Assembly (NCBI GenBank): GCA_905235685.1
Contig: CAJOMO010000017.1
Coordinates: 1-64,000, forward strand
DNA from: an uncultured Selenomonadaceae bacterium
GTDB taxonomy: Bacteria; Bacillota; Negativicutes; Selenomonadales; Selenomonadaceae
DNA: 64,000 nt
Reading direction: 5' to 3'
The position numbers were made by a program, and so were the translations under genes. The notes below the pieces were generated by a model. That model searched no databases. It saw only the letters and a list, made by a program, of their open reading frames with translations, and was not told where the DNA came from. Each line of letters begins with the position of its first letter. The stretch's first letter is position 1. Below, piece by piece: positions 1 to 64,000 of the stretch.

Positions 1-654
1 ATCATTGACGAAGCTGTCCATTTTCCAATCGCGCCGACTGCCGCAAATGTCCACGAAGTTTGACAGAATTTTTTTGCCCTCGACAGTGTGCAAAACTTCG
101 GGGTGAAATTGAACCGCAAATAATTTTCGCGCAGGACTTTCAGCCGCCGCCACGGGGCAATTTTCGCTCGCCGCCGTCGCAGTAAAATTTTCCGGCAAAT
201 CAAAAATGCGGTCGGTGTGGCTCATCCAGACGATTGTATTTTTTTCAACGCCGCTGAAAAGTTTCGACTCGCCGCGAATTTTAATTTCAGTCTTGCCGTA
301 TTCGCTAACTTCAGATTTTTTAACCGCGCCGCCCAAAACGTGAACCATAGCCTGCGCGCCGTAACAAATGCCCAAAATCGGCACGCCCAAATTAAAAAGT
401 TCAACCGGCGGCAAACTGGAATTTTTTTCGTAAACGCTTTGAGGTCCGCCAGTCAAAATTATTCCTTCCGGTTTCAAAGCCTTAATCGCCGAAAAATTTA
501 TCGCCGTGCCTAAGCCGCTTTTAACATTTTTATCAGCTGCAGCCGCGCCGTCCGTCAGCGTGTGAACTTCGCAATAAACATTGTTTTCGCGCACGCGCCG
601 CGCGATAAGCTGATTATATTGCCCGCCGAAATCCAATACTAAAATCAAATCCAT
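1..654 (-). CDS. guaA: GMP synthase (glutamine-hydrolysing), N-terminal part, truncated by window edge
   Basis: GuaA converts XMP to GMP using ammonia released from glutamine. Only the class I glutamine amidotransferase domain is in the window; the ATP-pyrophosphatase domain lies beyond base 1. The reading frame is open over all 218 codons. Visible motifs are the N-terminal LVLDFGGQYNQLIARR, the nucleophile elbow PILGICYGAQ with the catalytic Cys, and the late VQFHPEV with the catalytic His. The ATG at 654 directly abuts its GAGGTG Shine-Dalgarno. The TTG two codons later (648) is better spaced, and starting there gives a protein beginning at ILVLDFGGQY, as in other GuaA proteins. The identification is secure and the start is uncertain by two codons. 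Confidence 0.93.
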   Translation of the reverse strand, partial: MDLILVLDFGGQYNQLIARRVRENNVYCEVHTLTDGAAAADKNVKSGLGTAINFSAIKALKPEGIILTGGPQSVYEKNSSLPPVELFNLGVPILGICYGAQAMVHVLGGAVKKSEVSEYGKTEIKIRGESKLFSGVEKNTIVWMSHTDRIFDLPENFTATAASENCPVAAAESPARKLFAVQFHPEVLHTVEGKKILSNFVDICGSRRDWKMDSFVND

Positions 655-687
655 CACCTCTGGCGTTAAATTCGCAGTGCCGAAAAA

Positions 688-1380
688 TTATCCTGCCATT
701 TTCGGTTTGAGTTGTTCAGCCTTCGCAAAATCCGCTTCAGCCATCGCCCGATAACAATTGGCGCGGTCGCTGTACACGGCAAAATTATTCGGATTAATTT
801 TGAGAGCCTTGTTGAAATTTCTCAGCGCCTGTTTGTAATTTTTCAAGTAAAAATAGGACAGCCCGCGGTTTTTGTAAGCCCATTCAAATTTCGGATTTAA
901 TTCAATCGCCTTGTCGAAATTTTTTATCGCCGCGTCGTAATTCCGGCTCGCGTTGTAAATAAAGCCCAAAAAATGATACGAATTAAAATCTCGCGGGTTA
1001 ATTTCAATGGCGGTGTTCAAATCGGCAATGGCGGAATCAAAATTTTTCAAATGAAAATACGTGCGCCCGCGGCTGTTATAAATTTTTTCGTCATTCGGAT
1101 TCAGTGCGGCGGCGCGGTTTAAATCGGTGAGCGCCTTCTCAAAATTTTTCAGCTCAAGGTAAGACGTGCCGCGCCCGAAATAACTTTGATAATCGTTCGG
1201 ATTTAATTCCATCGCTTGAGTAAAAATTTCGACTGCGCCGTTAAAATTTTGGCTGTAAAAAAGTTTCCACGCCTCAGAAATTTTTTGATCGTACGAAGAA
1301 TTTGCCTGGACTTGAGAAACAAGGACGCTCCCGAATACGAAAACTGCGGCTAAAATTGCCGAAAAAATTTTCTTGCCCAT
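688..1380 (-). CDS. Exported tetratricopeptide-repeat protein
   Basis: The 230-residue protein begins with a Sec signal peptide (positive MGKK, hydrophobic core, likely cut after VQA near residue 26). The rest is almost entirely about five consecutive 34-residue TPR units, each with the A/G-Y-F ... A-L-N-P-N pattern (ALELNPNDYQSYFGRG, ALNPNDEKIYNSRG and similar). TPR solenoids bind other proteins; nothing here names a partner. It lies 12 bp downstream of an exported MBL-fold protein on the same strand, so the two are probably co-transcribed and both act outside the cytoplasmic membrane. The role is unknown. Confidence 0.8.
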   Translation of the reverse strand: MGKKIFSAILAAVFVFGSVLVSQVQANSSYDQKISEAWKLFYSQNFNGAVEIFTQAMELNPNDYQSYFGRGTSYLELKNFEKALTDLNRAAALNPNDEKIYNSRGRTYFHLKNFDSAIADLNTAIEINPRDFNSYHFLGFIYNASRNYDAAIKNFDKAIELNPKFEWAYKNRGLSYFYLKNYKQALRNFNKALKINPNNFAVYSDRANCYRAMAEADFAKAEQLKPKMAG

Positions 1381-1392
1381 AAAAACACTCCA

Positions 1393-2322
1393 TTAAAATA
1401 AAAAGCCGGCGGTCATTTCCAAATAATTCGCGCCTTGATAATCCGGAAAAGCATTTTTCACGGCGGAGATAAATTCAGATTTGTTTCTGCAAGTCTCCGC
1501 TAATTTCTTGATGGTTTGAAGATACTCAATTTTCTGCGCGACGGCGGCTTGACCTTCGGGCGGATAATGGCTCGTCAAAATGAGCGTGTAACCTTTGTCT
1601 TGATAATTTTTCAAATCGGCAATTTCCGCGGTAATGTAGTCAAGGCTCGGCAAAATATTATGGACGTTCGAGCCCATCATATGACGGTAAACCGAATTAA
1701 TCGCGGGAATTTCAATTGCGTAATTTCCTTCGGCGTCGGGCGTGGGCAAAATTTTAAATTCCATACCGGCAAGCTTGATTGTCTGTCCAACGCGAATAAC
1801 GGACGCGTTTTCGGGCAAATCGCCGGCAACTTTATCAGCGCCGAAACCCTGAATAAAATTCTGCGTCAAAGCATAAACTCCGCCGCCCTCTTGCCAACTT
1901 GCCAACGCGCCGGCTGTTGCATAAATTTTAGCGTCGCCGTCGAACATACTGTAGCCGTTCGGGTGGTAGGAAAGTAACTGCGCGACCAGCGGCTTATCCA
2001 ATTTTTTAAGATATTTGTTAAATTCAGCAACATTTGCCCGCATGGCGCCGGATTCGATTAAAACAAGCCCATCTTTGGATTCGAGCGCGTAAAATTCGTC
2101 GCTCAAAGCGTCGTTCGTATTGTAAGCGTGAAGTTTGATTTTCCCGAATTTGTAAACCGTGACCGTGCCGAGTTCCAGCTTTTTAACTTTGCCTTTGGGA
2201 ACGTCGAATTTAGCCTTTGCCTCTGCCACAATCGGCTTTGAAATAATTGGATTGTCGACCGGCGCGAATGCCGGTACTGCGAACGCCGCCGCCAGTGCCA
2301 GGGGAATAATTTTTTTGAACAT
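1393..2322 (-). CDS. Exported metallo-beta-lactamase-fold protein, metal site degenerate
   Basis: The 309-residue protein has a signal peptide (MFKKIIPLALAAAFAVPAFA). The body resembles MBL-superfamily hydrolases: an early strand pair ending in DGLVLIESGA, then a strand-loop LLSYHPNGYSMFDG where the usual HxHxDH metal motif would be, and a late LILTSHYPPEG strand. Only isolated His residues remain in the place of the canonical zinc ligands, so a catalytic metallo-hydrolase is doubtful; it may be a binding protein. It precedes the TPR protein gene by 12 bp. GGAGGAATTT gives a good ribosome site for the ATG. Confidence 0.65.
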   Translation of the reverse strand: MFKKIIPLALAAAFAVPAFAPVDNPIISKPIVAEAKAKFDVPKGKVKKLELGTVTVYKFGKIKLHAYNTNDALSDEFYALESKDGLVLIESGAMRANVAEFNKYLKKLDKPLVAQLLSYHPNGYSMFDGDAKIYATAGALASWQEGGGVYALTQNFIQGFGADKVAGDLPENASVIRVGQTIKLAGMEFKILPTPDAEGNYAIEIPAINSVYRHMMGSNVHNILPSLDYITAEIADLKNYQDKGYTLILTSHYPPEGQAAVAQKIEYLQTIKKLAETCRNKSEFISAVKNAFPDYQGANYLEMTAGFLF

Positions 2323-2377
2323 GGTAAATTCCTCCTAAAAAAATACGCGGTTTGAATTACCGCGCAAAAATCAAAAT

Positions 2378-3763
2378 TTATTCGACTTCTTTAAGCCAGG
2401 CGCGCGCCTCGACAATTTGCATTTTAACCTGTTCGGTCGAAGTGCCGCCAAATGAATTGCGATTGTTGACGCAAGTCTCCGGCTTAATCGCCGCGTGAAT
2501 ATCAGCGTCAAATTTATCGCTGAAATTTTTAAATTCGTCGAGCGTCAAATCTTTCAAATAAATTCCGCGCTCAATGCAATGGTGTACAAGTTTGCCGGAA
2601 ATTTCGTGCGCCTGCCGGAATGGAACGCCTTTTTTGACAAGATAATCGGCTAAATCCGTCGCGTTGGAAAAATCTTCCTCGACAGCGCGCCGCATATTTT
2701 CAGCCTTAATCTTCATACCGGCAACAATCTGCGCGAAAACCGCCAGAGAAAATTTCACCGTGTCAATGGCGTCAAATAAGCCTTCCTTGTCTTCCTGCAA
2801 ATCCTTATTGTAAGCCAGCGGCAGAGCCTTAACCGTCATAAGCATCGCCGTCAAATGACCGATAACGCGCCCCGTCTTGCCACGAATCAGCTCCGGCACG
2901 TCGGGATTTTTTTTCTGCGGCATCATCGAAGAACCGGTACAATGCGCGTCGTCCAATTCGACAAAATTAAATTCGCGGCTGCACCACAAAATAATTTCTT
3001 CGCTGAAACGCGAAAGGTGAACCATCAAAATCGACGCCGCCGATAAAAATTCCAGAATATAATCTCTGTCAGAAACCGCGTCCAGGCTGTTCAAATAAAT
3101 CGCGTCGAAGTCAAGCTCATTGGCAACGAATTTTCTATCAATCGGCAAAGTCGTACCGGCAAGCGCGCCCGCTCCCAAAGGCATTATATCCGCGCGGTCG
3201 TAAACGCCGCAAAATCTGTCACTGTCGCGTTGCAACATTTCAAAATACGCCAGCAAATGATGCGAAAACAAAATCGGCTGTGCGCGCTGCAAATGCGTGT
3301 AGCCAGGCATTATCACGCTCAAATTTTTTTCCGCCGCGTCAATCAGCGCCTTTTGCATTTCGATTATCAGCCGCTGAATTTCCTCAACCTGCCGCCGAAC
3401 GTACATATGCATATCCAGCGCTACTTGATCGTTACGACTTCGCGCAGTGTGCAAACGCCCGCCCGCGTCGCCGATATCGTCAGTAAGCGCCTTTTCGATG
3501 TTCATATGAATATCTTCAAGTTCCGCGCTGAATTTAAATTCACCCGCCTCAATCTGCGCGAGAATTTTTTTCAAACCGGCAGTAATTTTTTGCAAATCGT
3601 CGGCAGAAATAATTCCGCATTTGGCAAGCATTTTCGCATGGGCAATAGAGCCGGCAATATCTTCGCGGTAAAGCCGCTTGTCAAAATTTATCGACGCTTG
3701 AAAATCGTTAATCATTTCGTCGGTAGATTTTTCGAAGCGCCCGCCCCAAAGTTTTTCGCTCAT
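2378..3763 (-). CDS. argH: Argininosuccinate lyase
   Basis: ArgH splits argininosuccinate into arginine and fumarate, the last step of arginine synthesis. The 461-residue length is normal for the family. The fumarase/aspartase superfamily signature [11 protein letters not shown] is present, as are the N-terminal LWGGRF and the [10 protein letters not shown] segment. The ATG overlaps the argG stop codon by four bases (ATGA), so the two are translationally coupled. It lies at the 3' end of the argG-argH operon. Confidence 0.98.
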
Positions 3764-4965
3764 TTCTTGTTCACCAGCGCGCGAACTTTCAGCGGCAAAC
3801 CAAACAAATTGATAAAGCCCGTGGCGTCCGCCTGATTATAAACGTCGTCGTGTTCGAACGTCACAAATTCTTGACTGTAAAGCGAATTAGGCGATTTAGA
3901 GCCCGCGGAAATGATATTGCCCTTGTACAGTTTCAATTTGACAGTGCCGGTAACCGTCTTCTGCGTTTCGTCGACAAACGCCGCCAACGCCTCGCGCAGG
4001 GGCGCAAACCACATACCGTCATAAACCAATTCGCCGTACTTGATACCAACGTGCTGCTTGAAATGGAAAGTTGCGCGGTCAAGGCAAAGATATTCCAATT
4101 CGCGGTGAGCGTAATACAAAATCGAACCGGCAGGATTTTCATAAACGCCGCGGCTCTTCATACCGACAAGGCGATTTTCGCAAATATCAACAATACCGAT
4201 ACCATTGCGCGCGCCAATTTCATTCAGCTCAGTTACGAGCGTGACAGAATCTTTTTTGACGCCATTAATCGCAACCGGCACGCCCGCCTCAAAATCAATG
4301 GAAATTTCTTCGGGCTTATCGGGCGCGTCTTCCGGCGCTTTGGAAATTAAAAACATTGAATTATTCGGCGCGTTCCACGGGTCTTCCAAATCCGAGCCTT
4401 CGTGCGACAAATGCCAAATATTTCTGTCCATGCTGTATTTTTTATTTTCGGTGGCAATGGGGATATCGTGAGCCTTAGCGTATTCAATTTCGGATTCGCG
4501 GCTGTCCAGTTCCCATTCACGCCACGGCGCAATTATTTTCAATTCGGGGGCAAGCGCTTTAACCGTCAATTCGAAACGAACTTGATCATTGCCCTTGCCG
4601 GTCGCCCCGTGAGCAATGGCCTCCGCGCCTTCAGCCTTCGCAATTTCTACCAATTTTTTCGCGATAATCGGACGCGCAAAACTCGTTCCCAGCAAATATT
4701 TTTCTTCGTAAACAGCGCCGGCTTTGAGCGTCGGGAAAATATAATTCTCGATAAAATCTTTGGTTAAATCTTCGATGAAAACTTTGGACGCGCCGGACTT
4801 CAAAGCTTTGTCGTGAACAACGTTAAGCTCGTCGCCCTGCCCAACGTCCGCGCAAACCGCGATAACTTCGCAGCCGTAATTTTCCTTCAGCCACGGAATT
4901 ATTACCGAAGTATCCAGTCCGCCGGAATACGCCAGCACTACTTTTTGAATTTTGTCTTTCGCCAT
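3760..4965 (-). CDS. argG: Argininosuccinate synthase
   Basis: ArgG joins citrulline and aspartate with ATP to make argininosuccinate. The ATP-pyrophosphatase P-loop [13 protein letters not shown] is at residues 9-21, followed by the typical [14 protein letters not shown] segment. The frame stays open upstream, but GGAGGTAATTTAC sits directly before the ATG at 4965, giving MAKDKIQK as the N-terminus and 401 residues. The gene is coupled to argH by a 4-bp overlap and read from the promoter at 4997-5025. Confidence 0.98.
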
Positions 4966-4996
4966 GTAAATTACCTCCAATCAATTAACGGCAAAT

Positions 4997-5025
4997 AGTT
5001 TAGCAGAAAAATTTTGGCGCGTCAA
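4997..5025 (-). promoter_or_regulatory. Sigma-A type promoter of argGH
   Basis: On the minus strand TTGACG and TAAACT are separated by 17 bp, about 30 bp upstream of the argG ATG. No arginine-repressor operator pair was recognised. Confidence 0.6.
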
Positions 5026-5050
5026 TTTCAAATAAAAAAAGCCGCCCCAC

Positions 5051-5208
5051 CAAAAAAAGAGGCGCGCACGGACGCGCGCCCCGAACTCCTGCCCGCGCCC
5101 CTGCGTGGCTTGCGCAGCAAGGCATGCTCTTTAGTATGAGCTGGAAGCGAATTTCATAGCGCGGGCTAGCTTTCTTTGCTACTTTCTTTGGCAATGAAAA
5201 GAAAGTAG
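5051..5208 (-). repeat. Tripartite hairpin element R1 (long form)
   Basis: In its own 5'-3' direction (minus strand) it runs P hairpin (5179-5208, CTACTTTCTTT ... AAAGAAAGTAG), linker GCAAAGAAAG, M hairpin with outer arms GCCCGCGC (5159-5166) and GCGCGGGC (5091-5098), then H hairpin GGCGCGCGTCCGTGCGCGCC (5061-5080) followed by a T-rich run. Inside M it carries an extra palindromic module of about 36 bp (5100-5136), found elsewhere only in R2. It begins 7 bp after the stop codon of the MmeI-like gene, and H plus its T-run probably terminates that transcript. Confidence 0.85.
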
Positions 5209-5215
5209 ATAACAA

Positions 5216-7984
5216 TCACTTAGTTAACTCCACATACATTTTGAAAAGTTCGCCGACGATTTCGGGCTCGGTCATTTTTGCGCTGAAACCGTACGCTCGC
5301 ATAACCGCCGCGTCATTGGCTTTGTGCGCCGCCCGTAAATCTTTTGGCATCGTCAATTCGTTGTACAAATCCGCCAAGGTTGCCTCGGGATATTTCGCTC
5401 GCACGTCTAAGATATTTTGCGCCGCAGCTTCGATTGCGGCTTTTTGTTTGCCGCTGGGACTGCACCACGGAAAATTATTATACACAATCGTATTGGAATA
5501 GCGATACCGATTTTCAAGCCGCCCGCACACCGCACGCATCCACGCCATATGTACCGAACTTGTCAACATGCCAAAATGATAAATTGTAGCATTCGGGAGA
5601 AACTGAACAGCGTCACTAACAATAATATCTGGCGTCATAAAACCCATTGGAATATAATTTCGTTTTTCAGAACTAACACGCGGAATAACAATATAATCTG
5701 TGGTTGGTTGTCTAATTGTTTGAAAAAGCGCCGGAGTATCAGCAATTTTACGAGTGGCGACGGCTTTACTTTTTAAACGAAAAGCTTTGACGGCTTGCAC
5801 GCGCTTCATAACCAGTTTCATCTTTAGAAGTTCATTCGGCGGACAATCGACCAGCCATAAGCAATACCGCATTTTGTTTTTAAGAAATTCTTCAGCGCCC
5901 ATATAACGCTTAATATATTTCTGCGCGAGCGGCTCGGCTTTAATAAATTCGTCATAATCAGCGGCTTCGATAATTAAATTTCCGTCGTCAGTCGGACCAC
6001 TGCCGCGTGTCATTTCCGGCGAATCGCACAGCGGCAATTTGCGCTTGACAACATAAATATTCGGCGCGTCCATAAGGTAGCCGTTGATATTTTGAGCCGT
6101 GACGCAGGAAATAATTTCTTTGGGATAGCCCTTGTTTTCGCCCTCGTCATAGCGAATAAGTTTATTTTCGTCGTCGCGCTCATATTCGACAGTGAAAATT
6201 TTTTTGGGCGCAGGATTGGGGGCGCGGCTGAAACCGATAACGACCACGTGAACTTGAGCAGAACCGGCGGCTTCGGAATACCATTTGAAAGGCTGATAGG
6301 CAAAATCAATGTGAACGCCAAGATTCGTCCAAAGCGGCGCGACCTGCTCGCCCTGGCAAATGGAATTGGTGCTGACAAATGCGGCGCGAATTTTGGTATC
6401 GTGAATAAAGTCGTCGGCTTTCTTGTACCAGCCGGTGACATAATCGAGCGCCTTAAAATCTTTGCACAGCGCGATAATTTCGTTTTTCTGCGCGGCGGTT
6501 TGCTCCTTCGTGCCCAGAAACGGCGGATTGCTGATAATGTAATTGAGATTTTGCGCGGCGATAACATTTTGCCAATCGGTGGTGAGCGCGTTGGTTCTGT
6601 GAATATTGGCGTAAGATTTGAGCGGAAAAACTTCAAGCTTTTTGTGAATAATCTCGGCAGTTTCCTGGAGCATTTTAATTTCGCTAATCCAAAGCGCGAC
6701 CTGCGCGACTTTCACGGCGAAATCGTCAATCTCGATGCCGTAAAATTGGCGAATAGAAACTTTAACCGGATTAAGAATATCGCCAAGAATAATTTGCCCG
6801 TCGCCGTAAATGATTTTCAGCACTTCATTTTCCAATTTGCGCAGTTGAATATAAGATTCGGTTAAAAAGTTGCCGCTGCCGCAGGCGGGGTCAAAAACGG
6901 TAATGCTGGCGAGTTTGTCCTGGAATTTGACGAGCGCCTTTTTGTCAGTTTTGATTTTGTTAAATTCTGCGCGGAGGTCGTCGAGAAACAGCGGATTGAG
7001 AATCTTGTGGATATTGCGGGTGGAAGTGTAATGCATACCGCCGCCGCGGCGAACAGTTTCGCTTTTAATGGTAGATTCAAAAACCGCGCCAAAAATCGTG
7101 GGCGAAATATCCTTCCAGTGAAAAGGTATCACTTCTCGCAAAAGAATATCGCGGGTGGCTGGCGTGATTTTAGGAATTTCAAGATTTTCTTCGTCGAATA
7201 AGCCGCCGTTGACGTACGGGAACAGATTAAGTTTATCTTCGTAAGGGTCGCGCAGATTTTGGGGCGTGTTGAGATTTTTGAAAAGGTCGCGCAGTCCGCG
7301 GCGCAAATCGCCTTCCGTTTCGAGAAATTTTGTGAAGAGTTTCGTTTTGCCGAAAATGCCGACGGATTCAGCGTACATAAGAAAAACAATCAGCACGCAA
7401 AGTTTGTTGAGGCTCTTCAAAGATTCCGGATTATCGGCGTTTCTGTAATTTTTTTTGAGCGTCTCATAAAGCGTGTCAACTCTTTTAGCGACGGCGACGG
7501 ACAATTCTTCTTCGAGGCGGATATCGTGCTGATTTTTATCGATGATAAATTCGAGCATGGAAAATTTTTGTGGCAATTCGTCAAGGAGAATTTTAATGGG
7601 CGGCGTCAATTTTTCCATGTCGTAAATCAGAAATTCGCGGAAATTGCAGGTGATAATCCAGCGCGGGTGCATAGACACCGGCAGAGCATTACCGTAACGC
7701 TGAGCCTGTTCGTAGGGCGTTAAAATTGTACCGTCAGACTGTTTCGCGGCGGCTTCGAGATTTTTGTTCAAAGATTTTTGCTCAATGATAATTTTGGTGT
7801 CAATGATGAAGGCGTCGATGTAACTTTTATGTTCGAGTTTAACCGGCACTTCAAAATTAATGTAAGTTTCCGGATTATCGACGTTCAAAACATCGCGCAG
7901 GAGAGCCAGCCAAAATTTATCCGTTTCGCCCCTCTCGTAGCCGCGATTTTTCCATTCGTTTACAAATTTTTTAATATTGTCCAT
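5216..7984 (-). CDS. MmeI-like type IIL restriction-modification enzyme (fused endonuclease and N6-adenine methyltransferase)
   Basis: A single 922-residue protein, close to the 919 residues of MmeI. The N-terminal nuclease domain has the D-x(n)-E-x-K pattern in YIDAFIIDTKIIIEQKS. The central methyltransferase domain has the SAM motif FDPACGSGNFL and the adenine-methylase motif SNPPFLG. The C-terminal third should hold the target recognition domain. Enzymes of this family methylate one strand of a short asymmetric site and cut about 20 bp away, using one specificity domain for both activities. The open frame continues 61 codons upstream, but that part translates the R2 repeat and is not credible. 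The ATG at 7984 follows GGGGGTTTCTT. There is no frameshift or internal stop. The gene sits alone between sucCD and argGH, flanked by two direct copies of the hairpin element, which suggests it was acquired. Confidence 0.88.
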   Translation of the reverse strand: MDNIKKFVNEWKNRGYERGETDKFWLALLRDVLNVDNPETYINFEVPVKLEHKSYIDAFIIDTKIIIEQKSLNKNLEAAAKQSDGTILTPYEQAQRYGNALPVSMHPRWIITCNFREFLIYDMEKLTPPIKILLDELPQKFSMLEFIIDKNQHDIRLEEELSVAVAKRVDTLYETLKKNYRNADNPESLKSLNKLCVLIVFLMYAESVGIFGKTKLFTKFLETEGDLRRGLRDLFKNLNTPQNLRDPYEDKLNLFPYVNGGLFDEENLEIPKITPATRDILLREVIPFHWKDISPTIFGAVFESTIKSETVRRGGGMHYTSTRNIHKILNPLFLDDLRAEFNKIKTDKKALVKFQDKLASITVFDPACGSGNFLTESYIQLRKLENEVLKIIYGDGQIILGDILNPVKVSIRQFYGIEIDDFAVKVAQVALWISEIKMLQETAEIIHKKLEVFPLKSYANIHRTNALTTDWQNVIAAQNLNYIISNPPFLGTKEQTAAQKNEIIALCKDFKALDYVTGWYKKADDFIHDTKIRAAFVSTNSICQGEQVAPLWTNLGVHIDFAYQPFKWYSEAAGSAQVHVVVIGFSRAPNPAPKKIFTVEYERDDENKLIRYDEGENKGYPKEIISCVTAQNINGYLMDAPNIYVVKRKLPLCDSPEMTRGSGPTDDGNLIIEAADYDEFIKAEPLAQKYIKRYMGAEEFLKNKMRYCLWLVDCPPNELLKMKLVMKRVQAVKAFRLKSKAVATRKIADTPALFQTIRQPTTDYIVIPRVSSEKRNYIPMGFMTPDIIVSDAVQFLPNATIYHFGMLTSSVHMAWMRAVCGRLENRYRYSNTIVYNNFPWCSPSGKQKAAIEAAAQNILDVRAKYPEATLADLYNELTMPKDLRAAHKANDAAVMRAYGFSAKMTEPEIVGELFKMYVELTK

Positions 7985-8040
7985 AAGAAACCCCCGCGCC
8001 ATAATTACCGTAAAAAAATAACCAACAACCGAAAATAAGA

Positions 8041-8178
8041 GGCGCTCAAGGATGAGCGCCCCTGTGGCGCGTTTGCGTGGCTTGCGTAAGCAAGGCATGC
8101 TCTTTAGTATCACGTGATGTGACAATCCGCGCCACGTTTTTCTTTGCCAGGCGTTTCTTTTTCGCAAAAAGAAATGCC
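8041..8178 (-). repeat. Tripartite hairpin element R2 (long form)
   Basis: Read on the minus strand: P hairpin (8150-8178, GGCATTTCTTTTT / AAAAAGAAACGCC), linker GGCAAAGAAAAA, M with outer arms GTGGCGCG / CGCGCCAC (8128-8135 and 8064-8071) around the inner loop ATCAC, then H GGCGCTCATCCTTGAGCGCC (8041-8060) and a T-rich tail. A 38-bp extra module (8072-8109) matches the one in R1. P starts 10 bp after the sucD stop codon, so the element lies between sucD and the restriction gene. Confidence 0.85.
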
Positions 8179-8188
8179 GTCATAAACA

Positions 8189-9094
8189 TTAACAAGTATG
8201 GCAAGCGTCGTAGATACCGGCGCGTTTGAGCGTTTCAACAACAGTTTCGCCGATATGAGCAACGGTGTCAGCCACTTGGATACCAACCGCATTGAGCGCC
8301 TTGATTTTGTCAGCAGCAGTACCTTTGCCGCCGGAAATAATTGCGCCCGCGTGCCCCATACGCTTACCAGGAGGCGCTTGACGCCCCGCAATGAACGCCG
8401 TAACAGGTTTATTCGGCATATTCGCGGCAATCCATTTAGCGGCGTCTTCTTCGGCTGTACCGCCAATTTCACCAATCATTAAAACCGCAAGCGTTTCGTC
8501 GTCATTTTTGAAAAGTTCGAGCGCGTCAATAAAATCTGTGCCTTTAACAGGATCTCCGCCGATACCCAGCGAAGTTGTAATTCCGATACCCGCGTTCATC
8601 AGTTGAAAAGCTGCCTCGTAAGTCAAAGTTCCACTGCGCGAAACTAAACCGACACGCCCGCGTTTCTGCACATTGCCAGGAATAATACCGAGTTTGCATT
8701 CGCCCGTCGTCATAATGCCAGGGCAATTCGGACCAATCAGCCGCGTCTTTTTGCCTTCCATATAGCGGCGAACTTTAACCATATCTTGAACCGGAATATG
8801 CTCGGTAATGCAGACAACCAAATCTAAGCCCGCGTCAACGCCTTCCATAATCGAATCCGCCGCGAATCGCGCAGGCACATAAATAACTGAAGCAGTCGCG
8901 CCCGTCGCATTAACAGCGTCAACCACGGTATTGAAAACAGGTACGCCTTCAACGGTTTGTCCGGCTTTGCCAGGCGTCACGCCGCCCACAATTTTTGTGC
9001 CGTAAGCTATCATTTGTTTTGTGTGAAAAGTCGCCTGCTTGCCGGTTATCCCCTGCACAAGGACTTTCGTATCTTTATTAACAAGAATACCCAT
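8189..9094 (-). CDS. sucD: Succinyl-CoA ligase, alpha subunit
   Basis: With SucC it interconverts succinyl-CoA, ADP (or GDP) and phosphate with succinate, CoA and ATP (GTP). The 301-residue protein has the CoA-binding Rossmann start [18 protein letters not shown], the GPNCPGI segment and the phosphohistidine region [11 protein letters not shown]. It lies 12 bp downstream of sucC and is preceded by GAGGTGA. In anaerobes of this kind the pair commonly works in the succinate/propionate branch. Confidence 0.97.
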
Positions 9095-9106
9095 AATTTT
9101 GTCACC

Positions 9107-10297
9107 TCACGCCGTAGCTTCATTGACGAGCCGCACAATTTCTTTCGCGCCGCCTTCCATAGTTTCAGCCATAATTACGTTTTTAATCGGCGAATCCTTC
9201 AAAATCTGCCTCCCGAGTTCAACGTTCGTGCCTTCCAAACGCACAACCACCGGCACGGGAATTGATTTACCATCTTCAGAAATAATCTTAGCCGCCTCGA
9301 CAATACCCGCAGCAACCGCGTCACAGCGATTTATCCCGCCGAAAATATTTACGAAAATACCTTTAGCCTGTCCGCCGTCCAACATAATCTTGAAAGCAGT
9401 AGCAATTTTTTCGGGCGTGGAATCGCCGCCCACGTCAAGGAAATTCGCAGGTTCGCCGCCGTAATGTTTCAAAATATCTACAGTCGCCATAGCCAAACCC
9501 GCGCCGTTAACCATACAGGCAACATTGCCGCCCAAATTAACGTAGCTCAAGCCTTCCAGCGCCGCCGTGCGTTCCTTAGGATCTTCCTCCGATTCGTCGC
9601 GCAGAGCCTCAATATCGGCGTGGCGGTAAAGCGCGCTGTCGTCGAAATTCAGCTTAGCGTCAAGCGCGATAACTTCATCTTCCGCCGTAACAACCAGCGG
9701 ATTAATTTCAGTCAGCGAACAATCTTCACCGACAAAAACATTGTACAACTTCAACATAAAAGCAGACGCCTTGCGAATGACAGCCGCCGGAAAATTCATC
9801 CTGTAAGCCATCCTCGACGCCTGGAAGGGCATTAAACCAACCGCGGGGTCAATATATTCGCGGAAAATTTTTTCGGGCATTTCAGCGGCAACTTTCTCAA
9901 TTTCAACGCCGCCTTCTTCGCTGCCCATCATAACCACGCGCGCCGTTGTCCTGTCAATGACGAAGCTAAGGTAATATTCTTTGCGAATGTTCGAGCCTTC
10001 CTCAATGAGCAGGCGATTAACTTTTTTGCCGTCCGGACCGGTTTGATGCGTGACTAAAATTTTTCCGAGCAATTCAGTCGCGTAATTTTTAACTTCGTCA
10101 AGATTTTTCGCCAACTTGACGCCGCCGGCTTTACCGCGCCCGCCCGCGTGAATTTGCGCCTTGACAACGACCACAGGCTTATTCAGCTCCTGCGCGACGG
10201 CAACCGCCTCTTCAACGCTGAACGCCGGTTTACCATTGGGCACGGGCACGCCATAGCGCCGGAGAATTGCTTTACTTTGATATTCGTGAATGTTCAA
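9107..10297 (-). CDS. sucC: Succinyl-CoA ligase, beta subunit
   Basis: The 396-residue ATP-grasp subunit binds nucleotide and succinate. It begins [19 protein letters not shown] and has the glycine-rich [12 protein letters not shown] loop and the late [12 protein letters not shown] motif. The start is a TTG (10297) preceded by AGGAGGGAGCAAC. It is first in the sucC-sucD operon, expressed from the promoter at 10328-10356. Confidence 0.97.
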
Positions 10298-10327
10298 GTT
10301 GCTCCCTCCTAAAAAATACTTGGTAAT

Positions 10328-10356
10328 ATTTTAAACGAAAATTTTAATCTAAGCAA
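10328..10356 (-). promoter_or_regulatory. Probable sucCD promoter
   Basis: TTGCTT and TAAAAT on the minus strand are separated by 17 bp, just upstream of the AGGAGG ribosome site of sucC. Confidence 0.5.
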
Positions 10357-10361
10357 GTAAT

Positions 10362-10390
10362 TTTACTCAAAGCGGCAAATGTAGTATAAT
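10362..10390 (+). promoter_or_regulatory. Probable promoter of the glycosyltransferase gene
   Basis: TTTACT, a 17-bp spacer and a perfect TATAAT. The -10 ends 19 bp before the chosen ATG, giving a very short leader that contains GAGGTGG. It is divergent from and partly interleaved with the sucCD promoter. Confidence 0.5.
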
Positions 10391-10409
10391 GATTTTCGAG
10401 GTGGACTTG

Positions 10410-12677
10410 ATGGATTTTAAAATGACGATTTACAATACCTTGACCAGCGAAAACGTCAGAAATTTAGTTCGGCGGGTCGATGGTTTTTGTGCGCGGAAAT
10501 TGCCCAAATTTCACGAAAAAATATTCTTGCCGGTGAAATTGATGGCGAAATCTGCTTTGCTAAAATTGATAATGACGCCGGAGCCGGAAGAATTGCCGCC
10601 GCCCGCTCAGCCCGAACAATCCGGACAAACTGAAAAAATTCAAGCACCGGCGCGCGCGGCTCTTTGGCAATACGCGGAACAGGCGAATGATAAATTTCAG
10701 CCGCTCGTCAGCGTCGTTGTACCGAATTTCAATCACGCTGAATATTTGCGCCAAAGGTTGGAAACCGTTTACAGTCAAACTTACAAAAATTTCGAAGTGA
10801 TTTTGCTGGACGACGCTTCCACCGATAACAGCCTTGACGTCCTGCGCGAATTTTATAATCTGCACAAAAATAATACGCGGCTTTTCCCAAACAAAAAAAA
10901 TTCCGGCAACGTTTTCAAGCAGTGGCAAAAAGGCATTGACGCGGCGCGCGGCGATTTGATTTGGATTGCCGAATCCGACGACTACAGCGCGGAAAATTTT
11001 CTTGAGTCGCTCGTTGGTGCGTTTATCGATGAGTCTGTGCAAATCGCGTTTGTGCGCACGGATTTTATTCAAGACGGCGTGAAAACTTACGACACGGAAA
11101 ATTATTTGGCGGATATTCCGGACTTCGATTGGCGCGCGAAATTCACCGTGACCGCCGCCAATTTCGTTGCTAAGGGTATGTCGATTAAAAATCTTATTCC
11201 GAATGTCAGCGGCGTTATTTTCCGCAAGCCTTCACAGATTCGCGCAGAGATTATCGAAATTTGGCAGGATATGAAACTTTGCGGCGATTGGCTTTTTTAC
11301 CTTGAAATTATGAAATGCGGCTGCGTCCATTACAACCCCGCCGCCACGAATTTTTATCGCGTCCATCAACAAAGTACATCTCTCAAAATCCAGAAAGAAT
11401 ACCGTTATTACGAAGAACATCAGCGCATTGCCGAATTTGTCGCGCAGAATTACAGCGTCCCTGCCGAAAGTCATGCGCGCCATTTGCGCCAACTTGAGGA
11501 ACATTACCTAAGTTATTTCGGCGGCAAAGATATTTCCGACCTTGCCGAATATTTCAGCCTTGAAAAAATTCAGCGCGTCGAACGCAAGCCGAATATTTTA
11601 ATGTGCGTTTTTTCAATGTGCATTGGCGGTGGCGAAACTTTCCCGATTATCCTTGCCAACGAAATGCACCGCAAAGGTTATCCCGTGGCTGTTTTGGATT
11701 TTCAAATGTCCGACGATTTGCCCGAAATTCGCAAAAAAGTTCTGCGCGATATTCCATTTTTGCGCTTGAAAAAAATTCCGCCGATTGCTGAAGTTATCGC
11801 TCAAATGAAAATCGATATTGTTCACAGCCACCACGGCTCTGTCGACGAGGCTTTGACGCACATAAATTCGCCGAATATCCGTCACATTGTTACACTCCAC
11901 GGAATGTACGAGGCGACCGTTCAGCCGCATTTGAATAATCTTTTGACGCGCACAAGAAAATCTGTCAGCGCCTTTGTTTATATCGCCGATAAAAATTTGC
12001 AACCGTTCATTGATTTTAATTGGCAGCCGGACGAAAATTTTTACAAAATCGGCAACGGGCTTGAGACTTTTCCGATTAAGCCAATTTCGCGCAAAAGTTT
12101 AGATATTCCGGCGAAATCTTTTGTTTGCTGCGTGGTAAGCCGCGCCATTCCGGAAAAAGGCTGGCAAGCCGCTATTGACGCCGTTGAACTTGCCAATAAA
12201 AAATCTTCGCGCAGGATTGATTTGGTGCTTGTCGGCGCGGGCGAAATGTACGACAGATTGAACGGCAAAGTTTCAAAGTTCGTGCATTTGACTGGCTTTA
12301 AAAGCAACGTTCGCGATTATCTTGCGACGGCGGATATCGGGCTGTTGCCTTCGGAATTTGCCGGCGAAAGTTTTCCGCTTATGATTATCGACAGCTTTTT
12401 TAGCGGCAAGCCGGTTGTCAGTTCGAATTTGGGCGAAGTTACGAATATGATGAAGGACGCGCAGGGAAATTTCGCGGGCGTGGTTTTTGATTTGGTTGAC
12501 GGCAAAGTTCCAATCGAAAAGCTCAGCCGGATTTTGAAAAAATTGGCGAATGACGCGGGCGAATATAAAAAGCTCGCCGCGCGCGTTAAAAGTGCCGCTC
12601 AAAAATTTTCTATCGATTGCGTTGCTGATAAATATCTCGAAGTGTACAGCGCCGCTTTGCAAAAAAATAGACCGTGA
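10410..12677 (+). CDS. Two-domain glycosyltransferase (GT2 fused to GT4)
   Basis: The 755-residue protein appears cytoplasmic. The N-terminal catalytic unit is GT-A family 2: PLVSVVVPNFNHAEYL, then the YSQTYKNFEVILLDDASTD segment and the IAESDDY acidic motif. The C-terminal half is a GT-B family 4 domain with FVCCVVSRAIPEKGW, LVGAGEMYDRL and the donor-binding stretch LLPSEFAGESFPLMIIDSF. Such fusions build surface polysaccharides by adding two sugars. The ATG at 10410 is preceded by GAGGTGG at 5 bp; an ATG at 10389 lacks a site. It converges on the lpxD operon, which fits a role in LPS or capsule glycans. The sugars cannot be named. Confidence 0.85.
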   Translation: MDFKMTIYNTLTSENVRNLVRRVDGFCARKLPKFHEKIFLPVKLMAKSALLKLIMTPEPEELPPPAQPEQSGQTEKIQAPARAALWQYAEQANDKFQPLVSVVVPNFNHAEYLRQRLETVYSQTYKNFEVILLDDASTDNSLDVLREFYNLHKNNTRLFPNKKNSGNVFKQWQKGIDAARGDLIWIAESDDYSAENFLESLVGAFIDESVQIAFVRTDFIQDGVKTYDTENYLADIPDFDWRAKFTVTAANFVAKGMSIKNLIPNVSGVIFRKPSQIRAEIIEIWQDMKLCGDWLFYLEIMKCGCVHYNPAATNFYRVHQQSTSLKIQKEYRYYEEHQRIAEFVAQNYSVPAESHARHLRQLEEHYLSYFGGKDISDLAEYFSLEKIQRVERKPNILMCVFSMCIGGGETFPIILANEMHRKGYPVAVLDFQMSDDLPEIRKKVLRDIPFLRLKKIPPIAEVIAQMKIDIVHSHHGSVDEALTHINSPNIRHIVTLHGMYEATVQPHLNNLLTRTRKSVSAFVYIADKNLQPFIDFNWQPDENFYKIGNGLETFPIKPISRKSLDIPAKSFVCCVVSRAIPEKGWQAAIDAVELANKKSSRRIDLVLVGAGEMYDRLNGKVSKFVHLTGFKSNVRDYLATADIGLLPSEFAGESFPLMIIDSFFSGKPVVSSNLGEVTNMMKDAQGNFAGVVFDLVDGKVPIEKLSRILKKLANDAGEYKKLAARVKSAAQKFSIDCVADKYLEVYSAALQKNRP

Positions 12678-12701
12678 CTTTTCAGCCACAGCCTTAAAAT
12701 T

Positions 12702-13724
12702 TTATTTGCCGTCAATTTGTTTTTCAAGCTGGCGGATTCTTTTAATGAGTTCGGGAATTTTTTGCATAGACGCCTGCATTCTCAGCCAATCGCCGTGAGG
12801 TTGCACCGGAAAACCCGAGCCGAAAAATCCTTCGGGCATATTTTTGGTTATACCAGAGCGCCCCGCGTAAACCGAATTGCCGCCGATTTTTATATGTCCG
12901 ACAGTTCCGGTTTGCCCGCCGAAAGTTACGTTATCGCCAACGATCGTTGAGCCGGAAATTCCCGTTTGCGCCACGATTAAACAATTCGCGCCGATTTTGC
13001 AGTTGTGCCCAATGTGAACGAGATTATCAATTTTCGTGCCGTGCCCAATGACAGTCGAGCCCATTGCCGCGCGGTCAATCCCAACGCACGCGCCAATTTC
13101 AACGTCATCTTCCACAACCACATTGCCGATTTGCGGAACTTTCGTGTGGACGCCGCCGGTTGTCGTGAAACCAAATCCGTCAGCGCCGATAACTGCCGAA
13201 CTGTGAATCACGCACCGCGCGCCAATTTCGCAGTATTCGCGAATCGTCACGTTGGAATAAACAACTGTATCAGCGCCGATTTTCGCGTGCTGCCCAATGT
13301 ACGTGTGCGGATAAATCACCGCGCCGTCGCCAATCTGCACATTTCTGTCAATGTAAGCGAACGCCATAATCTTGACGTTAAAACCGATTTTCGAGCCAGC
13401 ACCGATAAAAGCTTTGTTGCTGATACCTTCGGGAAGTTCGACTTTCGGCATAAAAATTTCCATCAACTTTGCGAAGGCAATTTTCGGCTCGGCGGATTTA
13501 ATGCTGTTCGCGGGAATATCGCCGTCAAAATTCGCGGGAATGATAACCGCCGACGCGTTACAATTTTTCGCCTGCGCAACGTGATTTTCGTCCGCAAAAG
13601 TTATATCGCCGGTTTGGGCAGTGTCAATGCTGTCTAAGCCGGTTATTTTTATTTCGCCGTCACCAATCAATTCGCCGCCAATTATCTCCGCAATTTCGCG
13701 CAGAGTTCTATTAACGCCGCTCAT
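12702..13724 (-). CDS. lpxD: UDP-3-O-(3-hydroxyacyl)glucosamine N-acyltransferase
   Basis: LpxD performs the third step of lipid A synthesis, adding the second hydroxyacyl chain. The 340-residue protein has the N-terminal uridine-binding domain ([16 protein letters not shown]) followed by a left-handed beta-helix of hexapeptide repeats (residues about 105-300). The catalytic His is in [12 protein letters not shown], and a C-terminal helix binds acyl carrier protein. It overlaps the upstream ompH lipoprotein gene by 4 bp. Its presence is the strongest sign that this organism makes an outer membrane. Confidence 0.97.
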
Positions 13725-14155
13725 TGCAATTTCTGAATGACTTCATCGGTAACATCGATACCGCCTTTCAAGATAAGTGGCTGTTCGGTGGTGCTGTCGA
13801 TAACCACGTCAAGATTTTTTTCCTGCGCGATACCGGCAAGCACTTCGTCGAGTTTGTATTTAAATTGCGTGGCATAAGCTTGATCTATACCCATAATTTT
13901 TCGCTGAAGTTCGATTTGAGCCTTTGCAATTTCTTCTTCGGTCCAATCGGGATGATTTTCAAGTTCGGTGGCGGTCTCATTTTGAATCTCCGTCATTTTC
14001 TGAGCGCCCTCGTCCATAATGGCTTTAATCTGCGGCGCGTCGCTCATAACTTTTTCGACGTCTATAACGCCGATATTCGCCTCACTGCCGCAGCCGGTCA
14101 TTAAAAAAGTTGCCACTATCAACGCGGCTAATTTGCATTTCATTAATAACTTCAC
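13721..14155 (-). CDS. OmpH/Skp-family periplasmic chaperone-like lipoprotein
   Basis: The 144-residue precursor has the lipobox LMTGC, so it should be lipidated at about Cys22. The mature part has the OmpH start [12 protein letters not shown], a charged alpha-helical arm (residues about 50-100) and the closing [30 protein letters not shown]. Skp homologues hold outer-membrane proteins during transit. It is the third OmpH-type gene of the operon and is coupled to lpxD by a 4-bp overlap. Confidence 0.85.
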
Positions 14156-14212
14156 CCTTTGAATTTTTATTCGCTTATTCTAACAGCACGCGCCGAAATT
14201 GTAAAGAAATTT

Positions 14213-14401
14213 TCACCGCCGCAACGCCCGCAGTAAATCTTTGGTTAAATCTTTGGCGTCTTTGCCGGCAATAATTTTCGCACCGTACGATTTATTTTGC
14301 TCCAATTTAAAATTCATATCGGCGTTGTAAAAAAATTTTTCTTCGGCGTAGGAACTTTCACGCTTGATAAAAACCATTTCCAGGCGATACAGCGCGCCCA
14401 A
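14213..14401 (-). pseudogene. Tandem copy of the 3' end of the upstream OmpH-like gene
   Basis: Sixty-two codons from LGALYRLEMVF to LLRALRR are nearly identical to the last codons of the 354-residue gene just upstream, differing by a few substitutions and a three-base indel (FFYNADMNF against FFNNAMNF). There is no start region or signal peptide, and the frame is shifted against the parent's stop. It is a partial tandem duplication of about 190 bp that left a second 3' end behind the intact gene. It is unlikely to be expressed as a protein. Confidence 0.85.
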
Positions 14402-14403
14402 TT

Positions 14404-15468
14404 TCAGCGCCGCAACGCCCGCAGTAAATCTTTGGTTAAATCTTTGGCGTCTCTGCCGGCAATAATTTTCGCACCGTACGATTTATTTTGCTCCAATTTA
14501 AAATTCATAGCATTATTAAAAAATTTTTCTTCGGCGTAGGAACTTTCACGCTTGATAAAAACCATTTCCAGGCGATACAGCGCGCCCAATTTCCCCGCCT
14601 CGTCGACAATCGAATTTAAAATTTCGTTTTCAAGAGCCGCGCGCGCGTTGGAAGTTTCGGTTAATTCGTCAAGAATTTCTTTGCGCCGCCTTTGCCGAAA
14701 AGCAATTTCATTCGTCGCCGCCTCCATAATTTCACGGTTTCGCTCTTGCAATTCCCGAATTTTCGCCAGAGCCTCGTTGTTGTACCGGTTGTAACTTTCC
14801 TCTGCCTCGCGTTTGATTCGCGCCTCTTCGTCTGCAAATTGTGAATCAACGTAATTATTGATTTCCGCCGTCCATTCGTCAAGCAAAACCTTTTGCGCGT
14901 TGTTTCGCCGAATAACAAGGTCGTCGAGCTGTTTTTCCAATTCTTGAATTTGTTCCGGCGTCAAGCGCAGAATATCGGCGTTGCGGAGTTTCATCGTGAC
15001 GTTGAAAGATTCATTCAAATAATCGTCGCGTATGCCATCTCGCCGCTTGATATAATCCGGCTCAGTTTTTTTCTTGTATTCGTCGGCGGCGCGTTGCTTT
15101 TTGGCGCGAATTTCGGCAAGTTGGCTGATTAAATTTTGCATATTTTTTTCGCGGGCGGATTCTTCAAAAGGCGTGATATCAATTTCCGGCAATTTCGGCG
15201 GAATGACGGGGCGCATAACTTCCTCAAGTTCCAGGCGAAGGCGAATTTCTTTAGCTTGCAAATTTTTCAATTCGTCGCCTGCGGGGTTATTTTTCTGAAT
15301 TTGTTCAAGGTCGATTATTCCGAAACCGCGAATAGGATTTTCGTCTTCAACTTGCTTGGGGCGCTCGACTTTAATTTTTGGTGGAGGCTCATAAAAATAC
15401 AATCCGCCGCCTATTATCAGCGTCATTAACGCCGCCGCTGTCAGCCTGTAATGCGCCAATCCTACCAA
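14404..15468 (-). CDS. OmpH-like coiled-coil protein, enlarged (354 aa)
   Basis: An N-terminal hydrophobic segment (RLTAAALMTLIIGGGLYFY) anchors or exports it. The rest is strongly charged and helical, with long Glu/Lys/Arg heptad-like stretches (residues about 60-280). The motif FGIIDLEQIQKNNPAGDEL resembles the OmpH opening, and the end AKIIAGRDAKDLTKDLLRAL resembles OmpH tails. At 354 residues it is about twice normal Skp length, as if the coiled-coil arms were lengthened. It is second in the ompH-ompH-like-ompH-lpxD operon. The family assignment rests on context plus weak motifs. Confidence 0.7.
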   Translation of the reverse strand: MVGLAHYRLTAAALMTLIIGGGLYFYEPPPKIKVERPKQVEDENPIRGFGIIDLEQIQKNNPAGDELKNLQAKEIRLRLELEEVMRPVIPPKLPEIDITPFEESAREKNMQNLISQLAEIRAKKQRAADEYKKKTEPDYIKRRDGIRDDYLNESFNVTMKLRNADILRLTPEQIQELEKQLDDLVIRRNNAQKVLLDEWTAEINNYVDSQFADEEARIKREAEESYNRYNNEALAKIRELQERNREIMEAATNEIAFRQRRRKEILDELTETSNARAALENEILNSIVDEAGKLGALYRLEMVFIKRESSYAEEKFFNNAMNFKLEQNKSYGAKIIAGRDAKDLTKDLLRALRR

Positions 15469-15535
15469 TCCTTTTGCATAAAAAAAGGAAAGACTTCAGC
15501 GCCTTTCCTCGGAAAATATTTTTGCCAAATCGACT

Positions 15536-16006
15536 TTAACTCTTTTTGAGCTGTGAGATAACATTTTGAGTAATATCCGTGCCGCCGTAAATCACAACCG
15601 AATTGTCGATAACAATGCTTAAACCTTTGGAATCCGCAACTTTTTTGATTGCCGCGTCAACAGATTTGGTAATGGGCTCCATGAGTTCAGCTTGTTTTTG
15701 GACGAAACGCTGTTGGCATTGTTGGAAATAGTCATTTTTTTCTTCGTCGCTCATACCGGCAGCTTTTTCTTCAAAGTCTTTGGCGATATCCTTGTAAGCG
15801 GCTTCCAGCTGAGTATTGACTTTTTGAATATCGGGGTGTTGCGAAACGATTTGCCGATAATTGACGACTCCGACGTTTGCGGAACTTGCCGCCGCGGCAA
15901 CTCCGCTGCCGGTTTGCGTCAAAGCTATCGCCACCACACTGCCTATGAATACAAGCGCAATCGCAATGCTGATAATTTTCACGTGTCTTTTTTCCAATTT
16001 GAGCAT
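15536..16006 (-). CDS. OmpH/Skp-family periplasmic chaperone
   Basis: The 156-residue protein has an N-terminal membrane segment (about residues 10-30), then ANVGVVNYRQIVSQHPDIQKV, the typical OmpH start, a helical arm with DEEKNDYFQQCQQRFVQK, and the closing GLSIVIDNSVVIYGGTDITQ. It is first in the envelope operon that ends with lpxD. The likely role is escorting outer-membrane proteins through the periplasm. Confidence 0.88.
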   Translation of the reverse strand: MLKLEKRHVKIISIAIALVFIGSVVAIALTQTGSGVAAAASSANVGVVNYRQIVSQHPDIQKVNTQLEAAYKDIAKDFEEKAAGMSDEEKNDYFQQCQQRFVQKQAELMEPITKSVDAAIKKVADSKGLSIVIDNSVVIYGGTDITQNVISQLKKS

Positions 16007-16041
16007 TCTATCAAGTCTCCTTCGATTTTCAAAGTTTATTC

Positions 16042-16070
16042 ATTATAGCAGACTGATTTTGACTTTGCAA
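16042..16070 (-). promoter_or_regulatory. Promoter of the ompH-lpxD operon
   Basis: TTGCAA and a perfect TATAAT on the minus strand with 17 bp between them, about 35 bp upstream of the first ompH ATG. Confidence 0.65.
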
Positions 16071-16078
16071 GATTATTT

Positions 16079-16336
16079 TTAAATGCGCCAGATTCCGCCC
16101 AATAATAAGAAACACAGTACCAAAAGCGCTATGCAGCCCGCCAATAACAATATCCAATCCGGAAGGTATTTCCAAACTATGTCGTTTGTCAATTTTTCAA
16201 GCGGTATTTTCGATTCGTAATGAGCCACCGGCAGATAACATACCGCGCCGATTACCACGCCTATCAGCAATATACACAGAAAACCCATCAGTACGTCAAC
16301 GCGCGGCAGGTACGACATTATGACGTCCAAATCCAT
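16079..16336 (-). CDS. Small two-helix membrane protein
   Basis: The 85-residue protein has two strong hydrophobic helices (VLMGFLCILLIGVVIGAV and ILLLAGCIALLVLCFLLLG) joined by a polar loop of about 35 residues. The ATG follows TTAGGAGTTGGTTAA and lies inside the nrdG frame, so the genes overlap by 41 bp in different frames. I do not recognise a family. Co-transcription with nrdG is likely; a functional link is not shown. Confidence 0.6.
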   Translation of the reverse strand: MDLDVIMSYLPRVDVLMGFLCILLIGVVIGAVCYLPVAHYESKIPLEKLTNDIVWKYLPDWILLLAGCIALLVLCFLLLGGIWRI

Positions 16337-16790
16337 TTAACCAACTCCTAACCTCAATTATTCGCTGATTTTTTGAGCCTCGAAATTCCAAATCCAAATC
16401 GCGCAGTTCCTCAATATATTCGCCGTCAACCAAAATATCGACAAAATTTAAAAGCTCCATTGCCGCCGCCGGTATTTCTTCAATTTTGTAGCCGGTGTAG
16501 CACCAAACATTTAAGCCGAGATTTTTTGCCGCCTTAGCAAGTTCGATAGCCGCCGGTATCTGCAACAAAGGTTCGCCGCCCGTCAAGGTTATTCCCATAA
16601 GCAACGGATTTTTTTTTATATCAGAAATAAGTTCAGCTGTGTCAACAATTTTGCCGCCGTCCAATGCGTGCGTCGTCGGATTGTGGCAACCTTTGCAATT
16701 TCTCAAACAGCCTTGCATAAAAATCGCGTATCGAATGCCTTCACCGTCAACGTAAGATTCCGGAACTACGCCCGCTATTCTCACCTCCAA
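16296..16790 (-). CDS. nrdG: Anaerobic ribonucleotide reductase activating protein
   Basis: This radical SAM enzyme installs the glycyl radical on NrdD. It has the [4Fe-4S] motif C-x3-C-x2-C in MQGCLRNCKGCHNP, preceded by GEGIRYAIFMQG, and the TLTGGEPLLQ SAM-binding segment. I place the start at the TTG at 16790, 6 bp after GAGGTG; the GTG at 16799 overlaps that site. The C-terminal tail after QRIIEVRSWL runs into the next gene. nrdD is not in the window. Confidence 0.92.
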   Translation of the reverse strand: MEVRIAGVVPESYVDGEGIRYAIFMQGCLRNCKGCHNPTTHALDGGKIVDTAELISDIKKNPLLMGITLTGGEPLLQIPAAIELAKAAKNLGLNVWCYTGYKIEEIPAAAMELLNFVDILVDGEYIEELRDLDLEFRGSKNQRIIEVRSWLNGFGRHNVVPAAR

Positions 16791-16849
16791 ATTTATCACC
16801 TCAAACGTAGTATAAGCAATAAAATTTTATCAGTCAATATAATCAGTAT

Positions 16850-16961
16850 CAACTTTCTTTCTCAGTCGCCGAAAGAAAGTTGCAAAGAAAGTGCTTGTTT
16901 GCCGGATAATTCGCGTCACGCTCATTAACGGCAAACGGGTTCGCCGCCCATCCTTGGGCGG
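16850..16961 (+). repeat. Tripartite hairpin element R3
   Basis: P hairpin CAACTTTCTTTC / GAAAGAAAGTTG (16850-16882), linker GCAAAGAAAG, M outer arms GTTTGCCG / CGGCAAAC (16897-16904, 16929-16936) around the inner loop GTCAC, H hairpin CCGCCCATCCTTGGGCGG (16944-16961). It lies between rqcH and nrdG, with H 16 bp after the rqcH stop, so it is inverted relative to the neighbouring genes. It is nearly identical to R8. Confidence 0.85.
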
Positions 16962-16977
16962 TCTCAATTGCCGGTCT

Positions 16978-18630
16978 TTAGCCGTCGATATAAAGTGTTC
17001 GCTGATTCGTAAAAATTACAAAGCCAGGTTTCGCCCCCGAAGGCTTTTTCACAAATTTGCAAAGCGTATAATCAACGGGAACATTCGACGAGCCGCTCGC
17101 TTTAGAAAAATTCACTGCCAATTTCGCCGCATACAACAAAGTTTCAGCTGCCGGTTCAACGCCGCCGCAACGAATTATGACGTGAGAGCCGGTAATGTCT
17201 TTGGTGTGCAGCCAAATATCGTTGTCGTCAGCCATTTTGAAAGTCAAGCGGTCGTTCTGCGCATTGTTTTTGCCGATTAAAATTTCTGTACCGTCGGGCG
17301 CGGTGAATTTGAAAGGCTCTGATTTTTTGCTAAGCGCGGTGCGTTTGCGATTTTCCTTCAAGTAGCCGCCGCTCAAAAGTTCTGCGCGAATTTCTTCAAT
17401 GTCAGCCAAAGTCGCGCTCGCCGTCAGCGAATGTTCAATACTTTCAAGGTAAATAATTTCAGCGCGGCATTTGTCGATTTGCTCCAAAATGTGGCTCGTC
17501 GAACGTTTCAGCTTGTCATATTTTTTATAAAAGTTTTGAATGTTCGTGGCGATTGTAAATTTTTTATCCAGCGGAATTGAAATTTCGTCGCCGCTCTCGC
17601 TGTAAATATTTTTCACGGTCACAATTTCGTCGGCGTGATCTTTGAATTGATACCGGTAAGTCGACAAATTATCTGCGCGAATCCGCCAATCGTCGGCGTT
17701 TTCGGCGGCGGCAAGCTCACTTTCCAGCACGCTAATTTTATTCGTGGCGCGGCGAAGTTCATTGTGTACCAGCTTAGAAAATTTTTCCTTATCGGGCGGC
17801 GTGTAAGAGCCAATCATCTCGTCCGCCGCCTCAAGCATTTCAGAAATTGTGTCGAAAATTTTCACCGGCTTATCAAAATAATTCAGCTTAATCGCCGAAA
17901 TTGCCAAAACTTTTCCGCCCTCTTCGACGAGGCACGGCGCAGGTTCGGCGTCACGAATTTTTATCAGCGCGTCAGTCAGATTCGTCAAACCGGTTTGATA
18001 AACAACCTCGTTGACGGTTTGCGGTCCGAAGCCTTGACAAACATTCATTATCGCCTTGTCAATTCGCGCAGGAGCGGCATTAATCCTTTCGACGACTTCA
18101 GAAATATTTGCCGAAAAAATATCCAATTTGTTTTGGGCGGGCGGCATTTGATAAATCTGATTTGGCAAAACAGTTCGGACGCGGCTTGAATTTGTGCCGA
18201 TTTTTTTCAGCGCATCGATAATTTTTCCGTCCGAAATTAAAATAATGTTGCTGTACTTGCCGATAAGTTCAACCGCCAGCGTCACGGTTTGAATTTTGCC
18301 GCCCGCGCCGATTGTGTCAACGTCGATAAAAATAATCCTGTCAAGCTCAAATTGGCGAATGTCGGCGATTCTGCCGCCCTCAAGATTTTTCCGCAATACC
18401 ATACAAAAAGTCGAAGGTTCGGGCAAATTTTCCTGCGAATTTTTCACGGCGTAAATGGCGGGATTTTGCGGCGCGATTGAAATTCTTATCGCGTGGCTCT
18501 GATATTGGTTGCGTACCGTGAGCGTGAAATTCGCCTTATTCTGCTGAGTAATTTTTTCCACGCGCCCGCCGATTAAAATTTTCGCCAATTCGGCTGTCAG
18601 CGCGCGCATTGAAAATCCGTCAAGATTCAT
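16978..18630 (-). CDS. rqcH: Rqc2/RqcH-type ribosome quality-control protein (NFACT family)
   Basis: RqcH binds stalled 50S subunits carrying peptidyl-tRNA and adds C-terminal alanine tails that mark the peptide for degradation. The 550-residue protein has the NFACT-N opening MNLDGFSMRALTAEL, a central coiled coil (residues about 290-410) and the NFACT-R domain with NDIWLHTKDITGSHVII. It was formerly annotated as a fibronectin-binding protein. The ATG at 18630 follows AGAGGTGCAGCT. A frame six codons longer exists but lacks a site. Confidence 0.93.
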   Translation of the reverse strand: MNLDGFSMRALTAELAKILIGGRVEKITQQNKANFTLTVRNQYQSHAIRISIAPQNPAIYAVKNSQENLPEPSTFCMVLRKNLEGGRIADIRQFELDRIIFIDVDTIGAGGKIQTVTLAVELIGKYSNIILISDGKIIDALKKIGTNSSRVRTVLPNQIYQMPPAQNKLDIFSANISEVVERINAAPARIDKAIMNVCQGFGPQTVNEVVYQTGLTNLTDALIKIRDAEPAPCLVEEGGKVLAISAIKLNYFDKPVKIFDTISEMLEAADEMIGSYTPPDKEKFSKLVHNELRRATNKISVLESELAAAENADDWRIRADNLSTYRYQFKDHADEIVTVKNIYSESGDEISIPLDKKFTIATNIQNFYKKYDKLKRSTSHILEQIDKCRAEIIYLESIEHSLTASATLADIEEIRAELLSGGYLKENRKRTALSKKSEPFKFTAPDGTEILIGKNNAQNDRLTFKMADDNDIWLHTKDITGSHVIIRCGGVEPAAETLLYAAKLAVNFSKASGSSNVPVDYTLCKFVKKPSGAKPGFVIFTNQRTLYIDG

Positions 18631-18686
18631 AGCTGCACCTCTGCACAAAAAAATAGCTAGCAGTTTTCACCACTAACTTTGAATAT

Positions 18687-19448
18687 TTATCGCCGTTCGA
18701 TTTGTCGGCGTATCATTTGCTGTACCAATTCTATTGCGCTGCGTCCCAATTTGGTTTCGCGCGAAACTTCCTCGATTGTTTTGCCGGATAAAAGCATATC
18801 GCGGATTTTCGCAGAATCTGCGACTTTTTCCAATTTGGTAATTTTTTTCGGTTGAAATGGCACAACTTTTTTTTCGGCAGGTTTTGAAGGGGCGTCGGCT
18901 GCCTTCATTGACTGCTCCAAAACTTTTGCGAAATCTTCAGCCTGCGTGGCTCGGACTTCGATTGTTTTTGAAATATCAGGCGGCTCAGCGGGCTTTACGG
19001 TTACCGTTGGCGGCTCGATTTGCGGCTGCGGATTTGGCGGAGGTAATTTTTGGACTGCCTGTAATTTTCGCTCGATTAATTCGATTTGTCTTTGCATTAG
19101 CGAAACGTCTTCAACCGCCTCGTCGAGCCTGGCAAGTAAATCTTTAATTTCAGTCGATTGTCCTTCCGATTTTTTGAGCAGTTTCTTCAATTCGGCAATT
19201 CGCCCTTCCAACTGCGTCCTGTCTCGCGTGGTATCGTCTAATAAATTTTCGATTTGCGAAGCTTGCCCTTCCATTCGATTGATTATTTCGTTTGCCGTGG
19301 TTTCCAAATCTTTTTTAAAGCGCTCGGTTGAGTCCGCAACTTCCTTTCGCTCCAATTCCTTAGATTTTCGCCGCCGGTTGCTTATCCACACCAACAAAAC
19401 TATTGCCGCGCCGACCGCCGTTGTTATCAACATTAATTCGGTTATCAC
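18687..19448 (-). CDS. Membrane-anchored coiled-coil protein, SwrB-like position
   Basis: The 253-residue protein has one N-terminal transmembrane helix (LMLITTAVGAAIVLLVWI), a long coiled coil (residues about 30-135), a Pro-rich linker and a C-terminal helix-turn-helix-like end (IRDMLLSGKTIEEVSRETKLGRSAIELVQQM). Its position just after the sigma-28 cluster, anchor, coiled coil and small C-terminal domain match the swrB/ylxL slot of Bacillus fla/che operons. It overlaps the preceding gene by 4 bp. Function is inferred from context only. Confidence 0.6.
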   Translation of the reverse strand: MITELMLITTAVGAAIVLLVWISNRRRKSKELERKEVADSTERFKKDLETTANEIINRMEGQASQIENLLDDTTRDRTQLEGRIAELKKLLKKSEGQSTEIKDLLARLDEAVEDVSLMQRQIELIERKLQAVQKLPPPNPQPQIEPPTVTVKPAEPPDISKTIEVRATQAEDFAKVLEQSMKAADAPSKPAEKKVVPFQPKKITKLEKVADSAKIRDMLLSGKTIEEVSRETKLGRSAIELVQQMIRRQIERR

Positions 19449-19768
19449 AGCGAAATATCCAATAACCGCCCGCGCCTCGGGTCAACTGCTAATTTTGCTT
19501 CGGGCTCTTCGTCTTGTTGACGCCGCTTGGTTGCTTTGTAATAATATCCGCCGCCGCGCCCGCGTCTGTCCGGATCGTCTTTGATTGTGCCGCCTTCCGC
19601 GTCAGATTTATTTCGAACTTGCGTCTGTTTTAGTTCAGCGTCCTTTTCCTGCCGCGTGGTTTCAAAACCTTGCTGTACTGCCGCTTCGTGATTTAAATTG
19701 TGCTGTACTTGACTTGCATTCGCCGCATTCGCGTAAGTCATTTGCACTCCTACCGGCGCAATTTCCAT
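19445..19768 (-). CDS. Hypothetical polar protein in the motility operon
   Basis: The 107-residue protein has no membrane segment and is rich in Gln, Asp, Arg and Gly (DPDRRGRGGGYYYKATKRRQQD), probably partly disordered. It begins with an ATG at 19768 after GAGGTGATTGAC. A 4-bp overlap joins it to the SwrB-like gene. I do not recognise a family. Confidence 0.6.
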   Translation of the reverse strand: MEIAPVGVQMTYANAANASQVQHNLNHEAAVQQGFETTRQEKDAELKQTQVRNKSDAEGGTIKDDPDRRGRGGGYYYKATKRRQQDEEPEAKLAVDPRRGRLLDISL

Positions 19769-19780
19769 GTCAATCACCTC

Positions 19781-21439
19781 TTAATAAGCACCTAAAACAA
19801 TTTCGCCGTCCTCCAAATGCATTGTGCAATGGTGATATTCTTCCTGAACATTTTTAACTATCGAATTTACCGACAACCGCACGCCTGGATAAATCACATC
19901 ATCTGCGCGAATCCTGCCGTGTTTCATCTCCGCCAATTTCGCCTCAAGTTCCAATATGCGCTTTTCGTCGCGTTTCAATTGACCGGCGATCGGAAATTGT
20001 GAGCGCGTCAGTGCATTCAGCTGATTAAGGCGCTCCTGCGGGATTTTGCTCATATCGATTTTTGAAAGTGTGTTCAAAGTCTGCGTAATGTGCAGCAGTT
20101 TTTTCTTGCCTTCCTTGTAACTTTTACAAACGGCGTGATATTCTTTCTGCAAATTTGGATCTACGCCGACCGATACGCGCGTGATAACGTAAGCGTCGTT
20201 GCCGATAACTTTTGCCTGCACTTCTTCACCGGAAACCGCCAAGCCGCCCATAATCTGCCCGTGCTTGCCTTCAACGATAATTCTCTTGCCCGCGCGAAGT
20301 GTCGAATGTAAAGCCACGTCAACAACGTAAATATCTTTGCCGGCTTCGATAACAGCATTTTCGGCAAAGGCAATTCGAACGTCGCCCTGCGCGACAACTT
20401 TACAGCGATTAGCGCCCGTGACGCCGCCGCCTATCGCAACATTGCGCCCTTCGACTTCGCCGCCGTTGACGCTGCCTTTAATCTCAACGTCGCCCGTAGC
20501 TTTGACTTTGAAACCTTGCTTGACATCGCCGCCGATAACCACCGCGCCGTCAAATTCAATATCGCCCGTCGCCACGCCAACCGAGCCTTTAATCGTGAGT
20601 TGCGGCTCAACGCTAATTTTCGTGCCGGTGTCAACGATTTGCCCGTTTATCGCCGCGATTAGCTGATTTTCGCCCAAAACGATTGTATTTTTACCGTTCG
20701 GCATAGGAATTGGACGCCCATTTTGCGCGGGAACATTATCGCCGAAAATATTTTTGCCAGGCGTGCCTTTCGTCCACGGAATACGAATTGCGAGCGTATC
20801 ATTTGCTTTAACCAAAACAAACAAATTCAGATTTTTATAATCAACGCGGTCGTATTCGTCCATAACCGGACGACCTTTGACGCCCAAATTAAATTTTCTA
20901 TCAATGTAAGCATTTTCGCCTGGAATTGGAGGGTCGCCTTCAGCTGCCACGAACATTGAAAAATGCTTAACGCCTTCCTCAATCGCCTCTTCGTCGATAC
21001 CGTAAACAACGCCCTTGCTTTTCAGTTCCGCAAGAACCATTTCAGCCGTCGGCAACTTCGATCCTTTTTTGGTATCAAATTTGACAGTCGCCTTCATTTT
21101 GTCGCGCGTAATTTCAACGACCACGCGCGCGTATTCTTCCTCTTCGTCGCCGATAATTTCTTCTTCGACCTGGTTAAATTTTTTTAGATCTTCTTCGCTA
21201 ATTTCAATAGGTTCAGCGATTTTTTGCGGCTCGCCGGTAGCTTCGCGAACTGTACGCGCCAACAGCGCCACGTCATAATCCAATACGCCGTAGTCTTTCA
21301 ATATTTGGCGCATATCTGAAAGCTCAAAGAGCAATTCATCTTCGACAGGGTAAACCGTGAGGTATACGCCGTCTTTTCGGAACTCGTATTTATAGCCCGA
21401 GTCAGGACTACCTATCGACGGATAATTTGTTTCGGACAC
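19781..21439 (-). CDS. FapA/DUF342-family protein
   Basis: The 552-residue protein has the FapA arrangement: an N-terminal region, a central right-handed beta-helix rich in Gly/Val (DIEFDGAVVIGGDVKQGFKV ... DVEIKGSVNGGEVEG, residues about 290-400) and a C-terminal coiled coil with a final beta segment. The GTPGKNIFGDNVPAQNGRP motif is typical. Many FapA proteins lie in flagellar/chemotaxis clusters, as here directly after the sigma-28 gene; their biochemical role remains poorly defined. Confidence 0.82.
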   Translation of the reverse strand: MSETNYPSIGSPDSGYKYEFRKDGVYLTVYPVEDELLFELSDMRQILKDYGVLDYDVALLARTVREATGEPQKIAEPIEISEEDLKKFNQVEEEIIGDEEEEYARVVVEITRDKMKATVKFDTKKGSKLPTAEMVLAELKSKGVVYGIDEEAIEEGVKHFSMFVAAEGDPPIPGENAYIDRKFNLGVKGRPVMDEYDRVDYKNLNLFVLVKANDTLAIRIPWTKGTPGKNIFGDNVPAQNGRPIPMPNGKNTIVLGENQLIAAINGQIVDTGTKISVEPQLTIKGSVGVATGDIEFDGAVVIGGDVKQGFKVKATGDVEIKGSVNGGEVEGRNVAIGGGVTGANRCKVVAQGDVRIAFAENAVIEAGKDIYVVDVALHSTLRAGKRIIVEGKHGQIMGGLAVSGEEVQAKVIGNDAYVITRVSVGVDPNLQKEYHAVCKSYKEGKKKLLHITQTLNTLSKIDMSKIPQERLNQLNALTRSQFPIAGQLKRDEKRILELEAKLAEMKHGRIRADDVIYPGVRLSVNSIVKNVQEEYHHCTMHLEDGEIVLGAY

Positions 21440-21453
21440 TACTTTTCCCCCCT

Positions 21454-22200
21454 TTATCTGCCTTTAAAATGTTCCTTATTTCGCCCCAAATAATTGCGCA
21501 GCCTAATTATCGCCTTCGTATGCAACTGCGAAATTCGCGCTTCGCTTAGGTGCAATATCTGACTTATTTCTTTCAATGTCAATTCTTCATAATAATACAG
21601 AGATACTACCGTCCGCTCCTTTTCCGGCAGCCGATCTATCGCCTTTGCCAGCAACTCTTTCTTTTCCAAAAATTCGATGGAGTCTGCAGGATTCGCATCC
21701 GCCGCTTCTTGCGTGTCGCTTTGCAGGTATTCTTCCAGCGGTATTACCGTCGCCGCGCTCATTTGCCCTATTAGCACCTGCAATTCTTCAAGCGTTATCC
21801 CGAGCGCTTCCGCTACCTCTGCGTCCGTCGAACTGCGCCCTAACTCGTTTTCCAATTTATACACTGCTTGCTCGTATTTGCGAATCTTTTGCCGCAGCGT
21901 TACCGGTATCCAATCTTTCGCACGTAAATAGTCTATCATTGCCCCGCGTATCCGCACGCCCGCATATGTTTCAAATTTGATATTACGGCTTAAATCAAAC
22001 CGGTCTATCGCGTCCAATAACCCGAAAAATCCGCTGCTCATTAAATCGTCGCGGTCTAAATGCGGTGGTAAACTTATTGCTAAGCGCCCACACACTAGCT
22101 TTATCAGCGGTAAATAATGCTCCGCCAATTTGTTTCGCAACTCGACGCTTTTAGTCGCTTTATATTCGCGCCAGACCGCTGTTACGTCAAATTTTTCCAT
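21454..22200 (-). CDS. fliA: Sigma-28 family RNA polymerase sigma factor (FliA/SigD/WhiG)
   Basis: It directs transcription of late flagellar genes. The 248-residue protein has region 2 (DLMSSGFFGLLDAIDRFD ... FETYAGVRIRGAMIDYLR), region 3 (ELGRSSTDAEVAEALGI) and region 4 with the helix-turn-helix TLKEISQILHLSEARISQLHTKA. The flagellin promoter at 42823-42849 matches the sequence this class recognises, so a target is in the same window. It lies in the che operon as sigD does in Bacillus. Confidence 0.95.
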   Translation of the reverse strand: MEKFDVTAVWREYKATKSVELRNKLAEHYLPLIKLVCGRLAISLPPHLDRDDLMSSGFFGLLDAIDRFDLSRNIKFETYAGVRIRGAMIDYLRAKDWIPVTLRQKIRKYEQAVYKLENELGRSSTDAEVAEALGITLEELQVLIGQMSAATVIPLEEYLQSDTQEAADANPADSIEFLEKKELLAKAIDRLPEKERTVVSLYYYEELTLKEISQILHLSEARISQLHTKAIIRLRNYLGRNKEHFKGR

Positions 22201-22231
22201 AGTTTACCACATGCTTCCTGCGCTTTTCGCG

Positions 22232-22498
22232 TTATTTTTCGACCTTCGGCAAACCTTTAACATCCATTGCTTGAAACCCCGACGTATTTTCCGCCTTTGA
22301 CAACTTTTTCGACTGCAATTCACAATATAATTCATACAGCATCATAAAAAAATAACTCGATACCCCCGCAAATGCAAACGAAAATACCGTTCGATATATT
22401 ATCGTCCCAGCACGCACTACCCCAGACATTAGCCCAGACACAAGCACGATTAGCATACACACCAGCCCGATTACCAATGCTATTATTATCGTTTTCAC
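22232..22498 (-). CDS. Small membrane protein between cheD and fliA
   Basis: The 88-residue protein has two hydrophobic segments (IIIALVIGLVCMLIVLVSGLM and VFSFAFAGVSSYFFMML) and a charged C-terminal tail. The start is a GTG after AGGTGG, 10 bp downstream of cheD. No family recognised. Its place inside a tightly packed motility operon suggests co-expression. Confidence 0.6.
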   Translation of the reverse strand: MKTIIIALVIGLVCMLIVLVSGLMSGVVRAGTIIYRTVFSFAFAGVSSYFFMMLYELYCELQSKKLSKAENTSGFQAMDVKGLPKVEK

Positions 22499-22508
22499 CG
22501 CGCACCAC

Positions 22509-23000
22509 CTAGATTTCCTTCTCGCCGCGGTCTATCGTCTTTACCTTGTACGCCCCACTTTGCAAATCTATCTGAACCGTGCGCCCATAATTGCCGCCCG
22601 TATCTTCCGCTATTACCTTGATGCCATTTCGACGCAATATCTGTTTAACTGCCTCCGCATTGCGGTTTCCTACGCGCATAATATCAGTCGCATTGGCAAA
22701 CGCAAACATCTGCGCCCCGCCCGCCAACTTAGCCACCAACCGAGCCTTCGACGCCCCCAACGCCAATACATCATTCAGCATTAATGGTATACCGGTATCG
22801 GCGAATTTAGCCGGATTATCCGACGCCCGCGCCTGCGTACTGTCTGGGAGCATTATATGCAACAGCCCGCCGATTTTCGTTTGAGGATCATACAAACTTA
22901 CCCCGATACAACTCCCTAAGCCATAGCTGATAAGAGTGGACGGACTGCGACCGACCTTGTAGTCAGCCATGCCGACTTTTATAAGGTCTGCCATTTTCAT
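22509..23000 (-). CDS. cheD: Chemoreceptor glutamine deamidase CheD
   Basis: CheD deamidates receptor glutamines and stimulates CheC. The 163-residue protein has the catalytic Cys in YGLGSCIGVSLYD and the catalytic His in GGLLHIMLPDS, with a following Thr-containing segment. It overlaps cheC by 4 bp, matching the physical partnership of the two proteins. Confidence 0.95.
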   Translation of the reverse strand: MKMADLIKVGMADYKVGRSPSTLISYGLGSCIGVSLYDPQTKIGGLLHIMLPDSTQARASDNPAKFADTGIPLMLNDVLALGASKARLVAKLAGGAQMFAFANATDIMRVGNRNAEAVKQILRRNGIKVIAEDTGGNYGRTVQIDLQSGAYKVKTIDRGEKEI

Positions 23001-23611
23001 TCAACTCCTACTGCTTTTATTAACGTCCCCAGTGAACCAGGATCAGGCACTAAGAAAAAGTGACCGTTAATGCCTTCTTCCTCGGCGAGAAATTCGGTTT
23101 CGATGACCATGGCCTGGTCGCCCATTTGCCCCAATTGAACTAAAACCACGTTTAAGATAGCGCCCGCCATATCCATAGCGAGGGCGGGGATAGACGGGAG
23201 CATTGAGATATGGGTGAAATTGAAAAAGGCGTTGAGGTAAGCGCCGGAGAGGATATTGCCGATTTCCATAAGAGCGGATTGATCCATTTCGTCGAGGGCT
23301 TTGGTAGTGCCGTGGGGTCTGCCCATTAGGGCGTCGACGAGGTAAAAGGCGCTGTGTTGGGGCATTAAAAACAAGATATTGGAAGGGGCTTTACCATAGA
23401 CGCGGAGGAAGATGCCGACGACGATGGTATCGGGGCCGCCAACCAAATCGGGGACGTCCTCAATGGGAATGAAGGCGACTTTGGGGACATTCATATCGAT
23501 ACGTTTATTGATAATTTGAGAGAGGGCGGTAGCGGAATTGCCCGCGCCGATATTACCTATTTCGCGCAGAGCGTCAAGTTGAATGGGCGACAAATTAAAT
23601 TCATCAGTCAT
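22997..23611 (-). CDS. cheC: CheY-P phosphatase CheC
   Basis: CheC removes phosphate from CheY-P and is regulated by CheD. Both active-site motifs (D/S-x3-E-x2-N) are present: DALREIGNIGAGNS near the N-terminus and SALMEIGNILSGAY in the second half, so both catalytic centres look intact. I use the ATG at 23611 after GGAGGCTGTTTTT; an in-frame codon at 23626 overlaps that site. 204 residues. Confidence 0.95.
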   Translation of the reverse strand: MTDEFNLSPIQLDALREIGNIGAGNSATALSQIINKRIDMNVPKVAFIPIEDVPDLVGGPDTIVVGIFLRVYGKAPSNILFLMPQHSAFYLVDALMGRPHGTTKALDEMDQSALMEIGNILSGAYLNAFFNFTHISMLPSIPALAMDMAGAILNVVLVQLGQMGDQAMVIETEFLAEEEGINGHFFLVPDPGSLGTLIKAVGVE

Positions 23612-23626
23612 AAAAACAGCCTCCAA

Positions 23627-24103
23627 TCACGCGGGAAGCCCGACGATTTCTTCAAGGTTTAACATAATAACGAGGCGACCGTCGATATTGCCGATACCGC
23701 TTAAAAATTTGCCGATATCCTTATCGTTAATAGCCTTTTTGGTATCAACGAGTTTAGAGCGAATGGTAAGGACTTCGGTAACGGAATCGACGAGCATACC
23801 GACGGGCAAATCGCCGACGGTAACGGTAACAATGCGAGTTTTATCGGTGTAAGGGGTAGGCTCAAGTCCGAGGCGCTTTTTGAGGTCGATAACGGGGAGG
23901 ACGGAGCCGCGGAGGTTGATAACGCCCTTAATGTAGCTTGCGGAAAAGGGGACGCGGGTAATATCGACGAGGTTACGAATTTCCTGGACGTGAAAGATAT
24001 TAACGCCGTATTCTTCGTCACGGAGTTTGAAGGCGACGATTTGCATACCTTCGCCCATGGAAATATCTTCGCCCAAATCGTTAGTAAGAGCTTCTTTAGC
24101 CAT
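23627..24103 (-). CDS. cheW: Chemotaxis coupling protein CheW
   Basis: CheW links chemoreceptors to CheA. The 158-residue protein is the SH3-like double barrel seen as MQIVAFKLRDEEYGVNIFHVQEI, then IKGVINLRGSVLPVIDLKKRL and IDGRLVIMLNLEEI. It lies 12 bp after cheA and 15 bp before the cheC ATG in the same operon. Confidence 0.96.
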   Translation of the reverse strand: MAKEALTNDLGEDISMGEGMQIVAFKLRDEEYGVNIFHVQEIRNLVDITRVPFSASYIKGVINLRGSVLPVIDLKKRLGLEPTPYTDKTRIVTVTVGDLPVGMLVDSVTEVLTIRSKLVDTKKAINDKDIGKFLSGIGNIDGRLVIMLNLEEIVGLPA

Positions 24104-24115
24104 AGTAACACATCC

Positions 24116-26278
24116 TTATTGCAACATAGTGGCAACGTCGAGGATAAGAGCGATTCTGCCATCGCCGAGGACAGTTGCGCCGGAGAACATTTTTAAGCCC
24201 ATAAAGAGGTTGCCGAGGGTTTTGATAACGATTTCCTGTTGCCCGATTAATTTATCGACGACTAAGCCGGCCTTAGCTTCGCCGGAATGGACGACGACGA
24301 CGAAAATTTCATCCCAATCTTTAACGTGGGGAACGGCAAGAGTTTCTTCCATGCGGATAATGGGAATAATTTCGCCGCGCAGGACAATGACTTCGCGATT
24401 TTGAACGGTTTTAATATCTTCGGGCTGAATGGAAATGGTGGAGTCAATTGAGCCGAGGGGAATAGCATACATTTCGTCTTGAACGCGAACCATCATAGCC
24501 TGGATAATCGCCAAGGTTAATGGTAATTTTATTTTGAAAATAGAACCTTCGTTAACGTGAGTTTCGACGTCGACGTGACCGGAAAGAGCCTCGATTTTGG
24601 AACGTACGACGTCCATACCGACGCCGCGACCGGAAATATCGGAAATTTTATCAGCAGTAGAGAAACCAGGCAGGAAGATAATACGGACGGCGTCCTGGTC
24701 GTCCATTCTGTCAACTTCCTCTTGAGTGTAAAGCCCTTTTTCGACGGCTTTTTTACGAATGACATTAGCGTCAATACCCTTACCGTCATCAGTAACCATG
24801 ATAACGACGTTGTTACCTTCATGACGAGCGATTAATTTAACTTCGCCGACTCTGGGCTTACCTTTTTCGACGCGAACATCGGGCATTTCAATACCGTGGT
24901 CAAGGGAGTTACGTAGCAAATGCATAATGGGGTCGCCGATTTCGTCAATGACGGTACGGTCCAGCTCAGTTTCCTCACCTTCGATAGTAAGGTTAATTTC
25001 CTTATTAAGTTCCTTAGTGACGTCGCGAACCATTCTTGGGAAACGGTTAAAGACCTGGCTGACGGGAACCATGCGGACCTTCATAACGATATTCTGCAAA
25101 TCGGTAGTTACGCGATCCATTTGTTCGAGCGTTTCAGTGAGTTCAGCGATTCTGTGCGTTTGCCCAATTTGTTCGATACGTACTTTATTTATAACCAATT
25201 CGCCCATTAAATTCATCAAAATATCGAGTTTATCAATATCGACGCGGACGGATTGGCTGGCGTGGCTCTTTTTCTGAGCACCGGCACCACCGGAAGCGGG
25301 CGCGGCAGGTTTGGCAGCAGCGGGCGGTTTAGCGGCTGGCGCAGGCGCATTAGCAGGTGCGGCTGGAGCTGCCGGAGCAGGTGCGGCCGGGGCAGTTGCT
25401 GCGGGGGCTGCTGCGGCTGGAGCAGTTGCAGCGGGGGCTGCTGCGGACGCCGGTTTTGCGTCGGGGTCGATTATGTAAGTTATAGCATTTTCGACTTCAG
25501 AAACATTCATTGCGGCTTCTTTAACGGCTGATTCTTCGCCGTCAGTAATTAATACTACGTCAAATGAGCGGTCGAATTTTTCTTGTTCAAGTTCTTCAGC
25601 CGCGGGAACGGATTTTATAACTTCGCCGACTTCGTCAAGAGCATTCATAACCATGTACGAACGCGCGGATTTGAGCAAGCAAGTTTCAGACAGCGTAACG
25701 ACTAAGTGAATACCGCGAAGTCCGCTTGCCTTTGCCTCGCGAATAACGGATTTTTCGGTTTCAGACAAATCAAGAATAGCATTGGGGTCGTCCGCCGCCG
25801 CGGGGGCTGCTGCTGCCGCCGGAGCTGCCGCTGCTGCAGGTTGAGCCGCCGCTGGTTGAGCTGCTGCTACGGGCGCGGGTGAAGCCGGTGCGCCGCCGCC
25901 TTTCAAAATCGACGACAATTTTGCAACCAACGCTGAAACGTCAACAAGATCTTCGGGGTCGCCGTTGCCGACGTTGTCAATCATTTGTTCAAGCGAGTCA
26001 ACGCATTTAAAAAGCGTATCAACAATATCTTCGGTAATTTTAAGTTGTTCCTTACGCAGCGCGTCAAGGACGTCTTCCATTTCGTGCGTAAGTTCGGCAA
26101 TTTTGTTATACCCCATAGTCGCTGACATACCTTTAAGAGTATGGGCGTTACGGAATATTTCATTCAGAATGGACAAGTCACTGGCGTTATCTTCCAAACC
26201 GAGCAGACCGTCGTTAAGAGATTGTAAATGTTCGTGCGATTCGTCCAGAAACATCTCCATGTATTGATTAGTTTCCAT
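24116..26278 (-). CDS. cheA: Chemotaxis histidine kinase CheA
   Basis: The 720-residue kinase passes phosphate to CheY and CheB. Domains in order: P1 HPt (phospho-His46 in RNAHTLKGMSATMG), an Ala/Pro linker, a P2-like domain (about 175-275), a second long Ala/Pro linker (about 280-335), P3 dimerisation (RVDIDKLDILMNLMGELVINK), P4 ATPase (HLLRNSLDHGIE N-box and the DDGKGID and GRGVGMDVV glycine boxes) and the C-terminal P5 CheW-like domain. The two alanine-proline linkers are long and low in complexity. cheB lies upstream, separated by an 83-bp gap holding a TAGG-type repeat. Confidence 0.97.
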   Translation of the reverse strand: METNQYMEMFLDESHEHLQSLNDGLLGLEDNASDLSILNEIFRNAHTLKGMSATMGYNKIAELTHEMEDVLDALRKEQLKITEDIVDTLFKCVDSLEQMIDNVGNGDPEDLVDVSALVAKLSSILKGGGAPASPAPVAAAQPAAAQPAAAAAPAAAAAPAAADDPNAILDLSETEKSVIREAKASGLRGIHLVVTLSETCLLKSARSYMVMNALDEVGEVIKSVPAAEELEQEKFDRSFDVVLITDGEESAVKEAAMNVSEVENAITYIIDPDAKPASAAAPAATAPAAAAPAATAPAAPAPAAPAAPANAPAPAAKPPAAAKPAAPASGGAGAQKKSHASQSVRVDIDKLDILMNLMGELVINKVRIEQIGQTHRIAELTETLEQMDRVTTDLQNIVMKVRMVPVSQVFNRFPRMVRDVTKELNKEINLTIEGEETELDRTVIDEIGDPIMHLLRNSLDHGIEMPDVRVEKGKPRVGEVKLIARHEGNNVVIMVTDDGKGIDANVIRKKAVEKGLYTQEEVDRMDDQDAVRIIFLPGFSTADKISDISGRGVGMDVVRSKIEALSGHVDVETHVNEGSIFKIKLPLTLAIIQAMMVRVQDEMYAIPLGSIDSTISIQPEDIKTVQNREVIVLRGEIIPIIRMEETLAVPHVKDWDEIFVVVVHSGEAKAGLVVDKLIGQQEIVIKTLGNLFMGLKMFSGATVLGDGRIALILDVATMLQ

Positions 26279-26292
26279 TCATATTCCTCCTG

Positions 26293-26357
26293 TTTAGGTT
26301 ATAGGCTACAGGCTATAGGTTAGGAACGCTAAAATCCATAACCTAAGACCTAAAACT
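26293..26357. repeat. TAGG/CCTA-rich imperfect hairpin (copy 1)
   Basis: Between cheB and cheA. The left arm is made of TAGGTTA / TAGGCTA-type heptamers and the right arm of CCTAAGA / CCTAAAA-type heptamers, giving a degenerate inverted repeat. Similar tracts occur at 32602-32676 and 55941-56018. Confidence 0.55.
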
Positions 26358-26361
26358 ATTT

Positions 26362-27531
26362 TTAACGTCGAACAGCTTCAACGATAGCCTCCGCGATTTT
26401 GGTAAGCGGTTGAATTTCATCGGCGAGTCCGGCGTCCACTACAGATTTTGGCATACCGTAAACTACGCAGCTCGGCTCGTCCTGCGCGATTGAATAACCG
26501 CCGTTAGCTTTAATTTTTTTCATACCTTCGCAACCGTCCGAGCCCATTCCGGTCATAATCACGGCAACTAAATCTTTGCCGAATTGCGCGGCGGAATCGT
26601 ACATAACATTGACGGCGGGGCGGTGGTTACCGACGGGCGGCTCTTGACTCAAAAGAATTTTTCTGCCGCCGGTTGTCGGAGCAATGCGCAAATGAAAATT
26701 CCCGGGTGCAATGTACACTTGCCCGTTTTTGATAACTTCGTCGTTTTCGGCTTCCTTAACGGCAATTTCGCTAATGGAATTGAGCCTGTCAGCTAAAGAT
26801 TTTGTGAAACCGGCTGGCATATGCTGAACTACCACGACGCCGCAGGGCAAATTCCCGGGCAGGCGCGTTATCACCGTTTGCAATGCTTGAGGTCCGCCGG
26901 TTGAAGTGCCAATTACCACAAGTTTTTTTCCGGTTGGGGCTAATGGCGCGGCAGGTTTTATTGAAGTTGTTGTCGGCGTAAATGTAGGAATTTTACTAGT
27001 CGTAGATTTTTGCCCAAATATGAATCCGGTTCGCGCTTTAATCTCGGTACGTTTCACAAATGGCGAATCCGGCTCATTTGGTTTCGGTTTATAAATCAAA
27101 GGTTTAGAATCTGCGTCATTATGTCTATCACTTTCAACGTGAGCCAACGCGGCTTCACGGCATTTCTCAAGAATTTCCTGTTCAATGGTATCGATTTTGG
27201 AAATTGGACCGCCGGCTTTGCTGACAAAATCGACTGCGCCCAAGGCCAACGCTCTAATCGTTGCGTCCGTGCCGCGCTGTGTCATACTGCTTACCATTAC
27301 CACCGGCAAAGGGCAGTCTTCCATTATCACCGCTAACGCTTCAAGTCCGTCCATTACCGGCATATTCACGTCCAAAGTCAATACGTCCGGCTTGAATTTT
27401 TTCACCTTATCGATTGTGTCCTTCCCGTTGACTGCTGTGCCAACGACCTGGAAGTCGCTTTGCCCGTTGAATAAATCGGACAAGACTTTTCGCATAAATG
27501 CCGAATCGTCAGCAATCAATACACGAATCAT
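26362..27531 (-). CDS. cheB: Protein-glutamate methylesterase CheB
   Basis: CheB demethylates (and often deamidates) chemoreceptors. The 389-residue protein has an N-terminal receiver domain (MIRVLIADDSAFMRK, phospho-Asp in VLTLDVNMPVMDG) and a C-terminal esterase with GTSTGGPQAL (Ser), VVQHMPAGFT (His) and MTGMGSDGCEG (Asp). The linker (about 150-200) is Pro/Thr-rich. The ATG at 27531 follows AAAGGAGTGACGCTG. It is the first gene of the che run in this window; no flagellar hook-basal body genes are present. Confidence 0.96.
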   Translation of the reverse strand: MIRVLIADDSAFMRKVLSDLFNGQSDFQVVGTAVNGKDTIDKVKKFKPDVLTLDVNMPVMDGLEALAVIMEDCPLPVVMVSSMTQRGTDATIRALALGAVDFVSKAGGPISKIDTIEQEILEKCREAALAHVESDRHNDADSKPLIYKPKPNEPDSPFVKRTEIKARTGFIFGQKSTTSKIPTFTPTTTSIKPAAPLAPTGKKLVVIGTSTGGPQALQTVITRLPGNLPCGVVVVQHMPAGFTKSLADRLNSISEIAVKEAENDEVIKNGQVYIAPGNFHLRIAPTTGGRKILLSQEPPVGNHRPAVNVMYDSAAQFGKDLVAVIMTGMGSDGCEGMKKIKANGGYSIAQDEPSCVVYGMPKSVVDAGLADEIQPLTKIAEAIVEAVRR

Positions 27532-27629
27532 CAGCGTCACTCCTTTTCCTAACGCCCGCGACAATTTTAACAATTATTGTATACTATTCGCCTGTCTTAA
27601 AAAAGTTCCTTCATTAATTCAACAAAATT

Positions 27630-28268
27630 TTAACGAATAGCCTTTGCTGCGTCGCTTAAACTGGCGTAAATCCCTGTACAAAGTTTCTTAATTTCCTCAT
27701 TCGGCTGATTGGTATCGGGAATCATTATTGCCGCGCAGCCTGCTTTATTGGCGCCGCGTATCCCGTTAAATGAATCTTCAAAGACGTAGCAATCTTCCGG
27801 CGGCAAATTTATCGCCTCAGCCGCTTTAATGAAAATATCGGGCGCGGGCTTGCCGTTTTTAATATCGTCGCCGCCAATTATCGCGTCGAAATATTTTCTG
27901 ATATTGGTTTTAGCTAAATTTTGTTCGACGAGCCACGCGGGCGAAGAACTTGCCACCGCTATTTTTACGCCATTGTCTTTAAATAGTTGCAGAATTTCTT
28001 CAACACCGCTCATCAATTCAACGCCCTTGTCAAACTGCGCACGCGCCAATTTCACTATGTACGAAAAAAATTCTTCAACGTCAAGTTCGGGGTAAAATTC
28101 GTGTATCGTCTCCCTGCAATATCTATCGCTGCCGCCGCTAACTTTCGAAGCCAATTCTGCGCCGTTATCCTTCCCAAAATGTTTCGCCGTCTCAATCCAC
28201 GACTGCTTATAAACTTTTTCGGTATCAAACAATAGCCCGTCCATATCAAAAATCGCGCCTTTCTTCAT
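27630..28268 (-). CDS. HAD-superfamily sugar-phosphate phosphatase/phosphoglucomutase-like
   Basis: The 212-residue protein has HAD motif I FDMDGLLFDTE, motif II VASSS, the motif III Lys in GKPAPDIF and motif IV FEDSFNGIRGA. The cap domain and GLLFDTE are typical of the beta-phosphoglucomutase/YniC-like subfamily. The substrate cannot be assigned. It has its own AAGGAGCATACC site. Confidence 0.88.
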   Translation of the reverse strand: MKKGAIFDMDGLLFDTEKVYKQSWIETAKHFGKDNGAELASKVSGGSDRYCRETIHEFYPELDVEEFFSYIVKLARAQFDKGVELMSGVEEILQLFKDNGVKIAVASSSPAWLVEQNLAKTNIRKYFDAIIGGDDIKNGKPAPDIFIKAAEAINLPPEDCYVFEDSFNGIRGANKAGCAAIMIPDTNQPNEEIKKLCTGIYASLSDAAKAIR

Positions 28269-28299
28269 GGTATGCTCCTTTCTAAATTTTTTTTTTAAC

Positions 28300-28405
28300 G
28301 CATTTCTTTCTTTTGAAAAAGAAAGAAACGCTAAAGCAAAGAAAGAAAACTTGCCCGCATTAGTCGCATCACGCGACTAGCGCGGGGCGCGCGTCCGTGC
28401 GCGCC
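28300..28405 (+). repeat. Tripartite hairpin element R4
   Basis: P hairpin GCATTTCTTTC... / ...GAAAGAAACGC (28300-28331), linker AGCAAAGAAAG, M with outer arms CCCGC / GCGGG and inner arms AGTCGC / GCGACT (28362-28367, 28373-28378) around loop ATCAC, H GGCGCGCGTCCGTGCGCGCC (28386-28405). H ends one base from the tsaC stop codon; P lies just upstream of the HAD gene. Nearly identical to R7. Confidence 0.85.
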
Positions 28406-28406
28406 C

Positions 28407-29027
28407 TCACTCTCCGCGCAAACATCTTTCTATTTCAGTAATTGTGATTGTACCTCGACGCAAAATTTTCAAACCGTCGGTAACATCAATAACCGTTGAA
28501 GATATTCCCACCGCACATTTGCCGCCATCCAATATAATCGGCACTTTGCCACTTAAGCCGTTGAAAACTTCCTGCGCAGTCACCGGCGCAACTTCACCGG
28601 AAATATTCGCACTCGGCGCAGCTATCGGACAATCGGCAAGCTTTATCAAGTCCTGCGCGATTTTGTTATCCGGAAAACGAATGCCCACGCCGCCCGAGCT
28701 GCCCGTCACAAAATCCGGTACAATATCTTTTTTCGGCAATATCAGCGTCAATGGACCAGGGCAAAAATTTTTAATCAGCCTTTCAGTTGCCGCCGAAATT
28801 TCCGCCAATTCCGCTATCTGCGCGAAATCGGCTACGTGCAATGTCAGCGGCTTATTTTCCGGTCTGCCTTTCGCAACATAAATTTTTCGGCAAGCCTCAA
28901 CATTCAAGCCGTCCGCTCCCAAACCGTAAACCGTTTCAGTCGGAAAAGCAACCAATTCACCGCGCCGAATAAGTTCACCTGCGCGAATTAAATTTTCTGC
29001 GGTCGGTTGCAGCATTTCAGTCGTCAT
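28407..29027 (-). CDS. tsaC: L-threonylcarbamoyladenylate synthase
   Basis: A YrdC/Sua5-domain protein of about 206 residues making threonylcarbamoyl-AMP for the universal t6A37 tRNA modification. Visible are the N-terminal RRGELVAFPTETVYGLGADG nucleotide-binding stretch, the KGRPENKPL loop and the PSANISGEVAPV segment. The ATG at 29027 overlaps the prmC stop codon by 4 bp; a GTG at 29036 is an alternative. The prfA-prmC-tsaC order is common in Firmicutes. Confidence 0.93.
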   Translation of the reverse strand: MTTEMLQPTAENLIRAGELIRRGELVAFPTETVYGLGADGLNVEACRKIYVAKGRPENKPLTLHVADFAQIAELAEISAATERLIKNFCPGPLTLILPKKDIVPDFVTGSSGGVGIRFPDNKIAQDLIKLADCPIAAPSANISGEVAPVTAQEVFNGLSGKVPIILDGGKCAVGISSTVIDVTDGLKILRRGTITITEIERCLRGE

Positions 29028-29881
29028 TTCTTCCACGCGGCCACAACCCGCTCAATGTTGGCTAAGTCTTTCCAAATTTCAATCGAACTGAATTTGCCGC
29101 CCGCCTTTATCAATTTGCTAACAGAGCCGGCTTGATTCTGCCCAACTTCAAAAACCAAAAAGCCGTTATCCGTCAAATAATCGGGCGCGGTGTCAATAAT
29201 TTTTCTGTAAAAGTCTAAGCCGTCAGCGCCGCCGTCCAGGGCAATGTGAGGCTCTTCGGAAATTTCGGGCTGAAGATTTTTAAATTCGCCGCTCGGAATA
29301 TAAGGCGGATTCGACACTATCACGTGGAATTTTTGCCCCTTTAAAGGCTCAAGCAAATTTCCTTCGTAAAAATTAATTCTGTCAGCCACGTTAAATTTTT
29401 CCGCGTTAAATTTGGCAATGTCCAGTGCATTCGCGGAAATATCCACCGCCGCCGCCGTGATGTGTTCAATGTACTTTAAAATGGAAATGCAAATTGCGCC
29501 GCTGCCCGTGCCAATATCAGCCAATTTCAAAGCGCCGCTGTATTCGTGCAAATGCTCAATGACGCCCTGCGCGAGAACTTCGGTATCGGGGCGCGGAATC
29601 AAAACGTCCGGCGTCACGGCAAAGTTCATGCCCATAAATTCTTTGCTGCCAACCAAATAAGCTACGGGAACGTGTTCAAGGCGGCGCTTAATCAGATTTT
29701 CGTAGCGGGCAATTTGTTCCTCGCTAATATTTTTGGCAATGTGAACATACAGCGCCAAACGACGGGTATTAAGAACATACGCCAGCAAAACTTCAGCGTC
29801 CAGGCGCGCGGAGTCGATACCGACGGCGGCAAGTTTCGCGGTAGCTTCACTTAATTGTTTGGAAATGGTCATTTCTTTCAA
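29024..29881 (-). CDS. prmC: Peptide chain release factor N5-glutamine methyltransferase
   Basis: PrmC methylates the GGQ glutamine of release factors, here encoded next to prfA. The 285-residue protein has the SAM motif ADIGTGSGAICIS and the catalytic SNPPYIPSGE. An N-terminal helical RF-binding domain precedes them. The start is TTG at 29881 after GGAGGGACATATT. Confidence 0.96.
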   Translation of the reverse strand: MKEMTISKQLSEATAKLAAVGIDSARLDAEVLLAYVLNTRRLALYVHIAKNISEEQIARYENLIKRRLEHVPVAYLVGSKEFMGMNFAVTPDVLIPRPDTEVLAQGVIEHLHEYSGALKLADIGTGSGAICISILKYIEHITAAAVDISANALDIAKFNAEKFNVADRINFYEGNLLEPLKGQKFHVIVSNPPYIPSGEFKNLQPEISEEPHIALDGGADGLDFYRKIIDTAPDYLTDNGFLVFEVGQNQAGSVSKLIKAGGKFSSIEIWKDLANIERVVAAWKK

Positions 29882-29908
29882 AATATGTCCCTCCTTAGAA
29901 AAACTTTA

Positions 29909-30043
29909 AATCATATCGTCGCTAATCGATAATTTTTTCGACTGGTCGGCGGTAATAAGCGCGGAAATTAATTCTTCAAGGTCGCCGTTTAAAACGCTGT
30001 CCAATTTGTAAAGCGTCAAGTTAATTCTGCCGTCGGCAACTCT
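29909..30043 (-). pseudogene. Duplicated 3' end of prfA
   Basis: About 45 codons from [17 protein letters not shown] to the stop repeat the end of prfA with a few changes (RVADGRINL instead of RVTDHRINL, one Asp to Glu, two near the terminus). No start codon or ribosome site belongs to it. It lies directly after prfA, in the gap before prmC. A partial tandem duplication of the gene's end is the simplest reading, older than the one at 14213 judging by divergence. Confidence 0.8.
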
Positions 30044-30055
30044 ATAAAAATTTTT

Positions 30056-31132
30056 TTAAATGATATCATTGCTGATTGATAATTTTTTCGACTGGTCGGC
30101 GGTAATAAGCGCGGAAATTAATTCGTCAAGGTCGCCGTTTAAAACGCTGTCCAATTTGTAAAGCGTCAAGTTGATTCTGTGGTCGGTAACTCTGCCCTGC
30201 GGAAAATTATATGTTCTGATTCGCTCGCTGCGGTCGCCGCTTCCAACTTGATTTTTCCTGTCGGCGGCAATGGCCTCATTTTGTTCACGAACGGCTAAAT
30301 CTTTAACTCTGGCACGCAAAACGCGCATGGCCTTTTCCTTATTTTTAAGCTGAGATTTTTCGTCTTGACACTGAACGACGATACCGCTCGGCAAATGCGT
30401 AATTCTTATGGCGGATTCAGTTTTGTTAACGTATTGCCCGCCGGCGCCGCTCGCGCAGTACGTATCGATTCTCAAATCTGCAGGATTAATTTCAACGTCA
30501 ACTTCTTCAGCTTCCGGCAAAACCGCCACTGTAACCGCGCTGGTATGTATTCTGCCGCCGGATTCAGTGACGGGCACACGCTGCACGCGGTGAGTTCCGC
30601 TCTCGTATTTCAATTTGCTGTAAGCGCCGACGCCGTCCACTGTAAACGAAATTTCTTTGAAGCCGCCAATCGTCGTGGCGTTCGAATCGACAATGTCAAC
30701 TTTCCAACCTTGCCGCTCGCTGTAGCGCGTGTACATTCTGAATAAATCGCCCGCAAACAAAGCCGCCTCTTCGCCGCCAACTCCGCCGCGAATTTCGACA
30801 ATTACGTTTTTATCGTCATTCGGATCTTTCGGTAAAAGTAAAATCGGCAATTCACGGTCAAATTCGGTTTTAGATTTTTTCAATTCGGCAAGTTCCTCGG
30901 CGGCTAAATTTTTCAATTCTTCGTCTTCGGCGGTGTCGATTAAATTTTTATCTTCGTCAATCTGCGCGAGAATTTTTTTATATTGGCGAATTTTTTGAAC
31001 GATAGGCTCTAAGCCGGAAAGTTCGCGCGTCAATTTTGTAAAGCGATCGACTTCGGCAACAACCGCGGGGTCGCCGAGTTGCGATTCAATTTCACGAAAA
31101 CGCACTTCAACTTTTTGCAATTTGTCAAGCAA
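30056..31132 (-). CDS. prfA: Peptide chain release factor 1
   Basis: RF1 recognises UAA and UAG and triggers peptide release. The 358-residue protein has the GGQ loop [19 protein letters not shown] and the domain I helix [25 protein letters not shown] places the start at the TTG at 31132 (MLDKLQKV, as in other RF1); the in-frame GTG at 31141 overlaps that site. Normal family length. Confidence 0.97.
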
Positions 31133-31167
31133 GCGCGTCACCTCTTTTCAAATTTTGTTGTGAATAT

Positions 31168-31196
31168 ATTCTACACTTTTCACGGCGATTAGGCAA
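31168..31196 (-). promoter_or_regulatory. Probable promoter of prfA-prmC-tsaC
   Basis: TTGCCT and TAGAAT, 17-bp spacer, minus strand, about 35 bp upstream of the prfA start. Confidence 0.5.
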
Positions 31197-31223
31197 TTAT
31201 CAATCTTGCTCCGAAAAAAAATC

Positions 31224-31252
31224 TTGAAACATAACGCGGCAAGAAATATAAT
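31224..31252 (+). promoter_or_regulatory. Promoter of paaK
   Basis: TTGAAA and a perfect TATAAT with 17-bp spacing, 47 bp upstream of the paaK ATG. Confidence 0.65.
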
Positions 31253-31299
31253 ACGCGCGGTATAAGTTTTAGTTTTATTTTTGGAAGTGAGGCAGATTT

Positions 31300-32601
31300 A
31301 TGGGAAAATATTTTCAAGAGGAAATTGAATGCGCGCCGATAGAGAAAATCCGCGAAATTCAAAATGAAAAACTCGTTAAGCAGGTGCGGCACGTTTGGGA
31401 TAATGTCGCTTATTATCGCCAGAAAATGCAGGAAAAAAATTTGACGCCGGACGATATTAAATCCATTGACGATTTGCACAAATTGCCGCTTTTGTCGAAG
31501 GCGGATTTGAAAGCGGCGTATCCTTATGGATTGTTGGCTTGCCCGCTGAAAGATTGCGTACGTATTCAATCGACTTCGGGGACGACCGGCAAGCGCGTTG
31601 TGGCCTTTTATACGCTGAAAGACATTGACATTTGGGAAGAATGCTGCGCGCGGGCGATTGTTGCGGCTGGCGGTACGAATGAAGATGTTTGCCAGGTTTC
31701 TTACGGCTACGGTTTATTTACCGGCGGACCTGGTTTGAACGGCGGCAGTCATAAAGTTGGTTGCTTGACGATACCGGCGAGTTCCGGCAATACCGAGCGG
31801 CAGATTATGTTCATAATGGATTTGAGCGCGACGATACTTTGCTGCACGCCGAGTTATGCGGCTTACATTGGCGAAACTATGAAGGAAATGGGCTTGACGC
31901 CGGAGCAAATTCCGTTGAAGGCGGGGATTTTCGGCGCGGAGGCGTGGTCTGAAGAAATGCGCCGCGACATTGAAAAAACTCTTGGAATTAAAGCTTATGA
32001 CATTTACGGGCTTACTGAAATTTCTGGTCCTGGCGTTTCCTTTGAATGTTCGGAACAGCGCGGCATGCACATTAACGAAGATCATTTTTTGGCGGAAATA
32101 ATTGACCCCGACACCTGTGAAGTTTTGCCGGAAGGTACTCAAGGCGAATTGGTTTTCACTTCATTGGACAAGGAAGCTTTTCCGCTCCTTCGTTATCGTA
32201 CCCGCGATATTTGCACACTTACGCGCGAAAAATGTTCCTGCGGCAGAACTCACGTTCGCATGACTAAACCGAAGGGGCGCTCTGACGATATGCTGATTAT
32301 TCGCGGCGTTAATGTTTTCCCCAGCCAAATTGAAACTGTTTTGCTCAACAACGGCTACGCGGCGAATTATCAAATCATTGTCGACAGAATTAACAACACT
32401 GACACTTTCGATATCAACGTGGAAATGACGCCGGATATGTTCACTGATAATGTTGGCGAAATTCAATCGCGCAAAAAGATTTTGGAAGATGGCTTGAAGT
32501 CTATGCTCGGTATCAAGGCGAAAGTCAATCTTGTTGCGCCGAAAACCATTACGCGCAGTGAAGGTAAAGCCGTCCGCGTCATCGACAAGCGCAAAATTTA
32601 G
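31300..32601 (+). CDS. paaK: Phenylacetate-CoA ligase (aryl-acid CoA ligase)
   Basis: It activates phenylacetate or a related aryl acid with ATP and CoA. The 433-residue protein has the AMP-binding P-loop IQSTSGTTGKRVV, the YGLTEISGPG motif and the late TRDICTLTREKCSCGRTH segment typical of PaaK. In anaerobic Firmicutes such a ligase is usually paired with an ACT-domain protein and often with indolepyruvate oxidoreductase in aromatic amino acid metabolism. The ACT partner follows here; the oxidoreductase is not in the window. Confidence 0.93.
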   Translation: MGKYFQEEIECAPIEKIREIQNEKLVKQVRHVWDNVAYYRQKMQEKNLTPDDIKSIDDLHKLPLLSKADLKAAYPYGLLACPLKDCVRIQSTSGTTGKRVVAFYTLKDIDIWEECCARAIVAAGGTNEDVCQVSYGYGLFTGGPGLNGGSHKVGCLTIPASSGNTERQIMFIMDLSATILCCTPSYAAYIGETMKEMGLTPEQIPLKAGIFGAEAWSEEMRRDIEKTLGIKAYDIYGLTEISGPGVSFECSEQRGMHINEDHFLAEIIDPDTCEVLPEGTQGELVFTSLDKEAFPLLRYRTRDICTLTREKCSCGRTHVRMTKPKGRSDDMLIIRGVNVFPSQIETVLLNNGYAANYQIIVDRINNTDTFDINVEMTPDMFTDNVGEIQSRKKILEDGLKSMLGIKAKVNLVAPKTITRSEGKAVRVIDKRKI

Positions 32602-32676
32602 TGAAAAGTGGAAAGTGAAGAGTGGTTAGTGATTTTTCCACTAATCCCTAGCCCCTCGCCCCTAGCCCCTAAAAAA
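32602..32676. repeat. AGTGG/CCCCTA-rich imperfect hairpin (copy 2)
   Basis: Fills the paaK-ACT spacer. AGTG/AGTGG-rich left part, then CCACTAATCCCTAGCCCC and further CCCTAGCC heptamers, ending CCTAAAAAAC. The end matches the end of the copy at 55941-56018. Confidence 0.5.
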
Positions 32677-32697
32677 CGACTGAAAGGAGTTTTTTCC

Positions 32698-33123
32698 ATG
32701 AGCGTAAATCAAGTTTCTGTGTTTCTCGAAAATAAACCTGGCACTCTTAACAAAATGACTGAAATTCTCGCGCGCCACAATGTGAATATTCGCGCGCTGT
32801 CCCTTGCCGATACAAACGATTTCGGGATTGTGCGAATGATCGTCAATGACGTTTACGAGGCAACAAATATTCTCAAGGAAGAAAATTTTGTAGCAACTTT
32901 CACGCCGGTTCTGGTTTATAAAATTTCCGACGAAACCGGCACACTTAATAATCTGCTCAAATCTTTCACCGAGGCTGACGTCAATATCGAATATATGTAT
33001 GCATTTGCGGGCAAAAAAAATGCGTATATGATTTTCCGCGTCAAAGATACCAAAAATGCTGAATCGGTTTTAGCCGCCAAAGGTTTAAAATCTCTCACTC
33101 AAGAAGAAATTGCTGAAGTTTAA
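32698..33123 (+). CDS. Tandem ACT-domain protein
   Basis: The 141-residue protein consists of two ACT domains (VSVFLENKPGTLNKMTEILARHN and VYKISDETGTLNNLLKSFTEADVN). ACT domains bind amino acids and regulate enzymes. Pairing with paaK suggests an aromatic amino acid or aryl-acid sensing role; this is inference. The ATG at 32698 follows AAAGGAGTTTTTTCC. Confidence 0.85.
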   Translation: MSVNQVSVFLENKPGTLNKMTEILARHNVNIRALSLADTNDFGIVRMIVNDVYEATNILKEENFVATFTPVLVYKISDETGTLNNLLKSFTEADVNIEYMYAFAGKKNAYMIFRVKDTKNAESVLAAKGLKSLTQEEIAEV

Positions 33124-33132
33124 AGTTTTATC

Positions 33133-33242
33133 GGCGTTTCTTTTTTAGAAAAAGAAACGCCTAGCAAAGAAAAACAGCCCGCCGGATAATTCGCTTCACG
33201 CTCATTAGCGGCGGGCGGGGTTCGGCGCGCATCCGTGCGCGC
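33133..33242 (+). repeat. Tripartite hairpin element R5
   Basis: P hairpin GGCGTTTCTTT / AAAGAAACGCC (33133-33161), linker AGCAAAGAAAAA, M outer arms CCCGCCG / CGGCGGG (33178-33184, 33209-33215) around an inner region matching R3 and R8 with loop TTCAC, H GCGCGCATCCGTGCGCGC (33225-33242). P begins 9 bp after the ACT gene stop. Against R3/R8 the M loop is the same but the outer stem has changed on both arms. Confidence 0.85.
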
Positions 33243-33275
33243 TCCTAAGTTGCAGGTGTTGTTGGAGGCTGTATT

Positions 33276-34307
33276 TTGACGAATAAAATTTCTTTCGCGT
33301 CCGATTATCAAGAAGGTGCTCACCCCCAAATTATTGACGCGCTCATTCGTACCAATTTAATCAAAACGGCGGGTTACGGCACTGACGAGTTTTGCCAATC
33401 TGCGCGAAATAAAATTCGCACGGCGTGCAATGCTCCAAACGCTGAAGTTCATTTCTTGGTCGGCGGCACTCAGACTAATGCTGTTGTCATAAACGCGGCG
33501 CTCAAAAGTTACGAAGGCGTCATTGCCGCGGCGAGCGGGCATATTTCCATTCACGAGGCGGGCGCTATCGAATTTGGCGGACACAAAGTTTTAACCTTGC
33601 CGCACATTCACGGTAAAATTTCTGCCAATAAAATTCGTGAGCTGATTGAAAACTTCGAGGGCGACGACAACCGCGCTCATATGGTTAAGCCGGCGCTGGT
33701 TTATATTTCTCAGCCGACCGAATACGGCACGCTGTACAGCCTCAACGAATTGGAAAATATTTCGGCTGTTTGCCGCGAAAAAAATTTGCCGCTCTACCTT
33801 GACGGCGCGCGGCTGGCTTATGCTCTTGCAACTTCCCAAAACGACGTGACGCTTGCCGATATTGCGCGGCTTTGCAAAATTTTTTATATCGGCGGGACAA
33901 AGTGCGGCGCGTATTTCGGCGAAGCGGTTGTTATGCGCAAAAATTTTATTCCGCACTTCTTCACGATTATGAAACAGCACGGCGCACTTTTGGCGAAGGG
34001 CAGAATTTTGGGGCTGCAATTCGATACTTTATTCACCGATAATTTGTATATGGAAATCGGCGCGCCCGCAATTAAAGCGGCTGATAAAATCCGCGCGGCT
34101 CTGAAAAATCGCGGCTACGAATTGTACTTCGACACGCCGACTAATCAGATTTTTGTTGTGCTTGACGATAAAAATTTGGCGCGGCTGTCCAACGCGGTTG
34201 AATTTAGTTTTTGGGAAAAACTTTCGCCCGACAAAACCGTTATCAGATTGGCGACCAGTTGGGCAACTCAAGATTCGGACGTCGAAAATTTAATCAAGCG
34301 TTTGTAA
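33276..34307 (+). CDS. ltaE: Low-specificity L-threonine aldolase family PLP enzyme
   Basis: It cleaves L-threonine (or allo-threonine) to glycine and acetaldehyde. The 343-residue fold-type I protein has YLDGARLAYAL and the PLP lysine in FYIGGTKCGAYFGEA. The start is TTG at 33276, 7 bp after GGAGG. Its 3' end overlaps the convergent MBL hydrolase gene by 14 bp. Confidence 0.9.
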   Translation: MTNKISFASDYQEGAHPQIIDALIRTNLIKTAGYGTDEFCQSARNKIRTACNAPNAEVHFLVGGTQTNAVVINAALKSYEGVIAAASGHISIHEAGAIEFGGHKVLTLPHIHGKISANKIRELIENFEGDDNRAHMVKPALVYISQPTEYGTLYSLNELENISAVCREKNLPLYLDGARLAYALATSQNDVTLADIARLCKIFYIGGTKCGAYFGEAVVMRKNFIPHFFTIMKQHGALLAKGRILGLQFDTLFTDNLYMEIGAPAIKAADKIRAALKNRGYELYFDTPTNQIFVVLDDKNLARLSNAVEFSFWEKLSPDKTVIRLATSWATQDSDVENLIKRL

Positions 34308-34914
34308 ACCACGGACGAAATTTTTCTTCGCGTACGCTGGTTGGCGGCGTGTGACCGGAAAACAAAATCGTTTCTTCGGGCAAAGTCAAAATCTTTTCCT
34401 TGATATTTTTGAACAAAGCTTGCTCATCGCCGCCTTCCAAATCCGTGCGCCCGTAACTTCCCTTGAAAATCGAATCGCCCACAAACGCCACGCCGTCTTT
34501 TTCGCTGTAATACATCGCGCCGTCGGCAGTGTGTCCGGCAACCGGAATAATTTTCAGCTTGAAATTTGGATTCGCGGCTAAAATAATTTCGCTGCCGTCG
34601 TCCAGGTACGTCACATTTTCCAAAATAACTTCGGCGTGACTCCAGGCGGGATTTTCTGCATAAAGATAACCATTTTTCTGCATACAAATTGGAATATTCA
34701 AAGCGCGCTGAATTTCGGGCGCGGCGCTTATGTGGTCAAAATGCCCGTGCGTCAGCAGGATTTTCTCAATGGTAAATCTGCGCGAATTAATTATGCGCAA
34801 AAGTTTTTCGGCTTCGTCGCCCGCGTCAATCAAAAAGCCGTGGCGGGTTTCGTCGTCAATGTAAAAATATGCGTTGGTGTCAATGTGGTTGCCAACTTGA
34901 ACGGTGAAAATCAT
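34294..34914 (-). CDS. MBL-fold hydrolase, glyoxalase II-like
   Basis: The 206-residue protein has an intact metal site: LLTHGHFDHISAAPE, the later AGHTADG and VGDSIF, and the C-terminal FSGHTPPT. This matches the hydroxyacylglutathione hydrolase-like subgroup widespread in Firmicutes. The substrate is unknown. It starts 6 bp after the amidohydrolase stop, so the two form an operon. Confidence 0.88.
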   Translation of the reverse strand: MIFTVQVGNHIDTNAYFYIDDETRHGFLIDAGDEAEKLLRIINSRRFTIEKILLTHGHFDHISAAPEIQRALNIPICMQKNGYLYAENPAWSHAEVILENVTYLDDGSEIILAANPNFKLKIIPVAGHTADGAMYYSEKDGVAFVGDSIFKGSYGRTDLEGGDEQALFKNIKEKILTLPEETILFSGHTPPTSVREEKFRPWFTNA

Positions 34915-34920
34915 AGCGCG

Positions 34921-35772
34921 TCAATCCTTCCCCAAAAGTTTCTCGGCGTTCGTACCGAGAATTTTATTTTTATCGGCGTCGCTTATCGGCAGATTTTTTA
35001 TAAAAGCAATGGATTCGTCAGGCGCGCTCCAGGGGCTGTCCGTGCCGAAAAGAATTTTATTCGCGCCGAAAATTTTGTACAGCGTCATAAATCCGTTTTC
35101 ATCCAAAAGTTTCGAATCCTCCGCCGCCCATTCGCAACCCGCTCGCGCAGGAATTTTGCCCGTCGAAAAAGCCGTATCGACAAAAACATTCGCACCGGCA
35201 AGAAATTCGACAACTTCAGTCCAACTTTTCCAGCCGCCCATATGCGCCAACACGAATTTAAAATCGCCAATTTCGCGGACAACATTTCGCGCCATTTTCG
35301 GCGTACAGCGCACAACGCCAGGAAAACCGATATCAAGCCCCGCGTGCGTCACGACAATTAAATCTAATTCGGCGGCGCGCTCGATTATCCGCAGAAATTT
35401 TTTATCGTCCAAATCGGTATCTTGATAAACCGGATGAATTTTAATCCCGCGCAAGCCCAAATTTTTTATGCGGCTAAGTTCTGCGCGATAATTTGTAAAA
35501 TCCGGATGAATGCAACCGAAACTGATAATTCCCTGCGCGGCAAAATTTTCAGTGAGCGCGGCTGAACTGTCATTAATTTTTTCAACTTGATGGGTATTGG
35601 TGGCAACCGGCAAAACGATTGAGCGGTCAACGCCAAATTTTTTCATAGAATTTAAGAGCTCGCGCAGAGTTCCGTCGGTGAAGGCGCGCGATTTGCTGAT
35701 TCGGCTGAGCTTGTCGATGACGGCGGCGGCGATTTTGTCGGGGAAAATGTGCGTGTGCATATCGATAATCAA
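34921..35772 (-). CDS. Amidohydrolase family 2 (TIM-barrel) protein
   Basis: The protein of about 283 residues begins MIIDMHTHIFPDK, the HxH metal motif. Later come GIKIHPVYQD, VVTHAGLD, FVLAHMGG and FGTDSPW, matching the Amidohydro_2 pattern of metal-dependent hydrolases and decarboxylases. I choose the TTG at 35772, 8 bp after AGGAG; the GTG at 35781 shares a base with that site. The gene is divergent from the symporter gene, whose start lies only 25 bp away. Confidence 0.83.
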   Translation of the reverse strand: MIIDMHTHIFPDKIAAAVIDKLSRISKSRAFTDGTLRELLNSMKKFGVDRSIVLPVATNTHQVEKINDSSAALTENFAAQGIISFGCIHPDFTNYRAELSRIKNLGLRGIKIHPVYQDTDLDDKKFLRIIERAAELDLIVVTHAGLDIGFPGVVRCTPKMARNVVREIGDFKFVLAHMGGWKSWTEVVEFLAGANVFVDTAFSTGKIPARAGCEWAAEDSKLLDENGFMTLYKIFGANKILFGTDSPWSAPDESIAFIKNLPISDADKNKILGTNAEKLLGKD

Positions 35773-35797
35773 AAAAATCACTCCTGGAGGTAAATTT

Positions 35798-37333
35798 ATG
35801 AAGATTGGCTTATTGGTCTTATATTTCGCGGTGCTAATTGGAATTGGGCTTTATTGCCGCAAACACGCCACTGATGTTGACGGATTCGTTTTGGGCGGGC
35901 GCAGCGTTGGTCCGTGGCTTACGGCGTTTGCTTACGGCACTAGTTATTTTTCCGCGGTAGTTTTCGTAGGTTACGCCGGACAATTCGGCTGGAAATATGG
36001 AATTGCGGCAACCTGGGCGGGTATCGGCAACGCTTTAATCGGCTCACTTATGGCGTGGTTTATTTTGGGACGCCGAACGCGAATTATGAGCCAACATTTA
36101 GACTCCGCCACTATGCCGCAATTTTTCGGCAAAAGATTTGGCTCAAACTCATTAAAAATCGGCGCGTCGATAATCATTTTTATTTTTATGATACCCTACA
36201 CGGCGTCTTTGTACAACGGACTTTCAAGGTTGTTCGGGATGGCGTTCGACATAGATTATTCGGTGTGTATCGTGCTTATGGCGATTTTGACAGCAATTTA
36301 CGTAATTGCGGGCGGCTACATGGCAACGGCGATTAATGACTTCATACAGGGCTTAGTAATGCTGGTAGGAATATCGGCGGTAATTTACGCGGTGCTGGAG
36401 TCGAAAGGCGGCTTTATGGTTGCGCTGGACGGCTTAGCGCGAATCACCGACGAAAAAGTTGCAGCGACGCCAGGAATTTTCGCGTCATTTTTCGGACCAG
36501 ACCCGCTGAATTTGCTCTTCGTGGTGATATTGACTTCGCTGGGAACTTGGGGCTTGCCGCAAATGGTACAGAAATTTTACGCCATTAAAAACGAACAGGC
36601 AATTCAAAAAGGCACGATAATTTCAACAATGTTTGCGTTCGTGGTGGCGGGCGGCTGTTATTTTTTGGGCGGCTTCGGCAGATTATTTTCCGACCAAATC
36701 GACATTGCGGCGAACGGCTTTGACTCCATCGTCCCGACAATGTTATCGGGCTTATCGGCGGGAATGATAGCGCTTGTGGTAATTTTAGTTCTTTCGGCGT
36801 CAATGTCAACCTTATCTTCGCTGGTTATCGCCTCAAGTTCGACGCTGACAATCGACTTGATAAGCGGCAACATTGTAAAAAATATGAGCCAATCCGCGCA
36901 GGTGCTTTTAATGCGAATGTTAATCGTGGTGTTCATAGCAATTTCCGCGGTATTGGCTTTGATACAGTATAAAAGTTCGGTAACATTTATCGCGCAGTTA
37001 ATGGGCGTATCGTGGGGCGCAATGGCAGGTGCATTTTTAGCGCCGTTTATGTATTCGCTGTACTCAAAGAAAGTAACCACGGCGTCGTGTTGGGCGTGCT
37101 TTTTGTTCGGAACAATTTTGATGACGGCGAACATGTTAATACGTCCGGAATTTCCGCCGATAATGCAGTCGCCGATAAACAGCGGCGCAATCGCAATGCT
37201 AGCCGGATTGGTAATTGTGCCGATTGTGAGCCTGTTTACTTCCGCGCCGGACAAAGATTTGATTGACAACGCCTTTGCCTGCTACGACAAAGAGACGACC
37301 GTTCCGCAAAGCGTTGCACTTGGCAAAAAATAA
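35798..37333 (+). CDS. Sodium:solute symporter (SSF family)
   Basis: The 511-residue inner-membrane transporter has about 13 predicted helices. SSS-family features: GFVLGGRSVGPWLTAFAYGTSYFSAVVFVG near the N-terminus, YVIAGGYMATAINDFIQG and VILVLSASMSTLSSLVIASS. The substrate cannot be told; proline, pantothenate or a monocarboxylate are typical for the family. The ATG at 35798 follows GGAGGTAAATTT, correcting a much longer open frame. Its promoter must lie inside the divergent amidohydrolase gene. Confidence 0.9.
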   Translation: MKIGLLVLYFAVLIGIGLYCRKHATDVDGFVLGGRSVGPWLTAFAYGTSYFSAVVFVGYAGQFGWKYGIAATWAGIGNALIGSLMAWFILGRRTRIMSQHLDSATMPQFFGKRFGSNSLKIGASIIIFIFMIPYTASLYNGLSRLFGMAFDIDYSVCIVLMAILTAIYVIAGGYMATAINDFIQGLVMLVGISAVIYAVLESKGGFMVALDGLARITDEKVAATPGIFASFFGPDPLNLLFVVILTSLGTWGLPQMVQKFYAIKNEQAIQKGTIISTMFAFVVAGGCYFLGGFGRLFSDQIDIAANGFDSIVPTMLSGLSAGMIALVVILVLSASMSTLSSLVIASSSTLTIDLISGNIVKNMSQSAQVLLMRMLIVVFIAISAVLALIQYKSSVTFIAQLMGVSWGAMAGAFLAPFMYSLYSKKVTTASCWACFLFGTILMTANMLIRPEFPPIMQSPINSGAIAMLAGLVIVPIVSLFTSAPDKDLIDNAFACYDKETTVPQSVALGKK

Positions 37334-37349
37334 TTTCATACACGAAAAA

Positions 37350-37451
37350 GAGCGCCCATGGATGGGCGCTCCTGTGGCGCGCTTGTCACGTGATGTGACA
37401 ATCCGCGCCACGCTTTTCTTTGCAACTTTCTTTTACTATAAAAGAAAGTTG
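37350..37451 (-). repeat. Tripartite hairpin element R6
   Basis: Minus strand order: P CAACTTTCTTTT / AAAAGAAAGTTG (37423-37451), linker GCAAAGAAAA, M outer arms GTGGCGCG / CGCGCCAC with inner GTCAC-ATCAC-GTGAC (37385-37399), H GAGCGCCCATCCATGGGCGCTC (37350-37371) and a T-run. It lies between convergent tsf and symporter genes, P 3 bp from the tsf stop, and should terminate tsf. Confidence 0.87.
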
Positions 37452-37454
37452 ATA

Positions 37455-38429
37455 TTATTTGAGTTGAGCCGCAACTTCAGCCGCGAAGTCGGACTGTTTC
37501 TTTTCGATACCTTCACCGAGCTGATAACGCGCAAACGCCAAGACTTTGACTTTGCCGAGAATATCTTGCACGGTTTTTTCGTTGTCTTTGACGAAAATTT
37601 GTTCGACGAGGCAAACTTCCTTGTAAAATTTCTTAATACGCCCCTCGACCATTTTGTCAACGATATTAGCCGGTTTGCCCTCTTCAAGCGCCTGTTTGCG
37701 GAGAATTTCTTTTTCGTGTTCGAGTTCCGCCGCGTCAACGCTGTCGCGGTCAATTGCTGAAGGATTCGACGCCGCAATCTGCATAGCAACATCCTTGCCG
37801 AGTTCGTCAGAGCCGCCGCTGAGAGCCACTAAAACGCCGATTTTGCCGCCCGCGTGAATGTAGCTGGTAACTTTGCCTTCGGTTGCGTAACGCGTGAAAC
37901 GGCGCACAGAAATTTTTTCGCCAATCGTAGCCGTAGCTTCAGTCACGAGGTCATTAACAGTTTTCTTGCCTTCGATAACGCTTGCATTCAGCGCGTCAAC
38001 GTCAGCCGGATTTGATTTAGCAATGTGTTCGGTAATTTTCTTGACAAGCGCGCGGAAATTTTCATTGTTAGCCGTGAAGTCGGTTTCGCAGTTAATTTCA
38101 GCCACAGCGCCAACTTTGCCGTCCGCGGAAACATACGCCGCGCAAGCGCCTTCAGCCGCGATTCTGCCGGATTTTTTAGCCGCCTTCGCAATTCCCTTTT
38201 CGCGCAGATAATCAATCGCCTTTTGCATATCGCCGCCGGTTTCAGTCAAAGCTTTTTTGCAGTCCATCATGCCCGCGCCGGTTTTTTCGCGCAGGTCTCT
38301 AACCATACCCGCAGTTATCGCCGCCGGTTTTTCAGCAGGTTTCTCAGCCGGCTTTTCAACGGGTTTAGCAGTTTCAGTTTTAGTGGTCGGCGCAACTTTC
38401 TTAGCCGCGTCCTTAGTTTTTTTAGCCAT
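37455..38429 (-). CDS. tsf: Elongation factor Ts with N-terminal extension
   Basis: EF-Ts recycles EF-Tu by nucleotide exchange. The conserved protein begins at AITAGMVRDLREKTGAGMMDCKKAL, normally residues 1-25, but here it is preceded by about 36 residues rich in Lys, Pro and Ala (PVEKPAEKPAEKPA). The only good ribosome site (GGAGGCTTAAAATAA) is upstream of the extension, so it is probably translated. The rest (TDFTANNENF, dimerisation and C-terminal modules) looks complete at 324 residues. It lies 18 bp after rpsB. Confidence 0.96.
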   Translation of the reverse strand: MAKKTKDAAKKVAPTTKTETAKPVEKPAEKPAEKPAAITAGMVRDLREKTGAGMMDCKKALTETGGDMQKAIDYLREKGIAKAAKKSGRIAAEGACAAYVSADGKVGAVAEINCETDFTANNENFRALVKKITEHIAKSNPADVDALNASVIEGKKTVNDLVTEATATIGEKISVRRFTRYATEGKVTSYIHAGGKIGVLVALSGGSDELGKDVAMQIAASNPSAIDRDSVDAAELEHEKEILRKQALEEGKPANIVDKMVEGRIKKFYKEVCLVEQIFVKDNEKTVQDILGKVKVLAFARYQLGEGIEKKQSDFAAEVAAQLK

Positions 38430-38447
38430 TTATTTTAAGCCTCCAAA

Positions 38448-39221
38448 TTATTCTTGTTCAGCGTCTTTCTCGGCGAAATCTTCTTGAGCAACTTCTTCAG
38501 CGTCAACATTTGACGGAGCATAATCAACCGGTCCGCTTTCGCCCTGGTTGCCTTCGATAATCGCGTCGGCAACTTTCGCAGTCAAAAGTTTCACCGCACG
38601 AATCGCGTCGTCGTTGCCTGGAATAACATAATCAATTTCGTCGGGGTCGCAGTTTGTATCGACAATGCCGACAATCGGAATATTGAGTTTACGCGCCTCA
38701 GCAACGGCAATTCTTTCTTTGCGCGGGTCGACAACGAAAAGCGCGCCAGGAAGTTTATTCATTTCCTTGATACCGCCGAGATATTTTTCAAGGCGGCTCA
38801 TTTCGTGCTTGAGCTGCATGACTTCTTTTTTGGTGAGCACGTCAAAAGTTCCGTCTTCCTGCATAGTTTCAAGTTCTTTGAGGCGGCGAATGCGGCGTTG
38901 AATCGTCTGGAAATTGGTAAGCATACCGCCGAGCCAGCGCTCATTGACGAAAAATTGTCCTGCGCGAATAGCTTCTTCCTTAACGGCTTCCTGCGCCTGC
39001 TTTTTCGTGCCGACGAACAAAACCGTTTTGCCCTCTTCAGCAACACTGCGAATGAACATATAAGCCTCGTCGACTTTTTTAACAGTTTTCTGAAGGTCGA
39101 TAATGTAAATTCCATTGCGCTCGGTGAAAATGTATTTTGCCATTTTCGGATTCCAGCGGCGGGTTTGATGCCCGAAATGCACGCCGGCTTCCAGGAGCTG
39201 TTTCATTGAGATAACTGCCAT
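38448..39221 (-). CDS. rpsB: 30S ribosomal protein S2
   Basis: The 257-residue protein begins [27 protein letters not shown], with [12 protein letters not shown] and [29 protein letters not shown]. The ATG at 39221 follows AGGAGGATTTTTTCAA. First gene of the rpsB-tsf operon. An acidic C-terminal tail of about 30 residues is present. Confidence 0.98.
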
Positions 39222-39322
39222 TTGAAAAAATCCTCCTGTTACAATTTCGCGGGACATTTACGCGCCGTCAAACCCAAAGGCACAGGTCGACGCTCCGCCC
39301 CGTGTTTTTTTCAACGGCGCAA

Positions 39323-39352
39323 ATTATACCACAACCTATTTTGATATGGCAA
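39323..39352 (-). promoter_or_regulatory. Promoter of rpsB-tsf
   Basis: TTGCCA, an 18-bp spacer and an extended -10 TGGTATAAT on the minus strand. The leader of about 95 nt to the rpsB ATG is long enough for S2 autoregulation, but no specific structure was identified. Confidence 0.65.
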
Positions 39353-39362
39353 CAATTTCGGC

Positions 39363-39395
39363 AAAAAAAATCTCTCGAACGTTTTCAGTCGAGAG
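39363..39395 (-). terminator. Rho-independent terminator of the flagellin gene
   Basis: CCTCTCGA ... TCGAGAGA stem followed by T8 on the minus strand, about 390 bp after the flagellin stop and just upstream of the rpsB promoter. Confidence 0.8.
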
Positions 39396-39788
39396 GAAAC
39401 TAACAATAACAATGGTGTATATGATACGCAGACTCGCTCGTCAGCGAATCCGCGATATCAACGAATTTATTTGAACGATTAAATCGGTTGTTTGAAAAAG
39501 AATGCGGGTCTATTCCCTCAAGAATAAACTCCGACTATTGGTAGTAAAAAACTTTCAAATATCGCAACCCGACCTCGGGAGTCAAGGTTGCGGTATTAGC
39601 GATTTTATAAAACAAATTTAAGATGATTGCAGAGCGGGAAACCGCCTTGACGATTCCCCGCCAATTTAGGTTTGCGTATGAATTATTCTTGACACATTTT
39701 AAATTCGTCCGGCTTATATTTTCTTGCCGGCTGTTACATGTTTGTAAATACTACCATAGAGCCTCGCGTTGACTCGGAGTTAATTAAA
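39396..39788 (-). other. Long 3' untranslated region of the flagellin gene
   Basis: No credible gene. It contains a stem GCAACC / GGTTGC at about 39559-39586 and two copies of a short motif also present in the 5' leader: CTATTGGTAGTA at 39535-39546 (inverse orientation) and TACTACCATAGAG near 39749 (direct, one base shorter). The region may carry RNA structure or a small RNA. Confidence 0.45.
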
Positions 39789-42515
39789 TTACTGGAGCAA
39801 GCTGAGTACTGCGCTGGAATTTTGGTTAGCCTGCGCGAGCATCGATTGAGCCGCCTGCAAGAGTACGTTGTTCTTCGTGTAGTTGGTCATTTCCTTAGCC
39901 ATATCGGCGTCGCGGATTGTGGATTCGGAGGCCTGGACATTTTCGCTTGCCGTCGTCAAGTTGCTGGCGGTGTATTCAAGTCTTGCCTCGATAGCGCCAA
40001 TGGTTGTCTGCTGATCAAGAGCTTTTTGAAGTGCATTATCGAACGCCGCAATAGCCGCATTTGCCAAATCTTGAGTTGCCACGCTCACGACTCTGCCGTC
40101 GTTGCCCTTGAGTCCAAGAGCTTCAGCGCGCATGTCTTTAAGGTCGACTGCGATTGACTGATTCGCCGCCGAGCCAATATGAATTTTGAGCGAAGTGTCT
40201 TCCGTGGCTTCATTCGAGGCGAAAATGGAAACTTTCCAGGCGTTGAGTGAGGTATTGATGGATTTGCGAACGTTGCCCTGAGCGTCAGCCACGCTAATTG
40301 AAATACCGGAAATTTGCCCGCTCAAACCTTCGTTAGCCGCGGTGACGGTGAGTCCGACTTTGCCGTCCGGAGTTTCGACAACAGCATTAGCCGTATTCAA
40401 GCCGACATTTTTGCTGCTGATAACGGCGATATTGCCGCTGCTGGAGCTGTCGCCAAATTCTTGCATTGCGCGCGCCAATTCCGCAGTTTCGCTTGCCGCG
40501 GCAGTTTTTGCTTCAAGGTACTTATCGTAAGTTGCGCCGTATTCTGCCAAATCTTGAGTGGTACCGGCACCTGTGGTAGTGTTAGCCGTTGCACTCCAGT
40601 TTGCCGCCGACAAGACAGTGGTATCTGTGATACTGCTGTAATCGAGTAAACCGGACAAGTCGCCCCAACTGCCGCCCGTACCTGCTGCCCAATCGCCACT
40701 TGGAACTGAATCAGGCGCCGTTGCGGCGTTTGGTACTGAACCAAAATTAGACAAGAAGGCTGCCATTATCGCCGCGGCGTCGCCGTCAGCATTTGCGTTC
40801 TGCTCAATGTACGTGGTCAATTGATCGGTGATTGTGCTTGCAAGTTTATCAAGGGCTTCGCTAAATTCTGCGGTTGATTGATTTGAATCAGCGGGATAAA
40901 ATTGAATAAGTGAAAAATCTGCAGACAAACTTTGTGCAGCAGTATTCGCATTACTGGAAGTATCACGAACGCCAACCCAATCTGTGGCTTGCAATCTTGC
41001 TGTGGCTGTGTCGTTTGAAGGATTCGCGGCAAGTTCCAATTGAGCTCTGATAGCGGTGTAAACATCGGTTTCAAGTTCTTCAGCCTGGTTTTTGTATTCG
41101 ATAGCGTTAACATTGTCCGTGAGAGCCTGTTGAAGTGTCTTAGCTTCGTCAAGTTCGGTTTTCAAATCGTCTCTGGTTTGGAGAGCGTTTTTGTAATTGT
41201 CGTAAGCAGTCTGCAATTCGTCGCGCGCAGCCTGAACATTAGCTCTGGAGCTGTTGGTTGCTGAAACTGTACCCCAATTTGAATCGCTGACAGCCAAACG
41301 CGCGTCCAGGGCGGTTAAAGTATTTTGTACGGCGGTAAGAACGTTGCTAGTGCCTTTAGCCATGTATGCGCTGTTGCCGTCCCAGTTGCTGTTATCTTCG
41401 TCTGAGCCATCGCCCGCGGTGACTGCAAAGGCGTTAACAGAACCACTTCCGCCGTAGGTGGTTACGTCGTTTTTAAAATCACCGATATCGGATTTATCTT
41501 CGAAGAACAGGTTAGAATCAGCACGGAGTACGGAAACTTTTTCCAAAGCCGCCGCCAATGCGCCCGCCGCGCCATTTACCAGAGAAGTATCGGTGATTGT
41601 CTTTGCAGCGTCAAGCGTACCGTCAACCGTTCCCTGGGTAGACCAGCCGGAGCCATTCACGGAGTTTCTGCCGAGCGCGCCCTGTGCGTCTTCCAGTTGT
41701 GCAGTCAATTCTTCGACTTTTGCGTCCGCCGCCGCCTTAGCTGCTGCCAATTGGGCATAAGTATAGCCATTGGACGAACCGGAAACCGAACTTTCAGCCG
41801 TCGTTCCGATAGCTCCAATGACGCTTGGATTAGTATAATCGGCAAATTGAGTTCCATCTTCGAGTGTTTCAAGCACAGTGAAAATCCCCTGCAAAGTGGT
41901 TTCGCTGACTTGGAATGTGGTTACAAAAGTTTGCCCGTTTTTGACGTAGGACGCGGTAATTCTGTCGGTCGACAAAATTTCAAGCTTTTCACCTTTGCGA
42001 TTGTAAAGGTCGACAAGTTTGGTTGAGCCTTCGGTATCTTCGCGGAGCTGCTGATTGGTGAAGGCGGTGTACGTTGCCTGTCCTGCTTGAACTTTTGAGC
42101 CGTCGACAAGATATTTGCCGTTGTAGGTAACGAGCGCGTTGTCGTCGATTTGGTCAACGAACTGATCAATTTCCTTTTGAATTGTGGCGCGGTCGTCGTC
42201 GGTGTTGGTGTCGGTTGCCGCGTCGATAGCTTTTTGTTTGAGCGTCTTGATAATCTCAATTGTATTAGCGACAGCGCCTTCAGCGACTTTCATCAAGCTT
42301 GAGCCGTTTTGAGTATTTTGATTAGCTTGATCGAGTGAGCTGATCATAACGCGCATGCGCTCGGAGATAGCGTAACCGGAAGCGTCGTCCTGTGCCGAAT
42401 TGATTTTCATGCCGCTCGAAACTTTTGCGAGACTTTTCTGGAGAGCGCTCGTATTTTTGTTGAGGGTATTGAGGGTGTTAACCGCGCTCATGTTGTTCTT
42501 GACTACCATTGCCAT
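39789..42515 (-). CDS. Flagellin, very large (908 aa)
   Basis: Filament protein. The N-terminal D0/D1 region MAMVVKNNMSAVNTLNTLNK ... LSSGMKINSAQDDASGYAISERM-type sequence (residues 1-140) and the C-terminal D1/D0 region (QTTIGAIEARLEYTASNLTTASENVQASESTIRDADMAKEMTNYTKNNVLLQAAQSMLAQANQ type, last about 80) are canonical. Between them are roughly 650 residues of Ala/Ser/Thr/Asp-rich variable domain, with helical segments (LEDAQGALG, RDDLKTELDEAKTLQQAL), far more than the usual 250-500-residue total. The ATG at 42515 follows AGGAGGAAAATTAAA; the open frame upstream is leader. Expressed from the sigma-28 promoter at 42823-42849. Confidence 0.95.
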   Translation of the reverse strand: MAMVVKNNMSAVNTLNTLNKNTSALQKSLAKVSSGMKINSAQDDASGYAISERMRVMISSLDQANQNTQNGSSLMKVAEGAVANTIEIIKTLKQKAIDAATDTNTDDDRATIQKEIDQFVDQIDDNALVTYNGKYLVDGSKVQAGQATYTAFTNQQLREDTEGSTKLVDLYNRKGEKLEILSTDRITASYVKNGQTFVTTFQVSETTLQGIFTVLETLEDGTQFADYTNPSVIGAIGTTAESSVSGSSNGYTYAQLAAAKAAADAKVEELTAQLEDAQGALGRNSVNGSGWSTQGTVDGTLDAAKTITDTSLVNGAAGALAAALEKVSVLRADSNLFFEDKSDIGDFKNDVTTYGGSGSVNAFAVTAGDGSDEDNSNWDGNSAYMAKGTSNVLTAVQNTLTALDARLAVSDSNWGTVSATNSSRANVQAARDELQTAYDNYKNALQTRDDLKTELDEAKTLQQALTDNVNAIEYKNQAEELETDVYTAIRAQLELAANPSNDTATARLQATDWVGVRDTSSNANTAAQSLSADFSLIQFYPADSNQSTAEFSEALDKLASTITDQLTTYIEQNANADGDAAAIMAAFLSNFGSVPNAATAPDSVPSGDWAAGTGGSWGDLSGLLDYSSITDTTVLSAANWSATANTTTGAGTTQDLAEYGATYDKYLEAKTAAASETAELARAMQEFGDSSSSGNIAVISSKNVGLNTANAVVETPDGKVGLTVTAANEGLSGQISGISISVADAQGNVRKSINTSLNAWKVSIFASNEATEDTSLKIHIGSAANQSIAVDLKDMRAEALGLKGNDGRVVSVATQDLANAAIAAFDNALQKALDQQTTIGAIEARLEYTASNLTTASENVQASESTIRDADMAKEMTNYTKNNVLLQAAQSMLAQANQNSSAVLSLLQ

Positions 42516-42815
42516 TTTAATTTTCCTCCTTGGTTTGTGTCCAAACGTTTGTATCCTTTTACGGTATCCGTACCGTTTATATAATAAGCACACTCCCGAC
42601 AAACTTTGACCGTCGCCAAAATCCTTCGTGCCGCCGAGCTCAACTGCGGACGCTGTCGAAGAGTACCTTATTAACTTTTTCGGATACTACCAATAGAGGA
42701 AATTGCACTTACCGAACTGTGCAAAACCGCATATATATTTTTATCCTCATTCGCCCGCCTTTATGTTCGAAAACTATTCCTTACGGCTCTGACGCCGCAG
42801 AATTTTTTTATCTTT
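42516..42815 (-). other. Long 5' leader of the flagellin gene
   Basis: About 300 nt between the expected sigma-28 start point and the ATG, with no credible gene. It includes TACTACCAATAG (42685-42696, plus strand), whose exact inverse complement lies in the 3' UTR. A leader this long suggests post-transcriptional control. Confidence 0.5.
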
Positions 42816-42822
42816 GAATACT

Positions 42823-42849
42823 ATATCGGCGTTTTTCGGAATAACTTAA
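42823..42849 (-). promoter_or_regulatory. Sigma-28 promoter of the flagellin gene
   Basis: Minus strand TTAAGTTA, 11 bp, GCCGATAT. The E. coli FliA consensus is TAAAGTTT-N11-GCCGATAA, so spacing is exact and most bases match. The cognate sigma gene is at 21454-22200. Confidence 0.85.
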
Positions 42850-42907
42850 GTGATTTTTAGGTAAGTTGTTTTTTTTTTTTGATAATTTTACTGCGACCCG
42901 CGAGGGG

Positions 42908-42950
42908 TCTTGCAAAATTCCGCGTTGCGTTCCGGTGCAAGATTTTTTTT
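42908..42950 (+). terminator. Terminator-like hairpin facing plus strand, no matching gene
   Basis: TCTTGCA ... TGCAAGA stem followed by T8 on the plus strand, in the gap between the flagellin promoter and leuS. No plus-strand gene ends here; it may block antisense transcription or be a relic. Confidence 0.4.
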
Positions 42951-42954
42951 ACAC

Positions 42955-42986
42955 TAAAAAAGTCGAAGACATTTCTGCCTTCGACT
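42955..42986 (-). terminator. Rho-independent terminator of leuS
   Basis: AGTCGAAG ... CTTCGACT stem with a T6 run on the minus strand, about 20 bp after the leuS stop codon. Confidence 0.8.
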
Positions 42987-43006
42987 TCGGGATTCGCCAA
43001 CAAAAT

Positions 43007-45475
43007 TTATTTCACAACGATGTTAATCAGTTTGTTTGGTACGGCGATAATTTTAACAATTTTTTTACCGGCGATTAATTCAGCCACGCGCGGAAGATTC
43101 GGCGCGATTTTTTCAAGCTCTGCCCTCGATAAATTATTCGCAACCGTGGCGTGTTCGCGGACTTTGCCATTAATCTGAACGACAATTTCAATCGTATCTT
43201 CGACAAGCGCCGCCTCGTCAAATTTTACCCAACTCTGCTTGTGGACATCGCCCGCGAAAAATTGACTCCACAATTCGGCGGAAATGTGCGGCACAAACGG
43301 CGCGAGCATTCTGAGCAAATTATTCGCAAATTCGCGCGCCAAATTCGGATTAATCAGTTTGTCCTGGAAAGAGTGAGCCGCGTTGACAAGTTCCATAAGC
43401 GTGCTAATCGCCGTGTTAAAGGCAAATCTGTCGTGCAAATCCTCGGTAACTTTTTTGATAGTTTTGTGCAAAGTGCGGCGCAAATCTTTTTCTTCGGCAG
43501 TCAAAGTTTCAGCGTCGTAATTTTCAGCGCCCGACTTAATCGCCTTTTCAAAAATTCCCAAAATCCGCCACACGCGATTTAAAAATCTGAATGAGCCTTC
43601 AACGCCCTGGTCGCTCCAATCCAAATCTCGCTCAACCGGCGCGGCGAACAGGATAAACAATCGCGCAGTGTCAGCGCCGTATTTGGCGATAATTTCTTCC
43701 GGCGAAACCACATTGCCCAAAGATTTACTCATCTTCGCGCCGTCTTTGATAACCATTCCCTGAGTTAACAAATTTGTAAAAGGCTCGTCATAGTCCAACA
43801 TTCCGGCGTCGCGCAGAACTTTGGTGAAAAACCTGGAGTAAAGCAAATGCAAAATCGCATGCTCAATGCCGCCAATGTATTGATCAACCGGATTCCAATA
43901 ATTGACTTTGTCGCGGTCGAACGGCTTTTTATCGTTGTGCGGGTCGGCGTAACGCAAATAATACCAGCTCGAACAAATAAACGTGTCCATCGTGTCAGTT
44001 TCGCGCCGCGCCTTGCCGCCGCATTTCGGACATTTGACGTCGTTAAATTTTTTGCTGGTTGAAAGTGGACTAAGCGCGCCCTGCTTAAATTCAACATCGT
44101 CCGGCAACAAAACCGGTAAATCTTCTTCGGGAACAAGAACTTCGCCGCATTTTTCGCAGTAAATCACGGGAATTGGCGCGCCCCAATATCTTTGACGCGA
44201 AATAAGCCAATCGCGCAGTTTGTAATTGATTTTGCGCGTGCCAATTTTTTTAGCCTCGAGCCAATCAACAATTTTAGATTTTGCAGTTTCATTTTGCATA
44301 CCGTCAAATTCGCCGGAATTAACCATAACGCCCGCGTCGATGTAAGCATTATCCATTTTGCTGAGTTCGAGCGGCGCGGCGGGATTGTCGATAACCAAAA
44401 TCTTGTCAAGCCCGTATTTCGTAGCGAACATCCAATCGCGCTCGTCGTGCGTGGGAACGCCCATAACCGCGCCCGTGCCGTATTCGTACAAAACATAATT
44501 GGTTATCCAAATCGGAACTTTGCGCCCGTTAACCGGATTGACGCAATACGCGCCCGTAAAAATTCCGCGCTTTTCAGATTCGCTCGAAGTGCGCTCCATA
44601 TCGCTCATATTTCGCGTCGCCTTGATAAATTCGCGAATTTCAGTTTCGTTGGGTTTACCGGCGATAATTTTTTCAATCAGCGGATGTTCAACCGCCAGTG
44701 CCATAAAAGTTATACCGAAAATGGTATCCGGACGCGTGGTGTAAACGGAAATTTTTTCTTCGCTGTCAACGACTTCAAGGCTGAACTCCGCGCCTTCGCT
44801 GCGCCCAATCCAATTTTCCTGCATAATCTTGACGCGATTTGGCCAGCCCGTTAATTTTTCCAAATCAGCCAAAAGTTCGTCCGCATAATCGGTAATTTTG
44901 AAAAACCACTGCGCGAGATTTTTTTTGTGAACTTCATGGTCGCAGCGCCAACATTTTCCGTCAACAACTTGCTCATTGGCAAGCACCGTACCGCAGGTAT
45001 CGCACCAATTAACCGCCGCCTCTTTTTTGTAAGCAAGCCCGCGCTTGTAAAAAAGTTCGAAAAGCCACTGCGTCCAACGATAATAATCTGCGCGGCAAGT
45101 TTCGACTTCGCGCTCCCAATCGTAGGCAAGCCCCATAGCTTTTTGCTGCCGAATCATATTTTTGATATTGGCGAAAGTCCAATCGCCAGGTTTGACGCCG
45201 TGAGCGATCGCCGCATTTTCCGCGGGCATACCGAACGCGTCAAAGCCCATTGGGTGCAAAACATTGAAACCAGCCATTGAACGATAGCGCGCAACGACAT
45301 CGCCGATAGAATAATTTCTTACGTGCCCCATATGCAAATTACCCGAAGGATAGGGGAACATTTCCAGCGCATAATATTTCGGCTTTTCGTTGTCAATATC
45401 CGTGCGGTAATAATCGGGGGCGTCCCAAATTTGCTGCCACTTCTTTTCAATTTCCTGGGGATTATATTTTTCCAT
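43007..45475 (-). CDS. leuS: Leucyl-tRNA synthetase
   Basis: Class I synthetase of 822 residues charging tRNA-Leu. It has the HIGH-type motif [11 protein letters not shown], the [23 protein letters not shown] zinc-binding insert, the editing domain ([23 protein letters not shown]) and KMSKS in [12 protein letters not shown]. The ATG at 45475 follows AAGGAGTAATTTT. No T-box leader was seen upstream; that space is occupied by element R7. Confidence 0.98.
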
Positions 45476-45511
45476 AAAATTACTCCTTACGTAAAAATTA
45501 AGCAATTACGA

Positions 45512-45618
45512 GGCGCGCACGGACGCGCGCCCCGCCCGCGCTAGTCGCGTGATGCGACTAATGCGGGCAAGTTTTCTTTCTTTGCTTTAGCGTTTCTTTC
45601 TTTTTCAAAAAGAAATGC
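45512..45618 (-). repeat. Tripartite hairpin element R7
   Basis: Minus strand: P GCATTTCTTTTT ... AAAGAAACGC (45590-45618), linker AGCAAAGAAAG, M with outer CCCGC / GCGGG and inner AGTCGC-ATCAC-GCGACT (45543-45559), H GGCGCGCGTCCGTGCGCGCC (45512-45531). P starts 10 bp after the ACT gene stop; H is about 35 bp from the leuS start. Near twin of R4. Confidence 0.87.
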
Positions 45619-45628
45619 GTTAAAAAAA

Positions 45629-45898
45629 TTATATTTTATGCATAACGTCAAAAATATCCTGGTGTTGTGTTTTAATTTCAACGCCAATTTCTTCACCTTG
45701 AGCCTTGAGTGCCGCCTGCAAATCCACCAGCCGAATTTTCGCTTCGTTCGCCTCGGCAAACAAAATCATATTGAAAAAGCCGTTGAGAATATTTTGGTTG
45801 ATGCTGAGAATATTGACTTCGTTATCAGCGAGAATCTTCGTAACCGCCGCTATAATTCCGATTCTGTCTTTGCCGACAACGGTTATAATCAACTTCAT
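45629..45898 (-). CDS. ACT-domain protein, UPF0237 family
   Basis: The 89-residue protein is a single ACT domain: MKLIITVVGKDRIGIIAAVTKILADNEVNILSINQ-like start and a C-terminal helix IKTQHQDIFDVMHKI. Length and sequence match UPF0237 proteins, presumed amino-acid-binding regulators. It is divergent from the lipoprotein gene at 45995. Confidence 0.88.
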   Translation of the reverse strand: MKLIITVVGKDRIGIIAAVTKILADNEVNILSINQNILNGFFNMILFAEANEAKIRLVDLQAALKAQGEEIGVEIKTQHQDIFDVMHKI

Positions 45899-45932
45899 TA
45901 AAAATCACCTCGCCGCGTAATATAACACAACC

Positions 45933-45961
45933 TTGACACCGCCGCAACTTTATTGCAAAAT
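45933..45961 (+). promoter_or_regulatory. Probable promoter of the 45995 gene
   Basis: Perfect TTGACA, 17 bp, then a weak CAAAAT -10. A minus-strand TTGCGG-N17-TATATT pair overlaps it and could serve the divergent ACT gene. Confidence 0.45.
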
Positions 45962-45994
45962 ACTTAGCGAATTTTTTTATTGGAGGTAATTGCT

Positions 45995-46537
45995 TTGAGG
46001 AAAATTTTTTTAATGGCGGCGTTGATTTTTTCGCTGATAAGTTGCACAGCCTTTGCCGCGACGCAGGAAGTTAAGCCAAATATCGGCGTATTGGTTATCG
46101 GCAGCGCAGAATTTAAGACGCCCGATTATTACAAAATGATAAAAAGTTCCGTGCTGTCAAAGAGCGGCTTAATTGCCGACGTTGGCGAAGATTTTCAAAA
46201 AAAATATCAGAAATTCATGGTTGAAAAGTACGACATTGGCAAGCACACGCCGACGAAAAGCGATTTGGTAAATTTCACGGCGAACAGCGGCTACAGAAAA
46301 CTTTTGGTTATCGTGGTGGATGAAAATCTTGACACGCAGAATAACGCCGATTCACGCCAGAAAAATCGTATCGCAATTCAGCTTGACGTGTACCTTTGCA
46401 ACCGTTCAGAAATTCTCGATATTGCAAACGCCAGCCGCGAAGACGATTCGAAGGCAAGCATTATGCGTGCGCGTAAAGGCGCTTTTCAAAAAAGCTTAAA
46501 CGCCGCTTTGAAGGCGCTCAATTTCAACAAAGAATAA
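45995..46537 (+). CDS. Exported protein, possible lipoprotein
   Basis: The 180-residue precursor starts with TTG at 45995, 8 bp after GGAGG. The signal peptide MRKIFLMAALIFSLISCTAFA contains a lipobox-like LISC, and AFA-A could instead be a type I cut. The mature part (NIGVLVIGSAEFKTPDYYKMIKS ... LLVIVVDENLD) suggests a compact alpha/beta domain. I do not recognise it. It stands alone between divergent and convergent neighbours. Confidence 0.65.
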   Translation: MRKIFLMAALIFSLISCTAFAATQEVKPNIGVLVIGSAEFKTPDYYKMIKSSVLSKSGLIADVGEDFQKKYQKFMVEKYDIGKHTPTKSDLVNFTANSGYRKLLVIVVDENLDTQNNADSRQKNRIAIQLDVYLCNRSEILDIANASREDDSKASIMRARKGAFQKSLNAALKALNFNKE

Positions 46538-46560
46538 AATTTTCTCCCGCAAATAAAAAC

Positions 46561-46592
46561 GCCCTTCAGCAGGAATTTTCCCGCCGGAGGGC
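46561..46592. terminator. Bidirectional terminator-like hairpin
   Basis: GCCCTTC ... GGAGGGC with an internal GCAGG / CCCGC stem, between the convergent 45995 gene and the PTS gene, flanked by A/T-rich runs on both sides. Confidence 0.5.
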
Positions 46593-46624
46593 TTATTAGT
46601 TTCCGCTAAAATAAAATTGAAGTA

Positions 46625-48547
46625 TTATTCTTCAGATTTGTAAAGTGTGAAAGTCAAGCCGAAACCGACCGCAAACGCAATTGCATTAACAAGCAGATAC
46701 ATAGGAATTTGCCCGTTCATGTAAAGGAGCATACCAGGCAGAACCGTAATACCCATACCGGTACCGGCAAGCCCCATAAAGCTGGAGAGAGCGCCGCCAA
46801 CAGCACCGCCAACGCAGCCGTAAATCAAGGGCTTGAGAAGGCGAAGGTTAATACCGAAAATCGCCGGTTCAGTGATTCCAAGGAACGCCGGAACTGTGGA
46901 CGAAATGTAAAGCGCACGTTTCTTAGGATCTTGAGTCTTAAGCGAAACAGCAAGAGCCGCGCCGCCTTGTGCAATCGTCGCGCAGGTGATAATTGCGTTG
47001 AACGGGTCAGAGCCCTGCGTGCTGAGCAGATAAATTTCCAGCGCGCTGAACACGTGGTGAACACCGAAAACAACGATAACCTGTTGCAAACCGCCGATAA
47101 TCAAGCCGCCGATAACCGGAATTGTCAAGAAGTTTTGAACAGCGCCGAAAACGATTTGTTCCAAACCGTGCATGATAGGACCAACAACGAGGAAACCAAG
47201 CGCCATTGAAGTGAGCAGGGTAAGGAACGGAGTTACGATAAGGTCAATCATATCGGGAATAAAGGTTTTGAGGAATTTCTGGAATTTCGCCGCGAAAATA
47301 CCAAGAACAAGTGCGGGGAGAACCGAGCCTTGATAACCAACGAGCGGGATTGTTACGAAGCCCAAATCGAGCGGAATAGGGGTTTTACCTGCAAATTCCG
47401 GCAAGGCATAAGCTTCAACCCACGTCAAACCTTTGGCAGCAATTTCAGCCGCCGCGCCGCCGACTGCGTACGCATTAGGCAATCCAGGGAAAACTAACAT
47501 AAGACCAAGGACGATACCAATAACCGCAGTGCCGCCGAATTTGTTCATGGTTGACCAACAAACCAGCGCGGGCAAAAATGCAAACGCCGTATCAGTCAAA
47601 ACCTGCGTCATTAACAGGAAAGTAGGATCCCATTCACTGCCGAGCGAGAGCATAGCGCCGCGCAGACCCATGAACAAACCTGTTGCAACCAAAACCGGAA
47701 TAATCGGAACGAAAACGTCGCCCAATGTACGAGAAATTTTCTGTACAAGGCTCATTTCGGCGTAAGCCGCTTCTTTACCTCCGCCGCCGGCAAGCGCGGG
47801 TTTGAGCTTGATAAATTCGTCTGTAACTTTGTCGACAAAACCTGTACCGCAGATAATCTGATACTGCTGAGCCGCGAAGAATTGTCCTTTGACGCCTTCG
47901 ATGTTTTCGACTTTTTTCTCTTGAATCTTCGATTTGTCATTGACAATAAGGCGCAAACGCGTCGCGCAGTGTTCAGCCGTCCTTACGTTATCCGGACCGC
48001 CAACGTATTTCATAATCAGCTTAGCAACGCGCTCTTCGTCCGGCAAGCCGTCATACTGAGAATCATCAGCATCTTTTTCGACAGGACCGGAACTTGCTTC
48101 AGCCGCGGGCGCTTTCGACGTAATTTCTTGATTTTTCAGCTCGAAAGTAATATCGCCGAAATCCGCGTGATTGGTGACGACAACCGGCGTCGTGGTTTCG
48201 TAGCCGGCTTTTTTAATGACGTTGGGGTCAAATTCGAGCAAAAGTTGCCCGCGTTTAACCTTGTCGCCCGCCTCGGCTTTGGAAGTGAAACCTTCGCCGT
48301 TGAGTTTAACCGTGTCCATACCGACGTGAATCAAAAGTTCAATGCCGTCGTTGGACTTGAGACCGATAGCGTGCTTTGTCGGGAAGAAAACAGTAATTTC
48401 ACCGTCGAAAGGCGAATAAACTTTTCCTTCGGGGTTTTTGACGGCTATACCGCGTCCCATTGCTCCGCTCGCAAAAACGGGGTCGTTGATTTCATTAAGC
48501 GGTATCAACGTTCCGTTAATCGGGCTGCTAATTCGTATGTTCTTCAT
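46625..48547 (-). CDS. PTS sugar permease, fused EIIA-EIIB-EIIC (glucose/sucrose superfamily)
   Basis: It imports and phosphorylates a sugar using phosphate from HPr. The 640-residue order is EIIA (residues 1-145, His in ELLIHVGMDTVKL), a Ser/Ala linker, EIIB (about 165-250, phospho-Cys in AEHCATRLRL) and a polytopic EIIC (about 270-640) with the STVPAFLGITEPAIFGINLR motif. That motif and TRLRL favour sucrose or a beta-glucoside over glucose; the sugar is not certain. EIIA at the N-terminus is the less usual order. No sugar hydrolase or regulator adjoins it. Confidence 0.9.
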   Translation of the reverse strand: MKNIRISSPINGTLIPLNEINDPVFASGAMGRGIAVKNPEGKVYSPFDGEITVFFPTKHAIGLKSNDGIELLIHVGMDTVKLNGEGFTSKAEAGDKVKRGQLLLEFDPNVIKKAGYETTTPVVVTNHADFGDITFELKNQEITSKAPAAEASSGPVEKDADDSQYDGLPDEERVAKLIMKYVGGPDNVRTAEHCATRLRLIVNDKSKIQEKKVENIEGVKGQFFAAQQYQIICGTGFVDKVTDEFIKLKPALAGGGGKEAAYAEMSLVQKISRTLGDVFVPIIPVLVATGLFMGLRGAMLSLGSEWDPTFLLMTQVLTDTAFAFLPALVCWSTMNKFGGTAVIGIVLGLMLVFPGLPNAYAVGGAAAEIAAKGLTWVEAYALPEFAGKTPIPLDLGFVTIPLVGYQGSVLPALVLGIFAAKFQKFLKTFIPDMIDLIVTPFLTLLTSMALGFLVVGPIMHGLEQIVFGAVQNFLTIPVIGGLIIGGLQQVIVVFGVHHVFSALEIYLLSTQGSDPFNAIITCATIAQGGAALAVSLKTQDPKKRALYISSTVPAFLGITEPAIFGINLRLLKPLIYGCVGGAVGGALSSFMGLAGTGMGITVLPGMLLYMNGQIPMYLLVNAIAFAVGFGLTFTLYKSEE

Positions 48548-48610
48548 TACAATACCTCCTTTAATTTAGAAAAAACATACAGCTTTAGAAAATAAAAAAA
48601 TTCCTAGGAA

Positions 48611-48639
48611 ATTATATCTTTCAAAACAGGCAACGTCAA
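48611..48639 (-). promoter_or_regulatory. Promoter of the PTS gene
   Basis: TTGACG, 17 bp, perfect TATAAT on the minus strand, about 65 bp before the ATG. No antiterminator (RAT/terminator) structure was seen. Confidence 0.7.
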
Positions 48640-48699
48640 CTTTTTTATTAGAGCAAGATTAGAAATTTTTAGGCTAAGATTAAGAATCGGCGTCAACAC

Positions 48700-48728
48700 T
48701 AGACATTTGCCCCGAATTATTTTATAAT
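48700..48728 (+). promoter_or_regulatory. Promoter of the 85-aa gene
   Basis: TAGACA, 17 bp, perfect TATAAT, 43 bp upstream of the ATG at 48772. Divergent from the PTS promoter. Confidence 0.65.
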
Positions 48729-48771
48729 ACGCACTGTGACATGAAACGTTTTTAGCGGAGGGAAAATTATC

Positions 48772-49029
48772 ATGAGAAACAGAATCGAAATTACCAAAAC
48801 CAACGGCGTTGTTGACAGGATCCACTTCTACCTGGTATCCGGCGGCAAAAGGTACTACTTGTTCTCACAAAAATTCTCAAAAGGCGTGTACGAATTTTTC
48901 AGAGGAGGACGCGCCGAATCTGAATTGTACGGTTACAGGGGCTGGCGTAAAAACCCACGCCTCGGTAAAACAATCGAAAAAATCCCAATGTATATCCGCT
49001 ACGTTATGAAGGAGGAAATGGCAGCGTAA
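48772..49029 (+). CDS. Small basic protein of unknown function
   Basis: The 85-residue protein is rich in Arg, Lys, Tyr and Phe (RIHFYLVSGGKRYYLFSQKFSKGVYEFFRGG ... IPMYIRYVMKEEMAA in part). It has no signal peptide or membrane helix. It has a near-consensus promoter, a strong GGAGGG ribosome site and its own terminator, so it is a real, probably well-expressed gene. The basic, aromatic composition would suit nucleic-acid binding; no family recognised. Confidence 0.75.
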   Translation: MRNRIEITKTNGVVDRIHFYLVSGGKRYYLFSQKFSKGVYEFFRGGRAESELYGYRGWRKNPRLGKTIEKIPMYIRYVMKEEMAA

Positions 49030-49071
49030 CCCCAGCGAATCCCTACTCATCGTCATACAAAGTTAAAAAGG

Positions 49072-49106
49072 CTCGACAGGTTGAAAAATCTGCCGAGTTT
49101 TTTTAT
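49072..49106 (+). terminator. Terminator of the 85-aa gene
   Basis: CTCGACAG ... CTGCCGAG stem followed by T7, reaching the stop codon of the convergent gene at 49103. Confidence 0.75.
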
Positions 49107-49582
49107 TGAACCATCGGAATAGTATGCTCAAAATCCATGGCGGTTTTAATCGCGTCAATCCATTCTTGCCCGTGATAGACAACGAACCGATGAGAATCCG
49201 ATTTCGTGTAAATGACAATGTGCTGAGAAATTAACAAATTCAGAGCCAATTTAATGTCGCGGATGTCATTCAAATCAATGGTACATTCGCGCCTGCCGAT
49301 ATTAACTTGATGAGCTTTGAAATATAAATTGCGGTTTGTGAGCAATAATTTTCCGCCCGCAGAAATTATACCGGTAAAATAATTCGCCCAGCCCAAACGA
49401 ATCGGGCGTTCGCCCTTGCCGAGAAGTTTGCCAAACACGTAAACTCCGGAATATTCCTCAACGTTAATTTCGGGCAAATCTACAGATTTTTCTTCGGACT
49501 CGATTATGTAACTCCCGCAATGTTCGCACTGATTTTTTTTCGGATTATAGGGCTCGCCGCATTTCGGACATTTTAAATCCAT
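49103..49582 (-). CDS. Zinc-ribbon protein with PH/GRAM-like domain
   Basis: The 159-residue protein starts with a zinc ribbon, CPKCGEPYNPKKNQCEHCGSY (CxxC-x(n)-CxxC). The rest (LLLTNRNLYFKAHQVNIGRRECTIDLNDIRDI then a HIVIYTKSDSHRFVVYHG strand and a C-terminal helix) resembles bacterial PH/GRAM-like folds. The function is unknown. It lies 15 bp after the AmrS gene and is probably in that operon. Confidence 0.65.
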   Translation of the reverse strand: MDLKCPKCGEPYNPKKNQCEHCGSYIIESEEKSVDLPEINVEEYSGVYVFGKLLGKGERPIRLGWANYFTGIISAGGKLLLTNRNLYFKAHQVNIGRRECTIDLNDIRDIKLALNLLISQHIVIYTKSDSHRFVVYHGQEWIDAIKTAMDFEHTIPMVQ

Positions 49583-49597
49583 AGCCGAACACTCCCT

Positions 49598-50419
49598 TTA
49601 GCAGTTGCCGGTGTAAACGTATTTCAAAAAATTTCGCGCAGTTCCGGCAAGATTATAAACCGTTTGAATATCGGTTGCCGCCCTGTCAGTAACTTTGTAC
49701 CGCGGGAAAAACCTTGAAACGTGCAGCGGAATTTCCGCGTCAATCGACGCCAGCCATTTCGCCTCGTCAATCATATCAGTTTCCGCGTCATTCATTCCAG
49801 GAACAATCAGCGTCGTAACTTCCACGTGACAACTTTTCGACGCAATTTCAATAGTTTTTTTCACGGTTTCAAAATCGCCGCCGAGATATTCATAAATTTC
49901 TGCGCGAAAACCTTTCAAATCAATGTTCATAGCGTCAATCAGCGGAAGAATTTTTTTCAAAGCGCCGCTCGCCACAGTTCCATTCGTAACCAAAACGGAC
50001 TTCAAGCCAACTTTTTTCAAAAGCGCCGAAGTATCTCGAACAAATTCATAGCTGATAAAAGGCTCGTTGTACGTAAATGCAACGCCGATATTGCCGCGCG
50101 CGCGAAGTTCCAGCGCAGTATTGACAACTTGCTCGGGCGTGGCTTTACGCGTGGGAAAAGTTGAATCAGCCATCGAAATTTGATAGTTTTGGCAAAATGG
50201 GCAATTCAAATTGCAACCGTAACTGCCGATTGACAAAATCCAACTGCCGGGGAAAAATCGGTAAAGCGGTTTTTTTTCGATGGGGTCAAGCGCAACGGAA
50301 GTCAATTCGCCATAATTCAGCGCAGTAATTTTTTCGCCGTCATTAATGCGCGCCCGACATTTCCCAATTTCGCCGGTTTCCAATTTGCAATGGTGCGGAC
50401 AAATCTCACAAATTTTCAT
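49598..50419 (-). CDS. amrS: AmmeMemoRadiSam-system radical SAM enzyme
   Basis: The 273-residue protein resembles pyruvate formate-lyase activating enzymes, with the radical SAM motif C-x3-C-x2-C in YGCNLNCPFCQNYQIS. It also has the extra N-terminal cysteines CEICPHHCKLETGEIGKC and the C-terminal YTGNC that typify AmrS. The companion MEMO and AMMECR1 genes are not in the window. The reaction is not established for the family. Confidence 0.85.
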   Translation of the reverse strand: MKICEICPHHCKLETGEIGKCRARINDGEKITALNYGELTSVALDPIEKKPLYRFFPGSWILSIGSYGCNLNCPFCQNYQISMADSTFPTRKATPEQVVNTALELRARGNIGVAFTYNEPFISYEFVRDTSALLKKVGLKSVLVTNGTVASGALKKILPLIDAMNIDLKGFRAEIYEYLGGDFETVKKTIEIASKSCHVEVTTLIVPGMNDAETDMIDEAKWLASIDAEIPLHVSRFFPRYKVTDRAATDIQTVYNLAGTARNFLKYVYTGNC

Positions 50420-50428
50420 GGCAGTACC

Positions 50429-51331
50429 TCAAGACATAGTGTAGCGATTAACCCAGGCAGAATTTTTTTTGGCAAAAGCCCGCAGACGAACAAGCCCCTT
50501 GTAGTCCGGCTCATTGCTGCGAATCATATGATAAGAGCCGCCGTATTCGTCGTCAAGAGCCGCCCAATGCCGCGTGTTGATATTCCAAATTTGCCCCGTG
50601 ATAATTCGTTCCGTGCCTTGCGAAAGATTGACAGCCTTTTTCATAAAACGAATCTCAGCCACTTGACCGGAAATATTTTTAGTTTCCTGCCATTCCCACA
50701 AAATTAAATTCGCGCCCTTCATTTGCATAGTCGTAGTATCGGCGGTTAGAGTAACCATTGAGCCGTCGGTGTTGTTGGTACTCCAAAGTTCAATCCAGCG
50801 ATCTTCGGCGTTTTTGCGCTCAACTTCGCCTTGATAAAAAACTTCGTCGACAATCGCCACGAAAAAATCTTCGTCGAAAGCCTGCGAATTAATTTCTTTG
50901 ACGTGCCCGTCATTTTGCGACCAAATGACATTGCCGGCGGCGTCATAAAAATCCTCGCGCGCATATTTAATCGTGCGATTTTGCGGATTAATCGTCAAGA
51001 GCGCCAGACTATAGGACAAAGTTTTTGGGTCGGGCAAAATATTTGCAATGCCGTAAGCCTTGATTGTGTCTTTTGCGCCGTTATAGGTGTAAGTTGTTTT
51101 CGTCCACGCCTCGATCTCGGTGGGAACTTCCTTTTTGCCAATCAGCGCCTGTTTACGAACAACGACAGTATTTGGCGCGTAAAATTTGCTGTACTTGTTA
51201 TCGGAGGCGAGCCAATACCAGGCGTAATCTTTACCGGGCGGCGGGTTGTCCTGCGCGAAAGTTGCGGTAAAATTAAAAACAAAAATAGCGGTGAAAATCA
51301 TTGCGAAAAAATTTTTAAACAAAGTCCTCAC
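50429..51331 (-). CDS. Exported protein of unknown function
   Basis: The 300-residue protein has a signal peptide (NFFAMIFTAIFVFNFTATFAQ) and a beta-rich body (DYAWYWLASDNKYSKFYAPNT, WIELWSTNNTDGSMVTL). Repeated surface-strand patterns of this kind are seen in envelope proteins of Negativicutes, but I recognise no named family. The GTG start overlaps the GTPase stop codon (GTGA), so the two are translationally coupled. Confidence 0.7.
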   Translation of the reverse strand: MRTLFKNFFAMIFTAIFVFNFTATFAQDNPPPGKDYAWYWLASDNKYSKFYAPNTVVVRKQALIGKKEVPTEIEAWTKTTYTYNGAKDTIKAYGIANILPDPKTLSYSLALLTINPQNRTIKYAREDFYDAAGNVIWSQNDGHVKEINSQAFDEDFFVAIVDEVFYQGEVERKNAEDRWIELWSTNNTDGSMVTLTADTTTMQMKGANLILWEWQETKNISGQVAEIRFMKKAVNLSQGTERIITGQIWNINTRHWAALDDEYGGSYHMIRSNEPDYKGLVRLRAFAKKNSAWVNRYTMS

Positions 51332-51771
51332 CCCTTAAGCAAACGAATAATTTCAGAATTAAGTTCAGCGATACCGGCGCCGGTTTGAGCGCTGACGCAG
51401 ATTGATTTTAAACCGGAAGCCTCATTGACGGCCGCCGCCAAATTTTTGCCGCCGTCCACAAATCTATCGGCTTGACTGACGACGGGAATAATCGCCGCGC
51501 CGGTTTTGCGCAATTTACTAATCCAGGCGAGCTCCAATTCGAAAGAATCATTTGGAATGAGCATAAGCGCGACTTCGATACTTTCGGCGGATTTACCGGC
51601 GGTAGATTCAGCCACGTCCACGCCGACGGTATCGACGAGCATAATTTTTCCGACGCCGCCAATTTCCATTGAGCTGTAGGCAGTTTCCTTAGTCATTTTG
51701 TGATTGGTCAAAGCGTACATGAGCGCAGATTTACCGCTCTTACGTTTGCCAAAAATACCAACCTGTCTCAT
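51328..51771 (-). CDS. Small P-loop GTPase (HydF/EutP-like, single domain)
   Basis: The 147-residue protein begins RQVGIFGKRKSGKSALMYALTN, a Walker A/G1 motif. G2-like Thr/Ser follow in TAYSSMEIGGVG; G3 is LVDTVGVD and G4 is the atypical VVSQAD. The sequence resembles the GTPase domain of HydF and also EutP/PduV, but no cluster-binding or other domain follows, so this is a stand-alone GTPase. It is coupled to an exported protein and is upstream of AmrS. Confidence 0.72.
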   Translation of the reverse strand: MRQVGIFGKRKSGKSALMYALTNHKMTKETAYSSMEIGGVGKIMLVDTVGVDVAESTAGKSAESIEVALMLIPNDSFELELAWISKLRKTGAAIIPVVSQADRFVDGGKNLAAAVNEASGLKSICVSAQTGAGIAELNSEIIRLLKG

Positions 51772-51842
51772 TTGCGGACGCCTCCTTTGTTTTTTGTAAA
51801 TTATATCACATTGCCCCTGGATAATGAAGAAATTTTTGCAAC

Positions 51843-51868
51843 AAAAAAGGCGCGTACGGACGCGCGCC
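51843..51868 (-). terminator. Terminator of the PHP gene; solitary H module
   Basis: GGCGCGCGTCCGTACGCGCC followed by T6, 7 bp after the PHP stop codon. Stem and GTCCGT loop match the H hairpins of the tripartite elements, but P and M are missing. Confidence 0.8.
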
Positions 51869-51875
51869 TATGCCG

Positions 51876-52721
51876 TTATAAATCGATAAATTCACGTTGA
51901 CGCTGATTGAAGCGCAGGATTTTTTTATATCCGAACTTTTTAACATAATCAATAGCCTCGTCGCAGAAATTGCCGCAGTCTTCGGGTTGGTGAGCATCCG
52001 AACTGATAATTATCGGCAGATCATACGCCGCCGCAACTTTCATAAAATCTGCGTAGGGCGAAATTTCCTGCACAGGATAACGATATTTTGTGCCGGTGTT
52101 GACGTCGACAGCCAAATTATTTTTTTTCATGGCAACGGCAACGCGCTCAAGATAATTCGTCACGTCAAAATCCGGAAAATATTTAAACAGCCGAATATTA
52201 AAAGGATGCCCAAGAATATCATAAATTCCGGAGGCGGATAATTTTTCAACTTCGCGCGTGTATTGCTCATAAATTTCGCGCAGGTCGTGACGAGTCCATT
52301 CAGATTTAATTTTCGACGCGTCATAGCCCCAGCCCCATAAAAAATGCACCGAGCCAATTATATAATCGAAATTCCATCCGTCCAGAATTTTTTTGACAGC
52401 CGCCTGATTTTGGAAATTGCAAACTTCAATGCCGATTTTAACCGCGTGATTTTTCTGCAGTTCACTCATAAAATCAAAATAATCTTTGAGCGTGTGCTTA
52501 AATTTATTCGTCTTGAGCCAAATTTTTTGAAACGCGCCGACTTCCGAATCGTCCAAAATCAAATCGTCGTAGTAAAGTTTTTCAAATTCCGGAAAAGTAT
52601 GCGAATGCTCCGAAATTCCAATTTCACTAAGCCCGCGCTTTTTTGCCGCCGCGAAAAATCCTTCAACCCAATCAAAATCATAATCGCCGTACTCAAAATG
52701 CATATGATAATCCAGTTTCAT
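51876..52721 (-). CDS. PHP-domain phosphoesterase (histidinol-phosphatase-like)
   Basis: The 281-residue protein has the PHP metal motifs: LDYHMHFEYGD near the N-terminus, IGISEHSHTFPEF, GIEVCNF, IIGSVHFLWG, DILGHPFNI and IIISSDAHQPEDCG. HisK-type histidinol-phosphate phosphatases share this set, but a general phosphoesterase is possible since no his genes adjoin. The ATG at 52721 follows AAGGAGATTTTTTTT. Confidence 0.85.
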   Translation of the reverse strand: MKLDYHMHFEYGDYDFDWVEGFFAAAKKRGLSEIGISEHSHTFPEFEKLYYDDLILDDSEVGAFQKIWLKTNKFKHTLKDYFDFMSELQKNHAVKIGIEVCNFQNQAAVKKILDGWNFDYIIGSVHFLWGWGYDASKIKSEWTRHDLREIYEQYTREVEKLSASGIYDILGHPFNIRLFKYFPDFDVTNYLERVAVAMKKNNLAVDVNTGTKYRYPVQEISPYADFMKVAAAYDLPIIISSDAHQPEDCGNFCDEAIDYVKKFGYKKILRFNQRQREFIDL

Positions 52722-52734
52722 AAAAAAAATCTCC

Positions 52735-52763
52735 TTCAAAAAATTAACGGTTTTGATTATAAT
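52735..52763 (+). promoter_or_regulatory. Possible recT promoter
   Basis: TTCAAA, 17 bp, perfect TATAAT, 43 bp before the recT ATG. The -35 is weak. Confidence 0.4.
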
Positions 52764-52806
52764 TATTCAGCCGATTGTTGTAAAGTTTTTTTAAGGAGGA
52801 AACATT

Positions 52807-53613
52807 ATGCCAAATGAAACAAAGCCGCTCACTCTGCCGCAACTTTTAGAAAAAGACACCGTCAAAAAGCGTTTCGTTGAGATTCTCGACAAAAACGCCA
52901 GCGGTTTTATTCAGTCGCTGTTGACGATTTACAACAGCAGTGATTCGCTGAAAAAATGCGACGCGCGCTCGATTTTGGCAGCGGCAGGTTTGGCGGCAAC
53001 GCTCAATTTGTCAATCAGTCCAAGTTTGGGGCACGCCTATATCGTTCCGTACGGCGGCAAAGCCCAGTTTCAAATTGGCTGGAAAGGTTTAGTTCAACTC
53101 GCTCACCAAACCGGCAAATACGTCGCCCTGCACAGCGGCGTTGTCTATGAAGGGCAAATTCGCGATATCGATTGCATAACCGGCGAACTCATTCGCGGCG
53201 AAAAAATTTCCGACGAAGTTGTCGGCTACGTCGCTTATATGAAACTGGCTAACGGTTTCGAAAAATCGTTGTACATGACGCGCGCCGAAATGGAAGAACA
53301 CGCTATGAAATTTTCACAAACTTATCAGTCCGATAAACAAAAAAAATGGTCAACCTGGGCAAAATTTTTCGACAAAATGGCGTGCAAGACTGTTTTAAAA
53401 TTGCTGTTGAGCCGCTGGGGAATTTTAAATTCGGATTTGGCAACGGCAATTCAAGCGGATCAGTCCGAAGTAACGAAAACAACTTTCACGTACATTGACA
53501 ACGACGGCAAAACCGTGGAGCGCGATTCGATTTTTGAATTGGACGAGCCGCAAACCGTTGACGCGCCATTTGAAGAAATAATTGACGCCGAAACCGGCGA
53601 AGTGATTAAATAA
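52807..53613 (+). CDS. recT: RecT-family single-strand annealing protein
   Basis: RecT anneals complementary single strands in phage-type recombination. The 268-residue protein has the family core: SILAAAGLAATLNLSISPSLGHAYIVPYGGKAQFQIGWKG and later YMTRAEMEEHAMKFSQTYQ with KTVLKLLLSRWG. The acidic C-terminus is typical for interaction with SSB or nuclease. No RecE exonuclease, SSB or phage gene is next to it, so it is an orphan, perhaps a prophage leftover or a domesticated gene. Its stop is immediately adjacent to the convergent phosphoesterase stop. Confidence 0.92.
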   Translation: MPNETKPLTLPQLLEKDTVKKRFVEILDKNASGFIQSLLTIYNSSDSLKKCDARSILAAAGLAATLNLSISPSLGHAYIVPYGGKAQFQIGWKGLVQLAHQTGKYVALHSGVVYEGQIRDIDCITGELIRGEKISDEVVGYVAYMKLANGFEKSLYMTRAEMEEHAMKFSQTYQSDKQKKWSTWAKFFDKMACKTVLKLLLSRWGILNSDLATAIQADQSEVTKTTFTYIDNDGKTVERDSIFELDEPQTVDAPFEEIIDAETGEVIK

Positions 53614-54093
53614 TTATCTCAAGCGAATAATCGTAACTTTCGGCTCGATATTCGGCAAAAGTTCCATAATGATAAATGAGTCGCGGTTATCGTCGCGCGG
53701 GCGTGAGGCGCTGCCAGGATTCAAAAGTAGCGGCGGACCAATCCGATAATCGACAATGTGAGTATGCCCGTACAGCGCAATATCCGCGCCTTGAGATTCC
53801 GCCGCCTCCATAACGTACTCTTGAGTGTAGCGGACGCCGTAATTGTGCCCGTGCGTCATAAAAATTTTGTGCCCTTCCGCCTCGACAATCCGCTCGTAAC
53901 AAGTATTGCTCATTGGCCAATCGCAATTTCCCGCCACGCCATAAACCGGCACATTAACTAAACTCTGCAAATATTCAGCGTCCGGCGTACAATCGCCCAA
54001 GTGCAGCCACATATCCATTTTCTGCGCGATACTTACAACTTTTTCGACGGCAGAATAATTTCCGTGCGTGTCGCTGATAATTCCAATATTCAC
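53614..54093 (-). CDS. Metallophosphoesterase, YfcE/MJ0936 family
   Basis: The 159-residue calcineurin-like phosphodiesterase has IGIISDTHGNYSAVE, WLHLGDCTPDAEY, VAGNCDWP, FMTHGHNYG and LYGHTHIVDY, a complete dimetal site. The GTG start overlaps the rdgB stop (GTGA). The order rph-rdgB-yfcE is common in Firmicutes. Confidence 0.92.
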   Translation of the reverse strand: MNIGIISDTHGNYSAVEKVVSIAQKMDMWLHLGDCTPDAEYLQSLVNVPVYGVAGNCDWPMSNTCYERIVEAEGHKIFMTHGHNYGVRYTQEYVMEAAESQGADIALYGHTHIVDYRIGPPLLLNPGSASRPRDDNRDSFIIMELLPNIEPKVTIIRLR

Positions 54094-54686
54094 TCCAATC
54101 GCTCCTTTAATTTCGGCACTAATTCACGAAGCGCCGCGCCGCGATGGCTAATCTGGTCTTTTTCTTCGGGAGTAAGTTCCGCCATCGTTTTCGAATCGTT
54201 TATGTAAAAGTACGGGTCGTAACCAAAGCCACCTTCGCCGCGCGCGATATTTTTAATCGTGCCATAAATCACGCCCGACGCGGTAATTTCCGTGCCGTCA
54301 ACGTCGATAAAACACAGAGCGCAGCGATAATCGGCGGCAGATTCAGTAACGCCCGCCTTTGCAAGTTCCTCAAGCAATTTTTGATTATTTGTAACGTCGT
54401 GTGCGTGATAGCCGGCAAATCGCGCAGAATATACGCCAGGACGCCCGCCGAGCGCCTCAACCTCTAAGCCTGAATCGTCGGCAATGCACGCAAGCCCAGT
54501 TTTTTCAACAAAAAATTTTGCCTTGATACGCGCATTTTCTTCAAAAGTCGCGCCGTCTTCAACAGCGTCCGGAATATCGCCAATATCCGCCAGCGATAAA
54601 AATTCCACCGGCAAACCTTCAAAAGCAACCTCCAATTCGCAAAGTTTATCTAAATTTTTCGTAGCGATAACAATTTTTTTCGCCAT
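54090..54686 (-). CDS. rdgB: Non-canonical purine NTP pyrophosphatase (RdgB/HAM1)
   Basis: It hydrolyses dITP, ITP and XTP to keep them out of DNA and RNA. The 198-residue protein has KIVIATKNLDKL, the catalytic TGLACIADDSGLEVEALGGRPGVYSARF region, FGYDPYFY and ISHRGAAL. The ATG directly follows the rph stop codon (TGA ATG). Confidence 0.96.
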   Translation of the reverse strand: MAKKIVIATKNLDKLCELEVAFEGLPVEFLSLADIGDIPDAVEDGATFEENARIKAKFFVEKTGLACIADDSGLEVEALGGRPGVYSARFAGYHAHDVTNNQKLLEELAKAGVTESAADYRCALCFIDVDGTEITASGVIYGTIKNIARGEGGFGYDPYFYINDSKTMAELTPEEKDQISHRGAALRELVPKLKERLE

Positions 54687-55424
54687 TCAACCAACCCTCC
54701 CTACGCGCCAAACCAATTCGCCCAGCGCGTCTTTTTGCATATCAATTAATTTATTAATGCCAACTTCAGCCAAATCAAGCAGTTCATTCAGATCTTTTCG
54801 CGTGAAAGAATTTTTTTCGCCGGTAATTTGAACTTCAACCAATTCGCCCGCGCCCGTCATAACTACGTTGCAATCGGCAAGCGCGCTCGAATCTTCTTCG
54901 TAACACAAATCTAAAATTTTCTCGCCGGTTTCGGAAATGCCCGCGGATATCGCCGCGACAAAATCTTTGACGGGAAAAACTTTGCCGCTCTCGTAAATTT
55001 TTTCGCACGCCTCAACCAACGCCACAAACGCCGCCGTTATCGCCGCAGTCCGAGTGCCGCCGTCCGCTTGAATAACATCGCAGTCAAGCGTAATTGTCCT
55101 TTCGCCAATTTTTGTCAAATCGGTTACATTTCTTAGCGCCCGCCCGATTAGCCGCTGAATTTCCGCTGTCCTGCCGCTAGGTTTTTTGAGTTCCCGCGGC
55201 GCGCGCAGGATTGGCGCTGAAGGCAGCATTGAATATTCCGCATTGAGCCAGCCCGTGCCTGTGCCTTTTAAAAACGGCGGAACTTTATCTTCGACGGTCG
55301 CCGCGCATATGACTTTCGTATTGCCGATTTCTATGTATGCCGAGCCGTGCGGGTAAATTTGGAAACGCCGCTGCAAAAAAACTTCGCGCAGTTGATTCGG
55401 CTTGCGTTTATCCGATCTTGACAA
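54687..55424 (-). CDS. rph: Ribonuclease PH
   Basis: A phosphorolytic 3'-5' exoribonuclease that trims tRNA precursors; a tRNA operon lies next to it. The 245-residue protein has GNTKVICAATVEDKVPPFL, GWLNAEYSMLPSA, EIQRLIGRALRNV and LDCDVIQADGGTRTA. I choose TTG at 55424 after AGGGGGAATTTTTTT; the open frame runs 21 codons further without homology. Confidence 0.95.
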   Translation of the reverse strand: MSRSDKRKPNQLREVFLQRRFQIYPHGSAYIEIGNTKVICAATVEDKVPPFLKGTGTGWLNAEYSMLPSAPILRAPRELKKPSGRTAEIQRLIGRALRNVTDLTKIGERTITLDCDVIQADGGTRTAAITAAFVALVEACEKIYESGKVFPVKDFVAAISAGISETGEKILDLCYEEDSSALADCNVVMTGAGELVEVQITGEKNSFTRKDLNELLDLAEVGINKLIDMQKDALGELVWRVGRVG

Positions 55425-55505
55425 AAAAAATTCCCCCTGCCTTGCGAATTTGAGATACATTGTACACAAAAAATTTCTCAGCCGCAATGTTTGATTAAAA
55501 TTTTC

Positions 55506-55534
55506 TTGACAAAATGAAATTCAGCGAATATAAT
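55506..55534 (+). promoter_or_regulatory. Consensus promoter of the tRNA operon
   Basis: Perfect TTGACA, 17 bp, perfect TATAAT, 31 bp before the first tRNA. The strongest promoter seen in the window. Confidence 0.9.
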
Positions 55535-55565
55535 ACGCCCTGTCAGTTGAAGTACTGATTGAGAC

Positions 55566-55640
55566 GCGGAAGTAGCTCAGTGGTAGAGCACAACCTTGCC
55601 AAGGTTGGGGTCGCGAGTTCGAGCCTCGTTTTCCGCTCCA
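55566..55640 (+). tRNA. tRNA-Gly (GCC), copy 1
   Basis: 75 nt with encoded CCA. Acceptor GCGGAAG / TTTCCGC, D-arm AGCTCAGTGGTAGAGC, anticodon loop TTGCCAA, T-arm with GTTCGAG. Confidence 0.95.
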
Positions 55641-55650
55641 AATAGTTCTT

Positions 55651-55725
55651 GCGGAAGTAGCTCAGTGGTAGAGCATCACCTTGCCAAGGTGGGGGTCGCG
55701 AGTTCGAGCCTCGTTTTCCGCTCCA
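55651..55725 (+). tRNA. tRNA-Gly (GCC), copy 2
   Basis: Nearly identical to copy 1; differs only in the anticodon stem, where ACC / GGT replaces AACC / GGTT with pairing kept. CCA encoded. Confidence 0.95.
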
Positions 55726-55764
55726 TTTTTTTGATAAATAAGTTGGCAACCGAACGGTTCAACC

Positions 55765-55841
55765 GGACCTATAGCTCAGTTGGTTAGAGCAACCGGCTCA
55801 TAACCGGTCGGTCCTAGGTTCAAGTCCTAGTGGGTCCACCA
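55765..55841 (+). tRNA. tRNA with CAT anticodon (Met elongator or Ile2)
   Basis: 77 nt, anticodon loop CTCATAA, encoded CCA. The acceptor GGACCTA / TGGGTCC resembles Firmicute tRNA-Ile2, in which TilS converts C34 to lysidine. Elongator Met cannot be excluded by eye. Confidence 0.9.
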
Positions 55842-55861
55842 ACTTTAAATAAAAAATATTT

Positions 55862-55936
55862 GGCCTTGTAGCTCAGCTGGATTAGAGTATTTGACTACGA
55901 ATCAAAGGGTCGGGGGTTCAAGTCCCTCCAAGGTCA
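55862..55936 (+). tRNA. tRNA-Arg (ACG)
   Basis: Anticodon loop CTACGAA, T-arm GGGGGTTCAAGTCCC, acceptor GGCCTTG / CAAGGTC with one G-T pair. CCA is not encoded, unlike the three tRNAs before it. A34 would need TadA deamination. Confidence 0.92.
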
Positions 55937-55940
55937 TTTT

Positions 55941-56018
55941 AGTGGATAGAAATTAGTAGTTAGGTTATAGGGAATGGTGCCCTAAATCCTATTTTCTAAA
56001 TCCTAAATCCTAAAAAAC
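55941..56018. repeat. TAGG/CCTAAAT-rich imperfect hairpin (copy 3)
   Basis: Lies inside the tRNA operon between tRNA-Arg and tRNA-Tyr. Left arm with AGTTAGGTTATAGGG, right arm CCCTAAATCCTA followed by tandem CTAAATC heptamers, ending CCTAAAAAAC as in copy 2. Confidence 0.55.
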
Positions 56019-56099
56019 GGGTAGGTGCCCGAGTGGCTAAAGGGGGCGGACTGTAAATCCGTTGCATTTGCTACGATGGTTCGAATCCATCCCTGCCCA
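56019..56099 (+). tRNA. tRNA-Tyr (GTA)
   Basis: Class II tRNA of 81 nt with a long variable arm. Anticodon loop CTGTAAA, acceptor GGGTAGG / CCTGCCC, T-arm GGTTCGAATCC. CCA not encoded. Confidence 0.93.
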
Positions 56100-56107
56100 T
56101 TTAAAAC

Positions 56108-56136
56108 AGCGTCGCTTGATTAGGCGGCGTTTTTTA
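56108..56136 (+). terminator. Terminator of the tRNA operon
   Basis: CGTCGC ... GCGGCG stem (one G-T pair) followed by T6, just after tRNA-Tyr. Confidence 0.8.
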
Positions 56137-56162
56137 GTTTAGCAATTTCCTAAACTATGGAA

Positions 56163-56274
56163 GCCGCCACGGATGGCGGCCGAACCCGTTTGCCGCTAAT
56201 GAGCGTGAAGCGAATTATCCGGCAAACAAGCACTTTCTTTGCAACTTTCTTTCGGCGACTGAGAAAGAAAGTTG
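56163..56274 (-). repeat. Tripartite hairpin element R8
   Basis: Minus strand: P CAACTTTCTTTC / GAAAGAAAGTTG (56242-56274), linker GCAAAGAAAG, M outer GTTTGCCG / CGGCAAAC (56188-56195, 56220-56227) with loop TTCAC, H GCCGCCATCCGTGGCGGC (56163-56180). P begins 5 bp after the dhaM stop codon. Confidence 0.87.
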
Positions 56275-56279
56275 AATAA

Positions 56280-56663
56280 CTATGCTAATTTCCTTATCGT
56301 ACGTGAACGAATCGCGCTGGTTTCAATTTCGTCTAAAGTTTTGCCGAGTTTGGATTCCACCGCCGCAATTACCGCGCCTTCGACAATCGGACAATCTACA
56401 ATTTTCAAATTTGGACGTTTTAAAATTTCAACAGCCATTTCTGCCGTCAAAATCGAACTGCCAATATCGGCTATCAATGCAACGCCGTCGTCGGAATAAA
56501 CTTTTTTCACCGCGCCAATAATTTTCCGGCAACTTGTACCCATGCTGCCGTCGTCCATACCGCCCGCCGCGATTATCGGAACTTCCGGCGCCATCATTTT
56601 CGCAACTTCAACTACACCTTCAGCAAGGCGGCTGCTGTGCGACGCAACTACAATTCCAACCAT
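56280..56663 (-). CDS. dhaM: DhaM-type PTS EIIA component (dihydroxyacetone kinase phosphotransfer subunit)
   Basis: Passes phosphate from HPr to ADP bound on DhaL. The 127-residue protein starts MVGIVVASHSSRLAEGV, with the phospho-His in ASHS, then AAGGMDDGSMGTS and VALIADIGSSILTAEMA, typical of mannose-family EIIA as used in DhaM. dhaK and dhaL are absent from the window. The ATG at 56663 follows GGAG. Confidence 0.85.
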   Translation of the reverse strand: MVGIVVASHSSRLAEGVVEVAKMMAPEVPIIAAGGMDDGSMGTSCRKIIGAVKKVYSDDGVALIADIGSSILTAEMAVEILKRPNLKIVDCPIVEGAVIAAVESKLGKTLDEIETSAIRSRTIRKLA

Positions 56664-56709
56664 AAACATCTCCGCCCTTCCATTCACGCAAATTCTTAAA
56701 CTTAATCAG

Positions 56710-56737
56710 ATTTTATCAGCGCAAAAATTTTTGTCAA
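56710..56737 (-). promoter_or_regulatory. Promoter of dhaM
   Basis: TTGACA, 16 bp, TAAAAT on the minus strand. It lies back to back with the pyrophosphatase promoter. Confidence 0.6.
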
Positions 56738-56742
56738 TCGAA

Positions 56743-56771
56743 TAGACAGCGCAAATTTTTTTAGTTATAAT
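56743..56771 (+). promoter_or_regulatory. Promoter of the pyrophosphatase gene
   Basis: TAGACA, 17 bp, perfect TATAAT, 48 bp before the ATG. Confidence 0.65.
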
Positions 56772-56819
56772 TTTGTCGTTGCTAAAGTTTTTCGTATTTT
56801 TTCTGAGGAGGCTTATTTA

Positions 56820-58472
56820 ATGAAGGGCTCTACTAAACCTATTTACGTTATCGGGCATAGAAATCCGGATACCGATTCGATTTGCTCGGCGATTAGTTAT
56901 GCTCATTTAAAGCAGGCTATGGGAATTAATGCTGTGGCGGCGCGTTGCGGCAAAGTCAACAACGAAACGAAATACGCGCTCGAATATTTCAAAATGGATC
57001 AGCCGCTGCTCGTTCCGGATTTGTACCCGCGTGTCAAAGATGTTGCTCTGGAATGTAAAACCGTCGTTCGTCAGCATGATACTTTGCGCCGTCTCGGTGA
57101 AGTTTTGCGCAAAAATGATTTAAAGACGGTGCCGGTTACCGACAGCAACGGCGATTTGGTTGGTATCGTTTCAGTTGGAGATTTGGCTAAACGCTATTTT
57201 CTGGAATTGGGCTTGCAAAGTTTAGTCGATATGCGCGTGCGTTACCGTGATATTATTCAAGCAACCGAATCGAAAGTTTTGGTTGCCGGCGACGAAAATG
57301 AATTTATCGAAGGCAGCGTAAAAATCGCGGCGGGCAGTGTCGAAACAACTCTATCGACGCTCAAACCGAAAGATATTGTTTTGGTTGGCGACCGCAGCGT
57401 TACCACTTTGAAGATGATTTTAAATTCCGGTATTTCGTGTATGATAGTTACGGGCGGCTGTCGAGTTGCGGCGGAAGCTCTGGCTGAAGCAGCTAATTTG
57501 AAAATTTTTGTACTTGCCACGCCGTACGATACTTATACTGTTGGCAGACTTTTGAATCAGTGCGTGCCTATTCGCCGCATTATGCATTCTGAGCCAATTT
57601 GTTTCCGCCCGATGGATTTACTCTCCGATATCAAAGGCATTATGGATGAATACCGTTTCCGCAGTTATCCGGTTGTCGAAAATAATAAGCTTGTTGGAAT
57701 TGTAAGTTCGGACGAAATTATGATGCCCGACCGCGAAAAGGTTATTCTGGTTGACCACAACGAGCGCGGACAAGCTGTTGAGGGCATTGAAGACGCAAAA
57801 ATCGTTGAAATTATTGACCACCACAGATTGGGCGGCGTGCAAACTTCCGAGCCGATTTACATTCGCCAAGAGCCGGTTGGTTGCACTTGCACGATTATTT
57901 CAAATATGTATTGGGATTATGACATTGAAATTCCGCCGTCGATAGCGGGCTTATTGTTGTCAGCAATCCTTTCTGATACGGTTATGTTTAAATCGCCGAC
58001 TTGCACTAACAAGGATAAAAAGACGGCTGAAAAACTTGCTGAAATTGCGGGCGTCGATATGAAAGAATACGGGCTTGCAATGCTCCGCGCGGGCGCCGGA
58101 ATTGGCGGCAAAACTCCCACTGAAATTGCCAAAAACGATTTGAAAGAATTTAAAATTGGCGATTACAGAATTATCGTCAGCCAAATTTCCGTTATGGATC
58201 CGAAAGAAGTTCTTGACATTGAGGGCAAACTTATCGAAGTCATGAAGGAAAATTGCGAGCGTGAAGGTTTCGATATGCATTTGCTCATGGTTACGGATAT
58301 TCTTGAAGAGGCAACTTATTTGCTGTACGCGGGGTCGCCCAAAACTTTAATTGGCGAGGCGTTCAAGAAAGACGCTAGCGGCACTCATGTTTATCTGCCT
58401 GGCGTTATGAGCCGTAAAAAGCAAATTATCCCGCCGCTCAGTGAAGCTGTCAAACGTATTAAACCGCAGTAA
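56820..58472 (+). CDS. ppaC: Manganese-dependent inorganic pyrophosphatase with CBS and DRTGG domains
   Basis: Family II PPase hydrolysing PPi, here 550 residues, the long nucleotide-regulated form. The DHH catalytic domain is split: VIGHRNPDTDSICSAI at the N-terminus and ILVDHNERGQ with EIIDHHRLGG after the insert. The insert carries two CBS motifs (about residues 75-125 and 255-305) flanking a DRTGG domain. The C-terminal DHHA2 domain ends in SRKKQIIPPL. CBS domains bind adenine nucleotides and tune activity. Confidence 0.94.
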   Translation: MKGSTKPIYVIGHRNPDTDSICSAISYAHLKQAMGINAVAARCGKVNNETKYALEYFKMDQPLLVPDLYPRVKDVALECKTVVRQHDTLRRLGEVLRKNDLKTVPVTDSNGDLVGIVSVGDLAKRYFLELGLQSLVDMRVRYRDIIQATESKVLVAGDENEFIEGSVKIAAGSVETTLSTLKPKDIVLVGDRSVTTLKMILNSGISCMIVTGGCRVAAEALAEAANLKIFVLATPYDTYTVGRLLNQCVPIRRIMHSEPICFRPMDLLSDIKGIMDEYRFRSYPVVENNKLVGIVSSDEIMMPDREKVILVDHNERGQAVEGIEDAKIVEIIDHHRLGGVQTSEPIYIRQEPVGCTCTIISNMYWDYDIEIPPSIAGLLLSAILSDTVMFKSPTCTNKDKKTAEKLAEIAGVDMKEYGLAMLRAGAGIGGKTPTEIAKNDLKEFKIGDYRIIVSQISVMDPKEVLDIEGKLIEVMKENCEREGFDMHLLMVTDILEEATYLLYAGSPKTLIGEAFKKDASGTHVYLPGVMSRKKQIIPPLSEAVKRIKPQ

Positions 58473-58476
58473 TGTC

Positions 58477-58584
58477 GGCATTTCTTTTTTAAAAAAGAAA
58501 CGCCTAGCAAAGAAAAACGTGGCGCGGATTGTCACATCACGTGACAAGCGCGCCACAGAGCCGCCCGTCCGTGGGCGGCTTTTT
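58477..58584 (+). repeat. Tripartite hairpin element R9
   Basis: P GGCATTTCTTTTTT / AAAAAAGAAACGCC (58477-58504), linker AGCAAAGAAAAA, M outer GTGGCGCG / CGCGCCAC (58519-58526, 58549-58556) with inner GTCAC-ATCAC-GTGAC, H GCCGCCCGTCCGTGGGCGGC (58560-58579) and T5. P begins 4 bp after the pyrophosphatase stop. H with its T-run is a good terminator. Confidence 0.88.
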
Positions 58585-58611
58585 CGTGTATAGAATTTTT
58601 TATCGGTAAAA

Positions 58612-59163
58612 TTATTTTTTGAAGTAATGTTTCATCAAGCCGCGGAAACCTTTACCATGGCGCGCCTCGTCTTTAGCCATCTCGTGAACGGTATCGTGTA
58701 CTGCGTCGATTCCGAGTTCCTTAGCAAGTTTCGCCAAATCTTTTTTGCCCGCGCAAGCGCCGTGTTCAGCGGCAATGCGTTTCGCAAGGTTTTCTTCGGT
58801 GGATTCGGAAACAATTTCGCCCAAAAGTTCAGCGCATTTGGCGGCGTGTTCAGCCTCTTCAAAGGCGTAGCGGCGGAAAGTGTCCGCGATTTCCGGATAA
58901 CCTTCACGGTCAGCCGCGCGGCTCATTGCCAAATACATTCCGACTTCGGTGCATTCGCCCGCAAAATTCTGGCGCAATCCGTCAATAATGCGCTGGTCAA
59001 CGCCCCTTGCAACACCAATCACGTGTTCGTCCGCAAATTCGAGTTCGTCGCCCGCTTCCTGCTTTTTGAATTTTTCAGCCGGAGCTTTGCACATCGGGCA
59101 TTCAAACGGCGGCTCAGTTCCTTCGTGGACGTAGCCGCAAACCGTGCAGATATATTTTGCCAT
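58612..59163 (-). CDS. Reverse rubrerythrin
   Basis: A peroxide-reducing protein of anaerobes. The 183-residue protein has the rubredoxin domain first ([12 protein letters not shown] ... FECPMCKAP), then a four-helix diiron domain with [40 protein letters not shown] and a late [13 protein letters not shown]. The N-terminal position of the rubredoxin domain is the reverse of classical rubrerythrin. A consensus promoter lies at 59213-59241. Confidence 0.93.
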
Positions 59164-59212
59164 AAATTAAACCCTCCTAAAAAAAACTACAAAAATTTTT
59201 ATACCTGCGAAA

Positions 59213-59241
59213 ATATTAAGGCGGCGAATTATTTTTGTCAA
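59213..59241 (-). promoter_or_regulatory. Promoter of the rubrerythrin gene
   Basis: Perfect TTGACA, 17 bp, TAATAT on the minus strand, 50 bp before the ATG. Confidence 0.7.
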
Positions 59242-59250
59242 GGAATTTTT

Positions 59251-61661
59251 TTACAAATCGGCTAAAGTTTTCAGAAAACTATTCAGCGTATAAGCGCCTC
59301 TGTCTTTGAGCGGCTCGCTGTCGAACACCATGAAATAATTGTAGTTTTCGCCGGAAAGATTTTGCCAATCTCTGCCGAGCGATAATTTATCTTTGCTGTC
59401 GTCGCCGTCCAAATGACTGCCCTTAGCCTCAACCAAAATTATTTTACCCGATTCAGTCTTCACGATAAAATCCGGATAATGATTCAGCCAGCCATTTAAA
59501 TTGAAACCGCGCCGTTCGATATTTCTGTGCCACCAATGAACATTTTCCAGTCCGGCGATTTTGCCGATTAATTTTTGCTCAAAATCGTTCATATCGCCTC
59601 CCGCCGCGTACAGCGCTTTATCGATGGTGTCGTTTGGACTGCCGAGGCTGACAGATTTTTTCAAAGTGTAATGCGGCTTGCAGAAAATTTTACCGGTGCT
59701 GATTAATTCGCCGAAATGTTTCTTGCGGTAAATCGTTTCAAGGCGCTCAATCGTATTTTTCAACTGCGCGATATACGCGGGCAAAGTTTTAATATTGATA
59801 CCGGCGCGCTCTTCGTCAGTCATGGCGTTCACCACGCGCCAAATATAATCTTTCAAGTCCTGCGCGAAATAATATTTTTTACCGCGCCACCTTCGCAAAT
59901 CCTCAAAAATCGTATTGACGAAAATTCTAATCCGTTCAGCCGGAGATTTCACGTCAAGATATTCTTGATACTTCGTCAAATCGTCTTGCGCGAGATAAAC
60001 CGATTTGAACATATCGCCGCCGCGCACGTCGACTTCAGCGATGTTAAAGTCGAATGAAATATCAATTTCCTGCTCCGACAATTTAAAGCCGTCCAGTAAA
60101 TTTTTCGCGCTCAAAAGTTCCGCGGAATATTCGCCGCTCTCGAATAAATTATTCTCAGCCTGTTTATCGCGCAGAACTTTTTGGAAAAACTGCGGAATTT
60201 TCAGCGCCTCAATATCAGCTTGAAATTTTTCGTTGACGCTGAAAGTTTTCAATTCTTTGCCCCCACTGCTTGAAGTTTCGCCGCGATTTTTTTGTTCCTG
60301 TTCGTAATCGTCAATGATTTTTTCGGTGTCGGCGGTAAAATCTGCGGCGCGGCAGTCTTGCTTGTCAAAGCCAATTCCATTTAGCCCGTTAACGACGCTG
60401 TCAACCGTGTGCTGAAAATCTTCCGAACAGCTGAAAACGTAAGACGCGTTTAAAATCTTATCGGCGTTATTCGCCGTGTAAGGTTGCCGCAAAATTCGCC
60501 CGACAATTTGCTCAACGTCGGTTTGAGAATTTTTATTCGCCAATGACGCCAGAATATACGCGAAGGGACAATCCCAACCTTCCTTGAGCGCGTTGATTGT
60601 TATGATAAATCTAATCGCGCAGTCGCGGCTTAGCAAATCGGTATTGCGCAGTTCGTTACTTTTGGCGATTTTAATTGCGATCTCGTTTTCGGGAATGCCG
60701 CTTGCGATTAATTCTTTCTTGATTTTGTCGAAAGTGTCGCTGTCCTCTTTGGCGTCGGGCTGAGCTTAAAACAAAACAATCGGGCGAATGTACCTGCCGC
60801 TGATTTTTTCTTCAGCAATCGTCGCCAGCTCCAAATTATTTCTGAGCCCAATAACGCTGTCGATTAAATTTTTCTTGTCGTGCGGATTGTAAACAATCAC
60901 CGGCAATTTAACCATATGCTCCGCCTTCAAGGCAGCCGGTTTAATTTCAACGAGAACATTGCTGAAAATTTTGGGCGTGGCTGTCAATTCCAAAATGAAC
61001 GACGGATTTAAATTGGTGAGCATTTCGACGCTCAATTTGGAAGTGGCATTGTGGCTTTCGTCAACGATAACCAGCGGATTCATTTTACGAATAATATCAA
61101 TCAGCGTAAAATCCTCGGCGTTAAGATATTGCGAAAGATTTTCGAGCGCGCCGTTTTCCTTGTAAACGTTGCGAATATCTTTTTTGTTGCTGTCAATTCG
61201 GAGCGACGCGTAACTGAGAATGCAAATCGACAGATTATCATTGACAGTTGCCGGAGAAAAATTCTGCGCCTGCAACAGCATTTCTTTGGTATAAATGGCG
61301 ACGTTGTGATTAAAATTGTTGTCAATGCGTTGGCGGTATGGATGAGCGGTATCGGAAAGGTTAGCTAAAGTTTGCGTCAAAATTGCGTCGCTCGGCACGA
61401 GCCAAATCACGAATCGATATTTCGGCGAAAGACAGTCGACAATGTGATTCAAAGTCGCGCACGCCAGAAAAGTTTTACCGCCGCCGGTTGGCACTTTCAA
61501 ACAGACATTCGCCACGCCGAAATTTTATCGTTGTACTTGGGCGCGTCCTTGCCGTGATATATTTTCCACGCGGCAACAGGATTTTTGCCGGTGTCAATCA
61601 GCGCGTCCAAATATCTCTGCAAATCGTCGATAACAGCCCTCTGATAATTTTTTAGCTCCAT
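59251..61661 (-). pseudogene. res: Type III restriction endonuclease Res subunit, broken
   Basis: Res is the helicase/nuclease subunit of type III restriction systems. The intended protein of about 803 residues starts at ATG 61661 (MELKNYQRAVIDDLQRYL, after GGAGGTTATTCT). Near 61510-61527 the frame is lost just before the Walker A region VCLKVPTGGGKTFLA, needing a one-base change to continue. The DEAD-like VIVDESHNA motif follows in the middle piece. At 60766-60768 a TAA interrupts RPIVLF-AQPDAK, where CAA (Gln) is expected; the same frame then stays open to the true end, with IITINALKEGWDCPFAY, QIVGRILRQPY and the nuclease-like DFIVKTESGKIILVEAKG. Two independent lesions indicate inactivation unless sequencing errors are involved. 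Confidence 0.88.
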
Positions 61662-61711
61662 AGAATAACCTCCAACATTTACAATTTCCCCGAGAAAATT
61701 AAACACTTTTT

Positions 61712-61918
61712 GAAAAGTCGCGCCAATACGCCAAATCGTTTTTTGAAAAGTGCGTTTTGGACTTTTACACCGGTAAAAAATAAAGTTTATCGGAAAAGTC
61801 GCGCCAGTACGCGAAGTCCTTTTACACTGGTAAAAAATAAAGTTTATCGGAAAAGTCGCGCCAATACGCGAAGTCGATTTTTGAAAAGTGCGTTTTGGAC
61901 TTTTTCACTGGGGAAAAA
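61712..61918. repeat. Three tandem repeats between res and mod
   Basis: Units begin GAAAAGTCGCGCCARTACG at 61712, 61793 and 61850, so the spacings are 81 and 57 bp; the third unit is about 70 bp. Unit 2 lacks a 24-bp piece containing GAAAAGTGCGTTTTGG that units 1 and 3 carry. Both spacings are multiples of three, and on the minus strand two units read DFAYWRDFSDKLYFLPV, but no start signal supports translation. Confidence 0.8.
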
Positions 61919-61921
61919 CAA

Positions 61922-63446
61922 TCAATAGTTCGGCACGTTGTACGGAATCTGTTTGAAAGTGATATTTCGCTCGGCAAGTTGTTCGTCGCCCAAATTGCAA
62001 GCGCCCGCGTAAACCACATAATAATCTGCGCGAGTCTTCATACTGTACAGCAATTCAAAATTCAGCTCCGATTTTTCGCCAAAATAATAATAGGCAATTC
62101 CGTTGTCGACGCCCAATAAAAATTTTTCGTCCGTGGCGGGCGGCAAACTTTTTCGCGTCTCCATAAAATAAATGTATTCGCGCAGGACTTCAACCGGAAC
62201 TTTCGGATTGACAAAATCGCCGTCAAACAAACTTTCGCCCAACTCATAAAAATTAAATTCGCCGCCAACCCGCCGTATCCTTTCAGCCGTGATCGTTTCC
62301 GCATAGTCATTCAGCTCAATCAAAATAAATCTGCGTGAGCCGCCGTCGGCTTTGTTCAAATTGATAACCGCGTGCGCCGTCGTCCCGCTCCCCGCAAAAC
62401 TGTCTAACACAATCGAATCTTTGTCCGTCAAAGTTGCAAGACTGATTATGTATTGAATCAAGCTTGACGGCTTTGGAAAATTAAATTTTTTATCGCCAAA
62501 AATTTCCGTAATTTCTTTAGTACCGTCCTGCGTCATTCCAATTTCAGCGGGAAAATGCGTGCTCACCGAAGTTATTCCAAAATTTGCGCCAGCTTTTTTA
62601 ATATCGTCAAATTTCCAATAACGCATAACCGGTTTAGAAATTTTTAAAAACTCATAATCACCAGGAAAAATTATCTTATTCGCCGCGTAATATTGCGGGA
62701 AAGTTTCTTTCGTAATTGCCCAAGTTCGGAGTTTGCTGGCAGGATATTCTTCACCGGTTTTTGGATTTATCATCGTAAAAAAACTATTTGGACGCTCTTC
62801 AGCAGTAGTTTGTTTTGTAAGCGGTCCTGTTCGCCACGGCTGATTTGGAAAATCCGGCGTTTCGTAATATTTACGCTCAATATTTCTTCCGGCGCGGAAA
62901 TTTTTTTTAGCGTAACACATTACATACTCATAATCTTGTGAAATTCCATAAGACACGTCAGATTTTGAAACGCGTTTTCGCCAGGGTATCAAGGCAACAA
63001 AATTATTCGCGCCAAAAATTTCGTCGCAGATTAACTTTAAATTCGCCTGTTCGTTATCGTCAATTGAAATAAAAATAGCGCCGTCGTCCGCCAACAATCT
63101 TTGCAAAAGTCTAAGCCGCGGGTACATCATACAGAGCCATTTATCGTGGCGGCTCAAATCTTCGCCTTCGCGCCCGACAATTTCGCCAATCCATTTTTGC
63201 AAGCGCGGGTCGCTCATATTGTCGTTGTAAATCCAGCCTTCGTTGCCGGTGTTGTACGGCGGATCGATATAAATGCATTTGATTCTGCCTTCGAATTTGG
63301 GGAGCAAAGACTTCAGCGCGATTAAATTATCGCCGTGGATAATCATATTTTCGCTGTTGCCGACGGAATATTTTTTTGTCCAGGAAATGAAACGGCGGCT
63401 TATGAGCGATAACTTTATCTTTGCCGAGAAAATTGAACGTGGGCAA
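61922..63446 (-). pseudogene. mod: Type III DNA methyltransferase Mod subunit, frameshifted at an A7 tract (possible phase-variable gene)
   Basis: Mod recognises the target and methylates adenine for both modification and restriction. Beta-class order is seen: IYIDPPYNTGNE (motif IV, residue about 60), a long recognition region, then VLDSFAGSGTTAHAV (motif I). The genuine N-terminus is in another frame: AGGAGG at 63454-63459, TTG at 63446 and the Mod-like MPTFNFLGKDKVIAHKPPF. That frame meets an A7 run (T7 at 63371-63377, plus strand) at codon about 25; with A6 it would run on into KKYSVGNSENMIIHGDNL and the full protein of about 507 residues. As sequenced, translation stops about 15 codons later. 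The A-tract could slip reversibly, or this could be decay or a read error. Confidence 0.85.
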
Positions 63447-63511
63447 ATTAAAACCTCCTCGAAATTTTTTTTCAATGATAACCGCTGAATTTCCAAAAAT
63501 CAATATAAAAC

Positions 63512-63540
63512 TTGCATTTTAAAAACGCCTGTGGTAGACT
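63512..63540 (+). promoter_or_regulatory. Probable rpsO promoter
   Basis: TTGCAT, 17 bp, TAGACT, upstream of an 80-nt leader. Confidence 0.45.
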
Positions 63541-63552
63541 TGCGAAAAACCT

Positions 63553-63590
63553 TAGCGCAGTTCGGCGAAACTCCAACGCGGACTTCGCTA
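63553..63590 (+). promoter_or_regulatory. Structured rpsO leader
   Basis: Outer stem TAGCG / CGCTA (63553-63557, 63586-63590) enclosing AGTT-CGGCGA-AACT. Ribosomal protein S15 represses its own mRNA through leader structures in several bacteria; this could be such a site, though it matches no leader class that I can name. Confidence 0.4.
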
Positions 63591-63622
63591 CAGGAATTTA
63601 CAAATCACAGGAGGATTTTGAA

Positions 63623-63889
63623 GTGTTAACCAAAGAAACCAAACAGGAAATTATTACAAAATACGGCGTCCACGAAGGCGACACCGGCTCGCCGGAAGTT
63701 CAAATCGCATTGTTGACTGCGCGAATTACTTATCTTACCGAACACCTCAAGGAACACAAAAAGGATCATCATTCGCGCCGCGGTTTGTTGAAAATGGTTG
63801 GTCAGCGCCGCCGTCTTTTGAGCTACCTTAGCAAGAAAAATATTAATCGTTACCGTGAAATTATCGCGCAGCTCAATTTGCGTAAGTAA
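63623..63889 (+). CDS. rpsO: 30S ribosomal protein S15
   Basis: The 88-residue protein binds 16S rRNA early in small-subunit assembly. It has [38 protein letters not shown] and [20 protein letters not shown]. The GTG at 63623 follows AGGAGGATTTTGAA; the longer open frame upstream is leader. Usually followed by pnp, which would lie beyond the window. Confidence 0.97.
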
Positions 63890-63914
63890 GATTAATCGAA
63901 TACAAAACTTTTTC

Positions 63915-63946
63915 GGGCGGACTAATGCGGTTCGCCCAATTTTTTA
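63915..63946 (+). terminator. Terminator after rpsO
   Basis: GGGCGGA ... TTCGCCC stem followed by a T-rich run, 26 bp after the stop codon. The remaining 54 bases hold a TTGACA at 63994-63999 that may be the -35 of the next gene. Confidence 0.7.
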
Positions 63947-64000
63947 ATTAAGCCGCGGTGTAGATTTACCGATATATTTTTATGGGAAAAAATTTGACAG

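Follow-up and report, generated by a model that had tools for sequence, protein, structure and literature searches.

The window is a 64,000-nucleotide stretch of a contig from the 1.96-Mb assembly of an uncultured Selenomonadaceae bacterium (genome G000), in which one large gene has its best protein neighbours in rumen Selenomonadaceae. The window carries on its minus strand a PHP-domain gene followed by a short hairpin and a small GTPase gene:

51876..52739, minus strand: PHP-domain gene upstream of the hairpin (Pfam PF02811, E 7.4e-15)
51870..51875, minus strand: CGGCAT, directly 3' of the stop codon, leftover of the 5' end of a leader (sequence comparison)
51849..51868, minus strand: H hairpin of the remnant, GGCGCGCGTCCGTACGCGCC (sequence, match to model R1, fold)
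51843..51848, minus strand: T6 tract, predicted intrinsic terminator (sequence)
51800..51805, minus strand: TATAAT, promoter-like, in the gap between hairpin and GTPase gene (by eye; TATAAT lies there in congeners too)
51328..51771, minus strand: small GTPase gene, next after the hairpin (PF01926)

The PHP gene stops at TAA, after which come CGGCAT, a single A, the hairpin GGCGCGCGTCCGTACGCGCC and the T6 tract (51875-51843, minus strand), with the hairpin starting 7 nt past the stop. The hairpin was originally predicted to terminate the PHP gene, and the anatomy agrees with this: a G+C-rich hairpin and then a T run lie directly behind the gene. Its predicted fold has a 7-bp stem with an outermost A-T pair and an 8-nt loop at -12.6 kcal/mol (-13.4 kcal/mol with slightly longer flanks), and an A/T pair at 51848/51869 is able to extend the hairpin. 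This energy is ordinary for the composition (z = -1.0), and a simple terminator scan of positions 45000-64000 returned 23 sites, fewer than the 33.4 (sd 5.9) of shuffled sequences. The anatomy by itself is therefore weak evidence, and termination here is a prediction from it.

The repeat family and the hairpin behind the PHP gene

A genome search with the PHP hairpin region turned up this hairpin, which we call H, in nine more short matches, and the genome contains the pattern GCNCNNGGANGNGCGCC 66 times, against 0 for a reversed control. We took as a sample the window and 40 genome stretches picked by contig number, not content (819,532 bases together), and built a covariance model, R1, from 42 of 44 perfect hairpins, leaving out the copy behind the PHP gene. 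R1 gave 103 matches in the genome at E<=0.01, of which we examined 91 (46 in the sample and 45 in 44 fetched stretches). In aligned copies the full element is about 100 nt long and has three parts, a leader palindrome, a nested hairpin P, and the hairpin H with its tail, often a T tract. The leader is a T-rich/A-rich palindrome (AACTTTCTTTT...AAAAGAAAGTT or GGCATTTCTTT...AAAGAAACGCC) with the 3' end GCAAAGAAA. By eye, P lies upstream of H in 89 of the 91 examined copies; one further copy is cut by a contig end, and the copy behind the PHP gene alone lacks P. The stems of H covary, with pairing in 100% of the cells of a 42-row alignment and changes on both sides in five of eight pairs. H modules matched by R1 in the window, each given as the 28-nt model span, are:

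5057..5084, minus strand: H module of an element with an insert in the P region
8037..8064, minus strand: H module of an element with an insert inside P
16939..16966, plus strand: H module with leader and P upstream
28382..28409, plus strand: H module with leader and P upstream
33220..33247, plus strand: H module with leader and P upstream
37347..37374, minus strand: H module with leader and P upstream
45508..45535, minus strand: H module with leader and P upstream
56158..56185, minus strand: H module with leader and P upstream
58556..58583, plus strand: H module with leader and P upstream

The insert in the P region is about 35-40 nt long (ATACTAAAGAGCATGCCTTGC...GCAAGCCACGC) and was seen in the window at 8037-8200 and 5057-5230 and elsewhere at L093:7064, L240, L258 and L266; it is presumably the part that the original prediction called module M. 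The leaders of L114:4936 and L119:19632 hold an inverse sequence related to this insert. The window also contains near-tandem 57-nt units with TCGCGCCAATACGCGA-like hairpins (61681-61921), which by eye are unlike the elements, and direct duplications of about 130-140 nt with 90-93% identity (14211-14599 and 29905-30193).

Composite stem-loop repeats of bacteria include BIME/REP and BOX. Like these, the elements are dispersed, intergenic and made of palindromic modules in variable combinations, with about 100 copies. Unlike these, they lie at gene ends with a strong convergent excess, their stems change around a nearly fixed loop core, the nearest congener has the same sites with a different element sequence, and there is no Y1/RAYT gene. 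A REP/RAYT system was accordingly discarded, the Y1 transposase family PF01797 having 0 matches in G000, though it was found in 5 of 14 control genomes. A survey counted 92 stem-loop repeat families in bacteria, according to the portion of that paper available (PMC2267715). In the stretches scanned, no element gave an Rfam match at or above a family's cutoff, and tRNAs, located elsewhere, were the only ones to pass; one element queried against each of the plasmid and phage collections gave no match; and we found no description of the element in the openly licensed literature.

That the hairpin behind the PHP gene is a copy of H, as originally proposed, was borne out by sequence comparison. It is identical to the commonest H (GGCGCGCGTCCGTGCGCGCC) at 19 of 20 positions, and R1 matches it at 51845-51872 (minus strand) with 26.4 bits and E=0.0095 over 819,532 bases, the weakest of the 46 matches at E<=0.01 in the sample. 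The sole mismatch affects a pair for which all 44 perfect copies have C-G and this one has C.A, because the last G of the loop core is an A, and this makes the stem weaker: five other window copies of H fold at -19.4 to -25.8 kcal/mol, against -12.6 to -13.4 for this one. An ordinary terminator that resembles H by chance would likewise be short, alternating G+C-rich stems are common in the genome, and the fold z of -1.0 fits such a case too; against it stand the 19/20 identity, the R1 match, a leader stub and an aligned H in the nearest congener, and we regard a chance likeness as very improbable.

The leader stub is only 6 nt long. CGGCAT within 12 nt of a stop codon was found for 5 of 716 crude gene calls, which are four leaders and the copy behind the PHP gene. 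A full element has leader and P upstream of H, and here only CGGCAT is left and P is missing. The original prediction had noted that P and M are absent, which is correct for both, with the refinement that CGGCAT after the stop codon is the start of a leader. Its view of the hairpin as a solitary H module in its own right did not hold up: this is the sole H without P among the 90 judged, a leader stub precedes it, and its aligned counterpart in the nearest congener is part of a longer element. A stand-alone mobile H was rejected for the same reason, just 1 of 90 judged copies being without P.

The nearest congener among the 30 searched is G004, with 93% identity in PHP. There the PHP stop codon is followed directly by ATCGGCATTTCTTTCTAGAAAGAAAC, a longer leader stub, and the orthologue of the GTPase gene sits behind a longer element. 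Alignment matches the H, T run, TATAAT and ribosome-binding site there to those at the remnant. The two genes are no longer neighbours in G004, and an ancestral PHP-GTPase junction is for this reason inferred. By eye, a full element separates PHP from the GTPase gene in L133 and in L135, its orientation differing between the two; L136 has leader and P with a broken H. No element adjoins the PHP stop codon in 15 of 19 congener loci, so the element is dispensable at this site.

The only H without P, the leader stub and the aligned H within a longer element in G004 together point to a remnant. We conclude, with a probability of about 0.78, that the PHP hairpin is what survives of a composite gene-end element, namely its 3' end, and that it still occupies the position of an intrinsic terminator for the PHP gene. 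A single deletion may have taken out P entirely and the leader except for CGGCAT, so that CGGCAT, H and T6 are left; the loop core of the remnant is already decaying.

The loop core and the position of the elements at gene ends

The original prediction described a constrained loop, TCC with one variable following base, in stems that differ widely, and proposed a count of loop sequences. Perfect 8-bp G+C-rich tetraloop hairpins in the 819,532-base sample have loops starting with TCC in 44 of 277 cases, where about 4 are expected if all 64 trinucleotides are taken as equal; AAA (17) and CGG (15) come next, the latter being the other-strand reading of TCCG hairpins. The outcome that would have refuted the original prediction, TCC loops no commoner than expected, was thus not obtained. 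All 44 TCC hairpins have a purine before TCC (A 22, G 22) and a T behind TCCN, with C-G as the pair that comes next, and N is G in 26, T in 17, A in one and never C. The constraint despite differing stems was thus correctly seen, and its wording was too weak, the core being C-R-TCC-N-T-G. This core is present in 89 of the 91 examined copies, the exceptions being the remnant (CGTCCGTA, last G replaced by A) and L129:3064, in which one core base is missing. Among 93 hairpins of G000 with the core, the outer pair is G-C in 69 and N is G in 50, T in 40 and A in three. Elements found by their leader motif in place of the loop carry the core within 190 nt in 32 of 33 cases (40 motif matches, 7 of them non-elements by eye).

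The constraint lies within the repeat family and does not extend to terminators at large. Of 104 intergenic T-tailed hairpins, 22 are the H of an element, and the remnant and the damaged elements L093 and L126 also have TCC; the remaining 79, which may include other element parts, have TCC anywhere in the loop in only two cases. A general TCC loop rule for terminators was dropped on this count (2 of 79 outside element H copies), and the TCC enrichment belongs to the repeat family. The ordinary terminators named for comparison in the original prediction (39363, 42955, 56108 and 63915) indeed lack the core in four of four cases.

Since congener rows found by R1 are biased toward the core, we made an unselected census of 20 hand-picked congeners, using stretches taken by contig number and not selected for the core (726,739 bases). 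TCC is second among the loop starts there (16 of 252, after AAA with 19), and the TCC hairpins have the full core in 16 of 16 cases, with seven different stems in seven genomes; no TCC-core hairpin was found in the stretches of 13 of the 20 congeners.

A DNA-uptake motif had been suggested as one cause of a fixed loop. Like the uptake sequences of Neisseria, the core is a short fixed motif repeated genome-wide in terminators or terminator-shaped hairpins; those sequences form terminators as inverted repeats, so that the motif is the stem, as far as the available part of the source describes them (PMC2397512). Here the geometry is reversed, with stems that covary (both sides changed in five of eight pairs) and a loop that is fixed, and H was found in one genus only among 168 family genomes (best 44 or fewer candidates per genome scored). 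An uptake sequence is therefore an unlikely cause, and we rejected it.

The elements lie at gene ends. Both neighbours were called for 86 elements (four more had a neighbour missing; the gene calls are crude and hexamer-based), and 37 of these lie between convergent, 45 between tandem and four between divergent genes. Gaps of at least 30 bases in the sample (n=365) comprise 48 convergent, 248 tandem and 69 divergent ones, which gives a convergent excess of the elements with a Fisher p of 1.6e-11. Among the tandem elements, H stands as the predicted terminator of the upstream gene in 29, and 16 are reversed. By a cutoff of at least 5 T in 8, 60 of the 91 copies have a T run behind H and 31 do not. 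Read on the other strand, all 85 leader-bearing elements have TTTTCTTTG after P, with 6-7 T of 8; this tail is present by construction because the leader motif that forms it selected the set; the median fold energy of P in these elements is -25.5 kcal/mol. With H and a T tract on one strand and P and TTTTCTTTG on the other, the element looks like a two-way terminator.

Distribution and rewriting of the elements across species

For a search of the family we built a second model, R2, from 16 own rows, hand-picked for different stems, and 29 congener matches; 28 of 30 loci from the R1 search were carried forward, two G000 loci being omitted. Across 168 genomes at least 80% complete, with E<=0.001 and the best 44 or fewer candidates per genome scored, H was found in at least 32, all of the own genus (53 genomes). 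It was not found under these settings in the 115 genomes of other genera, 102 of which have CsrA. Within the genus, G013, G037 and G103 have neither CsrA nor an H match, and these three genomes are incomplete; 18 members with CsrA are also without an H match, under the same limit on candidates and with strict filters, so that the joint absence carries little weight.

We then compared G000 with G004, in which the shared sites hold an element in both genomes. Thirty G004 stretches divide into 21 with both flanks at one G000 place, three with split flanks and six with none or one, and the 21 placed stretches were aligned, only the G004 side having been selected for the core. The core is kept in 19 of the 21 G000 partners, and its differences fall on the free positions R and N, except at L093 and L317. 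Over all eight core positions 20 of 167 differ, against 319 of 2090 and 545 of 2881 in the flanks, a core rate not far below that of the flanks, owing to frequent changes at the two free positions. In G004, 22 of the 30 copies have A-T as the outer pair and 29 have N=T, and P differs between the two genomes in most of the pairs printed.

After omission of L306, the G000 flanks of which are 1.5 kb apart, 18 of 20 pairs had an H in the same orientation in G000; those without were L093, where H is damaged, and L311. At 17 of these 18 shared sites the G000 copy is nearer to another G000 copy (0.89-1.00) than to its G004 counterpart (0.59-0.73), and the remaining pair is a tie at 0.98. Copies have therefore been rewritten in each lineage. 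The sites are thus fixed and the copies at them rewritten per species, by conversion or re-insertion, with the core persisting.

At two, perhaps three, of the 24 placed G004 sites the flanks match separate G000 places (L279, L295 and possibly L290), as would be expected from recombination between copies. The elements at L279 and L295 coincide with breakpoints of rearrangement between G004 and G000; L290 perhaps reflects similar neighbouring genes.

Candidate readers of the loop

A loop that stays near-unchanged while the rest is rewritten between species suggests that something reads it, possibly the RNA-binding protein CsrA. We propose, tentatively and at less than even odds, that a protein recognises the hairpin loop, the first candidate being CsrA on the opposite-strand RNA. 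The core would be fixed because the opposite-strand RNA carries a predicted CsrA-binding hairpin, C-ANGGAY-G, a possibility that addresses the conservation of the loop and not the identity of the remnant, and for which we again see somewhat poorer than even chances. Elements at gene ends would then load 3' UTRs with candidate CsrA sites, as a dispersed sponge or for local control. On the GGA strand the H hairpin is of the GGCGCTCAAGGATGAGCGCC type, and an ANGGAN hexaloop on a C-G closing pair is found in 89 of 91 copies; the A, the GGA and the closing C-G are fixed, and N and the last base vary (44/44 perfect copies; 89/91 examined; 16/16 in congeners). These fixed and free positions agree with those reported for CsrA/RsmE in the parts of two sources used here (PMC7652899, PMC4005645), of which the former gives ANGGAN for the RsmE loop and RUACARGGAUGU with six-nucleotide loops as the CsrA SELEX consensus. 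The csrA gene of the genome adjoins fliW and encodes L4, R6, R44 and E46, residues that the same excerpts name for CsrA (PMC7652899, PMC4005645). The elements share the ANGGAN hexaloop on a C-G pair with CsrA/RsmE sites such as the hcnA RBS hairpin and the CsrB/RsmZ loops, as far as these are described in the material available, and differ from them in their very stable G+C-rich stems, in having one or two predicted sites per element and in being dispersed over the genome. A gene read on the GGA strand ends at 53 of 86 elements. The remnant itself keeps the loop ACGGAC on this strand, with T.G as the closing pair.

Several observations count against CsrA. Elements read solely on the TCC strand keep the core equally well, the remnant excepted; H was found in none of the 102 other-genus genomes that have CsrA (of 115 searched with R2 at E<=0.001, best 44 or fewer candidates per genome); with fliW present, CsrA already has a protein antagonist; and the element stems are very stable, whereas most SELEX hairpins have four pairs or fewer in the portion of PMC7652899 available. 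G000 has FliW, as do 150 of 168 family genomes, and the idea that its absence explains an RNA antagonist of CsrA was discarded. The P loop gives a divided picture. It is A(N)GGA on the GGA strand in 10 of 27 congener elements (e.g. CAGGATG or CATGGATG), but mostly CGTGATG, without GGA, in G000 (57 in 85 folded elements), and the TCAC type accounts for 12 of the 27 congener P loops (by eye, 14 have TCC on the other strand and one is ambiguous). Across species the P loop alternates between CGTGATG and CAGGATG/CANGGATG on the GGA strand. The TwoAYGGAY RNA (RF01731), predicted as CsrA-binding in the part of PMC4333381 available, likewise has neighbouring hairpins with AYGGAY-like loops, and all three of its genome matches at E<=10 fall on elements in the GGA orientation. 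The best of these, however, reaches only 24.1 bits (E 0.2), far under the gathering cutoff of 43; GTGA predominates among the P loops of G000; in one element alignment (L151) the outer stem has many broken pairs; and no RF01731 match on the window was among the matches listed. A flagellin start, sought by motif so that the leader of that gene could be compared, was not found in the DNA examined.

The main alternative to CsrA is that machinery which copies, re-inserts or homogenises the elements, such as a hairpin-binding recombinase, a transposase or a reverse-transcription step, recognises the core in DNA or RNA. Such machinery would fit the rewriting of 17 of 18 shared sites per lineage (0.89-1.00 against 0.59-0.73) and the split flanks at two, perhaps three, of 24 G004 sites. 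Plain gene conversion, on the other hand, needs no fixed loop, the genome has no Y1 transposase (PF01797) and hence no RAYT-type enzyme, and no candidate enzyme was found in a test that covered the Y1 family; we consider this explanation doubtful. Alternatively, the TCC strand could be the functional RNA, with a UCCN loop at the 3' end that binds a protein or a GGA-containing RNA, e.g. a Shine-Dalgarno sequence. This would suit the 66 of 86 elements that follow a gene on the TCC strand, the frequent T run behind H on it, and the formation of the last pair (A-T or G-T) on that strand in 38 of 38 distinct rows. It is nevertheless improbable: each of the 44 perfect copies has T, and none has C, directly after N, and pairing on the TCC strand fails to explain this fixed T, G-C being the better pair; moreover, 16 tandem-context elements face the other way.

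The lone hairpin is itself a minor remnant, and checking it revealed a repeat family that conserves position and loop while the rest turns over within species. The family separates what seems to be kept, the placement of an element at a gene end and its loop, from what is not, the sequence of the stem, and the conservation of the loop offers a direct test of CsrA binding. In its fullest form, the picture would be of a genus of rumen Selenomonadaceae with up to about 100 two-way terminators per genome that bear predicted CsrA hexaloops on the opposite strand, a sponge spread over the ends of many transcripts, outside the Gammaproteobacteria, whose gene-end sites are continually overwritten per species around a constant loop, a combination that we judge unlikely as a whole. 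If CsrA does bind, the elements would be a new kind of CsrA-sequestering RNA, distributed across many 3' ends, and the bacterium carrying them has FliW as well.
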